NCBI RefSeq assembly: GCF_964204865.1
Contig: NC_135257.1
Span: 5,224,651-5,288,650 of the forward strand
From: Styela clava
Taxonomy: Eukaryota > Chordata > Ascidiacea > Stolidobranchia > Styelidae
Length of the DNA: 64,000 nt
Direction of reading: 5' to 3'
The position numbers and the translations under genes are program-made. The notes under the pieces were generated by a model. The model searched no databases, was not told the origin of the DNA, and worked only from the letters and a program-made list of their open reading frames with translations. Within the stretch, counting starts at the first letter, position 1. Each line of letters opens with the position of its first letter. Positions 1-64,000 of this stretch are shown one piece after another.

Positions 1-28
1 ACCGAACTACTGTTTACTTGTTTCTCAC

Positions 29-958
29 CCATATGCCAGCAATGCAAGCTGATAAAATTTCGAAGCTTTTTCAATATCACCTATTTTTTCGTATCCAATA
101 GCAAGATTGAAATAAACGTCTCCCTTTTCTGACTGTGAATTTGGCAGAATACCTGTTATTTTTAGGGAAAAAAAATTATAACTCCCAAACATGTACGCAT
201 GATATCAACATCCACATTTTTGTAAATCCAGTGTAGAAAGGAGAATTAAAAATGAGTCAGGAAGTTGATAAATATTAAAATAACTATTCATGAACATTCC
301 AAGATAGGGAAGAGCCTATCAAACAATTAACTACAAGGTTGCATGCTAGTACTGCTGACCAGAGGTTCAGTGTGATGTCTGGAATAAATTGAACACACAA
401 AAGACAATCACTCCTCATATCTTAGAGAAGTCAAAATAGGAGTCACCAATGCTTTTAACTATGGGTTCTTACCACTTACTGAAGACAGCGTGAAATACAG
501 CAGAAATACAGTGCAAAACAGAAGGAAAATTAAATAAAAAATATTTATCCTATTGAAGTAACATTTCAACTCACTAGGTGTTTTAACAAAAGTTTCATGT
601 TCAAGCACAGTATGTAAAACGTTGATGCCACGTGCTGTATCGCCACCTGCTATATGTGCGGCTCCAAGATTGAATGCACAAATTTGTTCCATTCCATCTT
701 TTGAGTTGAGCAGAAGGGCAAATTTGTAGGATTTAACAAACTCCTGCAAAATAAAATTTTATTTGAGATTGTACAGTGATTTCTGATTGTACTACAGTAA
801 TTAACTTACTCATAATTAGTATAATAACAGCGTAACCAGTATACCTGAATTGCCTTGGCATATGCATCCTTCTGACCTGATTTTACAGCTTGAGCAAGGT
901 ATTCATTTCCTCTAGATGTAAAAATTTCAATTTGTTTTTTGATGGTGCTCTGGAACAT
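29..958 (-). CDS. TTC24: TTC24 exons 1-3 (duplicate copy 1, partial)
   Basis: Exons 845-958, 575-743 and 29-152 are identical to exons 1-3 of the copy at 15384-16313. They encode the N-terminal 135 or so residues, with the TPR segments [18 protein letters not shown] and [16 protein letters not shown]. The remaining exons, if present, lie left of the window. Probably the same gene shown twice by the assembly rather than a paralogue. Confidence 0.88.
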
Positions 959-2457
959 GTCTTGATCAAGTTTGGTTTATCATACTTTTACCTGCAGTTT
1001 AAATATTGCATATTTATTACTACTGTATTAGGACCAATATGGTTTACGAGTAGGAAGTTTCGACATTACTATATCAGAGATTAAACTAAAATTATATTCT
1101 GAAACTTAATTTAGTCTATAATAATGGTGATTTAGGAGTAATACAAACTTACTACAAACAAACAAACTAACGTCTACTCGGTACCCTACATCAACAACAA
1201 AACCAATTTGTTGTTTCCGTCTGCTATACCTTCATACTACAATCAGACAATTCTGCAATTGAACCTATGTTAAACCCCACCGAACCGAAAATATCGCAAT
1301 GCCTGCATTTCTCAAAAGTTTACTGCCCGATGAGAGTGTAACTCATATTGTTTTTCACTTAGATTCTATAACACAAAGCAAGATTGTTCAATTCTGAACT
1401 AGATATTTTCAAATCTGTATGCCCATGCCAATATCTGCATTTTGTTGATTTCAAAATACCGTAATCCCTATAACGTTACCGGTACCTATCTACAGATCTA
1501 ATGGACTAATGCTGTATTAGTGAAACCACAACCGCAATATCAGCTCACTGCTGTCTTCAGACCTTACAACGACAGAATGACAAGTTGAAGGCCTTGTGTT
1601 TCTGTATTTCTTATTCATACAGTCATAAGGATGAGATTTCAGGATTTAGAAGGGGAGAAGGAAAGTCAATAAAACAGTTTACCACTGCCTCCCATTCCTA
1701 TTACCATTCCATGTCATGTAGCGGTATGGGATTAGATAGTTATATGTTTTCGGAAGCATGAACTTGATGGCGGAGGAAGCCGTAACCGACCAGCGGTTAC
1801 CGTACCCTACGTCATTATGTGAACCACCCTAGATTGGATGCACAGACATGACCCACCATCCCACAGTCTATATTCATGATATTTATGTTTATTTTGTTAT
1901 GATTTAGGCTACAGGTACCGTAGTCTATCTATTTTATGTCAGTATGTGTTTTCTTCCTTCTCGGGCAGTTGTGAAGGCGTTTCCACTTATTCAGGTTTTA
2001 TCCATTCCCAAATTCTCAATCTGTCCCTTTTTTTGCGAATTATGAATTAATCGAAATGAAATCTATCTAGGCCTATATGTGTATACCGGTATGTAGAGAC
2101 TTATTACAGTATTAAAAACGATACCACAACGACGGCAACTATGGTACTGAACTACGAGTCACCCCCAGCCAACACTTACCAGTATGTAATCACATAGTAG
2201 CCTTACGTTTCTACTATTGTTGCGTGTGTCACGTGCCATAACAAGACTGTACTTTGTTGGTTGCCAAAGCGAATGACGCTGTCCGTCTGGTGTAGCGAGT
2301 ACATAAAATGATTTACTACGGAGTTCAATACCTTTAACCACTTATTGCCAATAGCCATATTATTGTCATTCAAGTTTTGATAAGGTTCTGGGTGTTTGAT
2401 CTTGGTAAAACGAAAAAAAAAAACGATATATAACGGGATGATTTAAGATTTTTTAAG
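959..2457. other. No gene recognised (copy 1 upstream of TTC24)
   Basis: Intergenic DNA between the TTC24 start codon and the plus-strand candidate exon at 2458; the same stretch is 16314-17812 in copy 2. It contains several short GGTACC/CGGTAC-like motifs but no convincing reading frame. Because the two flanking exons point away from each other it may hold a shared promoter. Confidence 0.5.
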
Positions 2458-2548
2458 ATGTCATGTAGTGTTTTGAAACCGGACATGTCCAAACTCCAGA
2501 GAAAGAATTACAACAACTGGTTTTCTAAACTGAGGGAACCTGTTGTTG
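2458..2548 (+). CDS. Candidate first coding exon (copy 1)
   Basis: Identical to the candidate exon at 17813-17903, with the same ATG and GTGAGT donor. Confidence 0.3.
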
Positions 2549-2762
2549 GTGAGTTCGATACGAGAATACCTCAGTCAGTCAGTAGTTTATTTTTCACCAA
2601 AATGAAAATGCACTCACAGTGAACATAAACTTAAAAAAAAATTGAAAATGACATTATTCGCTATTTGATTAAGGTTATAGAATAGTATAAATAAATATAA
2701 GTTACATAAAATTTCTACATAAGTAAATCTGCTCCAGTTTGACCTGATTCTGTTCTATCGAT

Positions 2763-3044
2763 GTGACTAAAATAATGGATCAAAGAAATGATGTATTCGA
2801 AGCTAGTTTCCTATATGAAAGTGAAACAGCACCCAAGTCACCTACAAGTTACAGTAGATTCTCAACATCTGGCAGGGATCCGTCACTTTCTACAACATCA
2901 GAGCTTGACTCATCTGTGAACCTACAGCAAGTCCAACTGCCCCTGTATAATATTAATGATCTCCTTCAATCCAGGGAGGAATTACTCATCACAAAAATGC
3001 TCAACTCCATTGAAGCTGTTGTAGATAAAAGCTTGGTCAAATAA
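2763..3044 (+). pseudogene. Possible LINE ORF1 N-terminal part (copy 1)
   Basis: Identical to 18118-18399. Confidence 0.38.
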
Positions 3045-3062
3045 TGCCATCATATTTCAAGT

Positions 3063-3521
3063 GCAGTTTTAAGTATTCTATGGCGTCTGAAGCTGCCGCA
3101 AAACCATGGCGGTATTTCCATACCATGGCCGCTACGGCCAAATCTATGGCGACTGACTTTTTAGCTGCCACAAACCAATGTCGAGCTGCCGTTACCGCGG
3201 CAGCAAATTGAAAACCAATGGCAGGTAAAATTTTGCTGCCGTAACCGCGGCAGGTGGGCCGTAAGGACAGGGCTGCCCCTTAGGGTGACAAATATTGGGT
3301 AAGTTGGAACGTTTTTCTTATGGATACAGTCTTGATGGATTTGGGGTTAGGGTTAGGGTTTAAGTAGATATAATTCCGCATGATCAATTAGAATTTGGTA
3401 CATTAGTTTGTGAATATACCGTTAATACTGATTACTGAATACAGAATAGCGCTATAAAACCATGGCAAGAGCTGCCGCGGTTCGTTCGTGGCAGGAGCTG
3501 CCATGAATTGGTAAGAACTGC
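3063..3521. mobile_element. Palindromic MITE with telomere-like repeat (copy 1)
   Basis: Identical to 18418-18876; the TTAGGG-like units are at about 3344-3361. Confidence 0.53.
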
Positions 3522-3532
3522 GCCTCTCATAT

Positions 3533-4273
3533 TTGGACAAACAAACTAAGAACATAGAGAAGATGTGCAACAAAAATGAAGAAGTGTTACTCAGTCTAGC
3601 TAAGTCTCAAGAACAACTCACTGTTAGACTTGGAGCTATTGAAAAAAATAATTCTGAGATGAACCAATCATTAAGTGATATGAAAACTGCTCATAGTAAT
3701 TTTCAAAAAATCCAAGCAGAAGATAAAGAAAAGATTACAAAACTTGAAGCTCTGGTATCTCAACAGATGGCTGCAATAACAAAGTTGCAACAAAGTCTGT
3801 CAACTATGGAAGAAGAGCTTGAAAACGTGGCTGAGGCCCAAGAATATTCAGAACAGTACGGAAGGCGCTTAAATCTTGAATTTGTTGGGTTACCCTATCA
3901 AAAAAATGAAGACACCAATCAAAAAGTAATAGGAGTTGCCAAAATGATTAATGTTAAACTTAATAGTGAAGACATTTCTACCTCTCACCGACTTGTTGCT
4001 GGCAAAAGATCTCCTATAATTGTTCGCTTCTGTAGGAGGGACAAAAGAAATGAGCTATTTCGAAAAAAAGCTGGTCTTGTCAAGGAAAATGGAGGTAAAT
4101 CAATTTTTATTAATGAAAATTTGACGGAGTGGCAAAAGTTCCTTTTTAATGAAGCTCGCTCGTTAAAAGATAAATTTAAATACAAGTTTATATGGGCACA
4201 TTCTGGAAATGTTTATGTTAGAAAAAATGAGTCGGCTAAGAGTCTAAAAATTTTAAATGAGATCGATTTATAA
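3533..4273 (+). CDS. LINE ORF1-type protein (copy 1)
   Basis: Identical to 18888-19628: a coiled coil followed by the SHRLVAGKRSPIIVRF region. Confidence 0.7.
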   Translation: MDKQTKNIEKMCNKNEEVLLSLAKSQEQLTVRLGAIEKNNSEMNQSLSDMKTAHSNFQKIQAEDKEKITKLEALVSQQMAAITKLQQSLSTMEEELENVAEAQEYSEQYGRRLNLEFVGLPYQKNEDTNQKVIGVAKMINVKLNSEDISTSHRLVAGKRSPIIVRFCRRDKRNELFRKKAGLVKENGGKSIFINENLTEWQKFLFNEARSLKDKFKYKFIWAHSGNVYVRKNESAKSLKILNEIDL

Positions 4274-4299
4274 ATTTATCGATTTATAAAATCATACTT

Positions 4300-5090
4300 C
4301 CCATAATGGTTTCTAATTCATATTTTTATAAATCTTTATGAATGTTGGTAGCCACCATACAGTATTCAGTGATTGTCACTGTGTTTATCCATGCTTTCAT
4401 TCCGTAAATTAATTTACCTAATAACCTTTTTATATTGTTAAGATTCATTTTGTAACAAATGAACTGCATATATAATTGTGGGTCATACATTAATATTCTA
4501 GTTCTCTTTCAAGTACGCTTGGTATGAATATTTGTAAATGTTGTTAGCCTCTTTGTAAATTAATTAATTTATTAACCTATTTACATGTTAAACTAATTAT
4601 ATAATAAGTGATGAACTGCATTATCAATAGCATATTTAATTGTGGATCATACATTGATACTCCATTTCTAATTCATATTTTTAAAAATCTTTATGAATGT
4701 TGGTAGCCACCATACAGTATTCAGTGATTGTCACTGTGTTTTTCCATGCTTTCATTTCGTAAATTAATTTACCTAATGACCCCTTTATATTGTTAAATTC
4801 ATTGTGTAACAAGTGAGCTGTATATTTAATTGTGGATAATACATAAATATTCGAATCCTTATTCAAGTATGTATAAATACTTATGAATGCTGGTAGCAAT
4901 TAAACAATATTCATCGATTGTTATTATTTTTCCCCTGCTTCTTCATGTGAACTAATTAAGGTGCCAAAAGGAGTCAAATGATACTTTTACGTCATGCACT
5001 CCATTACTGAATCTGTGATGATATTATTATTTTCTTGTCCCTATCTTTCAATTTTTGATCTCGGTCTGTGTCCAATAAAAAAAAAAGCTT
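4300..5090. repeat. Tandem ~180-bp repeats behind ORF1 (copy 1)
   Basis: Identical to 19655-20445. Confidence 0.6.
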
Positions 5091-5700
5091 TTTTTAAATC
5101 TTTGACTGTTTTAATTCTTTCATTGGACATGATCGGTTACATCGGTACATGACCTCTCAAAATCCTAAATTGCCCTTTGATAACTTTAATAATAATAACT
5201 TTAAATTGCCGACTCATTCACTCATTTCTTTATCTTATATATATTTTATTTAATCTCATTTGCATTTACCCATGGTACTATATTATGCCATGATAACCTT
5301 ATATACAGCATTTACAAAAGGGTCGGGAGCCTAGATGACCTTAATCGGTCCTGCACACTGACCCGCACAAAACAATAATCAATCGCTGTTTATTACTGAT
5401 GAAATATTTTCTTCATTATAATATTATCTATTATGGTTTATATTAGTGTTGATTTTGTTTTTGTGGCAATAAATCTCACTCTCTCTCTCATGGTGAAAGG
5501 TGACGCGAAAAACCAAAGTTGGTTATCGAGCAGCGACACCTGTGATAAGAGTCTAACTTTGATACTAAGATATCTAAGTTTAATAGAAATAAGCCGATTA
5601 ATATATATATATAAATTAATATATCAAATAATAAAGTCCGAAAACCAAATTTGTTACAAAAAAGAAACTCCGGGCACTGTCAAGTACGGGAGGGGTAACC

Positions 5701-6050
5701 ATGGGCAGCGAACCCTGCCCTTTTCAACTCGTGGAGGTGGCTTCTCACAGGTCACAGATGTTCCCCATCAATTGCGGAATTCCACAGGGTTCTGTATTAG
5801 GACCTCTTGAATTCTTGATAGCAATTAACGATTTGTCTAACAGCTCGAATTTTTTGACCAAACTCTTTGCCGATGACGCGGGCCTGCTCGACAGTGCAAA
5901 AGTCTTGAGTTCACTCCAAGACAACGTGAACACTGAGATAGACAGAGTTTATGATTGGATGACATGTAACAAATTCACAGTGAATGTTGATAAATCGAAA
6001 GTAATGATATTCAGCCCAAGAACTCGCACTGGACTTGCAAACTTCACAGT
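5701..6050 (+). pseudogene. LINE reverse-transcriptase fragment, 5' piece (copy 1)
   Basis: Identical to 21056-21405, with IPQGSVLGP and FADDA. The 3' piece is lost because copy 1 stops in the gap. Confidence 0.8.
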
Positions 6051-6320
6051 TGTGGCGAACCACTTAACTAATAATAGCCGTTATGAGTCACAATTGTTTT
6101 GTTTATGTTTTTGTCACGCATGATTACTTACGTGCTTTTCTTACGATAACTTGTCATTCTGTTTTCTGTTCGCTTGTCGTTAACATTGCTTTGTTATGAA
6201 TTAAACATCAACATAATTGAAAGTCTTTTTCTTGTTAAAAAAGAAGTTAGTTCGCTTCAAATGGTGACCCCGACCTCAAAAGCATACTTTTGAGAAAAGA
6301 ATACGCACATAACGAAGAAT

Positions 6321-6995
6321 ATGAGTGAAGACAACAAAGTAGGCCTAACAGCGGTATCATTAAAGCTGCCGATTTTCTGGACTAAAAATCCTGCCGTTTG
6401 GTTGCACCAAGTCGAAGCGCAGTTCGCTGTTCGAAATATCACAACAGATGAAACAAAATACCACTACGTGGTTGCCGCTCTGGATGACAATACCGCTGCC
6501 AGCATTCTTAATGTTCTCAATAACCCGCCGGAAACGAACAAGTACCAAGATCTCAAAGAGAAGCTCACTACTAAATGTTCGCTAACGGATCCTGAACGAG
6601 CTGCGCGCCTTTGTTCAATGCCTGGACTAGGGGATGGAACGGCAACGGAACTTATGGACAACATGCTTGCATTGTATCCAGTAGGTAAGACACCTGATTT
6701 CTTATTTCGCCATTTGTTCGTCAGTCATCTGCCACCAGACGTCCGGTCTCAACTTACAGACATTTTAACAACCACGGGCGACGATTTTCGGAAGCTGGCA
6801 AGGAAAGCAGATGATACTTTAACTGCAAAAGGCTATGAGGTGACAAACGCTGTACAAAAAACCAGTTCGTTCAAACCATCTCATGTTTTGTCTGAAATGT
6901 GTTTTTATCACAGGAAATTCGGCAAGAAAGCCAAAAAATGTCGCCCGCCATGTTCTTTTGTGGTTTCGGAAAACGCCATAGCCGACCGTCAGTAA
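6321..6995 (+). CDS. Ty3 Gag (copy 1)
   Basis: Identical to 21676-22350. Confidence 0.86.
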   Translation: MSEDNKVGLTAVSLKLPIFWTKNPAVWLHQVEAQFAVRNITTDETKYHYVVAALDDNTAASILNVLNNPPETNKYQDLKEKLTTKCSLTDPERAARLCSMPGLGDGTATELMDNMLALYPVGKTPDFLFRHLFVSHLPPDVRSQLTDILTTTGDDFRKLARKADDTLTAKGYEVTNAVQKTSSFKPSHVLSEMCFYHRKFGKKAKKCRPPCSFVVSENAIADRQ

Positions 6996-9900
6996 TCTCT
7001 TTGGCGGTCGGCGATTCAAACCTTTATTACGTCACAGACAAAAACTCTGGACGCAGTTTTTTAGTTGATACGGGTGCACAAGTCAGCGTGCTGCCTGCCA
7101 CCGGTCATGACCGTCGTTACGGGCGACCAGGACAAGCACTTTTGGCAGCTAATGGCACCTCAATTACGACATATGGCACACGAAAAGTGCCTTTGACTAT
7201 ATGCGGTAGAAATTTTACCTGGAAATTCACATTAGCCAATGTTTCACGGGCAATTATCGGGGGAGATTTTTTGCGCTCTCACGGACTTTTGGTCGACATC
7301 AGGGGCAAACGACTTATCGAGGCAAGCACATACGCTTGTATTCCAACCAGAACGATTACTGGCACGCCGCCTTGCCTTCACTACGTAGCCGAAAACGATT
7401 TTGCCAAAATTCTGAACGAATTTCCTGATTTAACGCGCCCCACATTCAGCAACCCGACCACTGCACACGGGGTAAAGCATCATATTGTTACAGAAGGCCC
7501 CCCGGTGCACGCAAAGGCTCGAAGATTGCACCCCGATAAGCTAGCCGCGGCAAAGGCAGAGTTTGATAACATGATTGAACTCGGAATCATCCGACCCTCA
7601 AATAGCCCCTGGGCGTCTGCGCTTTTTTTTTTTTTTTTTTTTTTTTTTTATATATATTTATTATTATATAAAACACAGTTAATCGATACATCTACAATAG
7701 CTACAGCATTATTAATCAATATTCATAGAAAATACATAATCACAATTCATCATATAAAAATAATCAATTATTGTGCGTATATCCTAAAATTTTCCATTTT
7801 TGATAATGTTTCTTTATTTTGCCATTTTTATGTGCAATGAACCGCTCAATTTCCCTCACTTCATGAAGATATGAGGTAAAAACATAGAACAGTGGTTTCT
7901 TTTTCTGTATCTTACAACGATATAGATAAAACCGGGCAGTAAGAAGTATACAATTACACAATTTGTTATAGAATTGGCAAACATATCCCAACATGCAATC
8001 TTTCTTTGAAAAGTTAAAATTAATCCCTGTTTTTGAATATATCCATATGTTCAGAAATTCCCAAAACTGTTGGACAACTATACAATCATAGAAGAGATGG
8101 TCAGTAGTTTCAACATTCGAATGACAGAAATCACATAACTCTGATGAAACAAGTTTAAATTTATACAATCTATCGTTTAGTACTATGGCACCATGAAATA
8201 GCTTTACATGAAAAGATTGCAATTTAGTTTCAATAGTACAATAAAAGATATCCATATACAGTTTATTCCAATTAAAATCACTCTCTAAATACAAAAGATC
8301 TGTCCATTTTTTTCTTGATTTATCAGGGGATATAAATTTGATAAGGTTCAACTTTTTATAGATGCTTTTATTTACTTTTCCTGATTCGAATGTTTCAGAA
8401 ATAAAATGACATACATTCTCTTCAGTGTCACTTATTACACTAAAATCAACACAGTTTCCAATATTGCATAACCAATAATCGGGTAGAACTCCAGTGATGC
8501 GATAATAATTCACATACTCTTCATCACTATATTGCATGCCATATTTTTCAGTCAACTCTCTATAAGTAAACAAATTACCCACATTTGCTAAATGTCTTAC
8601 AGCTTTTATACCATGATCATACCAAGACTTTATAAAAAATTGTTTTCTGGCATAAGAAATACTTTTGTTGTACCATATAGGTTGATCAAAATTTGACATT
8701 TTCCAATCAAAAAGCACATTTTTACAGAAATACCAGTTTTTAAATACATTTCGTATGGATGTTAAAGGTAAATGCTTCAGAACATATGAATTTGAGCTCA
8801 ATTTTCCTTCAAGCAATGCTTGAAAACAGTATTGGCTAAGCACTTCCATCTCAATCAATTTCCACACTGGATTAACTTCCTCATTCAAGAGTGTTTGAAT
8901 GAATTTAATTTTTTGGGCAACAATAAAATTTTTTATATCTATCATATCAACACCTCCCTTTTCTTTGGGGCCGGGCGTCTGCGCTTCACATCGTACCTAA
9001 ACAGGACGGCCAGTGGCGCCCATGTGGAGACTACAGACGTCTCAATGATATGACCGTGCCTGACCGCTACCCAGTCCCAAACATACAAGATTTTACGGCC
9101 CGTCTTGCGGGAAGGACAATTTTCTCTAAAGTGGATCTTGTTCGCGGTTATCATCAAATACCTATTCATGAACAAGATATCCCCAAAACTGCCATTATCA
9201 CACCGTTTGGCCTATTTGAATTTCTCCGCATGCCGTTTGGGCTTAAAAACGCCGCCCAGGTATTCCAGCGTTTAATGGATACCATCTGTCGAGGTTTGCC
9301 TTTCGTATTTGTCTATCTTGACGACATCCTTATCGCCAGTACGTCTAAAGATCAACACAAAAAGGACTTGCGAAATCTTTTCCAAAGGCTAAAAAGTCAC
9401 GGTATGGTTATCAATCCTGCCAAATGTAAATTTGGTTTAAGCGAATTAGAGTTCCTGGGACATACTGTTACAAAAGAGGGTGCTTTTCCTCTCCCCAATA
9501 AAGTGAAGGCGATAACTAATTTACCTCGCCCTTCATCTGTAAAAGGCCTTCAAGAGTTTCTTGGCATGGTTAATTTCTATCATCGGTTTTTGCCCAAAGC
9601 TGCCCAAATAATGCAACCACTATTCGCAGCACTTTCCGGCCTGCCCAAGAAGTCGAAGGTTTTGCCCGAATGGACTGACAGTATGATATGTGCATTTGAA
9701 AAAACTAAGAAAGTACTGGCAAATGCAGTTATGCTTACACATCCACAACCAAACGCACCAACTGCCCTCACAGTCGACGCTTCGGACGTTGCCTTAGGAG
9801 GTGTTCTCGAGCAAAAGTTAAATGGATCTTGGAAGCCAATTGCATTTTATAGTAGACAGCTACGCAAACCCGAGACGAAATACAGTGCATTCGACAAGGA

Positions 9901-11300
9901 ACTTTTGGCCGTTTACTTAGGAATACGACATTTTCGTTATTTTCTCGAAGCACGACCCTTCACGGTTTTTACAGATCACAAACCCCTCACTTTTGCTATG
10001 GCAAAAGTCTCTGAGCCATGGTCAGCGCGACAACAGCGTCACCTCAATTTCATATCTGAATACACAACAGATATACAACATATTTCCGGTAAGGATAATA
10101 CTGTCGCCGACGCCCTGTCGCGCGCGGTCATCAACGACGGCATCGATTATGAAATTATGGCCACAGATCAACTAAACGACAAGGATACACAGGCTTACCG
10201 CACTGCTATCACCGGCCTTCGTGTCAAAGATGTCCCTTTTTGCAACGGCAAATTTACATTGCTGTGTGACGTATCTACGGGTAGACCACGACCTATAGTG
10301 CCTGCCAGCTGGCGCAGAAAATTTTTTGATGCGGTTCACGGGCTCTCGCATCCAGGCATACGTACCACTCGCAAACTGATCTCACAAAAATTTGTGTGGC
10401 ATGGTCTTTCCAAACAAATTGGACAATGGGCCAAAACATGCCTGGAATGCCAAAAGTCTAAAATAAATCGTCATATACGGGCCCCTTCAGAAGATTTCAA
10501 AATGCCAGACAAACGTTTTGACCATATCAACATTGACTTAGTTGGTCCTTTACCACCATCACAAGGATACAATTACCTTCTTACAATAGTAGATCGTTTC
10601 ACAAGGTGGCCAGAAGCCATTCCCCTCAAAGACATATCAACTATGTCTTGTGCCCGAGCTTTCCTGTCAAATTGGGTTGCCCGTTTTGGTGTTCCACTTC
10701 ACATTTCTTCTGACCGAGGATCACAGTTCATTTCAGGCCTTTGGTCTGCTGTTGCCGAATTATTGGGAACAAAAATTCATCACACTACAGCCTACCACCC
10801 ACAGGCAAATGGTTTGGTAGAACGTTTTCATCGAACAATGAAATCTGCCATTAAGGCACGACTCAATGATTCAAACTGGTTGGACGTGCTTCCATGGGTT
10901 TTATTGGGAATCCGCACAGCTCCGAAAGAAGATCTTACGGCATCGTCAGCTGAGCTTGTTTATGGCGCTCCCCTCACTGTCCCCGGTGATTTCATATCAG
11001 ACTCTAAAGACAATAGCTGCCCGACCACAAATCTTCGGCTTCTTAGAGAAAGAGTAGGATCATTGGCTCCAATTCCTACGTCGCACCATGGTCCTTTCAG
11101 AGCAAGAATGCCAGCCGCACTCAATCAAGCCAAGTTCGTGTTTATTCGTCGTGACGCACACCGATCTCCTTTACAAAGACCTTATGAAGGACCATTCGAA
11201 GTTTTGCAACATGGGAATAAAACTTTCAAAGTACAGATTGGAAACCGAAGCGAAACTATTTCTGTTGACAGGTTAAAGCCAGCTCATCTTGATCTCGACC
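6899..11300 (+). pseudogene. Ty3 Pol (copy 1), split by a LINE and truncated by the gap
   Basis: Identical to 22254-26655, with the LVDTGAQVSVLP protease motif, YLDDIL and the integrase residues. The last ~55 codons are missing in the N gap. Confidence 0.9.
7625..8972 (-). mobile_element. Antisense LINE in Ty3 pol (copy 1)
   Basis: Identical to 22980-24327, with poly(T) at 7625-7649 and the ORF2 fragment at 7764-8945. Confidence 0.93.
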
Positions 11301-11500
11301 NNNNNNNNNNNNNNNNNNNNNNNNNNNNNNNNNNNNNNNNNNNNNNNNNNNNNNNNNNNNNNNNNNNNNNNNNNNNNNNNNNNNNNNNNNNNNNNNNNNN
11401 NNNNNNNNNNNNNNNNNNNNNNNNNNNNNNNNNNNNNNNNNNNNNNNNNNNNNNNNNNNNNNNNNNNNNNNNNNNNNNNNNNNNNNNNNNNNNNNNNNNN
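11301..11500. other. Assembly gap of 200 Ns
   Basis: Exactly 200 Ns, a conventional scaffolding gap of arbitrary size. To its left is Ty3 pol sequence that equals the bases up to 26655. To its right begins a different contig, 224 bp before the last visible TTC24 exon. Reading frames drawn through the gap are meaningless. Confidence 0.99.
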
Positions 11501-11723
11501 GTGTCAATGATTACATCATAGATAGTAGAAAACCAGAACTGAACGAAGATTGTAAAGTACTCTGTATAATATTCCTCTTGATTGATACTAACAAGAATTT
11601 AAGAATTTATAGGCTATAGCAGTTGGTTTACATACTACAAGAGTAAGAAGCTATTATCAAAATACCAAATATGAGATCTTATAAATAAACGAACAATCAC
11701 TTGAAAAATCTGTGACCAAATAC

Positions 11724-14700
11724 CTTTCATTTTTCTCCTTGTTTTCTTCTATTGCTAATTGTAATTTTGGTGAAACTATTTTCTTATCTGCTCTCATTTC
11801 AATGGCATTTGTTAACTTTCCTACAATCCTTTTTCTCGATTCAAGACTATCTTTCTGCAAGGAGAAAGCCAAATAGAGAATAAAGAATCTGATTCAAGAT
11901 GATCAGAAATTTATAAACCAGGATTTAATATGTATATTGATAACCAAAATAAATTCAACGACATGACAATTGGAAAATAAACATAAAAGCCACAGTAAAG
12001 GTGTATCATGCTGTAAAGTTGATACAACAAAATCGGAACAATTTTATTTGGAATTCTAACTCGAATCTCTCACGAATTCATAAAATTTTCTCAGTTCCAG
12101 ATCCAATTTTCCACATGTGTAGCAGTTAGAACAGATGCAGTTGATCTCAAACAGACCACTGACATATAAAGTCAATTTCAGTAAATTCAAGTGAGCTTGG
12201 TGAATCAGATTAAAATAATTTGCTGATTTGTATTCTCAAGAGTAGATTGACCATACCAAAGAACAGAAATGAAAAGCAAAAACAAATAAGATTGTATTTC
12301 TATATTAACTTCGTTTACAAAAACTTCCAACTTGACATTTCGGTTTCAGTTTTTTTCATTCTCTTAATTTTTATCCGGCCTGTAATTAGTTACACGATTG
12401 CTAATGTTGTTATTGACAAAAAATCCCATTTTATCTGCTTCTCGAATCTCGAGATACATTGATGTTCAGAAACATATTTTGGTTCCTGTCTTTTAGACAT
12501 GAGAATGTTTTATTGATTTTATTCAAATTTGCCTCATACTGACCTGCGTCTGAATAGAAACAGCAAATGTAAAATGCTCAACTGCTTTGTCCAGACTTCC
12601 ACTGTTGAATGCAATAGATCCAAGCCCTTCATGACATTGCCATTGACCTTGTTTATCTTCTACAAAATATGAAAGACACATCAAAATTTGATTATATTTA
12701 AAATTGGAATGAGTTTCAAAGAAAACTCCAGATAGTAATTCACTCCTGGGTGCAAACCCCAGCCAAAAATAAGAGACAATATTGTGAATCAGCACAAGTA
12801 TGTTGGTGCCCATCATTTTCAAATATCATAAAGTACTAAAAACGATATTTTAGAAATGAATATGTTGAGCATATATAAATTGCAGTCTTATTATTAAAAT
12901 AATGATCTTATCTGGAGTATACCTGTATCTCTGAAAGCTTGTAATGCGTGTAAATAGGATTCTGAAGCTTCTTCATACATTTGAAGTTGACTTTGTGCAA
13001 ATGCTAAATTGCAAAAACTTTGTCCTTGTGCATTTCTGTTACCAAGTAATCCTGAAATGAAAGGCATATAAATATAAGATCAATATTTCTCCCAGCAAAA
13101 CAGATGCTTGAAAATTAAAATAGTCATCTGCCAAAAATACTATGATCATTGTCAAATATTCAAAGAAATTAATTTATTCATCCAGTATTAAAGAAACAAT
13201 TCTGCAAAACAAAAAATATAACTATGTTTGCCCAATTATATTTTTTGAGTTAGAGAAACCAAGCAGACTAAACTTGAAGAGAAAATAGTTTAGACAGTTT
13301 GGTCTTCATACTTGCAGATTTTAGGTCAAACGGTGGGGCGCGCCCCAAAAGTAGACAATTTTTTGAGGGGGCTTGCAGCTAATTGGAAATAAAAATAATT
13401 GTTAGATTTGATCTTGCCTGCCTTATTTGTGTTTGAAACTCCTCATTTATTTTATTATTTACATTCCATCCACGTATTTTCAACGAGTTTTTTGAATGAA
13501 ACATACTTTCGCCTTACTATCTGTTATTTGTAGCTTATTGTTAGCTAGTTATTTTTGAGGTGGGGCGCGAGACTTGGCAAGAAGTTTGAGAACCGCTGTT
13601 CTAGAATAACATGATGGTTACACCTAGCCAAAGTTGGCCACAAAACGGATCTATGTTACAAATATTTGGACATTACAATGTTTACATCTTACCATGCATT
13701 TGTGCAGACTCAGAATGCCTTGGAATTGATTCACCATAAAAACCCATTGAATTAAGTATTGCACCAGAGTTCTGTAGTGCAATCGCTCGCCTTCTTGGAT
13801 TTGTATTTTTATTGCAGAGTCTGATGGATTTTTCGAAACATAATAAGGCACGATTTAGACAACTAAGTGTTGCATACATCAGTCCAACTTCGCATAGTAT
13901 TTTCCCTGAAAAGTATATAATATCATACAAAAATCATGTACACATAACAAATTCAGAAATGTGTCGTATTCAGGCTGGTCTAAGATTACAAAAAAGCTTA
14001 TATGCTTCTGGTATATTTGTATTATAGGTTCATTGATGTCAGTCACAAACATACAGTAATTACTCATTATTGCAGGGATCATACAATATACATAACTTCT
14101 AAATTGAACTGGGGCATACATTCCGGAGAGTTTATAAATTTACCTTGTAAATTAGCATGCTTCAGAGCAGCAGACTTCTTGCAACAACTACCAAGCAATC
14201 TTATACATTCTTCTCTACTCACTGTACTATCGGATACTGCAGCATTTGCCTGAATCAATAAACACAATATTTAATAAAAAGACATGAAAGTATACTTGAT
14301 CAAAAATCCCCCAAACACTGATCAATGTTACACCCCTTATGCTGTATTCCCACAAATAAACCATAGCACATCCTGTTCGCCAGAATCATTTCAGTTGTTA
14401 ATTCAGCTTCCTTTGATACGAGTATTTTATCAATTTAAGAATATTTGAACCAAAAAAACTTGATCCACTAAAACAGTTTGCATCCTATTTTGTTGTTGAA
14501 TAATAATTTGTTGTCAATTGGAGCAGAGTACAGAGAGAGTCAACTAACAAAGAGCCTATAATTTATCAGCTGCAATATTTTCACAGGTCAGAATACTAAA
14601 TTAAAAATCTGATACAATGCCGTAACTCATAAGAAATATCTATATCATCACGCACCTGGCATATAAGAGCAAGGACCATGTTTTCAGTATCTTGGAGTTT

Positions 14701-16313
14701 TTGATATATATCTGATGCATGCAAAAAATGTTTTCTGGCTTCAGACAGTTCATTTTGCTTATTATAAATATTAGCGAGTTTCAAGTTAGTTTCCGCTGCT
14801 TTTTGTTGATTTTTTTCATTGTTTCTGCAAAATATAGTTGATGAGAAAACGAAACTTTTTAACATTGCTGTAATATCAGTAAACAATTTGATGGAGATTG
14901 AATCACTGAAATAAATAGTTCATTTTTCCTTTTTCAGCTAAATCATGCTTTGCTCGCAATGGTACATGGTTGTAAAACATACTCATGCAATGCATTTAAT
15001 ATGCAATGTTGGAGCAAACTTCGTAAAAAAATAATACTAAATAGTCAAAGATCGGCGCTCCAGAAGTATGTGTACCAATATAGAGGTACCGGTAACTAAT
15101 TTTGTTCGCCTATTTTACATCAAGTTGTATGAAGGGACTGAAACCTATGGGCAGAGGGATATTCACTTGGCTAACACAGACAGTCCCCGAACTTGTAATA
15201 GAACTAAAATAAGGAAAATCGGGATAGAATTATGGCCCGACCCTAACCTGGTGCACATACTACGGGAGTATCCAAAGATCTCTCCAAGAAAATAAGGACA
15301 AATGAATATAAGGATAACAACATCAACACAAAGTACAGTAATCCTTTTGTTCTTTACCGAACTACTGTTTACTTGTTTCTCACCCATATGCCAGCAATGC
15401 AAGCTGATAAAATTTCGAAGCTTTTTCAATATCACCTATTTTTTCGTATCCAATAGCAAGATTGAAATAAACGTCTCCCTTTTCTGACTGTGAATTTGGC
15501 AGAATACCTGTTATTTTTAGGGAAAAAAAATTATAACTCCCAAACATGTACGCATGATATCAACATCCACATTTTTGTAAATCCAGTGTAGAAAGGAGAA
15601 TTAAAAATGAGTCAGGAAGTTGATAAATATTAAAATAACTATTCATGAACATTCCAAGATAGGGAAGAGCCTATCAAACAATTAACTACAAGGTTGCATG
15701 CTAGTACTGCTGACCAGAGGTTCAGTGTGATGTCTGGAATAAATTGAACACACAAAAGACAATCACTCCTCATATCTTAGAGAAGTCAAAATAGGAGTCA
15801 CCAATGCTTTTAACTATGGGTTCTTACCACTTACTGAAGACAGCGTGAAATACAGCAGAAATACAGTGCAAAACAGAAGGAAAATTAAATAAAAAATATT
15901 TATCCTATTGAAGTAACATTTCAACTCACTAGGTGTTTTAACAAAAGTTTCATGTTCAAGCACAGTATGTAAAACGTTGATGCCACGTGCTGTATCGCCA
16001 CCTGCTATATGTGCGGCTCCAAGATTGAATGCACAAATTTGTTCCATTCCATCTTTTGAGTTGAGCAGAAGGGCAAATTTGTAGGATTTAACAAACTCCT
16101 GCAAAATAAAATTTTATTTGAGATTGTACAGTGATTTCTGATTGTACTACAGTAATTAACTTACTCATAATTAGTATAATAACAGCGTAACCAGTATACC
16201 TGAATTGCCTTGGCATATGCATCCTTCTGACCTGATTTTACAGCTTGAGCAAGGTATTCATTTCCTCTAGATGTAAAAATTTCAATTTGTTTTTTGATGG
16301 TGCTCTGGAACAT
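11724..16313 (-). CDS. TTC24: TTC24, tetratricopeptide repeat protein 24 (3' end missing)
   Basis: A TPR helical-repeat protein, probably a cytoplasmic scaffold; its molecular role is poorly known. Coding exons from 5' to 3': 16200-16313, 15930-16098, 15384-15507, 14656-14824, 14144-14249, 13693-13905, 12923-13051, 12544-12659, 11724-11854. All have GT-AG sites and the phases agree, giving 423 codons plus 2 nt with no stop. The ATG at 16313 is preceded by an in-frame stop. Segments that match my memory of vertebrate TTC24 include [18 protein letters not shown] (exon 2), [16 protein letters not shown] (exon 3), NLAFAQSQL and [11 protein letters not shown] (exon 7), [14 protein letters not shown] (exon 8) and [11 protein letters not shown] (exon 9). 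The last exon or exons lie beyond the contig break at 11500. Intron 6 carries a hAT-like relic. Confidence 0.9.
13315..13598. mobile_element. Degraded hAT-type MITE in TTC24 intron 6
   Basis: The right end reads GTTTGAGAACCGCTG, a typical hAT terminus (reverse complement CAGCGGTTCTCAAAC). The left end, starting CAG at 13315, continues TCAAACGGTGGGGCGCG, and GGGGCGCG also occurs close to the right end. I see no 8-bp target duplication, so the copy is old or one end is displaced. Confidence 0.5.
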
Positions 16314-17812
16314 GTCTTGATCAAGTTTGGTTTATCATACTTTTACCTGCAGTTTAAATATTGCATATTTATTACTACTGTATTAGGACCAATATGGTTT
16401 ACGAGTAGGAAGTTTCGACATTACTATATCAGAGATTAAACTAAAATTATATTCTGAAACTTAATTTAGTCTATAATAATGGTGATTTAGGAGTAATACA
16501 AACTTACTACAAACAAACAAACTAACGTCTACTCGGTACCCTACATCAACAACAAAACCAATTTGTTGTTTCCGTCTGCTATACCTTCATACTACAATCA
16601 GACAATTCTGCAATTGAACCTATGTTAAACCCCACCGAACCGAAAATATCGCAATGCCTGCATTTCTCAAAAGTTTACTGCCCGATGAGAGTGTAACTCA
16701 TATTGTTTTTCACTTAGATTCTATAACACAAAGCAAGATTGTTCAATTCTGAACTAGATATTTTCAAATCTGTATGCCCATGCCAATATCTGCATTTTGT
16801 TGATTTCAAAATACCGTAATCCCTATAACGTTACCGGTACCTATCTACAGATCTAATGGACTAATGCTGTATTAGTGAAACCACAACCGCAATATCAGCT
16901 CACTGCTGTCTTCAGACCTTACAACGACAGAATGACAAGTTGAAGGCCTTGTGTTTCTGTATTTCTTATTCATACAGTCATAAGGATGAGATTTCAGGAT
17001 TTAGAAGGGGAGAAGGAAAGTCAATAAAACAGTTTACCACTGCCTCCCATTCCTATTACCATTCCATGTCATGTAGCGGTATGGGATTAGATAGTTATAT
17101 GTTTTCGGAAGCATGAACTTGATGGCGGAGGAAGCCGTAACCGACCAGCGGTTACCGTACCCTACGTCATTATGTGAACCACCCTAGATTGGATGCACAG
17201 ACATGACCCACCATCCCACAGTCTATATTCATGATATTTATGTTTATTTTGTTATGATTTAGGCTACAGGTACCGTAGTCTATCTATTTTATGTCAGTAT
17301 GTGTTTTCTTCCTTCTCGGGCAGTTGTGAAGGCGTTTCCACTTATTCAGGTTTTATCCATTCCCAAATTCTCAATCTGTCCCTTTTTTTGCGAATTATGA
17401 ATTAATCGAAATGAAATCTATCTAGGCCTATATGTGTATACCGGTATGTAGAGACTTATTACAGTATTAAAAACGATACCACAACGACGGCAACTATGGT
17501 ACTGAACTACGAGTCACCCCCAGCCAACACTTACCAGTATGTAATCACATAGTAGCCTTACGTTTCTACTATTGTTGCGTGTGTCACGTGCCATAACAAG
17601 ACTGTACTTTGTTGGTTGCCAAAGCGAATGACGCTGTCCGTCTGGTGTAGCGAGTACATAAAATGATTTACTACGGAGTTCAATACCTTTAACCACTTAT
17701 TGCCAATAGCCATATTATTGTCATTCAAGTTTTGATAAGGTTCTGGGTGTTTGATCTTGGTAAAACGAAAAAAAAAAACGATATATAACGGGATGATTTA
17801 AGATTTTTTAAG

Positions 17813-17903
17813 ATGTCATGTAGTGTTTTGAAACCGGACATGTCCAAACTCCAGAGAAAGAATTACAACAACTGGTTTTCTAAACTGAGGGAACCTGTTG
17901 TTG
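17813..17903 (+). CDS. Candidate first coding exon of an unknown plus-strand gene
   Basis: Starts with ATG at 17813 and encodes 30 codons plus 1 nt (begins MSCSVLKPDMSKLQRKNY and includes NNWFSKLREPVV), then meets a strong GTGAGT donor at 17904. I do not recognise the protein and cannot find the next exon; it would have to lie beyond the transposon nest. It is head-to-head with TTC24, about 1.5 kb away. It could be a chance open frame. Confidence 0.33.
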
Positions 17904-18117
17904 GTGAGTTCGATACGAGAATACCTCAGTCAGTCAGTAGTTTATTTTTCACCAAAATGAAAATGCACTCACAGTGAACATAAACTTAAAAAAAAATTGA
18001 AAATGACATTATTCGCTATTTGATTAAGGTTATAGAATAGTATAAATAAATATAAGTTACATAAAATTTCTACATAAGTAAATCTGCTCCAGTTTGACCT
18101 GATTCTGTTCTATCGAT

Positions 18118-18399
18118 GTGACTAAAATAATGGATCAAAGAAATGATGTATTCGAAGCTAGTTTCCTATATGAAAGTGAAACAGCACCCAAGTCACCTAC
18201 AAGTTACAGTAGATTCTCAACATCTGGCAGGGATCCGTCACTTTCTACAACATCAGAGCTTGACTCATCTGTGAACCTACAGCAAGTCCAACTGCCCCTG
18301 TATAATATTAATGATCTCCTTCAATCCAGGGAGGAATTACTCATCACAAAAATGCTCAACTCCATTGAAGCTGTTGTAGATAAAAGCTTGGTCAAATAA
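18118..18399 (+). pseudogene. Possible N-terminal part of a LINE ORF1-type protein
   Basis: An open frame of 93 codons, with a plausible initiating Met at 18133, rich in Ser/Thr/Pro and ending in a helical stretch (LLITKMLNSIEAVVDKSLVK). It is followed, across a 459-bp palindromic element, by a coiled-coil ORF1-type protein in another frame. I infer that the two were once a single ORF1, but there is a stop before the element and no clean target duplication, so a separate small frame cannot be excluded. Confidence 0.4.
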
Positions 18400-18417
18400 T
18401 GCCATCATATTTCAAGT

Positions 18418-18876
18418 GCAGTTTTAAGTATTCTATGGCGTCTGAAGCTGCCGCAAAACCATGGCGGTATTTCCATACCATGGCCGCTACGGCCAAATCT
18501 ATGGCGACTGACTTTTTAGCTGCCACAAACCAATGTCGAGCTGCCGTTACCGCGGCAGCAAATTGAAAACCAATGGCAGGTAAAATTTTGCTGCCGTAAC
18601 CGCGGCAGGTGGGCCGTAAGGACAGGGCTGCCCCTTAGGGTGACAAATATTGGGTAAGTTGGAACGTTTTTCTTATGGATACAGTCTTGATGGATTTGGG
18701 GTTAGGGTTAGGGTTTAAGTAGATATAATTCCGCATGATCAATTAGAATTTGGTACATTAGTTTGTGAATATACCGTTAATACTGATTACTGAATACAGA
18801 ATAGCGCTATAAAACCATGGCAAGAGCTGCCGCGGTTCGTTCGTGGCAGGAGCTGCCATGAATTGGTAAGAACTGC
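18418..18876. mobile_element. Palindromic MITE with telomere-like repeat
   Basis: A 459-bp segment beginning GCAGTTTTAAG and ending CTTAGAACTGC-like sequence in inverse orientation (right end reads GTAAGAACTGC). Both arms are rich in ATGGC/GCTGCC motifs such as AGCTGCCGC and CCGCGGCAG, in opposite orientation, so the whole can fold back. It includes GGGTTAGGGTTAGGGTTT (about 18699-18716), three units of the TTAGGG telomere motif. It sits between the two halves of an ORF1-like frame. Confidence 0.55.
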
Positions 18877-18887
18877 GCCTCTCATAT

Positions 18888-19628
18888 TTGGACAAACAAA
18901 CTAAGAACATAGAGAAGATGTGCAACAAAAATGAAGAAGTGTTACTCAGTCTAGCTAAGTCTCAAGAACAACTCACTGTTAGACTTGGAGCTATTGAAAA
19001 AAATAATTCTGAGATGAACCAATCATTAAGTGATATGAAAACTGCTCATAGTAATTTTCAAAAAATCCAAGCAGAAGATAAAGAAAAGATTACAAAACTT
19101 GAAGCTCTGGTATCTCAACAGATGGCTGCAATAACAAAGTTGCAACAAAGTCTGTCAACTATGGAAGAAGAGCTTGAAAACGTGGCTGAGGCCCAAGAAT
19201 ATTCAGAACAGTACGGAAGGCGCTTAAATCTTGAATTTGTTGGGTTACCCTATCAAAAAAATGAAGACACCAATCAAAAAGTAATAGGAGTTGCCAAAAT
19301 GATTAATGTTAAACTTAATAGTGAAGACATTTCTACCTCTCACCGACTTGTTGCTGGCAAAAGATCTCCTATAATTGTTCGCTTCTGTAGGAGGGACAAA
19401 AGAAATGAGCTATTTCGAAAAAAAGCTGGTCTTGTCAAGGAAAATGGAGGTAAATCAATTTTTATTAATGAAAATTTGACGGAGTGGCAAAAGTTCCTTT
19501 TTAATGAAGCTCGCTCGTTAAAAGATAAATTTAAATACAAGTTTATATGGGCACATTCTGGAAATGTTTATGTTAGAAAAAATGAGTCGGCTAAGAGTCT
19601 AAAAATTTTAAATGAGATCGATTTATAA
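18888..19628 (+). CDS. LINE ORF1-type nucleic-acid chaperone (coiled coil plus RRM-like)
   Basis: A 246-codon frame. Residues 1-105 form a long coiled coil rich in E, K, Q and L (for example KITKLEALVSQQM). Residues 110-246 resemble the RRM/C-terminal part of ORF1 proteins of non-LTR retrotransposons, with SHRLVAGKRSPIIVRF, RRDKRNELFRKKA and IFINENLTEWQKFLFNEAR in the usual order. Such proteins bind the element RNA. No ORF2 (endonuclease/reverse transcriptase) follows; instead there are tandem A/T-rich repeats and an A-run, so the element is deleted or is a non-autonomous ORF1-only derivative. The start is uncertain because a 5' part may lie at 18118-18399. Confidence 0.72.
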   Translation: MDKQTKNIEKMCNKNEEVLLSLAKSQEQLTVRLGAIEKNNSEMNQSLSDMKTAHSNFQKIQAEDKEKITKLEALVSQQMAAITKLQQSLSTMEEELENVAEAQEYSEQYGRRLNLEFVGLPYQKNEDTNQKVIGVAKMINVKLNSEDISTSHRLVAGKRSPIIVRFCRRDKRNELFRKKAGLVKENGGKSIFINENLTEWQKFLFNEARSLKDKFKYKFIWAHSGNVYVRKNESAKSLKILNEIDL

Positions 19629-19654
19629 ATTTATCGATTTATAAAATCATACTT

Positions 19655-20445
19655 CCCATAATGGTTTCTAATTCATATTTTTATAAATCTTTATGAATGT
19701 TGGTAGCCACCATACAGTATTCAGTGATTGTCACTGTGTTTATCCATGCTTTCATTCCGTAAATTAATTTACCTAATAACCTTTTTATATTGTTAAGATT
19801 CATTTTGTAACAAATGAACTGCATATATAATTGTGGGTCATACATTAATATTCTAGTTCTCTTTCAAGTACGCTTGGTATGAATATTTGTAAATGTTGTT
19901 AGCCTCTTTGTAAATTAATTAATTTATTAACCTATTTACATGTTAAACTAATTATATAATAAGTGATGAACTGCATTATCAATAGCATATTTAATTGTGG
20001 ATCATACATTGATACTCCATTTCTAATTCATATTTTTAAAAATCTTTATGAATGTTGGTAGCCACCATACAGTATTCAGTGATTGTCACTGTGTTTTTCC
20101 ATGCTTTCATTTCGTAAATTAATTTACCTAATGACCCCTTTATATTGTTAAATTCATTGTGTAACAAGTGAGCTGTATATTTAATTGTGGATAATACATA
20201 AATATTCGAATCCTTATTCAAGTATGTATAAATACTTATGAATGCTGGTAGCAATTAAACAATATTCATCGATTGTTATTATTTTTCCCCTGCTTCTTCA
20301 TGTGAACTAATTAAGGTGCCAAAAGGAGTCAAATGATACTTTTACGTCATGCACTCCATTACTGAATCTGTGATGATATTATTATTTTCTTGTCCCTATC
20401 TTTCAATTTTTGATCTCGGTCTGTGTCCAATAAAAAAAAAAGCTT
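19655..20445. repeat. Tandem ~180-bp repeats behind ORF1, ending in an A-run
   Basis: Four units begin near 19668, 19856, 20023 and 20215, each containing a version of CTTTATGAATGTTGGTAGCC. Units 1 and 3 are nearly identical over more than 100 bp and units 2 and 4 are more diverged, an alternating pattern. The tract closes with CCAATAAAAAAAAAAGC at about 20428, a poly(A)-signal-like end that would suit the 3' tail of the retroelement encoding the ORF1-type protein. Confidence 0.62.
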
Positions 20446-21010
20446 TTTTTAAATCTTTGACTGTTTTAATTCTTTCATTGGACATGATCGGTTACATCGG
20501 TACATGACCTCTCAAAATCCTAAATTGCCCTTTGATAACTTTAATAATAATAACTTTAAATTGCCGACTCATTCACTCATTTCTTTATCTTATATATATT
20601 TTATTTAATCTCATTTGCATTTACCCATGGTACTATATTATGCCATGATAACCTTATATACAGCATTTACAAAAGGGTCGGGAGCCTAGATGACCTTAAT
20701 CGGTCCTGCACACTGACCCGCACAAAACAATAATCAATCGCTGTTTATTACTGATGAAATATTTTCTTCATTATAATATTATCTATTATGGTTTATATTA
20801 GTGTTGATTTTGTTTTTGTGGCAATAAATCTCACTCTCTCTCTCATGGTGAAAGGTGACGCGAAAAACCAAAGTTGGTTATCGAGCAGCGACACCTGTGA
20901 TAAGAGTCTAACTTTGATACTAAGATATCTAAGTTTAATAGAAATAAGCCGATTAATATATATATATAAATTAATATATCAAATAATAAAGTCCGAAAAC
21001 CAAATTTGTT
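20446..21010. other. No gene recognised
   Basis: A/T-rich DNA between the ORF1-element tail and the LINE reverse-transcriptase fragment. It holds a short GGCAATAAATCTCACTCTCT stretch near 20820 that could be another retroelement 3' end. Same as 5091-5655 in copy 1. Confidence 0.4.
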
Positions 21011-21405
21011 ACAAAAAAGAAACTCCGGGCACTGTCAAGTACGGGAGGGGTAACCATGGGCAGCGAACCCTGCCCTTTTCAACTCGTGGAGGTGGCTTCT
21101 CACAGGTCACAGATGTTCCCCATCAATTGCGGAATTCCACAGGGTTCTGTATTAGGACCTCTTGAATTCTTGATAGCAATTAACGATTTGTCTAACAGCT
21201 CGAATTTTTTGACCAAACTCTTTGCCGATGACGCGGGCCTGCTCGACAGTGCAAAAGTCTTGAGTTCACTCCAAGACAACGTGAACACTGAGATAGACAG
21301 AGTTTATGATTGGATGACATGTAACAAATTCACAGTGAATGTTGATAAATCGAAAGTAATGATATTCAGCCCAAGAACTCGCACTGGACTTGCAAACTTC
21401 ACAGT

Positions 21406-21614
21406 TGTGGCGAACCACTTAACTAATAATAGCCGTTATGAGTCACAATTGTTTTGTTTATGTTTTTGTCACGCATGATTACTTACGTGCTTTTCTTACG
21501 ATAACTTGTCATTCTGTTTTCTGTTCGCTTGTCGTTAACATTGCTTTGTTATGAATTAAACATCAACATAATTGAAAGTCTTTTTCTTGTTAAAAAAGAA
21601 GTTAGTTCGCTTCA
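21406..21614 (+). repeat. 5' LTR of the Ty3 element
   Basis: 209 bp, TG...CA ends, identical by eye to 26845-27053. It contains the promoter by analogy with other LTRs; I see no certain TATA box. Confidence 0.93.
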
Positions 21615-21675
21615 AATGGTGACCCCGACCTCAAAAGCATACTTTTGAGAAAAGAATACGCACATAACGAAGAAT

Positions 21676-22350
21676 ATGAGTGAAGACAACAAAGTAGGCC
21701 TAACAGCGGTATCATTAAAGCTGCCGATTTTCTGGACTAAAAATCCTGCCGTTTGGTTGCACCAAGTCGAAGCGCAGTTCGCTGTTCGAAATATCACAAC
21801 AGATGAAACAAAATACCACTACGTGGTTGCCGCTCTGGATGACAATACCGCTGCCAGCATTCTTAATGTTCTCAATAACCCGCCGGAAACGAACAAGTAC
21901 CAAGATCTCAAAGAGAAGCTCACTACTAAATGTTCGCTAACGGATCCTGAACGAGCTGCGCGCCTTTGTTCAATGCCTGGACTAGGGGATGGAACGGCAA
22001 CGGAACTTATGGACAACATGCTTGCATTGTATCCAGTAGGTAAGACACCTGATTTCTTATTTCGCCATTTGTTCGTCAGTCATCTGCCACCAGACGTCCG
22101 GTCTCAACTTACAGACATTTTAACAACCACGGGCGACGATTTTCGGAAGCTGGCAAGGAAAGCAGATGATACTTTAACTGCAAAAGGCTATGAGGTGACA
22201 AACGCTGTACAAAAAACCAGTTCGTTCAAACCATCTCATGTTTTGTCTGAAATGTGTTTTTATCACAGGAAATTCGGCAAGAAAGCCAAAAAATGTCGCC
22301 CGCCATGTTCTTTTGTGGTTTCGGAAAACGCCATAGCCGACCGTCAGTAA
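21676..22350 (+). CDS. Ty3 Gag
   Basis: 224 codons from an ATG about 60 bp after the 5' LTR. The N-terminal part (LPIFWTKNPAVWLHQVEAQF, residues 16-35) is the usual start of animal Ty3 Gag of this type. The C-terminus has a zinc-knuckle-like CFYHRKFG...CRPPCSF motif. Gag would form the particle that packages the element RNA. The frame overlaps pol by about 100 bp in a different phase, so pol is presumably made by frameshifting; an A-rich run near 22289 (GCCAAAAAATG) is a candidate slip site, not proven. Confidence 0.88.
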   Translation: MSEDNKVGLTAVSLKLPIFWTKNPAVWLHQVEAQFAVRNITTDETKYHYVVAALDDNTAASILNVLNNPPETNKYQDLKEKLTTKCSLTDPERAARLCSMPGLGDGTATELMDNMLALYPVGKTPDFLFRHLFVSHLPPDVRSQLTDILTTTGDDFRKLARKADDTLTAKGYEVTNAVQKTSSFKPSHVLSEMCFYHRKFGKKAKKCRPPCSFVVSENAIADRQ

Positions 22351-22979
22351 TCTCTTTGGCGGTCGGCGATTCAAACCTTTATTACGTCACAGACAAAAAC
22401 TCTGGACGCAGTTTTTTAGTTGATACGGGTGCACAAGTCAGCGTGCTGCCTGCCACCGGTCATGACCGTCGTTACGGGCGACCAGGACAAGCACTTTTGG
22501 CAGCTAATGGCACCTCAATTACGACATATGGCACACGAAAAGTGCCTTTGACTATATGCGGTAGAAATTTTACCTGGAAATTCACATTAGCCAATGTTTC
22601 ACGGGCAATTATCGGGGGAGATTTTTTGCGCTCTCACGGACTTTTGGTCGACATCAGGGGCAAACGACTTATCGAGGCAAGCACATACGCTTGTATTCCA
22701 ACCAGAACGATTACTGGCACGCCGCCTTGCCTTCACTACGTAGCCGAAAACGATTTTGCCAAAATTCTGAACGAATTTCCTGATTTAACGCGCCCCACAT
22801 TCAGCAACCCGACCACTGCACACGGGGTAAAGCATCATATTGTTACAGAAGGCCCCCCGGTGCACGCAAAGGCTCGAAGATTGCACCCCGATAAGCTAGC
22901 CGCGGCAAAGGCAGAGTTTGATAACATGATTGAACTCGGAATCATCCGACCCTCAAATAGCCCCTGGGCGTCTGCGCTT

Positions 22980-24327
22980 TTTTTTTTTTTTTTTTTTTTT
23001 TTTTATATATATTTATTATTATATAAAACACAGTTAATCGATACATCTACAATAGCTACAGCATTATTAATCAATATTCATAGAAAATACATAATCACAA
23101 TTCATCATATAAAAATAATCAATTATTGTGCGTATATCCTAAAATTTTCCATTTTTGATAATGTTTCTTTATTTTGCCATTTTTATGTGCAATGAACCGC
23201 TCAATTTCCCTCACTTCATGAAGATATGAGGTAAAAACATAGAACAGTGGTTTCTTTTTCTGTATCTTACAACGATATAGATAAAACCGGGCAGTAAGAA
23301 GTATACAATTACACAATTTGTTATAGAATTGGCAAACATATCCCAACATGCAATCTTTCTTTGAAAAGTTAAAATTAATCCCTGTTTTTGAATATATCCA
23401 TATGTTCAGAAATTCCCAAAACTGTTGGACAACTATACAATCATAGAAGAGATGGTCAGTAGTTTCAACATTCGAATGACAGAAATCACATAACTCTGAT
23501 GAAACAAGTTTAAATTTATACAATCTATCGTTTAGTACTATGGCACCATGAAATAGCTTTACATGAAAAGATTGCAATTTAGTTTCAATAGTACAATAAA
23601 AGATATCCATATACAGTTTATTCCAATTAAAATCACTCTCTAAATACAAAAGATCTGTCCATTTTTTTCTTGATTTATCAGGGGATATAAATTTGATAAG
23701 GTTCAACTTTTTATAGATGCTTTTATTTACTTTTCCTGATTCGAATGTTTCAGAAATAAAATGACATACATTCTCTTCAGTGTCACTTATTACACTAAAA
23801 TCAACACAGTTTCCAATATTGCATAACCAATAATCGGGTAGAACTCCAGTGATGCGATAATAATTCACATACTCTTCATCACTATATTGCATGCCATATT
23901 TTTCAGTCAACTCTCTATAAGTAAACAAATTACCCACATTTGCTAAATGTCTTACAGCTTTTATACCATGATCATACCAAGACTTTATAAAAAATTGTTT
24001 TCTGGCATAAGAAATACTTTTGTTGTACCATATAGGTTGATCAAAATTTGACATTTTCCAATCAAAAAGCACATTTTTACAGAAATACCAGTTTTTAAAT
24101 ACATTTCGTATGGATGTTAAAGGTAAATGCTTCAGAACATATGAATTTGAGCTCAATTTTCCTTCAAGCAATGCTTGAAAACAGTATTGGCTAAGCACTT
24201 CCATCTCAATCAATTTCCACACTGGATTAACTTCCTCATTCAAGAGTGTTTGAATGAATTTAATTTTTTGGGCAACAATAAAATTTTTTATATCTATCAT
24301 ATCAACACCTCCCTTTTCTTTGGGGCC
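22980..24327 (-). mobile_element. 5'-truncated L1/Tx1-like LINE inserted antisense in Ty3 pol
   Basis: A poly(T) run at 22980-23004 is the poly(A) tail seen from the plus strand. The insertion is flanked by the 14-bp duplication GGGCGTCTGCGCTT (22966-22979 and 24328-24341), a classic target-primed insertion. The body is 1348 bp and contains one open frame, the C-terminal end of ORF2. Confidence 0.95.
23119..24300 (-). CDS. LINE ORF2 C-terminal fragment (zf-RVT)
   Basis: 393 codons, open to the stop just inside the tail. It lacks endonuclease and the catalytic RT boxes because the copy is 5'-truncated. The C-terminal third has the zf-RVT pattern of L1/Tx1-type LINEs: [16 protein letters not shown], then [18 protein letters not shown] and QQFWEFLN. 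The first Met is only the first one inside the truncated copy, so it is not the native start. Absence of stops agrees with a recent insertion. Confidence 0.82.
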
Positions 24328-26844
24328 GGGCGTCTGCGCTTCACATCGTACCTAAACAGGACGGCCAGTGGCGCCCATGTGGAGACTACAGACGTCTCAA
24401 TGATATGACCGTGCCTGACCGCTACCCAGTCCCAAACATACAAGATTTTACGGCCCGTCTTGCGGGAAGGACAATTTTCTCTAAAGTGGATCTTGTTCGC
24501 GGTTATCATCAAATACCTATTCATGAACAAGATATCCCCAAAACTGCCATTATCACACCGTTTGGCCTATTTGAATTTCTCCGCATGCCGTTTGGGCTTA
24601 AAAACGCCGCCCAGGTATTCCAGCGTTTAATGGATACCATCTGTCGAGGTTTGCCTTTCGTATTTGTCTATCTTGACGACATCCTTATCGCCAGTACGTC
24701 TAAAGATCAACACAAAAAGGACTTGCGAAATCTTTTCCAAAGGCTAAAAAGTCACGGTATGGTTATCAATCCTGCCAAATGTAAATTTGGTTTAAGCGAA
24801 TTAGAGTTCCTGGGACATACTGTTACAAAAGAGGGTGCTTTTCCTCTCCCCAATAAAGTGAAGGCGATAACTAATTTACCTCGCCCTTCATCTGTAAAAG
24901 GCCTTCAAGAGTTTCTTGGCATGGTTAATTTCTATCATCGGTTTTTGCCCAAAGCTGCCCAAATAATGCAACCACTATTCGCAGCACTTTCCGGCCTGCC
25001 CAAGAAGTCGAAGGTTTTGCCCGAATGGACTGACAGTATGATATGTGCATTTGAAAAAACTAAGAAAGTACTGGCAAATGCAGTTATGCTTACACATCCA
25101 CAACCAAACGCACCAACTGCCCTCACAGTCGACGCTTCGGACGTTGCCTTAGGAGGTGTTCTCGAGCAAAAGTTAAATGGATCTTGGAAGCCAATTGCAT
25201 TTTATAGTAGACAGCTACGCAAACCCGAGACGAAATACAGTGCATTCGACAAGGAACTTTTGGCCGTTTACTTAGGAATACGACATTTTCGTTATTTTCT
25301 CGAAGCACGACCCTTCACGGTTTTTACAGATCACAAACCCCTCACTTTTGCTATGGCAAAAGTCTCTGAGCCATGGTCAGCGCGACAACAGCGTCACCTC
25401 AATTTCATATCTGAATACACAACAGATATACAACATATTTCCGGTAAGGATAATACTGTCGCCGACGCCCTGTCGCGCGCGGTCATCAACGACGGCATCG
25501 ATTATGAAATTATGGCCACAGATCAACTAAACGACAAGGATACACAGGCTTACCGCACTGCTATCACCGGCCTTCGTGTCAAAGATGTCCCTTTTTGCAA
25601 CGGCAAATTTACATTGCTGTGTGACGTATCTACGGGTAGACCACGACCTATAGTGCCTGCCAGCTGGCGCAGAAAATTTTTTGATGCGGTTCACGGGCTC
25701 TCGCATCCAGGCATACGTACCACTCGCAAACTGATCTCACAAAAATTTGTGTGGCATGGTCTTTCCAAACAAATTGGACAATGGGCCAAAACATGCCTGG
25801 AATGCCAAAAGTCTAAAATAAATCGTCATATACGGGCCCCTTCAGAAGATTTCAAAATGCCAGACAAACGTTTTGACCATATCAACATTGACTTAGTTGG
25901 TCCTTTACCACCATCACAAGGATACAATTACCTTCTTACAATAGTAGATCGTTTCACAAGGTGGCCAGAAGCCATTCCCCTCAAAGACATATCAACTATG
26001 TCTTGTGCCCGAGCTTTCCTGTCAAATTGGGTTGCCCGTTTTGGTGTTCCACTTCACATTTCTTCTGACCGAGGATCACAGTTCATTTCAGGCCTTTGGT
26101 CTGCTGTTGCCGAATTATTGGGAACAAAAATTCATCACACTACAGCCTACCACCCACAGGCAAATGGTTTGGTAGAACGTTTTCATCGAACAATGAAATC
26201 TGCCATTAAGGCACGACTCAATGATTCAAACTGGTTGGACGTGCTTCCATGGGTTTTATTGGGAATCCGCACAGCTCCGAAAGAAGATCTTACGGCATCG
26301 TCAGCTGAGCTTGTTTATGGCGCTCCCCTCACTGTCCCCGGTGATTTCATATCAGACTCTAAAGACAATAGCTGCCCGACCACAAATCTTCGGCTTCTTA
26401 GAGAAAGAGTAGGATCATTGGCTCCAATTCCTACGTCGCACCATGGTCCTTTCAGAGCAAGAATGCCAGCCGCACTCAATCAAGCCAAGTTCGTGTTTAT
26501 TCGTCGTGACGCACACCGATCTCCTTTACAAAGACCTTATGAAGGACCATTCGAAGTTTTGCAACATGGGAATAAAACTTTCAAAGTACAGATTGGAAAC
26601 CGAAGCGAAACTATTTCTGTTGACAGGTTAAAGCCAGCTCATCTTGATCTCGACCATCCTGTTTCTGTATCCATTCCTAAACCAAGAGGACGTCCTCCAA
26701 TCCCTAAAACAACAACGAACAATCAGCGTTCTACAGACGATCGTTCATCCGAACCTACAACCGGTTATGATTACAGAACCAAATTTGGTAGAAAAACTCG
26801 TAAACCCACTAGATTTTTATAACTCATTCCGTCTGGGGGGGTAG

Positions 26845-27053
26845 TGTGGCGAACCACTTAACTAATAATAGCCGTTATGAGTCACAATTGTTTTGTTTAT
26901 GTTTTTGTCACGCATGATTACTTACGTGCTTTTCTTACGATAACTTGTCATTCTGTTTTCTGTTCGCTTGTCGTTAACATTGCTTTGTTATGAATTAAAC
27001 ATCAACATAATTGAAAGTCTTTTTCTTGTTAAAAAAGAAGTTAGTTCGCTTCA
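26845..27053 (+). repeat. 3' LTR of the Ty3 element
   Basis: 209 bp, preceded by a G-rich polypurine tract and followed by the target duplication CAGT at 27054-27057, where the LINE frame resumes. Confidence 0.93.
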
Positions 27054-27663
27054 CAGTTAAAATTAACGGTATCCCACTGGAAGTTGTCCGTTCGCATAAA
27101 TATCTTGGACTACATATTGACGATCATCTAAAATGGAACGCCCATACTACTGAAATTCATAATAAACTGTCAAAATCTGTAGGAATTTTTTAATAAACTT
27201 AGGCATTATGTCCAAGACATAACTCTGCGAACGGTATATTTTGCCATTGTCTAGTCACACATCCAATATGCATTAGCTGCGTGGGGCTCTAGATGCCCAA
27301 CTAATTTACGCAGATTAGAAGTCTTACAAAATAGAGCCGTTAGAATTCTTTCTAGGGCACCTTTTTGTTCTAACATCGACACCTTATATCATAAGACCAG
27401 GGTGCTGAAACTATCTGACATCTATAAACTAGAAATCTCTAAGTGACATGACTTAGTAACATGCATGAGCATAATACGCGCTCTTCGACAAAATCCAATT
27501 TTGTTGTACCCCGTTTTACAACAAGCAAGTTCCAAAACTCTCTCAAATATAGAGGTGTCGTCACTTGGAATAGTATTCCCATCAGTTTACGTGACTCCAT
27601 CTATGCCACTTTTAAATTTGAGTATAAAAAACTTATGCTTTCTTCTTACCTATCAGTACCTTG

Positions 27664-28670
27664 ACTTGTTGTGCTATCAACATCTATTTTGCATGCCTTG
27701 TCATTGTCATCAGAATACTTGATCTGATCCACAGTCCCCAGAAGTATTCCTCAGCATTTGGAATATATTTCATTAATGATTCGACCATTTTTGTAATGCT
27801 ATTTCCTAACCTCCACAGTTTATGCTCTACAGTCTACACCACACTGTATATTCAGAATGTAGCCATTACTTGACAATCCCACTAGAGATGAGTTTGTGCC
27901 TACCAGATGAGTTTGTGCCTACTACTGGAGCTCAGTCAAATAATTCACTGGCTGGTCATGTATGATCTGGTTTCTTTATTATCGGCCCAGTTGAACCAAG
28001 ATCCCTAGTCACTGTACCAACCCTAATTGCCAGATAATTATTTCAATAGTTATTTGGTACATTGCAACCATATGTTATAAGCCCTACTGTATTGTGCCTA
28101 ATTCTACTGTTTTTGTAATTAATTTTATCATTGTGATATCTCTTGAACAAGGTTAGTTATTGCTTAGTTCATTTTCCTCTGTATTGATTGAATTATTATT
28201 TTATTTTTCTCATCTGGCGTCTATATTTGTTGCACGAGTAACTGATTGTGTAACGTTAGCTTGGTTAAATGTTACTCTCAGGACTTCTTAGTCCATAATC
28301 TAGAATGATGTTTTACCTGTTTACTCCTTTGTGAAATGTATGCTACTATTCCGATTCTAATAATTTTACTAATGACTCCATTCCTGGTAACCATGTCACA
28401 GTGTCGAATTGAAGTACAGTAGAAACTGGTTCCATATTAGGAAACTGTTAACAATTCAGACATTACTCATAGTTCCAAATGTATTACCTAAAAACTGTCT
28501 TGTTAGGTACACCACCAGAACGTGCACCCTTAAAAACTGGTACCTAAACGTCGTCGGCTTTCCTAGTATGACTGTACCCAGCCAGGCCAGCCTGCTGTCA
28601 CTGTGCCAAGGTGATATTCACTTTGGTCGTTGCTATGCTGTTCGCTGCCCTGTTTTTGAATTCCACCACT
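27664..28670. other. No gene recognised; probable LINE-derived flank
   Basis: A/T-rich DNA following the LINE ORF2 remnant. It may be decayed LINE 3' sequence. There is a short direct duplication (GATGAGTTTGTGCCTAC at about 27887 and 27905). I find no supported reading frame. Confidence 0.4.
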
Positions 28671-28678
28671 GTGTACAG

Positions 28679-29144
28679 CAGGGGTGGGCAACTTCTCTTG
28701 TCGGCGGGCCAGATGTGGGAAAATGAAGTCTTCGGGGGGCCGGATTATTACATGATTAGTATTCAATAACTCAATCACATATTTATTCGCTAATGCAAGA
28801 AAGTCAAATGCTCGACACTCTTTGTCAACTTTACGTTTCTTTGGATGTTCCATGGTTAATAAAACCTAATATAAAATCTAAATTCTATTTATATTTAGAA
28901 TCTATGCTCTCTGCTTTGACCTGGTGTTATTTGTTTAACAAGTGTGCTAAATTGCTTGTTCACTAAGGCAATTGTTTATTTCACCAGCTCACACTGACAG
29001 TGCGGTGAGAGTAGAAAGAACGGCAACTTTCAGGGATGACGCGTCGGACCACATTTCAGAGTGTGGTTGGATACAATCAGCGGGCCGGTCAAAATCTAGT
29101 CGCGGGCCGGACCCGGCACGCGGGCCGTATGTTGCCCACCCCTG
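28679..29144. mobile_element. hAT MITE
   Basis: 466 bp with terminal inverted repeats CAGGGGTGGGCAAC / GTTGCCCACCCCTG and a perfect 8-bp target duplication GTGTACAG (28671-28678 and 29145-29152). GGGCCGG-type motifs near both ends are typical of this hAT class. It has no transposase frame and depends on a related autonomous element. Confidence 0.95.
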
Positions 29145-29152
29145 GTGTACAG

Positions 29153-29907
29153 CGTATATATAGAGTTTCGATTACAACATTGATAATACTACTTTTGTTG
29201 TGTTTTTGTCATTCCTGGGATTTTCAGCTTGGGATATCCTATTTTACACCCATGGTTGATGAATTTTATATTATTGTTATCTCTATGTTTCATATTTTTC
29301 CGCTGTAATAAATACAATTTCACTTAAAACACAGTTATTTAAATTTTCATCCGTAGATTCCGACGCAACGCGCTTTATTACGTTATTGCGTATCAATCAC
29401 GGCGGAGCCTTAATAACTAAGCACTTCCAATTGTTAGAATATTATGATGTCTAATGCATTGGTATAATCATTTATTTTATAGTTGCGATAAAACTTGCAA
29501 ATATGTCTGTTTTAATGTACATACTGTATGTATTCAGATTCTACAAATTGTGAGAGCAAATATGATTCAATAAATATATGGTATTTCAACCAGTATTTAA
29601 TATTTCAACCATAACTCTTGCATGAGATAGCCTAGCTTTCACACCATCTGTACATATTTGTTTCCGCCTCCTGTTTAAAACTCTTTTCGCCGTTTTGCGG
29701 TACAGTTACGCCTACTGTAACGACTGGTATAACCGACCCCAAGAGGCATTTGATGCATGGGCGCTAAGCCGCTAATTTAACTTACCCTTTTCTTGAATTT
29801 GTTATTCCACAGAAAGTAAAAAATCCCACATGTTGTAGTAGTGACCGGATTTAAATTTAATTCATATAACGCAGTCGTGTGGCGTCATAATGATATCAAA
29901 ATGATGA
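29153..29907. other. No gene recognised
   Basis: A/T-rich spacer between two hAT elements. TGTAATAAATACAATTTC near 29305 looks like a poly(A) signal region, possibly the tail of the LINE-related DNA to the left. Confidence 0.35.
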
Positions 29908-29915
29908 CCTGTTAT

Positions 29916-32900
29916 CAGTGGCGGCGCGTCAATAGGGCCAACCGGGGCAATGCCCCGGTTGTTTTTTCGGTATAATAAAAAATATTCGAAAAATACCTCA
30001 ATATCGGTTGCACAGACTGTCTACACTAGCCATATTCTCCCGACATGGTTCATTTTTCGCTCGCAAAGCCTTCGCCGAACGTCGACGGGGCGACGCCGAT
30101 TTTGCCCCGGTTGCTCATTGTATATCGTATTCTCTCTTTTATCTTCCACTCGCCGCGTTTGTCTCGTTTGTTTTCTGTTTCTTTACTAAATCATCGGGGC
30201 TAGCCCCGAAATTATGACGACACAATGCCGACGTTTCTTACAACAACGTGTTGACATATTCACGCATTCCTTCTCGTTCGTTGGTTGCTCGAAGAGTTGA
30301 TAGTTTTCTCGCCTTCGTTGTTGTCGCTTGTTTCGCTATTTGAATCAGTTAGAGACCTTTAGTCCATTTGCTTTCGATTTTCCACATTCCTTTTGAGCTC
30401 CTCACTTCTTTCCGGCTTGGCATTTCTTAGCCTTAGACCTCATAATGAATAAGGTTGATGCACTACTTCGCACTCCGTTTTCGCAGCTGCCGCTGGAACA
30501 AAAATTAGAGGTACAACGTCTTGGGCCTTATCAACCAAAATATTGTTCACTGGAACAATCCCATGACGGAGGAAAGCGTCGGCGTACATTCTGCGCAGAA
30601 ACTTGGTATAAAAAACACGAATGGTTGTGTTACAGCGAGGACAAAAATGCACTTTTTTTTTTTCATCTCCTACTTTTTGCTACCGCCCGTGACTCACGTT
30701 GGTGTAAATTTGTAAGTTTTAGAGATCTCAAACATCTTTCCGAGCGTGCCAGGGATCATCAATCTTCTATGGAGCATCTGGACAATGCAGTAAAATACCG
30801 AACATTCGGAAATGTTAATATTGCAGCACAGTTGGATGAAGGACGCGCGGTTTCTATTCGTCGGCACAACCAAAACGTCGAGAAAAGCCGCCATGTTCTC
30901 GGTCGATTGATAGATGTTTTGAAGTTCATTGGTTGTCACGAGCTGTCCCTCCGTGGGCACGATGAACGGGCTGGCTCTTCTAATAGAGGGGTATTTTTGG
31001 ATATGGTGAAATACACCGCATCCCTAGATACAGTATTGAGAGATCATCTTGATGCCGCGACTGTTTCGAAAGGGACATCTAAGGATATCCAAAATGATTT
31101 GCTCGACTCAATGTATAAAATTTATTTACAACATTTGGCTCTGGAAATTGAGAATTGCCAGTTGCTTTCGATTCAGTCTGACGAGACGACTGACATCACG
31201 TGCGTTTCCCAACTGGCTGTGATTTTTCGGTTTGTGAAAGATGGTAAACCTACCGAGAGATTTCACAGCTTTGTACCAATCGTTGATCGCACGGCTTGCG
31301 GGATATCGGCTGTACTGAAAGAAGTGTTACAGCCTTACAACGCGAAGTCAAAATTGATAGCTCAAACTTATGACGGCGCGGCAGTCATGAGTGGGTCGAA
31401 ACATGGTGTTCAAGTTTATATAAAAGAAGATTCTCCTCATGCGCATTTTTTACATTGTTATGCACATCAATTTAACCTCGTTATTAAAAATATGTGTCTT
31501 GATACCCCTCTCGTCCGTATGTTTTTTGCAAATGTTTCGGGGTTTTCTTCATTTTTTTCCGTTTCGCCGAAGCGCTCTGACCTCCTTCGCCAGATATGTA
31601 GCCGCCGTCTCCCAGCTTGTGCACCAACACGTTGGAACTTCCAATCACGCGTGGTGCAGGGCGTGTCCGAAATTAGGTCTGAGCTCATTGAGTGTTTCAA
31701 TGGCATTCAGAGCTCTCCGGTTTGGGACGAACGCTCTGTGAGGGAGGCGGCGTCTGCTAGAAGATGGTGATTTTTCATTTTTTCTCGCTTTTTTCTCCAC
31801 AATATTCTATCACGTGGATGTATTATACGGCGCATTGCAGTCAAGGCTAATGGATGGAGCGTCTGTGCAGTCGTGTATTTCAGACTTCTGCGATGCTGTA
31901 TCTCGTATCCGAGAAACAATAAAATACGACGACACATGGAGTGCTTCTTTACGCCGCGGGCAAACAACGCAGCGTTTGATTTTGTCTGCAAAGGAATGCT
32001 GTGACATTCTGGTGAATCAAATAGGCGATCGTCTGCGCACTGAACACCTTGCCGCGTTCTCTTTGATGAACCCAAAAATTTTTCAAAATTTGCACGTCAA
32101 TTTCCCATTCATTTGTTGGCTACTGTCTCCAAATTTTACCCCATGATAAACGTGGGTAAATTGGAAAATGAAATGCGATGTATATACACCAATCAAACTT
32201 TTTTGAACATCACATCAACTTGCGCGCTCTATGGGTTCCTCATAGATAACACTCTAGTAACTACCTTTGCGGCGTCTGCAAAATTTCTGGACATCATTTT
32301 GACGACGCCTATTTCTTCCGCCGACGCAGAGCGAACATTCAGCACGCTGAAGCGTATTAAAACGTATCTCAGAAACACAATGAAGCAAGATAGATTAAAT
32401 TCCTTTGCTGTTTTATCCATTCACAGAGACGTTATTTCTGGGATGCATGACTTTAATCAGCGCGTTATTGAGCATTTTGCTTCCAAGAAACCGCGGCGTG
32501 TTGCATATATGTTCAAACAGTAGAAGTCTTGCAGCATATATATCTATGAGTGAGCGACGCATGTCCTTATCTTTGCATTAAATTTCCTTTCTTCATAGTA
32601 ACGTTTTAAACCTTATTTTAGGTTTTGTCTGCTTTCCCGAAGTTTCTGTTAATATGTCATTGTATTTATCTGGGTAAAAATTGCCTTTCCTTCTGAAAGA
32701 GGTTCAAAATAAACTATGTCTATATTTATTAATCCCTTGACTTGGACCGGTTTTAAAAACACTTTCTTATCGTTAAAAATTTTCGCTTTTGCCAATTGGT
32801 TGTTACCGATGGAATGGTTTTTATACTCATAAAATGATGGGAGAACTTACAGCGCTCATCCTGTCCCCGTAGATGGGGGTGACTTTGTCCCGCAGTAGCT

Positions 32901-32936
32901 TGCCCCGGTTGTCAAAATGACCACGCGCCGCCACTG
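29916..32936 (+). mobile_element. Complete-ended hAT DNA transposon (3.0 kb)
   Basis: Terminal inverted repeats begin CAGTGGCGGCGCGT on both strands and are followed by AACCGGGGCAA-type subterminal sequence. The 8-bp target duplication CCTGTTAT is perfect (29908-29915 and 32937-32944). It encloses one broken transposase gene. The ends are intact, so it could still move if transposase were supplied in trans. Confidence 0.96.
30445..32523 (+). pseudogene. hAT transposase with TTF-type zinc finger (broken)
   Basis: The first open piece, 30445-31770, starts with an N-terminal TTF/ZMYM-like domain (RRTFCAETWYKKHEWLCYSE), followed by the RNase-H-like core with SIQSDETTDITCVSQLAV (first catalytic Asp region), YDGAAVMSG and HCYAHQFNLVIKN. 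The finger seems damaged: where related proteins have Cys residues in the ALF-C-F-x-C-LLF stretch this one reads ALFFFHLLLF. The frame then stops at 31768 (TGA) and resumes in a second phase (about 31796-32146, DVLYGALQSR) and again in the first phase (32113-32523), which carries the hAT dimerisation region (TTPISSADAERTFSTLKRIK). At least one stop and two frameshifts make it non-functional. Confidence 0.93.
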
Positions 32937-32944
32937 CCTGTTAT

Positions 32945-34265
32945 AATAAAAATCATTTTGTTGCGTTTGATTTCAGTAGGCTATATATATATTTTATCAA
33001 TATGATTATGATATTGCTCATCCCGACGTTTCCCAATCGGATAGCAATTCCTCCCCAGGGAGGAATTTTGTCGTTCTTGGGGAAAAATTCTACATTTGCA
33101 GCAGTATTACTATTCTTTAATATTACTATATTACCTAATTATGCACACATTATACACTACTTAACTATACGAAGCGAAAGGGAGACATGTACTCTAGAAT
33201 TAGATAAAGACCCATTAAAAATTGGATAAACAAAGAACTCGTATGTATGCCGAGGTAGGAATAAAGAGGTTTGATGATTGAAAGAACCATTGGGCCTCAT
33301 CCGATCAAATATACCTTTGTATAAAGTCCGTCTAATATGAATCAAACTAGAGGAGTTCCGACATCTGACAAGTGTTCACTTACTTGTTCTAATCTAGAGT
33401 ATACAGTAGGCCACATCGAAATTTGTAGTAGCTAATCTAGATTTAGCGACGTTAGTGACAATACTGTAATTCTGTATAGTGGGACTATCTCCAAAATGTT
33501 TACGTCACATCTTTGACGCAGGTAACCACCACTCATGCTGTCATACCACTCATACCTGTTATAGGTTTCGCCATCCCACTGATGAAGCATGAGCACTGAT
33601 AAAGCATCGGTGCGCTGCATTGCAATTTTGATTAAAGTGACTCACGCAATATGGTCATGAGTGTAACAATGAGCAATAATTCAATCGATTCAATCATGAA
33701 AAGTTTTGTTAGAATGCTTTGTTAGAATAAGTTTAATCTACACGTGTGTGTGTGCGAGTGTGCGAGTGCGCGAGTGCGCGCGCATGCGCGCGTGTGTGTT
33801 TGTGTGTGTGTGTGTGTTGATTTCCCTCGAAAATGTAACAGTATCTGCATAATAGTTAAACGGTATAAAAGAGACGGGATACATGTGCAAGACCTTACTG
33901 GCCTAAGACACAGATGTGGACATGCACCCCAACAAGTATAACTGTAGTTTAGGACTGCTGCGTTATAGTAGAACAGAAGACATGAAATATACAAATAAAA
34001 CTCTTGTACAAATACAATACACAGGACAAAGAGGTACAGCACCACGATGATATGTACAATAGGCAGTTTATGGCACGTTCATATCCCAGGTTCTGATGTG
34101 AAGGGATGGGAATAGTGTATAAATCGCATTTTTGTGTTTCTTACAGAAGATTGTACGAAACAAGTAAAAATTTGTTCGAGACGTGAACCTGCCAAAAACC
34201 AACGTTGGGTGGGACCACGACACAAAAATATTAATACTAATGCATAGCACCAAATCTCGTATTGT
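32945..34265. other. No gene recognised apart from a microsatellite
   Basis: Intergenic DNA with no supported frame. The microsatellite at 33741-33818 is listed separately. Confidence 0.45.
33741..33818. repeat. GT/GAGTGC microsatellite
   Basis: A run of TG dinucleotides interrupted by GCGAGTGTGCGAGTGCGCG units, alternating purine-pyrimidine throughout, so potentially Z-DNA forming. Frames across it are artefacts of low complexity. Confidence 0.9.
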
Positions 34266-34747
34266 TCACTTTCCGCATGCATTAACGTAGTTTATTAGCG
34301 CACTCTCACCTATGTCCAAAAAAAGCACAATCACGTCTTACACTTAAGCTTTGGCCACTCTCTCTGTATATATACTGTATTTGTCATAGTAAATTCGCTC
34401 ATTGGTGCTCGTGAATTCTCAACCTTTTTATTATTACGAATAGATTCAGTGTATTAAAGACGACAGTGATATTATCACGGTAAGTGCCAATCTTTCCAAT
34501 GAAATGATCAACAGTCGTCAGTGACTAAAAGTTTACCTGCAATATTGATGGAGTTTACCATTGCTCTCCGAATTCGTGAAAGTACTTTCTGTTGAGAAAC
34601 AACTTCATAAAAAGAAATCGTGACATGAATCGCCCCAATAATCAATATGCACCTTACCGTCGCTGCAGTGGCCGAGAACTTCAACCAGTTTGAAAAACGG
34701 TTTTGCAATGCGTGCTTAGAAACACGCCCATTTGAAGTCAACGGCAT
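34266..34747 (-). CDS. Candidate three-exon gene for a 61-aa protein, function unknown
   Basis: Exons 34658-34747 (ATG at 34747), 34537-34588 and 34266-34309. The phases fit exactly (0, then 1) and all sites are GT-AG: donors GTAAGG and GTAAAC, acceptors CTCAACAG and GGACATAG. The product is 61 residues, basic and helical in appearance (segments RFSNWLKFSATAAT, KVLSRIRRAMVNSINIA, ESALINYVNACGK). I do not recognise a family, signal peptide or membrane segment. A hAT-like relic starts 22 bp upstream of the ATG. The coherence of three short exons is the main support; chance cannot be excluded. Confidence 0.4.
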
Positions 34748-34768
34748 TATCTTTAAAGACCTATAAAG

Positions 34769-35071
34769 CAGGGGTCGGCAACATTTTGTCGCTCGCAGGC
34801 CAAAATTAAAGGTTGCACGTCATTGGCAGGCCGTACATATTTAAAAAAAGTTAAAAATCGAACGATTGACCGATGAATCACATTTTATCGCACAGATCAG
34901 AAGTTGAATTTCAAGCAGCACGCGAAGACTGACCATTCGAATATTTTTTGCGCCATTAAACCATTTGCCCTTAGCATCAACTTTTCTGCGTTTTGTTGCC
35001 ATTTGTCTAAATTATAATTAAATTATAGGCTCATTGAACGCGGATCCGGCCCGGGGGCAGGCCGACACCTG
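34769..35071. mobile_element. Degraded hAT-like MITE
   Basis: The left end is CAGGGGTCGGCAAC, a typical hAT terminus, with CAGGCC motifs inside. The right side has GGCAGGCCGACACCTG, an imperfect inverse. I see no target duplication, so the right boundary is uncertain. Confidence 0.55.
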
Positions 35072-35287
35072 GGACAACCCTTGCGCATCTGAAAAGTGCT
35101 AGTGTTTTTTTTTTGGTTTGGCTTAATTTACTTTCATTTAATCGCCATTGTCACCAACAGCTAATCGACTTCACTATATACCTAGGGTGTAAGCATTTAT
35201 AAATACACCTTATAAATATATCTTAGATATTAAGCAGTATATTTTAAAGAATTGTACTAGATTACCAACAGAAATGATATACATGTA

Positions 35288-35620
35288 CAGTGTTTCCCCG
35301 AAAATAAGACTGGGTCTTATTGCAATTTTCTTCCAAAAAATACCAGTAGGGCCCAATTTCAGGGGATGTCTTTTATTCTCATTTATCAAAATCAAAATTA
35401 CAAAGTAGAGAATTACGAGATTTTCAAATATACAAATTAAGAAAACCGATATCCATTTACATATAAATACCATGTTTTTATTAAAAATAACTGCAAAACA
35501 TTAGATTAATCATTGAAAACGTGTAGTGGAGATTTCCTGCCATCGACTATATCCAAAAAAAATTTGTGTTATTGACTAGGTCTTATTTTCAGGGTAGGTC
35601 TTATTTTCGGGAAAACACGG
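35288..35620. mobile_element. TA-flanked MITE
   Basis: 333 bp with imperfect terminal inverted repeats, CAGTGTTTCCCCGAAAATAA on the left against CCGTGTTTTCCCGAAAATAA on the right, each next to a TA dinucleotide (35286-35287 and 35621-35622). Additional AAATAAGAC/GTCTTATTTTC copies occur inside both ends. A TA target suggests a Tc1/mariner-type origin, which is inference. Confidence 0.75.
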
Positions 35621-36126
35621 TACATACAGTCTATCTATAATATTATGTACACTTGAAACAATAGGTTGACTGCATAGAAAAAATACAATTTGAAGATATA
35701 TAAAGAGAATAAAATAAAGCAGGACTGTATTAGAATTGATATTCAGATTTTGAATTTGGCATTCTGAATTGATATACAATATTAGAATGCCAATAAACAT
35801 CAAGGGTAGAGTCAAGCATGAACTGGCGTAATACAATAATAACTATAATCAGCATGAACAATCTAAAATATTTCAGGAGAAGACTCGCCAAAAAAAGCAA
35901 ATTGATCATACACAAATTAATCATATAAATCGAAATATTCAGAAACTGATTCCACCAACTCAACAAAGTGGTCTTTGTTGTTGGGTACCAAAGAATGTGT
36001 ATTCTCGATATTTCATGTTTGCGCCAACATGTGCAAAACGCTATACCAGCACCCTCACTCCCATCTAGGTTGTAACACTGTTGAAGTGCAGGAAGAAATA
36101 ACACACAAATACATGTCCAATAGGTC

Positions 36127-39100
36127 TCAGAAGGTTGTAGGTTGCAAAGGCGGAGGTAAGTTGCTATCAGTAGGCAGGTCCATATCCAGTGCTGAGAGCC
36201 TGGCAGAGACAGAAGGTTTCACCTGAATCAATCCCAGTAATTCATCCGGCATTTCTGTTGAAGCTGATTCGCTTTCAACTGCATGATGAAAACATAGATC
36301 TTGTTGTTAATGAAATAGTACTAGTAGTATGCATCAAATATTTACCGATAATTGGTATCGTGTTGGAAAAGTTTGAGTTCAGAGGGCAATACACTGCACT
36401 ACAATGAGCCACAATCAAGTCTATGCAACAAAACAAATGAAGTTAACTGGCTAACTTATCCAGTACCCGACATGAACTGGTAAACGGATTTTCACCTTGT
36501 ATTTGTGTGTAGTATGACTACTAATATTCTTTACTTATTTGATAATTGGTATTAGTCTAATACTTCTTATGTACACGATAAAAACTATTATAACTGTCAA
36601 AAATGTGTGCGATATAGGGATCTCATTTCACAAATAAACAATGATACTATGTTAATGTTTTAAGAAATAGAAAATATAAAGAAATTGAACCTTCTGCTGT
36701 TGGCCGATTTTTATCAAGTTCCTGTTTGACAGAGTCTTTAATAAAAGCTGAATGAACATCCATATCTTTCTGTAGTTCTGATGCATCCGCAAATACGTTG
36801 TCAACCCTACACAATTGAAAAAGCTCGGTATTAACAATGCAAATCACAGCCGATAAGAGTGATTGTACAGCCTTTTCGAATATTTCAAAATAACTATTAA
36901 TTGATGACTTACCTTTGTTGAAGAACAGCAAGAGTATTTAAATTCTGGTACATCAATTGTAGACCATAGCACATATTCTCCGTAGATGCTACAGTTTGCT
37001 TCTCCGCTACTATTTTGGGAGGTAACTTCCCCCTCATGTAATCCTCAAATTCTTCTTCAGATAGTTGCAAACTAGTAGCATTCAAACCACTGTCAATAAA
37101 TTGAACGGCACAACACTGAAAAACATGGATTTGATTATTATAAGAAATACATGGAAATAAAACAAAATGTGTATTCTAATTGATATCCTAAAATTTTCAA
37201 GTGCATGATTTTAAACTGCAAATATCATCCACTATTAAGTGAATTGTAAAACCTTATAGATATTCATGAAATAGCTATGTAATTTTGGGACTACCCATTG
37301 CCCATGAGAAGAATATCTTGTTGTAAATTATGCTATCAGACTCCACCTATCAGAAAAACAACCAAAAGAAAATGTTGAAAATCTGGTTTGTCCTCTTCCT
37401 CCCTAACTTACAAGGTTTGTAAAAAAGTATGCGTCTTCTCCTGCCATCAATCTGCTTGGATTAGAGAATCTTGTTATATAACTGATATTGGATTTCAATA
37501 AAGGTGGATTTGCTTTCAATACAATATATATCAATGCTGGTAAGTATTCATCAGCACTTGCAGGATTTCCATCATCCTGTACATGAAATTTAAAAAAAAT
37601 TTAAATTGCATGACTAAATTTAAATTGCACGACTCACTTGGTGAGTAATTGGCCCGAAAAAAAACTTGATTTGATGATAAGTTTTAATGATATATAATAT
37701 TACTTAAATGATTCAGAGTCGGCAAAAGAGATAAAATTTATTAATGCGTATGTGCGGCATCTCAATTCAACTATGGACAATAGACCATGGAAACATATTC
37801 AAAACTTACATATGTTACTATGCAGCATCCTTGCATCATATGCATACGGATCCACTAGCCAAACGTATTAAGGAAGGATTGGGAGTTAAGTCTCGTACAA
37901 CCTCTACTGGGGGTTATATATGTTAACTCATGATTAAAACTTACAAACTTCGAATTGCAAAACAAGTATTACCGGTATTTCATATAGATATTCTGCAATA
38001 CATTATATTTCAAAAAATTAACTACATAGTAACATTCCTTGTAATGTGAAAACTGTTCATTCGTAAGATTAATCAACAGATACCTTCGATAATTGTAGAG
38101 ATTCGAATATATGTTTACTACATCTTGTTATGCACGACAGTTTGTCTTGAGGTGCTCTTTTTGAATCCATTTCAATGATAGCTACAAAACGAATACATAT
38201 TTGTGTCATTACATTAGTATGTTTATTCTATAGGCCATTGAAAATTGTTGAAGCGATTGGCCAATTGTGCTAGGCGTTGAGAACATGCTTGCCATCGCAC
38301 CTCTGATTACCCTGGCTGGTATGAATCCCATGGGAGATAACTATGTACAAAGAGAATTGCGGGATTCCTCGCCATTGTAGGGTGAATCAAGTAACTTCCT
38401 CCCAGGATAAATATAGTTTGAATTATACAAACAGTGTTAACTGCATGAAAAATGATGAAAAGTTAGGTTCTGTCTGAGTAAAAGGTGGCTTATAATAAGA
38501 TGAAGGTATTCAAGGGAACCTATTCAACAGTATTAGTGTTATTGTTAACTTTTAATTAAAAGGACTTAATTATCATAAATTACAACAGAATTTTACAAAG
38601 CATTCCTAAAAAACATGAAACATATATTTATTTATCGAAAAAATACCAGTTATAGCTTTATCAATAGCAGCAGCAGCATCTACCCTTTCCTCATTCAGTT
38701 GAGCATCTAACATTTCTGTTGTAATCCAATGCAAACTTCGAATCTTTTTCTACAAAACAAAATAATTATATATGACTTCTCATAACTTCTTATTGATAGT
38801 AATGTTTTCTCCTAATCATCAAGAATATCGCAGTATTCAAGTAGTCCAGATGATAGGCCGTAGTAAACCATATGATTAGGCAGTCTTATTGTCATTTTAC
38901 TCCCCGAAATAAATATGAAAATCCTATACTATCTACTATGCAAGGCTTGCCAGCACACGCAAATCTGATAACAGTTGTATAACTATTGTATAACTATAGT
39001 AACAGTCACCTGAAACAAACAAAGAAAAAGTTGAAGTATGCCATGCACCTGTACTGCCAAATCTTGACTTTCATCGTCTGTGTGATCGCTACAAAATATA

Positions 39101-42100
39101 CTTCTGTACAATCTTGTCATTAAAAATTTTTCCACATTATCCATAATTCCCTCCTGGTCTTTTTCCGATGAATAACTACTAAACACAGGATGAGTCGTAA
39201 GCCTATCTGCCATCGACTGATAAAAATCCTGTACAAGTTCTGACTGCTCTTCAACCGACATTTCCTGGAACAACAATTGAATATATTTGATCAACATTTT
39301 GAATGGAAATTCACACTGACAAATTCAGACCGTCAATATTGTTATACTAGTTATTACAATGGCAAATAAATTGTGGATCAAAATTACAAGTTGATGTTAA
39401 ACTTTGACAATTTCAATAACACACAATGGTAATTACAAATTGTTATTTGGAATGATGTGCCAAATGCCAATACAAAGTAGGCTAAATAGCAGTCAGCACT
39501 ACTGGTGCCGATGAGAGGAAGGATAAACATACCTCCAAATCATTTAACACAAACAAACATGTGATCACTTGAAAAAGAAAAATCAGAACGTAAATTCCTA
39601 ATATGTATGGCTTTAAAAAAAATTTTGTCAAACAGTGGGATATGTTCGTGAGTACAACGTATGGAAAGATATCGAACATCCGTAGTGAATCAAGCGAATT
39701 GAAAAATGATTTGCAATATATATTATATTGTTAAAAATTACCCTTTCCCATTCACCGCATACATGATGCACAAATAAATACATCAAATTATTTCATATTC
39801 AAAGGATGAACTTCAGATATATGAACAAATCGAAATTCTGTTCAAAATCAAACCAAAAGAATGGAAGCATGAGCTGGAAGCATTGGCTGATAAAAATAGA
39901 ATCAAACTTACTCTGTTTACTACGAGTTTTTCCATGAATGATCTACATTGTTTCATGACATCTTTGGCAGCTGGTTCATTGAATGCTTTTATAAATTCCA
40001 TAAAATCGTGTGATGCTTGCTTACTTTCATAGCTCTGTTGTCTTTCATGAGTTGCAGAAGACAGCCATCCCATACTTGTTCTATCTTGCCCTAAATAAAT
40101 CTCTCACAATCAGTAAAGTATAAAATAATCACATTGGAATTGAACGAATAACAAGCTCAAAAAGTCATCAATATATATGCACAGCTGGTCTATATACATC
40201 TATAGTCTTCCCACTATCTGGACTTGAGTTTGGAGTCAACCCTTCGGGCATATGCATCTTTGCATGCAATGTCCAATGCAAATACGAAACAACTCTTGTC
40301 GAATGACTGCATAAGTATGCCTATTTGTGAGTACCAAAAAGCCCCTTAAAATAATTAATCTATTATAGTCTGATTAAATAATATGCTCAATTGGAACTGC
40401 TTAATGAACACACATTGATAACGAACGCTTAGTTATTAAATGTAAAAATGGGAAATTTGAAATGGTTCCATTACATTTGAACCCACGTACATTTGAACCC
40501 ATGACAATTGCACCTGTATGCTATTGCACCTATGGAATTTTTTTTGTTTCACGGATAGTTAAACCCATGGGTTTTAGCACCCGCATATAGATTGAACCCG
40601 TGGATATACGCATGGGTTCAAATGTACATGGGTTCAAATGTACGGTCACCATTTGAAATAACTTACTCAGCAAAATTTTTCGACTGCTATCAGGTGATTT
40701 CCGTGAGATTGGTGTTAGAAATGTTGCGGCACGAGACGGGGATTGTTTTTGTGCCGAATTATTTCTAGGAGACACTGCATTTGTTGGACTGTTATCTTCA
40801 TGATTCGGACTCGGGGTGAAAAGTTTTTTCAAGCTCTGTCTTGTACGATTTTTCTTATCCTCAAATTTGGAGAAGGTGCTGCTAAATTACATTGAATGCT
40901 TTTGGAATTTTTAGAAAACAACTTCATAACAATAACTGTATATGCACCAAAAATCCAAGATGTAAGAAATTAACAATTCATGCTGCAGAAATGTGAATAT
41001 GCTTTATGTATGTAATGCGATTTTGTGGAACATAGACCACATCAAAAGAGCCTTTTCTTGGAACAATGACAGTGGTAATATAACTCAATTTATCAACTAT
41101 ATGGTTATTGAAGCTATCCAGTTTTTATATTTCGGTCCATGAAGATAATACTAAAGCAGTAGAATGAGGTTATACATACAGGATGAATAATAGAAGTAAT
41201 ACCTAATGTTAAATCAGATCAAGGTAGCAAATTCCTGAATAGTCATGTGACTGTCAATTCAATATTGATCATCATTAAATAATCAATATTTAATTTAAAA
41301 CGCAAAATTGACGGGCACATTTTATAATGCCAATGAATATAACAGAAATGGAAGAGGGTAATTTAGTTTTTACAGGGTTATAAACTCAGTTATTAAATGA
41401 AAACAAATAAAAATTCAAAAACATAAAATACAATTTAATGATATTTAATGCTTTTTATAAGCTATACCATATCAATTTCTTGATGTTATTGTTATTATAA
41501 TATATATAAATGGTTATGGGCGACACTGATGTATGTACCATAAGTCAGTTTCCAATTTCTACCAAACAACTTTCTTGCTATAATATGAAATAAGCAGCAT
41601 TACATGTAGTAACAAAAAGTATGTATCGAGTAACTGCCAAATAACCATCTATAACCTCTATGCCTCAAATTTCAATTTGGTAAGATTTAATTTCCCCTCA
41701 GTTTTTAACTAATTTATGAAACTGCTAATTATAATATATCAATTAATAAAGTATCAATCAGCATTATCATGAATAATGAATTGGATGAGATTTCAAACAG
41801 CAGAGATCAATCCATTGAATTGAAACATATTTACATCAAAAACAAGAATTCTGAAAATTTGAGGCATGAGCATGCTATGCAAAAAAAAGCTAAAAAGAAA
41901 TAATAAATTGAATAATCACAGTCAATGAATATCACATATAAATAGTTGCGGCTGGCTAACCCACCTAGCAAAAGTGCTTTCACTCTGTGCAGTAGAAGTT
42001 GGTGGGGTGGTAGGTGTGTGTGATATCTGAGCAGGACTGTTAGCAATGGGGGAAGTCACAGCTTTATTTTCCTGCTCTTGAAGTTTTTTTGCTAATTCAT

Positions 42101-42658
42101 GATCTTGATCAATTTGTAACTGTTTTTGTGATTGATAATGTTCCCTCCAACACTTGGAACAATATCCCTGCAAATGAAAAGAGAATATGCCATTTCGGGC
42201 AATCATGGCTTTTATTTGGCAAGCTCTATGTTGTGATTGTGATGTCGTAGTGACGCAATTTTTCGATGACGTAGTTAGGTGGGGGTTAGGAATACTATAT
42301 GCAAAAATGTTTGTACCACGCCATCTAGTAGTACTTATGGCGTTTAGTGAACATGCGGCCAATACTATTAAGACAATATTACATTTTTATTCAAGATTAT
42401 CCTATGGTGGGCAAAACCCGCTACTGTCATTTGTAATTAAAAGATTGAGAAACAGAAAAATTCAATCTTCTGACTCTGGCAATTTATAATAACTAAAAGG
42501 CCTACAGCAGTACAGTGAAGCAATCAATATTGCAATATTTAGTTAGGTTATACCTTCCATGCATAATTTCCATAGAATCCACATCCATTTCTACAAAGCA
42601 ATTCTGCTTGGTCAAGATGTATTCCTTTTCTACTGCCAAGTGATTTTATTGAAGTCAT
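36127..42658 (-). CDS. RABGEF1: RABGEF1 (Rabex-5), Rab5 guanine nucleotide exchange factor
   Basis: Activates Rab5 on early endosomes by GDP/GTP exchange and binds ubiquitin. Eleven exons: 42554-42658, 41965-42167, 40667-40881, 39912-40090, 39049-39264, 38647-38749, 38084-38181, 37412-37576, 36913-37115, 36691-36806, 36127-36278. The phases agree throughout and give 584 residues, somewhat longer than the ~490-residue vertebrate isoform. Residues 22-41 form the A20-type zinc finger (C22, C26, C38, C41), followed by the ubiquitin-binding helix ([10 protein letters not shown]). The helical bundle ([28 protein letters not shown]) precedes the VPS9 domain with [38 protein letters not shown] (catalytic Asp region, about 381-398) and DAYFFTNL (Tyr423). 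The protein ends with a LPPPLQP tail. The exon 3 acceptor is a TAGCAG tandem and the exon 10 donor (GTTCAA) is weak. Confidence 0.95.
40464..40650. mobile_element. MULE-like MITE in RABGEF1 intron 3
   Basis: 187 bp with inverted ends GGTTCCATTACATTTGAACC / GGTGACCGTACATTTGAACC and repeated ATTTGAACCCA motifs in both orientations. It is flanked by a perfect 9-bp duplication ATTTGAAAT (40455-40463 and 40651-40659), the length expected of Mutator-like elements. It lies only 16 bp from the exon 3 end and just downstream of the GTAAGT donor. Confidence 0.82.
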
Positions 42659-42887
42659 TACTTAATTCAGTAAAAAACTCCTGAAATCTGAACTACAATG
42701 CTGAGAACATTTGAATGATAGCAGGATATTGCCAATTTGCGTGATACAGTGAAAGTATTACAATATTATCCTATTTCTACAGCAAACTTTAAAAGATAGG
42801 TACCGTACTGTACAGTAGGTACCGCACCTACCGGTACGTTATTACCTGAATAATGTAATATCATGACGGCGCAGTCATACAGTAGGT

Positions 42888-43285
42888 CAGGGTGGTCCAA
42901 GGTTGTCGCCTTCCCGGACCACAAAAATATTTTTGCATTGTTCGCGGGACACAATAGCAGTAAAAATATGTAAACAACAAATGCTTTTATTGTGCAAACG
43001 ATTGATCCTTGTTTTTCATTTATCAAGCTAAATCATACAAAATACGCCAGAAAAATCACTGAAACATGCAAAAGTTTAGCTATATTTACATTTAATGTAA
43101 GATTTCAAACTCTTCATAAAGCAGTAACAGAGAAAGTGCTCCCGCAAATGTAAGTGCTCGAACAACGAGGTTCTCAAAGCAAAATTTCCCTCGAAACAAC
43201 ACTAAATGCGATTTTTCGATTAGGCTACCCTTCAGCAAAGGCGACGCGGGCCACAGATAATGACGCCTGGGTTTGGACCACTCTG
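42888..43285. mobile_element. hAT MITE upstream of RABGEF1
   Basis: 398 bp, left end CAGGGTGGTCCAA, right end TTGGACCACTCTG. The 8-bp flanks CAGTAGGT (42880-42887) and CCGTAGGT (43286-43293) match at 7 of 8 bases, so it is a slightly aged target duplication. The inner GCGGGCCAC / GGGACACA motifs are of the same style as the other hAT MITEs here. It begins 229 bp upstream of the RABGEF1 start codon. Confidence 0.85.
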
Positions 43286-43558
43286 CCGTAGGTTAGGTAC
43301 CGGTACCTACCGTATGACAGTACTGCAGTATGAACCTTGTTCGCCAACCTAAAACTTACCCCGACTACCCTACCCGAACAACAATCAACTAAAAAATCCC
43401 CTAAATAGGGTACCTATCGACCGCACTGTAAATATGAGGTACGTGGTCAAATTTCCAACTAACTTCAGAACTTGTCTGAACCAGTATATCTACCGTGGAA
43501 CGGTAACCTAGGTAAAGCCAACGGCCGGCAACCAACTTGCCTAATGTTAAGCAAGTTC

Positions 43559-44328
43559 ATGGACGCCATCTTGTGCCATATTTGGGAAACGCGAAACAAT
43601 GGAGTCTTATGGAAAATTTTCGTCGTGTTGTTGTACCGAATCGAATAAGTCCGCTGGTACAAGTGCTAGAATGAAACTGAAGGGTGGATTTTGAACTTTA
43701 AGATATATGCTATCTTAATATATAACGCAATTTAGGAAAAAAAACTAACCAATGCGCTAAATTTGACCCCAAACACAGCGTAGAACCATTTTTGGTCATA
43801 TTTCCAAAGATTTCATAGTGATACGCTAATTTGAGGCTGTAAAATGTCTCCGCAACAATCCTACAATGTCATTTGTTCTTCTAGCGCAGCTTTGAGCTGA
43901 GCAGTAGGGCATTATGAGAGATTGACGACCGAAAAATGTCAACCAGAAAATAGAAACGGCCATTGAAGCAAAGTTGGGTCGGCCGGTAATTTCGAAGAAA
44001 AAATACAACTTTTCATCTGTGACGTCATAAGGAACGCCATTGTCAAATGGTTAATTATGACGATAAGAATGGCCAATTTACTTCGGAAGCAACTCGGAAC
44101 CGGTATACTTGTCTTCAAAGACAATTTAATGTACTATAAATGTAATTTGGCCAACATGAAAGGATATAAGCATGTACGGCTAAGATTCTACTTCAAAACG
44201 CGACCTTCAAAATTTTTCTACGCAAAATATTAGTGAAAATAATAGGTATGTTTCAATGATTGTGTTGAAACTTCCCAAAAGGCGCCGTGTTAAATTGCCG
44301 AGAACAATAGGCACAAGATGGCGTCCAT
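43559..44328. mobile_element. Non-coding element with 19-bp inverted ends
   Basis: The perfect 19-base sequence ATGGACGCCATCTTGTGCC at 43559-43577 recurs inverted at 44310-44328. The 770 bp between them is less A/T-rich than its neighbours and contains short frames only. No target duplication is apparent, so the element class is unknown. Confidence 0.55.
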
Positions 44329-45649
44329 TGTCTGAGCGTTGCCTCGCTTATATTATATCAATGACATTAAACAACATGATAGGCAACTCTGACGTCACTC
44401 CATAAGACTACAGGCAAAACATTGTATTTCATGATACGCTCCAATGCACATATTTCTCGTCGCCTTTCGCGTCCGTTTTCCGCTCGCTCCTGCTACTCGG
44501 CGTCTTTTTTACGTATAGTACCTGCCTTTTTGCGCCTGTAACGAAACAAAATAATCTCTATATCTAAGAAGTTTTGCTTACTTGGAAAGCTGGAATAACA
44601 GGCAAGCTGTAAAGAGCAATTCTGAACATCATAGACGTTTTTTTTTTATCAGAGAAGATTACAAACGCGATAGCGGAAAGATTTGTGTGGAACATTTTGC
44701 AGATAATGACAAAGTTCAAAGTTAGTAATTTTAATGTTTGCGCTTAATCATTGAAATTTCATTTAAAGAGGGTGTCATACAAAACTGTGCTGCGATACAA
44801 TTCCATAACACAAAGTTTGCACCTATCGAACTTGCTTTTGTAGGTGAATTTATTAGATATATTACATATTCAGTTAATCGTAGGTAACATTGCTGGTACA
44901 TAATGCATCGTAGATAGGTTTGTTTAAATTTAGGAATTTAGCTCATAGCCCACTAATTAATATTATCTTCTATGCAGGAGGTTGCAGGGCTGAATTCAAC
45001 TTGCAGCCTTACCGATCACCTGACGATGCTCATTTAGTTTGGCTCGAGCAAGTCTTCTTGAAATGCTTGTGTGGATGGAAACTACCTATATTTTTTGCCT
45101 TCCTCCGATTTTAGACAAATTTATTCTGAGGGATTTCGCATATAATTCTCACTGATTGTTGGCTGTTTATAATTCCTATTGATTGTGAATTCTGATTATA
45201 ACAATGAGTTGAAAATTTTTTTACCTAATTTACTGGCACCTTTTTCTTGTCAATACTCCAAGCTGAGGTAATAAACATGACAATACATTTATGTCATCTG
45301 GAAGCAAAATATGCACACTAATTAATAGTTTGGCACATTGAGATAATACATCATGACAGAAAATACAAGTTAAAGATATGTATGACCAACACATGGTAAT
45401 TAAAATTAAAAAAAATTAATAGGGGCTGTGGAGTATGGAAAGTTCAAGACAAAGAAAAGAACAAATGTTCATAGCTCATGAACTCTCAATTTTGCCTCCA
45501 TTGCTTTGTGAAGGCCAGTATATTTCGAGTGGCTGAATTGGTTTACCTTTATGATAGCAACGATTTTGTATTTAATATAGCGAGATTATTTCAATTTAAT
45601 TGAAGTGATATAATTTCCCAAAGCAATGCTTGAATCGTCTAGAATAGAT
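44329..45649. other. No certain gene; diverged inverted repeat and possible THAP relic
   Basis: 44350-44480 resembles the reverse complement of 48060-48190 (shared blocks CAATGACATTAAACAACATG and ACGCTCCAATGCACATA). A plus-strand stretch near 44658-44735 reads EDYKRDSGKICVEHFADND before a stop, which recalls the C-x2-H-F end of a THAP zinc finger, but the upstream part is not in frame. I cannot support a gene. Confidence 0.35.
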
Positions 45650-46839
45650 CAGTGGTGTCAAACTCATGGGTTTTCGAGAGCCGCATTGCATTTTGAAAAT
45701 TGTAAAAAGAGCCGCAAACAGTTTTTGATAATGTATACTTAAAAGATATTTTTAAGATAGTTTTAGTTTGTGACATATATTGTGATGCAACTAAACAGTT
45801 GGATTAAGTTTTATTATTTTCTTCAATTTCAAATGCAATTACATATTAATATTTGCATTCCACTATTATTGCAACATTTGCAAGTTACAGTATTTATTAT
45901 AAAAAATCGTAAAATTCTATGTACAACCATCAAAATCATTTTTGAACAAGCTTTGAATAAGGAAAGAATAATACATACACTAAAAATAACTTAATCTAAA
46001 TATATGAACCTAAAATTAACAAAAATACTACAGTATAAACTCAATGTTTTAATAATTACATTTGTCCTGGCGTTTGGCATCTTTTTTGTGTCACCAGCAT
46101 ACTAAGGCCAGTCTGAAATGATTTTATAGTACCAACTCTAACTAACGAGGCCACATGATCATGGGTTTATCTGGATCTTTACGAATGTTTAATTAATTCC
46201 AGTAATGCAAAAAAGTTACTTTTATCATTTCATGTATAGATCAGTAAAAAAACAAATGACAGATTTTTTCGACAAGACATTTCGCACTACATTGCGTGGC
46301 ATAGGATTGCTTGAATTATTATTGATATTGATTTTTAGTAACTAAGTCGTTGTATAATTATATTAATATACAAACACATGGAAATTTTCTGTTCGAAGTT
46401 GGTCTTCGAATTTGTCATATTGACTGCTGAGCTTATTGTGTTTTTTGATTGTATTGATGGAAATATGACAAATTAAATAATGTGCTTCAGAATTTTGTGA
46501 AGAGCAGAAATGTTACAACTCCCATTTTCTTCGAAAATGCCACCTTCTTCATGTACTTTGCGTTTAATTTAATTACTCAAGTGTTTTATTCAAGTATTCT
46601 TTTGCTAGCTTGATGTGTATTCTTAATTGGGTCAAAATGTGGACAAAAAAAATCAATATTCCAAAACTACTTTCAGTAAATTGTTTTCTGTGTGAATAAT
46701 CAATTTCACTTTAGAAGGTTTGAAAAATCTATTACATTTAGATAAAAAAAAAAAAACTTCCAAAATACTATTACAATTATGGTTAAACGTTCGAGGGCCG
46801 CACTGGAAGTTCTCTGGGGCCGCGAGTTTGAGATCCCTG
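45650..46839. mobile_element. hAT-type element, 1.2 kb, no intact transposase
   Basis: The left end CAGTGGTGTCAAACTCA and the right end GAGTTTGAGATCCCTG are mutually inverted with mismatches. GAGCCGC / GGGCCGC motifs lie just inside both ends. The 8-bp flanks GAATAGAT and GTCTAGAT match at 6 of 8 bases. The interior is A/T-rich and has no long frame, so this is probably an old internally decayed copy. Confidence 0.75.
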
Positions 46840-47215
46840 GTCTAGATTGAAGTTGTTCAAAAAATATATGATAGTAATTTATCATGAATGATGAATATAC
46901 CCCTTCCGGAATTTCTTCTATAGTACTACCAAAAGTTGATGAACCAAATATAACACAGGTGCAGTGAGGTACCCGTAATCCTCATTTCCAAAGCTGTTTT
47001 AAGTATGTCTGGCGTGTTTTGTGCCTTTTTACAAATAAGACCGCTTATGCAATCTTACGCTTTGGAATTTTTAGTTATTTTCCTCAAGCTCTGCAGGATG
47101 TGGGGGCCATACACAACTCTACCGGAGGGTCAAATGTCTTTGCATGCCTCCATAGGTTGTTTTTCTATTGCAATTTTCTATTTTCAAATGCATTATATTT
47201 CTTGGAATCACACTG

Positions 47216-48043
47216 TCACTGATATGTCGCCAGACTTCTGATATCTCCCCGTCTGCTATAGTTGTCCTGTGGATAAATAATAGGAAATTGAGATTAGACG
47301 AATAGTTGAAAGTTTTGCTTTATGTCGGCTTAATTTCTTGATTGATATACTTACTATTTCTGCTATTGCCTCTTGTGCTGCAAGAGTCTCACAATGCTTA
47401 GACAGGTTTGTCCACAACTTTCACATCTGAAGAAAGAGAGGAGATTTATTAATTTTCGTTAAGAATAAATAAAGCAGTCTATATGATTCAGAATGGAAAA
47501 GCTACTAAATCCAATATCTCATGTTTTATTTAAAAAATATTTTACTGAATTTGGTATATAAACCAACTAATAAAAGGCTTTAGTCAGAAAATTACAAGCA
47601 TTCGTGGCTCCAAATACTTGAGAAATCAGACTATACAATATAGACCGGTATGAGTGAAATGTTAGGTGAACTTGTTAACACTTTGATTCAATACGCAAAT
47701 AAAAGTGAATGCGTAATAGTATGTTACAATGAGCAGCAATCAACAATGAGTATATATCCTCACTGGTTAAAAAAATCTAACTGGAGGTGCATGAACTATT
47801 TGAAACCATAAGGGGTAAGTAAATATGTAATTTCGGCAAATGGGCAACTACGTACCGTACTGAATTAATAACTTCGTAGTATTTGACAAAGGCTGGCTTT
47901 CACACATGTACTTAACAGTGCGATGCCCGGGTGTGATATACAACAATAGTATTCACCTTACCTTTTACCGATTTCTTTTTACCCCAACTTTCAAAAATAT
48001 CATTAAAATCGACAACAACTGTCAAAGCAGGCACGAACACCAT
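47216..48043 (-). CDS. Candidate three-exon gene for a 66-aa protein, function unknown
   Basis: Exons 47957-48043 (ATG at 48043), 47355-47417 and 47216-47266, all in phase 0, with donors GTGAAT and GTAAGT and acceptors GTGAAAG and TCCACAG. The segments are VFVPALTVVVDFNDIFESWG, LWTNLSKHCETLAAQEAIAE and DNYSRRGDIRSLATYQ. I do not recognise a family. Two weaknesses: a stronger donor (GTAAGG at 47961) and a stronger acceptor (CTTCAG before 47427) exist but break the frame, and exon 3 also has a longer open frame in another phase. The giant inverted element begins about 150 bp upstream of the ATG. Confidence 0.28.
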
Positions 48044-48194
48044 TCGTGCTACGCCTTGAAAGCAGCGCACATCCGCTCGTTTTCGTCTCGTCAAGTATGT
48101 GCATTGGAGCGTGCTATCGAATACGATCTTCGGACAAAAATGCCGGAGTTGCGCATCATGTTGTTTAATGTCATTGTATTATATATACGCTTTG

Positions 48195-48310
48195 GGTAAA
48201 GCTAGCGGCCACTTCAAGCGGACAGTTACCAATTTTTCCAAATTTGAACCCGCCATGTTCCACGACAGTTGTCGCGAATTCACTTAATTGCGGCTACATG
48301 GATGCAAAAA
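48195..48310. repeat. Left outer terminal inverted repeat
   Basis: Matches the reverse complement of 60217-60332 with only scattered differences (for example GTTCCACGAC against GTTTCACGAC). It contains GAACCCGCCATGTT and TCGCGAATTCACTTAATTGC. Confidence 0.92.
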
Positions 48311-51300
48311 ATTTAACTGAGTTGAAGCGTAATTTATGCAAGAAATAATTTTTTCTCATCCAATTCATTAATACGGTGAATTTGATGAAGATATATAAAA
48401 CATATATTAAATTTTAAAACAATTCCACTTTGCGGAAAGTTGGGAAATACCCCCCAATTAAAGGAAAATTTTTAAGAAATTGTCGATATAACTCAGTTAA
48501 AGCGTCATTTATGCAGGAAATAATATTTTCTCATCCAATTCATTAATACAGTGTATTTGGTGGACAAATATAAAATACATATTAAAATTTAAAAAAAATC
48601 CACCGTGCGGAAAGTAGAAAAATTCCCCCCAGTTTAAGAAAAAAATATAGGAAATCTCCAATTTAACTCAGTTAAAGCGTAATTTAGGTAAGAAGGAATT
48701 TTTTCTCATCCAATTCATTATTGCAATGTGTTTGGTGGACAAATATAAAATAGATATTAAAATTAAAAAAAAATCCACCGTGCGGAAAGTAGAGAAATTC
48801 CCCTCAATTTAATGAAAATATTTAGGAAATCGTCTATCCAACTCAGTTAAAGCATAATTTATGCAAGAAAGAATATTTTCTCATCCAATTCATTGATACA
48901 ATATATTTGGTGGAAAAATATAAAATACATATTAAAATTTAAAAAAAATCCACCGTGCGGAAAGTAGGGAAATTCCCCTCAATTTAAGAAAAAAATATAA
49001 GAAAATTGTCAATTTGACTCAGTTAAAGCGTAATTTAGGTAAGAAGGAATTTTTTCTCATCCAATTCATTAATGCAGTGTGTTTGGTGGACAAATATAAA
49101 ATAGATATCGGAATTTTAAAAAAATCCACCATGCGGAAAGTAGGGAAATTCCCCTCAATTTAATGGAAATTTTTAAGAAATCGTCTATTTAACTTAGTTA
49201 AAAAATAATTTATGCAAGAAAGAATATTTTCTCATCCAATTCATTAATACAGTGTATTTGGTGGACAAATATAAAATACATATTGTAATTTAAAAAAAAT
49301 CCACCGTGCGGAAAGTAGGGAAATTCCCCCCAATTTGATGAAAATATTTGAGAAATCGTCTATTTAACTCAGTTAAAGCGTAATTTATTCAAGAAAGAAA
49401 ATTTTCTCATTGAATTCATTTATACGGTGTATTTGGTGGACAAATATAAAATACATATTAAAATTAAAAAAAAATCCACCGTGCGGAAAGTAGGGAAATT
49501 CCCCTCAATTTAATGAAAATATTTAAGAAATCGTCTATCCAACTCAGTTAAAAAATAATTTATGCAAGAAAGAATATTTTCTCATCCAATTCATTAATAC
49601 AGTGTATTTGGTGGAGAAATATAAAATACATATTAAAATTTGAAAAAAATCCACCGTGCGGAAAGTAGGGAAATTCCCCTCAATTGAAGAAAAAAATATA
49701 AGAAATCGTCAATTTGACTCAGTTAAAGCGTGATTTAGGTAAGAAGGAGCTTTTCTCATCAAATTCATTAATGCAGTGTTTTTGGTGGAAAAATATAAAA
49801 TACATATTATAATTTAAAAAAAATCCACCGTGCGGAAAGTAGGGAAATCCCCCCAATTGAAGAAAAAAATATAAGAAATCGGCAATTTAACTCAATTAAA
49901 GCGTAATTTAGGTAAGAAGGAATTTTTTCTCATCCAATTCAGTAATGCAGTGTGTTTGGTGGACAAATATAAAATACATATTAAAATTTAAAAAATCCAC
50001 CTTGCGGAAAGTAGGGAATTCCCCCTCAATTAAAAAATATATATAAGAAATCGTCAATTTGATTCAGTTAAAGCGTAATTTAGGTAAGAAGGAATTTTTT
50101 CTCATCCAATTCATTAATGCAGTGTGTTTGGTGGACAAATATAAAATACATATCAAAAGTTAAAAAAAATTCACCATGCGGAAAGTAGGGAAATTCGGTA
50201 CTCTCGAAATATGGACACAAAGATGACGCACAACCTGAATATAAAAGATGTACCAGGATAGGTTCAGATTTAGAATGTAGATTGTACGCTTTTGGGAGCG
50301 CAGGGAATAACCCATTTATGCAAAAAATAATTTTTTCTCATCCAATTTATTGATACAGTGTATTTGGTGGACGAATATAAAATACATATTGAAATTAAAA
50401 AAAAATCCACCGTGCGGAAAGTGGGGAAATTCCCCCCAATTTAATGGAAATATTTAAGAAATCGTCTATCCAACTCAGTTAAAGCATAATTTATGCAAGA
50501 AAGAATATGTTCTCATCAAATTCATTAATACAATGTATTTGGTGGACAGATATAAAATACATATTAAAATTTAAAAAAAATCCACCGTGCGGAAAGTAGG
50601 GAAATTCCCCCCAATTTGATGAAAATATTTGAGAAATCGTCTATCCAACTCAGTTAAAGCATAATTTATGCAAGAAAGAATATGTTCTCATCAAATTCAT
50701 TAATACAATGTATTTGGTGGACAGATATAAAATACATATTAAAATTTAAAAAAAATCCACCGTGCGGAAAGTGGGGAAATTCCCCCCAATTTAATGGAAA
50801 TATTTAGGAAATCGTCTATCCAACCCAGTTAAAGCATAATTTATGCAAGAAAGAATATGTTCTCATCCAATTCATTATTACAGTGTATTTGGTGGACGAA
50901 TATAAAATACATATTAAAATTTAAAAAAAATCCACCGTGCGGAAAGTAGGGAAATTCTTCCCAATTTGATGAAAATATTTGAAAAATCGTCTATTTAACT
51001 CAGTTAAAGCGTAATTTATCCAAGAAAGAATCTTTTCTCATCCAATTCATTAATACGGTATATTTGGTGGACAAATATGAAATACATATTAAAATTTAAA
51101 AAAAATCCACCGTGCGGAAAGTAGGGAAATTCGGTACTCTCGAAATATGGACACAAAGATGACGCACAACCTGAATATAAAGGGTGTACCAGGATAGGTT
51201 CAGATTTAGAATCTAGATTGTACGCTTTTGGGAGCGCAGGGAATAACCCATTTATGCAAAAAATAATTTTTTCTCATCCAATTTATTAATACAGTGTATT

Positions 51301-51740
51301 TGGTGGACGAATATAAAATACATATTAAAATTTAAAAAAAATCCACCTTGCGGAAAGTAGGGAAATTCCCCCCAATTTGATGAAAATATTTGAGAAATCG
51401 TCTATTTAACTCAGTTAAAGCGTAATTTATCCAAGAAAGAATATTTTCTCATCCAATTCATTAATACGGTGTATTTGGTGGACGAATATAAAATACATAT
51501 TAAAATTTAAAAAAAATCCACCGTGCGGAAAGTAGGGAAATTCCCCCCAATTTGATGAAAATATTTGAGAAATCGTCTATTTAACTCAGTTAAAGCGTAA
51601 TTTATCCAAGAAAGAATATTTTCTCATCCAGTTCATTAATACAGTGTATTTGATGGTGATATATAAAACGAATATTAAATTTTAAAAATATTTCACCGTG
51701 CGGAAAGTTGGGAAATTCCCCTAACTTATGTTAAAATCAA
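48310..51740. repeat. Left array of ~175-bp tandem units
   Basis: Roughly 18-20 units, each with AACTCAGTTAAAGCGTAATT, TTCTCATCCAATTCATTAAT, a TGTATTTGGTGGACAAATAT block and TCCACCGTGCGGAAAGTAGG, the last recurring every 174-176 bp (for example near 48601, 48775 and 48950). Two copies of a 115-bp module (50196-50310 and 51132-51246) interrupt the array 936 bp apart. No protein frame; sequence divergence among units is a few to ~15 percent by eye. Confidence 0.93.
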
Positions 51741-53160
51741 CGGAATCGTAAATTTATATAAATTAAAGCGAAATCTTGTCATATTTATTGATCATTCCCA
51801 TTCTCCTCCATAACTAAATATTATTTTTGAAGTTTTATCATGTTCTTATTTCATTTTATTGGTTTACACTACAACCTCGTAACACCCCCTCTCACTCCAT
51901 CTCAGTAGTAACTTATGCTGGTATCTTTGGGTCACCTTCGGTGAACGTGCAGCCTTAACCCAGTACATCAGCAGCCTAAATCAGAATAGTATTGTCAACC
52001 TTAACAGATGAGGTGGCATCATCAAGATTAGTAACGATTTGACACTTATGGCGCTTCATTTGTTATGTCGAATATGTATGTCGCCGAACCGTTTAATGCT
52101 GTTGTTAAAAAATATCTCAGAATTTGAAAGACTGTGAAACTGTATTAAAGAGCTAAAGGAAGTATGGCACACCGTACTAAGACGTTGGAAGAAACGACGA
52201 TACGATCGATAGCAGCCGCTACGATCACTGTAAACGTATGAAGAAACTTTCAATTCCCAAATGAAGTTTTCACATGAATCGATCAACAAATCGTTTTTTA
52301 TTCACCAATCACAAAAAAATGGAAGCAAAAAATATCACGAAAAACTTGTATACAGTAGAAACTCTCCGTACGAAAGGCTCTGGATACGAAAAATCCAACA
52401 ATTCTTTTCCGAAAACTTGCATAGTGATATTTGTTCATTTTAGATTAATTTAATGCAGGGATGTTCAATACAAACCTAATATTTGAATATTGCGACCTTC
52501 GAATATCGTTTTTTTGGTGTTTTTGAGAATACCGAATATGACGCACATTTCCTAGCGCCGTCAAACTTTCGATTTAGAAAAAAATATTCACAGCCATTCC
52601 ATTTTTTATCGCAATTGAAATCAGCCGTGCGCGTCGTGGCACTAAGTTATGGCGCCGTGGGTAGCGCCGACTCAAATCAAGTAAAAACCGACTTAAAAAA
52701 TAAAACAAGTTTTCAGGTCTTAATTCTCCATCAGTGGCGGACGGTAATTTGGGAATCAATCATTTGATTATGACGATGGTAAACAAAGGTACATAAGCAT
52801 ACCGTTCTTAGTTTTTATTCGTTATTACTATGTTCTTCCTTCTTTCCGTATGTTCTTTGTTTATTTATTATGCTGTAATCTAATTCTAACATGTAGTTGT
52901 TGGATTTTAATCATTAATATAATTTATACGAAAATGATGTCCGAGTTTTACGTGGACTTAAAACGGATTAGGGCATTTACAGGTAAAACGCCTTATGTAA
53001 TACGACGGGTCTTCGGAACGAATTAATTTCGTGGGTAGCGCTTCTACTGTATATTCATGGCTCTGTACTCAATGGACAGGTTAACGGGAAATGGCCATTT
53101 GATCTACTTGTTAGTGTCAAGTGGCAACCCTTTGAAACTTATTTTTACATCAAATGCGTT
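51741..53160. other. Left part of the unique core, no gene recognised
   Basis: Non-repetitive DNA inside the giant element, with only short frames. The stretch 52056-52289 (minus) is open for 77 codons but resembles nothing I know. It could hold regulatory sequence or the 3' side of the peptidase gene. Confidence 0.4.
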
Positions 53161-54556
53161 TTAATGCCAACCGGCCTCGTATGCTGGACATTTCCAAAGT
53201 ACGTCCAATATCTCCGCAATATCTCCGTTGTAGCATCCAGCATGAAACCAGCGTGGACACACATCACAGCCAATCTTTAAAAAAAGTCAAAATAACATGA
53301 ATATAAAATTATATATTGCATGTTTATTGAACATCTATTAGGTTACTTACCCATTCTGCTTCTCCCGTCTCCCCACAAAAACTGCAGTACGTCTCCACGC
53401 AGTCTGTCAGAAATGTATTTTTTAACTGCGTAATGTTTAGATAATTATCTAAATATCAAATATTCATTTCGTCATACCGGAATTCTGAATCACCCAACTG
53501 GCAATTTTCGCCCTTTCATCGATTGGTGAAACAACATGGATGCTTTTAGTTTCCAGCATCATCCAAGCGAACTGCAATCGAATATATGCCAAAGAACCAA
53601 TAGACAAAATAAGTTGTTTCAAAATAACGCAAAATAGTGTGAAGAAAATCATGAGAATGTTGTTTGGTATATGAAAATAAATTAATCAATTCTTATGGAA
53701 CAATTTCTTGTGAATAAATTGACAAAGAACATATACTGATGTATGGATAATTAAATTTGTATGACTTCCTATATACCTTTATCACGTAAATTCCACAATC
53801 CCTCTGAATGGGATGTTCAGTAACCGTTGGTGTCCAGTTTTCGCATTCTTTTCGTAAATTCATCCAGTTTCTGTGTGTTGTAACGTGTGTAAATTCAGTT
53901 TTACTAATATACTTTTCATGTAACTTCATTTTTAAAAATCAATACTTTTCATTCAATTTCAATGTCATTCACAATTGTCAATGTCATTCCAATTGTAAAT
54001 ACAGTTTGTTACTGGTACAATGTGATTATGTAGTTCATATATTACTTGTAAGAACAGGACACGTTTTTACGAAAACAGCCGAATACTTTCAACAAGAGAA
54101 ATAGAATATTAAAAATAAAGGACTGGATAACTGTAAAGAAGATAATTTAAAAAAATCCACTCCAGGATTTGAAAGCGATCTGGCAACAGTGAAGTAAAGG
54201 TTTATTGAGTTTCTACTTTAGCTTGTAGTTGAAATGGCTAACGATAAGATGTATTTCAGGAATTGAACTCACTTATAATTTTTACATGCGTGGGTGGTCT
54301 CTTCAATTGAACTTCCATACGGATTCAGAAAGTAGAAATTAATTCTCGTTGTGTCAATGAATTGCAAAGATATTTTGTTCGAATCAAAATGAAGAATCAA
54401 ATACAAAAAGGCAATATGTAATTTTGCCACAACAATTTCTTATTTATTGAATATTATTAAAATTTCAAAACAAAACTTCATCCTCAGCAAAAGAACCCAG
54501 TGATTTCCATTTATCCTGCACGCAGAAACAATCACGCTATAGTTTCCTAAATTTAA
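53161..54556 (-). CDS. Ulp1/SENP-type (C48) cysteine peptidase with C-terminal PHD finger, partial
   Basis: Exons 5' to 3': 54483-54556, about 54273-54361, 53777-53923, 53478-53571, 53351-53403, 53161-53274 (stop). Exon 1 carries the catalytic His in NGNHWVLLL. Exon 2 has FIDTTRINFYFLNPYGSS, where C48 enzymes usually have the Asp (here Asn). Exon 3 has HPIQRDCGIYVIK, with the catalytic Cys in the Q-x-D-C-G box. Exons 5-6 encode a PHD finger (YCSFCGE, then CDVCPRWFHAGC and WKCPAY), whose last zinc Cys is replaced by Tyr. The last four exons have exact GT-AG sites and matching phases. The joints around exons 1-3 lack clean consensus sites, so the gene may be decaying. The N-terminal part, including any transposase, was not found. 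Such enzymes cleave ubiquitin-like modifiers; Ulp1-like domains also ride in several transposon families. Confidence 0.7.
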
Positions 54557-55149
54557 CTGTAAAACAAATGAGATGATATAAGTATGATATTAAAGTGTTG
54601 TAGGAAAGATGAATATGGACTTTTTAGATAAAAAAACAATGTCGATTTTTCCAACCCTAATTTTGTTTATACCAATGGTTTTCGATCATAGTTCCGCAAG
54701 TATATTCCAGCAGTTTTACATTCAAATCCGAGGTGTTCGGCGTCAAATTGTTTTTTTCATATTTTTGTAACAAAAGTAATCATGAAATCAACTTATACAT
54801 ATCAATTACACCGGGGTTCTCGAGCCTCGGATATATTTATTGGTTGTTTCCTATCCGCCTGAAAAATTAAAAACATCAAAGATTGAAAGATTGACTTACA
54901 TCAGTCATTAGATGGTGATGCATGTTGGTGAAAAACACAACCAGCAATATAACTATCCATAACGTAAACATCACGGCGATTCTTTGTCATCAGTTGAAAG
55001 GAGTAAATAATAGTCTGAACAGTTACAAACGAATTATAAAAATTATTTAATTGCTTGTGATTGAATAAATTATACTTTTATATCCCATTTGGAATCATGT
55101 AGAGGTAGAATTGTTACTGAGTTGTCTGTCGGGAACAGTAGCAGTGAGA
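54557..55149. other. Right part of the unique core
   Basis: Between the first visible peptidase exon and the right array. A minus-strand frame near 54650-54750 is open but has no acceptor, so I do not call it an exon. Nothing else supported. Confidence 0.4.
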
Positions 55150-58100
55150 CGGTCATTTATTCCCTGCGCTCCCAAAAGCGTACAATCTAGATTCTAAATC
55201 TGAACCTATCCTGGTACACCTTTTATATTCAGGTTGTACGTCATCTTTGTGTCCATATTTCGAGAGTACCGAATTTCCCTACTTTCCGCATGGTGGATTT
55301 TTTTTAACTTTTAATATGTATTTTATATTTGTCCACCAAACACACTGCATTGATGAATTGGATGAGAAAAAATTCTTTCTTACCTAAATTACGCTCTAAT
55401 TGAGTTAAATTGCCGATTTCTTATATTTTTTTCTTCAATTGGGGGGAATTTCCCTACTTTCCGCACGGTGGATTTTTTTTAAATTACAATATGTATTTTA
55501 TATTTGTCCACCAAAAACACTGCATTAATGAATTGGATGAGAAAAAACTCCTTCTTACCTAAATTACGCTTTAACTGAGTCAAATTGACGACTTCTTATA
55601 TTTTTTTCTTCAATTGAGGGGAATTTCCCTACTTTCCGCACGGTGGATTTTTTTCAAATTTTAATATGTATTTTATATTTGTCCATAAAATACACTGTAA
55701 TAATGAATTAGATGAGAAAATATTCTTTCTTGCATAAATTATTTTTTAACTGAGTTGGATAGACGATTTCTTAAATATTTTCATTAAATTGAGGGGAATT
55801 TCCCTACTTTCCGCATGGTGGATTTTTTTTAAATTTTAATATGTATTTTATATTTGTCCACCAAATAAACCGTATTAATGAATTGGATGAGAAAATATTC
55901 TTTCTTGGATAAATCACGCTTTAACTGAGTTAAATAGACGATTTTTCAAATATTTTCATCAAATTGGGGGGAATTTCCCTACTTTCCGCACGGTGGATTT
56001 TTTTTAAATTTTAATATGTATTTTATATTTGTCCACCAAATATACCGTATTAATGAATTGGATGAGAAAATATACTTTCCTGCATAAATTATTTTTTAAC
56101 TGAGTTGGATGGACGATTTCTCAAATATTTTCATCAAATTGGGGGGAATTTCCCTACTTTCCGCACGGTGGATTTTTTTTAAATTTTAATATGTATTTTA
56201 TATTCGTCCACCAAATACACTGTATTAATGAATTGGATGAGAAAATATTCTTTCCTGCATAAATTATTTTTTAACTGAGTTGGATGGACGATTTCTCAAA
56301 TATTTCCATTAAATTGGGGGGAATTTCCCTACTTTCCGCACGGTGGATTTTTTTTAATTTTAATATGTATTTTATATCTGTCCACCAAATACATTGTATT
56401 AATGAATTTGATGAGAAAATATTTTTTCTTTCATAAATTATGCTTTAACTGAGTTGGATAGACGATTTCTTAAATATTTCCATTAAATTGGGGGGAATTT
56501 CCCCACTTTCCGCACGGTGGATTTTTTTTAAATTTTAATATGTATTTTATATTTGTCCACCAAATATACCGTATCAATGAATTGGATGAGAAAATATACT
56601 TTCCTGCATAAATTATTTTTTAACTGAGTTGGATGGACGATTTCTCAAAAATTTTCATCAAATTGGGGGGAATTTCCCTACTTTCCGCAAGGTGGATTTT
56701 TTTTAAATTTTATTATGTATTTTATATTCGTCCACCAAATACACTGTATTAATGAATTGGATGAGAAAATATTCTTTCCTGCATAAATTATTTTTTAACT
56801 GAGTTGGATGGACGATTTCTCAAATATTTCCATTAAATTGGGGGGAATTTCCCTACTTTCCGCACGGTGGATTTTCTTTAAATTTTAATATGTATTTTAT
56901 ATCTGTCCACCAAATACATTGTATTAATGAATTTGATGAAAAAATATTTTTTCTTGCATAAATTATGCTTTAACTGAGTTGGATAGACGATTTCTTAAAT
57001 ATTTCCATTAAATTGGGGGGAATTTCCCCACTTTCCGCACGGTGGATTTTTTTAAAATTTTAATATGTATTTTATATTCGTCCACCAAATACACTGTATC
57101 AATAAATTGGATGAGAAAAAATTAATTTTTGCATAAATGGGTTATTCCCTGCGCTCCCAAAAGCGTACAATCTAGATTCTAAATCTGAACCTATCTTGGT
57201 ACACCTTTTATATTCAGGTTGTGCGTCATCTTTGTGTCCATATTTCGAGAGTACCGAATTTCGCTACTTTCCGCATGGTGGATTTTTTTCAACTTTTAAT
57301 ATGTATTTTATATTTGCCCACCAAACAAACTGCATTAATGAATTGGATGAGAAAAAATTCCTTCTTACCTAAATTACGCTTTAACTGAGTCAAATTGACG
57401 ATTTCTTATATATATTTTTTAATTGAGGGGGAATTCCCTACTTTCCGCACGGTGGATTTTTTTTAAATTTTAATATGTATTTTATATTTGTCCACCAAAC
57501 ACACTGCATTAATGAATTGGATGAGAAAAAATTCCTTCTTACCTAAATCACGGTTTAATTGAGTTAAATTGCCGATTTCTTATATTTTTTTCTTCAATTG
57601 GGGGGAATTTCCCTACTTTCCGCACGGTGGATTTTTTTTAAATTATAATATGTATTTTATATTTGTCCACCAAAAACACTGCATTAATGAATTGGATGAG
57701 AAAAAACTCCTTCTTACTTAAATTACGCTTTAACTGAGTCAAATTGACGATTTCTTATACTTTTTTCTTCAATTGAGGGGAATTTCCCTACTTTCCGCAC
57801 GGTGGATTTTTTTCAAATTTTAATATGTATTTTATATTTGTCCACCAAATACACTGTATCAATGAATTGGATGAGAAAATATTCTTTCTTGCATAAATTA
57901 TTTTTTAACTGAGTTGGATAGACGATTTCTTTAATATTTTCATTAAATTGAGGGGAATTTCCCTACTTTCCGCACGGTGGATTTTTTTTAAATTTTAATA
58001 TGTATTTTATATTTGTCCACCAAATACACCGTATTAATGAATTGGATGAGAAAATATTCTTTCTTGAATAAATTATTTTTTAACTGAGTTGGATAGACGA

Positions 58101-60080
58101 TTTCTCAACTATTTTCATTAAATTGAGGGGAATTTCCCTACTTTCCGCACGGTGGATTTTTTTTAAATTTTGATATCTATTTTATATTTGTCTACCAAAC
58201 ACACTGCATTAATGAATTGGATGAGAAAAAATTCCTTCTTACCTAAATTACGCTTTAACTGAGTCAAATTGACAATTACTTATATTTTTTTCTTCAATTG
58301 AGGGGAATTTCCCTACTTTCCGCACGGTGGATTTTTTTTAAATTTTAATATGTATTTTATATTTGTCCACCAAATATATTGTATAAATGAATTGGATGAG
58401 AAAATATTCTTTCTTGCATAAATTATGCTTTAACTGAGTTGGATAGACGATTTCTTAAATATTTCCATTAAATTGGGGGGAATTTCCCCACTTTCCGCAC
58501 GGTGGATTTTTTTAAAATTTTAATATGTATTTTATATTCGTCCACCAAATACACTGTATCAATAAATTGGATGAGAAAAAATTAATTTTTGCATAAATGG
58601 GTTATTCCCTGCGCTCCCAAAAGCGTACAATCTAGATTCTAAATCTGAACCTATCTTGGTACACCTTTTATATTCAGGTTGTGCGTCATCTTTGTGTCCA
58701 TATTTCGAGAGTACCGAATTTCGCTACTTTCCGCATGGTGGATTTTTTTCAACTTTTAATATGTATTTTATATTTGCCCACCAAACACACTGCATTAATG
58801 AATTGGATGAGAAAAAATTCCTTCTTACCTAAATTACGCTTTAACTGAGTCAAATTGACGATTTCTTATATATATTTTTTAATTGAGGGGGAATTCCCTA
58901 CTTTCCGCACGGTGGATTTTTTTTAAATTTTAATATGTATTTTATATTTGTCCACCAAACACACTGCATTAATGAATTGGATGAGAAAAACTTCCTTCTT
59001 ACCTAAATCACGGTTTAATTGAGTTAAATTGCCGATTTCTTATATTTTTTTCTTCAATTGGGGGGAATTTCCCTACTTTCCGCACGGTGGATTTTTTTTA
59101 AATTATAATATGTATTTTATATTTGTCCACCAAAAACACTGCATTAATGAATTGGATGAGAAAAAACTCCTTCTTACTTAAATTACGCTTTAACTGAGTC
59201 AAATTGACGATTTCTTATACTTTTTTCTTCAATTGAGGGGAATTTCCCTACTTTCCGCACGGTGGATTTTTTTCAAATTTTAATATGTATTTTATATTTG
59301 TCCACCAAATACACTGTATTAATGAATTGGATGAGAAAATATTCTTTCTTGCATAAATTATTTTTTAACTGAGTTGGATAGACGATTTCTTAAATATTTT
59401 CATTAAATTGAGGGGAATTTCCCTACTTTCCGCACGGTGGATTTTTTTTAAATTTTGATATGTATTTTATATTTGTCCACCAAATACACCGTATCAATGA
59501 ATTAGATGAGAAAATATTCTTTCTTGAATAAATTATTTTTTAACTGAGTTGGATAGACGATTTCTCAAATATTTTCATTAAATTGAGGGGAATTTCCCTA
59601 CTTTCCGCACGGTGGATTTTTTTTAAATTTTGATATCTATTTTATATTTGTCCACCAAACACATTGCATTAATGAATTGGATGAGAAAAAATTCCTTCTT
59701 ACCTAAATTACGCTTTAACTGAGTTAAATCAGAGATTTCCTATATTTTTTTCTTAAACTGGGGGGAATTTTTCTACTTTCCGCAAGGTGGATTTTTTTTA
59801 AATTTTAATATGTATTTTATATTTGTCCACCAAATTCACTGTATTAATGAATTGGATGAGAAAATATTATTTCCTGCATAAATGACGCTTTAACTGAGTT
59901 ATATTGACAATTTCTTAAAAATTTTCCTTTAATTGGGGGGTATTTCCCAACTTTCCGCATAGTGGAATTGTTTTAAAATTTAATATATGTTTTATATATC
60001 TTCATCAAATTCACTGTATTAATGAATTGGATGAGAAAAAATTATTTCTAGCATAAATTACGCTTTAACTCAGTTGAATT
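55150..60080. repeat. Right array of ~175-bp tandem units (inverted relative to the left)
   Basis: Roughly 26-28 units, the inverse of the left array (CCTACTTTCCGCACGGTGGA, ATTAATGAATTGGATGAGAA). It contains three copies of the 115-bp module (55157-55271, 57142-57256, 58602-58716) and a 1460-bp higher-order duplication. The right array is about 1.5 kb longer than the left, the length of one such higher-order unit. Confidence 0.93.
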
Positions 60081-60216
60081 TTAGATTTTGTCGATAAATG
60101 AGCTTCTGAGCAATAATTCATTTTATCGAGGAAAAAATGTGTTGTTTCAATCATTTTTGTTTTTTATTATGTTTCAGGTCTGTCGTCAGTTTCAAAAAGG
60201 GAGAATCACCTAATTT

Positions 60217-60332
60217 TTTGCATCCATGTAGCCGCAATTAAGTGAATTCGCGACAACTGTCGTGAAACATGGCGGGTTCAAATTTGGAAAAATTGGTAAC
60301 TGTCCGCTGTAAGTGGCCGCTAGCTTTACCTA
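60217..60332. repeat. Right outer terminal inverted repeat
   Basis: Inverse of 48195-48310. Between it and the right array lies about 130 bp not found on the left side. Confidence 0.92.
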
Positions 60333-60560
60333 GGTGGAACGGTAGTTATCTCATAATGAACATTTTATACATTTCTAGGCATGACCCGATGTACCGATCT
60401 CAATCCATTTCAACAAAATGACTGAATGACAGGGGGCAATGCACGAATCTTTATTTAATAGGTGCAGTTGGGACATTTACCATTGCTGTAGGCTATCGCG
60501 AATCCGCATAACTGCTCAAACTCAGGTCACGAGTAATCAAGTCATGGACAACCACTCAAG
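60333..60560. other. Short spacer between the two TIR elements
   Basis: 228 bp of apparently unique flank between the giant element and the 2.5-kb element; nothing recognised. Confidence 0.5.
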
Positions 60561-63071
60561 TAGGCCGCGAGCCGAGGCCCTGAAAAACGCCTAGAAAGTG
60601 AGTTTCGTAGCGCACATCAGGTAACTACCTGAAAATGATTTTAAAATGTTCCTTAAAAATTTAGTAACAAATATTGCCTTGTTCCCACTTCCAAAAGTTG
60701 CACGTTTTACGGAAAAGACGCTTTTACTACAAGAAATATGTGCTACGATCTGTCCTATATTCTCTACATTTTCGGCACTGAACAATGACTTCTGCATGAC
60801 GTAACAATTGAATTAAACCAGCTGTTAGCGAGCGGATGAATATTAGTTATTTCTGCTCGACCTTGCGCTGAGTTGGGCAGGCTTTCCATAGCCCTATTTA
60901 GTTATTATTAGTTAAGTTATGCTAAGACGTTGTTGAAAAATGTATAAGTAAATTATTAAACACTTGTAGATCCTTACCACGGATATGGGCCGTGAGACGA
61001 AACCATGAAAACGCCCAGAAAATGAGTTTCGTAGCGCACATCTGGTAACTAAATAAATTCTTCAGTTTTGTGTGAAAACGAACATAATGAACGCATTACA
61101 GCTTGTTCCACAATCCTGGTGCGAAATTGAATATAAGAGGTTCCCGGAAATTCAATAACCATAAGTTTACAACGCATACATAAGAACTATGCAATTCGAG
61201 AGCCCTACAGCACACTAAAACAAATGTATTCCTGTAATGTTTTGCCTGACCAAAATCGGACTTCCTCAGTCAATCATAATTTATTAGGTAGATTACGAAA
61301 AATATGGCATACATGTAACCAACAACAAAAAATACTTTAATTGTGTGACAGGAGTCGGGAGTGACCTCGAAAGCAGCGACACCAACAACGCTGATTCACA
61401 TTTGAGAATAAATTTTATGTAATAACCACAAGCAGTTTACAACAAGAACAGCATAAAAAGCTACATCCATTTTATAGAAGCTATCAAGTATCAAACGTAT
61501 TTATTTTTAAGCAATGAAGTCACAAATTAACATCGTGAGCACGAAAACACAAATAAATCAGTTATTTCTCACTTAGAAATTTACCGCAAAAGTCAAGAAA
61601 ATTAAATGAATGTACAATATGTACATAACATAGTGAACAGAAATATTAAAATTTACAATTAATCTTTTTTTAGTTTATGTGGTTATGTATTTGAACAAAG
61701 GCAATAATATTTCTAGAAACAGGACTACGACACTAACAAATGTCCGAAAAAAAAAACAAATGTATGATACTTATTAAATCAACTGTAATATCTAATTCAC
61801 TTTCTTCTGAATTGTTTTCGAAATCCACTATCTCAAAAATCGATGATTCTCATATACCTTTAAGCTTCAAGACTTCTTGTTTAATCCATTTTATAGCACT
61901 GATAGCAGCAGGGATCAGAGCCTGCGTTAGGTCGGATTGGTGGAACATTGCCGTTTTCTTTTGTAGTACAGTATCTAAAATAAGGAAGAAAATAATATTT
62001 GGAGCAGCATGATTTTAAAAATACCCCTAAATACTAACTAATACCTTGAATACATATTGCATTTTATCTGATGTACTAAATGAGCGTATATATGCTCATT
62101 GCATGTTCTACAGTCCAGCAGTGTTTGCATACCATTACTAAACTATATCTACACTAAATTTTGATATATCACAGTCTGAAATGTCCTATGACAGTATGAG
62201 TATGGACTATAGACTATATTTTGAAACATCAACTGTTTGTCTACAACTTCATTTCTCACCTCTCAATCATTTCCAATGCTACCTTTCTTTCCACTCCGGC
62301 ATAACTTATCATTGCTTCCCAGGTTCTTGTCGACTCTATGAATTTAGATTTAGACCAACCGACATTAGTAAAATTGATTAATTTCTTCTCTTCCACACAA
62401 CCGTGCATTACAGAAACAGCCATTCATTTCTATTTCCAAATATGCTGTGGCCTATATAGTAGTATAAGTCTGCTGAATAGTCAAGAAGAGTCATTAAATT
62501 AATCATAAACATTTCATGCAAGCCAGAAAATATCGTTGTTAGTGACATATTATTCTAGGTCTAGCCTTCCTTGGAGTTACCGCACCGTACCTATTTAACA
62601 ACGTCTTATGAGCTAGTGCTCAACTAAAATTGCTATTTATGGCAAGGATATACAAGTGTTTAATATCTTACCTATACTTTTCAACACCTCCTTAGAATAA
62701 CTGGACTAATATTACCGGTAACTGAAAAAAACTATGGAAAGGCTACTCAACGCAAAAGCGAGCAGTTGAGTACATCTGATATTCATCCGACCACTGGGGA
62801 TCCACCTACAGCTGACTAACTTGACTGTTACGTCGTGCAGAAGTCTGCGTTCATTGGCTCATGATACCGGAAAAGCAGAGAAAATAGGACAGATGGTAAC
62901 ACATATTTATTGTAGTAAAAGCGTCTTTTCTGTAAAACGTGCAACTTTTGGAAGTGGGAACAAGGCAATATTTGTTACTAAATTTCTAAGGAACCTTTTA
63001 AAATCATTTTCAGGTAGTTACCTGATGTGCGCTACGAAACTGAAAGATAAATGGCCTCGGCTCGCGGCCTA
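60561..63071. mobile_element. 2.5-kb element with ~290-bp terminal inverted repeats
   Basis: 60561-60840 is the imperfect inverse of about 62783-63071. Outer ends TAGGCCGCGAGCCGAGGCC pair exactly, and long shared blocks include AGTTTCGTAGCGCACATC and TTGTTCCCACTTCCAAAAGT. A third, shorter piece of the same repeat lies inside at about 60985-61045. No target duplication is obvious. The interior holds at least one exon-like minus-strand segment. The superfamily is unknown to me. Confidence 0.75.
61858..61974 (-). CDS. Exon-like segment inside the 2.5-kb TIR element
   Basis: Open between a good acceptor (CCTTATTTTAG before 61974) and a donor (AAAG|GTATAT after 61858), reading TVLQKKTAMFHQSDL, then TQALIPAAISAIKWIKQEV and LKLK, in phase 2 to 1. 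It looks like a helical protein segment. It may be part of a transposase or cargo gene, but I recognise no domain and found no partner exon. Confidence 0.35.
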
Positions 63072-63162
63072 AAGTGCCACAAGCGATATTTAGTGGGCGA
63101 GTGTTCATCGCACGTCTTCATTTTAGTAGTAGAAGCCTAAGGAGGCGGACAACTCACCAGAG

Positions 63163-63270
63163 ACAACTCGACTACAGAGAGGCCTGGTGAGTTGTCCGTG
63201 AGATCCAAAACACCGTCGTAGAAAATGCGAAAAACGGACAACTCACCAGGCCTCTCTGTAGTCGACTTGT
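63163..63270. repeat. Near-perfect palindrome (37-bp arms)
   Basis: Arms 63163-63199 and 63234-63270 are complementary at 36 of 37 bases, around a 34-base spacer. Both contain CAGAGAGGCCTGGTGAGTTG or its inverse. A third partial copy (CGGACAACTCACCAG, 63147-63161) lies directly to the left. It would form a very stable hairpin in RNA or single-stranded DNA. Confidence 0.93.
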
Positions 63271-63600
63271 TCGTCAGCCGTAGCCTATATATTGTAGCAG
63301 AAGTGCAAACAATACTAAACGCTACAATATTAGTTAGCGGAATTTCGTTAATTTCAAAACATTAAACTCCTTATAACAGTGATTATCCTCAAATGTTTAA
63401 TCCAGTGAGGGAGTCATCGCCAGATCATCATACGAAAATTCATCGTACACAAACCGCAGTGATTTCCCCTATAGGGGGTGAACCCCCCCCCTGAAATTTC
63501 AAACACGCCCCCTAATTTTGAGGTGCGATTCCACACTGTATTTCCTAACTCAAGTATAATTGTATTCAAATATAACGACTATGGCATATTTATCAGTGTA
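63271..63600. other. No gene recognised
   Basis: Intergenic DNA with a GGGGGTGAACCCCCCCCC stretch at about 63474-63491 and no supported frame. Confidence 0.4.
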
Positions 63601-63602
63601 GA

Positions 63603-64000
63603 TGAGGGGTTCTAAACCGCAGTCTGCGGGCCAATTACGGCTGGCGTGACGATTTAAAATGGCCCGCCGAACTTGAGTGAAATAGTTTAATCCTTCATGT
63701 GGTACCTTTTGAGTTTAAGATACCGTCTATTGTTACATCATTATCACAGTTTAAGCACGTTTATTTCGTAACAATTGAATTATACCGGTATCTTATGTAT
63801 ACGTATGGGTATTAGAATTACACACTGCAGTATTTTAGATATCAGCCATATATTAGGAAAGCCTAAAGATGTCACAAAACGAAAACTAGGCACTGAAAAC
63901 AGACGTTTTTTATATGAATGACAGGGTTTTTATTTCTTTATTAAAAAGAATCAAACTTCAGCGATTTGTCTTCTTACCAAAAAATATTTCAGTTCTGAAG
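63603..64000. mobile_element. Left end of another hAT-like repeat, cut by the window edge
   Basis: Begins near GAGGGGTTCTAAACCGCAGT followed by CTGCGGGCCAATTACGGC and ATGGCCCGCCG, the typical start of the hAT MITE class seen elsewhere here. The right end is outside the window. Confidence 0.5.

Follow-up and report, generated by a model that had tools for sequence, protein, structure and literature searches.

The window analysed here, a stretch of 64,000 nucleotides of Styela clava DNA, carries an element in which opposed arrays of 175-bp tandem units, 3.4 kb and 4.9 kb long, flank a 3.4-kb core (window positions 48195-60335; Table 1). A reading made from the sequence alone had described this stretch as a fold-back-like mobile element running from 48195 to 60332, with short outer inverted repeats, opposed arrays carrying a module of their own, and a unique core, and each of these parts was borne out by measurement. 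Tandem Repeats Finder places the units at 48310-51721 and, in opposite orientation, at 55271-60080. Full-length units number 14 and 22 in the two arms. The outer inverted repeats are identical at 116 of 119 bp (97% identity between 48195-48309 and the inverted right end), and the longest of the 280 inverted-repeat pairs within 47500-61500 measures 1166 bp at 92% identity. The module is a 117-bp segment present at four sites in the arms (50197-50313, 51133-51249, 57139-57255, and 58599-58715), with 114 bp of it at a fifth (55157-55270). Searching the window for Rfam families and tRNAs gave no match.

Table 1. Features of the element and of the repeats nested in its left terminus (window positions).
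Feature	Position	Strand	Basis
Left target-site duplication GGAACGGTA, 9 bp	43497..43505	.	found via right-hand duplication; ACCTAGGTAAAG adjoins
Outermost 12 bp of left terminus, ACCTAGGTAAAG	43506..43517	+	same as terminus of other copies
Nested insertion B' (contains N)	43518..48194	.	genome copies and junction letters
Transposon N, nested within B'	44359..48176	.	full-length genome matches and junctions
Left outer terminal inverted repeat, continuation	48195..48309	+	97% versus inverted right end
Left arm, 175-bp tandem units and two 117-bp modules	48310..51721	+	Tandem Repeats Finder, module positions
Unique core, 3435 bp	51722..55156	.	core alignments
Core stretch also present elsewhere as dispersed repeat	52700..53054	.	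genome matches
C48 peptidase/PHD gene, 3' part	53161..54556	-	splice sites and frames across 12 copies; Pfam
Right arm, opposite 175-bp units; modules 55157-55270, 57139-57255, 58599-58715	55157..60211	-	
Right outer terminal inverted repeat, ending CTTTACCTAGGT	60212..60335	-	
Right target-site duplication GGAACGGTA	60336..60344	.	

The proposed boundaries required correction, as the right end lies 3 bp further out, at 60335, and the true left end lies at 43506, 48195 being the point at which the terminus resumes after a nested insertion. The left end was recognized by searching the window for the right-hand copy of the 9-bp target duplication, which together with its left-hand counterpart flanks the whole element and is directly followed there by the terminus found in other copies. 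Two nested repeats split this terminus after 12 bp. The first, B', belongs to a family of ~0.85-kb repeats and is flanked by a 6-7 bp duplication (43511-43517 and 48195-48201) that reads (G)GTAAAG; 39 other copies were found among the scored candidates (249 candidates in all), with matches starting at query base 12-14 in 27 copies, at base 2-10 in 10, and at base 80-83 in 2. The second, transposon N, is 3818 bp long with inverted ends CAATGACATTAAACAACATGAT and an 8-bp duplication TATTATAT, and has at least 29 further full-length matches of 98-100% identity among the best 33 of 1107 candidates scored. The junction letters of both repeats were read by eye. As the 4.7 kb to the left of 48195 consists of these two repeat families, we no longer regard it as a possible autonomous partner joined to the element.

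A genome search with the 25-bp terminus yielded 58 matches with at most 3 mismatches, versus none for the control, and these lie mostly in inverted pairs spaced 3-18 kb apart (25 pairs, the right end of the window copy, and 7 unpaired matches). The copies share one inverted terminus, ACCTAGGTAAAGCTAGCGG..., at both ends, and inward of it come the opposed 175-bp arrays. The left outer repeat (48195-48309) matched the genome at 97-100% identity in the best 40 of 61 candidates scored. A query with an older terminus added no new loci among the best 40 of 61 candidates, and the matches listed for the 175-bp unit (of 794; best 40 of 87 candidates scored) all fell, as judged by eye, at known terminus loci. 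Among the 20 copies read at both ends, exact target duplications of 9 bp were found in 15 and of 8 bp in three, while one duplication differs by an indel and one copy has none; mismatched pairs of flanks (n = 156, built from the 13 young copies, two of whose left flanks were misplaced) share 3 bp at most. For one copy, the joined 300-bp flanks match 12 places uninterrupted at 95-97% identity and a further 24 at 80-86%. The test proposed for mobility thus returned other copies, target duplications, and empty sites alike, which strongly supports a mobile foldback-like element: the window element is one of about 30 copies of a dispersed foldback-type DNA transposon, a structural class to which both its inverted tandem-repeat ends and its bounded dispersed copies belong. 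Opposed arrays of a single satellite could also arise by local inverted duplication with no transposon involved, a reading refuted by the finding of some 30 dispersed loci that share a terminus, along with target duplications and empty sites.

The element offers a clear example, recent and in multiple copies, of a DNA transposon carrying and spreading satellite DNA. Units diverge by 11.4-11.5% within one arm versus 11.5% between copies, and the three units nearest each end are conserved according to their position. In a sister copy the order of left-arm units is kept and blocks are absent, and two sister copies whose cores are 99.7% alike already have arms kilobases apart, which makes such copies useful for measuring the gain and loss of array units. 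The window core is ~320 bp shorter than that of most copies read, as is the core of sister copy C8:21415635. Terminus and 175-bp unit show no similarity, and derivation of the unit from the terminus was unsupported (93 of 200 shuffles were as good).

The core carries the final exons of a C48-peptidase/PHD gene on the minus strand. The exons (~54556-54477, ~54344-54273, 53870-53777, 53571-53478, 53448-53351, and 53274-53161, the last encoding the PHD finger and the stop) were delimited by eye from a splice and frame alignment of 12 copies, with uncertain 5' edges; we take ~54556-54477 to supply the His of the peptidase and 53870-53777 its Gln and Cys. A first Pfam search with seven core ORFs detected neither domain, and the pieces read jointly gave both, with E-values of 1e-7 for PHD and 9.5e-4 for C48 in the exons of copy C9:1197501. 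The PHD finger predicted from the sequence passes Pfam's threshold, as the window piece 53161-53286 alone scores 27.6 bits against a cut-off of 24, while the C48 peptidase, at 19.5 bits, falls just below its cut-off of 20.7 even when the more complete exons of a different copy are used. The fragment is rich in introns, and their splice sites are intact. Across copies, codon position 3 varies less than positions 1 and 2, and the exons drift without visible constraint. An exon-by-exon search of the genome recovered the family itself, some decayed relatives, and 11 weak PHD pieces, of which three were read in context; it brought up no complete host gene. Two diverged relatives of the core, C13:4767300 and C3:3918794, are 71-74% identical in longer DNA alignments; their protein matches lie in many frames and thus show no clear exon preference, and neither relative has a long gene. 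Part of the core (52700-53054) has at least 18 matches elsewhere at 74-82% identity, all confined to query positions 1-356 (best 40 of 367 candidates scored).

Aligning the cores had been expected to uncover an intact long gene, but none of 13 cores contains an ORF reaching 120 aa, and the longest ORF in six older loci does not exceed 111 aa. We searched the copies for a transposase with MULE proteins only, reading inside 19 of the roughly 30 loci: five protein queries gave no match in any copy read, and no Rehavkus/MULE-type DDE transposase was seen in the 19. A 625-aa ORF in the C14 copy was rejected as the element's own transposase, since it lies in an arm and looks, by eye, like a nested DDE-type element. 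No autonomous partner bearing the terminus was found, and none of the 58 terminus matches lies closer than ~75 kb to any of 82 MULE-domain matches when compared by eye. As no copy read shows its own transposase, the element probably moves in trans, and of the two options first put forward, a new DNA-transposon family or a cargo mobilised in trans, the second is the better supported.

The combination of parts has precedents. In the passages cited, Rehavkus is characterized by a PHD finger in the transposase, a 9-bp target duplication, and satellite in the inverted termini, and Rehavkus-1_TC of Tribolium castaneum, 9.5 kb in size, has 164-bp satellite units, mostly five and eight (PMC6446971, PMC10218199). 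Our element has the 9-bp duplication in 15 of 20 copies, satellite beside the terminal repeat (units of 175 versus 164 bp), a PHD finger, and a similar size, but its arms are longer and carry the 117-bp module, the PHD finger comes after a C48 peptidase, and no transposase was found to which the finger could be attached. Likewise, the ~9-bp duplication typical of MULE (Mutator) elements is present and a MULE transposase domain was not found in the element. As no DDE transposase of its own was seen, we file the element not as a Rehavkus member but only as working like one and as probably mobilised by one. Tetris of Drosophila virilis, a non-autonomous foldback element with ~220-bp tandem repeats in its inverted ends, was placed in Mutator by its 8-10 bp target duplications, with no autonomous partner found (PMC4079207). 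It resembles our element in all these respects; however, the cited account reports complete copies without conserved ORFs, describes no peptidase/PHD core, and suggests that the repeat may derive from the Tetris terminus, whereas unit and terminus are dissimilar here. The Tm1 Mutator/Foldback family of root-knot nematodes shares composite inverted ends, variable tandem-repeat number, 9-bp duplications, and non-autonomous copies, but is described with ~14-bp repeats, elements of ~1-2 kb, and a known transposase-bearing member (PMC3169594), as opposed to 175-bp units in a 12-kb element with no such member found. Accounts of Galileo describe tandem arrays in the inverted termini and copies bounded by 7-bp sequences. 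Among the papers searched, none combined foldback, Ulp1, and transposon. Given these precedents, the claim of a new DNA-transposon family holds at the family level and is unsupported above it: the element forms a new family within a kind already known, and no new class of mobile element is needed.

The sequence-only reading had also held that the core gene is neither a known transposase nor a usual host gene. While no transposase was found in the copies, C48-PHD tails are not alien to transposons: Ginger1 and Mutator transposases carry the same pairing of Ulp1 (C48) protease and PHD finger as extras, C-terminal in Ginger1, whose duplications, unlike those here, are 4 bp (CCGG or CCGT) and for which the cited passages describe no arrays (PMC2836005). 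In the same genome, locus L048 encodes a 1012-aa single-ORF MULE-like protein with a C-terminal C48 domain followed by a sub-threshold PHD finger, and three of the 11 weak non-family PHD matches adjoin MULE transposases (L045-L047). These belong to elements that contain PHD-like ORFs and whose inverted ends are long, with tandem arrays in those ends in two cases. Pfam scores PHD below its cut-off in L045, L047, and L048 alike. As 53 of 500 shuffles score as high as the alignment of the core pieces with the L048 protein, which itself has no Pfam MULE match, the link is one of domain order, with homology unproven. Likeness of the terminus to those of L046 and L047 was at chance level (p 0.99 and 0.43).

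Taken together, we consider it likely that this is a large non-autonomous, cut-and-paste foldback transposon mobilised by MULE/Rehavkus enzymes, with a core that is the remnant of a C48-PHD gene end. A transposase encoded outside the element, and most likely belonging to the MULE/Rehavkus group, would bind the outer termini and perhaps also sites in the arrays, excise the element, and insert it with a 9-bp stagger, while the arrays would change length in whole units through recombination between repeats. The core may be what is left of the 3' part of a C48-PHD gene that an autonomous ancestor from that group possessed, or it may be a gene end acquired by capture. A fragment of a host gene, captured in the manner of Pack-MULEs and having nothing to do with the lost transposase, is a possible though rather unlikely source: the intron-rich exons with intact splice sites, set against the single ORF of L048, and the shuffle-level alignment favour it, but the exon-by-exon search gave no complete host gene and three weak PHD pieces lie beside MULE transposases. 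More tentatively still, the ancestor of the family could have been an undescribed Rehavkus-like autonomous transposon with a C48 (SUMO-type) peptidase and PHD finger at the end of its transposase, and with derivatives that spread keeping arms of tens of units; if so, it joined satellite-armed ends to a transposase tail acting on chromatin and SUMO.

Assignment to another superfamily with 8-9-bp duplications, such as Zisupton/KDZ, hAT, Merlin, or a P relative, appears improbable. Zisupton/KDZ elements have an 8-bp duplication and a KDZ transposase. The copies read hold no deciding transposase, foldback ends arise in several superfamilies, and three of 20 copies have 8-bp duplications, all of which would suit such an origin; against it, 9 bp predominates and the PHD finger with satellite-bearing inverted ends fits Rehavkus. 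Ginger1 elements have 4-bp duplications and TGTNR ends, and P/Galileo elements, which are defined by a P-type transposase as well, have 7-bp duplications, as against the 8-9 bp and ACCTAGG ends observed here.

The element in the window is a real, recently mobile satellite-armed foldback transposon that is apparently non-autonomous and has an anatomy of an already known kind. The sequence-only reading described opposed arrays of ~175-bp units around a 3.4-kb core, and this arrangement is indeed present, with 175-bp tandem repeats that face opposite ways on the two sides and bounding inverted repeats that are 116/119 bp alike. That reading placed the element at 48195-60332. The right flank of the element starts with GGAACGGTA, and the single further occurrence of these 9 bases in the window, at 43497, directly precedes ACCTAGGTAAAG, the terminus seen in other copies of the element. 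The window element therefore spans 43506-60335, which moves the left edge and leaves the coordinates otherwise standing.

A 0.85-kb repeat, B', interrupts the left terminus 12 bp from its outer end; at least 39 other copies of B' were found among those scored of 249 candidates, 27 of them beginning at query base 12-14. B' is in turn interrupted by a young transposon, N, with at least 29 further full-length matches at 98-100% identity (33 of 1107 candidates scored); a scan of the short ORFs of N revealed no transposase family match. B' has seemingly inserted twice at the same position of the element's terminus, in opposite orientations, once in the window and once in the copy C3:2308676 (contig:position), where a 14-bp remnant identified by eye remains. 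This repeated entry at one position suggests that the B' family has a target preference.

A genome-wide search with the 25-base terminus, allowing up to 3 mismatches, returned 58 matches (0 for a control pattern). Sorted by eye, these make up 25 inverted pairs, with 3.0-18.0 kb between partners, plus the right end in the window and 7 unpaired matches. The core was matched fully or partly at no fewer than 19 loci at 96-100% (40 of 367 candidates scored). We read 20 copies at both ends: 13 of a young group, including the window, the C3 copy, and six older-subgroup loci (L031-L036). Target duplications were exact in 18 of these, with a length of 9 bp in 15 and 8 bp in three; that of C14:19383712 was off by one indel, and none was seen at L035. 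Automated flank comparison found the duplications of 10 of the 13 young copies; that of C18:16187292 escaped it because of an offset and that of the window because of the nested insertion, and the duplications of C18:16187292, L033 and C3:2308676 were identified by eye. As a control, mismatched flank pairs from the 13 young copies (156 pairs, in which the left flanks of the window and C18 were misplaced) had at most 3 bp in common. The copy C9:1197501 lies in a repeated sequence, and an ORF resembling a reverse transcriptase is visible by eye in the copy's flank. Its joined flanks, with the duplication counted once, were matched end to end without the element at 12 or more other places at 95-97% and at a minimum of 24 further places at 80-86% (40 of 66 candidates scored). 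These matches are paralogous empty sites. The other copies, target duplications and empty sites by which the sequence-only reading proposed to judge mobility were all found.

Analysis of 415 full-length units from 13 copies revealed a mean divergence of 11.4-11.5%, whether units were compared with neighbours, within an arm, with the other arm or with another copy. The arrays therefore mostly predate the spread of the element and have been little homogenised within copies. Local duplications are few, with 2.0% of non-adjacent same-arm pairs less than 2% diverged versus 0.7% between copies, and the outermost three units are conserved according to rank, diverging by 6.6, 7.1 and 7.7% from their counterparts in other copies and by 17.5, 13.0 and 11.2% from units of other ranks. 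The window element and C8:21415635 are sisters, with cores 99.7% alike and core deletions in common, and their arms hold 14 and 22 versus 8 and 6 full-length units, respectively. The eight left-arm units of C8:21415635 succeed one another as window ranks 3-9 and 13 do; two of these units fit other copies better than the window, and no clear unit order was found between the right arms. Similar arm-length dynamics are described for Galileo of the P superfamily (PMC3573991). Among the matches listed for the 175-bp unit (of 794), all lie by eye at known terminus loci, and no similarity between unit and terminus was found.

On the minus strand of the core, six recognisable exons form the end of a gene, encoding a C48-type His...Gln/Cys region, whose residues we take to be those of a C48-type peptidase, followed by a PHD finger and a stop; no 5' portion is recognisable as far as the arm boundary. 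With the exons read together with copy C9:1197501, Pfam scored the PHD finger at 32.3 bits (cut-off 24) and C48 at 19.5 bits, below its cut-off of 20.7. Across 12 copies (C17:18983706, without most of the core, was excluded), the five splice sites compared are unaltered wherever present; C16:15190300 and C16:1595739 have disrupted exon frames, C5:9460742, C6:12322232 and C18:16187292 contain stops, and C1:24593364 is without two of the exons. Minor-allele counts per site were 0.133 at codon position 1, 0.156 at position 2 and 0.061 at position 3, with 0.072 outside exons, so the gene gives no sign of constraint since the element spread.

No transposase of the element's own was seen in any copy read, with MULE proteins of the same genome as the only protein queries, and the 82 genomic matches to the MULE domain each lie, by eye, at least about 75 kb from the nearest terminus match. 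With the C48-PHD query, 11 weak matches belong neither to the element family nor to its decayed relatives, and three of these are PHD pieces adjoining MULE transposases (E 0.009-0.053). The MULE elements at these three places, L045, L046 and L047, are candidate Rehavkus-like elements of this genome. Their MULE ORFs score 46.0 and 42.6 bits in the two scanned, and their PHD-like ORFs, at 21.7 and 23.9 bits in the two scanned, fall just below the cut-off (24). All three have long inverted ends, which in L045 and L046 contain 67-bp tandem arrays, and L046 and L047 show by eye 8-10-bp flanking repeats that a scripted search missed. At a further locus, L048, a MULE-like protein has a C48 match at residues 769-887 (37.2 bits) followed by a PHD match below threshold at 970-1010 (16.5 bits), the same domain order as in the element core. 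Pfam gave this protein no MULE match; its residues 165-469 are 44.6% identical to the neighbouring ORF, which has one. Its alignment to the core C48-PHD region is no better than shuffles, and the element terminus shows no resemblance to those of L046 and L047; the grounds for assigning the element to MULE/Rehavkus are therefore the length of its duplications, its PHD finger, the satellite in its ends and the order of domains.

Published accounts describe Rehavkus as related to MULEs, making 9-bp duplications and having both a PHD finger and a minisatellite (PMC6446971), and the 9.5-kb Rehavkus-1_TC as having a 164-bp satellite inside its inverted termini, mostly as five and eight monomers (PMC10218199). 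The foldback element Tetris is non-autonomous, its repeats measuring ~220 bp and its duplications 8-10 bp, and its authors found no autonomous partner for it (PMC4079207). Tm1 connects foldback ends and 9-bp duplications with a MULE transposase (PMC3169594), and Ulp1/PHD domains have been reported in Ginger1 and Mutator transposases (PMC2836005). A 2026 arthropod MULE paper has Rehavkus as an outgroup, and the terms PHD, Ulp1 and foldback are absent from its main text (PMC13359780).

Features of the window and of related loci (bare coordinates are window positions)
Feature	Position	Strand	Remarks
Transposon N	44359-48176		3.8 kb; inverted ends CAATGACATTAAACAACATGAT; 8-bp duplication
B' junctions in window	43511-43517 and 48195-48201		second case L049
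Exact 9-bp duplication	C17:6826132, C9:1197501, C8:14935343, C6:12322232, C1:24593364, C18:16187292, C5:9460742, C16:1595739, window, C3:2308676		older subgroup: L031, L032, L033, L034, L036
Exact 8-bp duplication	C16:15190300, C17:18983706, C8:21415635		
MULE-like C48-PHD ORF	L048:1607-4642	-	1012 aa, intronless; adjoins related MULE gene
DUF4371-domain ORFs	30397-32523		DUF4371 66 bits, in 30397-31770; presumably hAT-like
Gypsy-like retroelement polyprotein ORF	8927-11521 and 24282-26822		one per copy of duplicated stretch

Elsewhere in the window, positions 1-11300 recur at 15356-26655, offset by 15,355, and the two copies agree over all 11,300 bases (0 mismatches). The first copy stops exactly at a gap of 200 Ns (11301-11500); the repeat is perhaps a false assembly duplication at the scaffold gap. 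The Gypsy-like ORF of the second copy, the one scanned, contains RT, RNase H and integrase domains.
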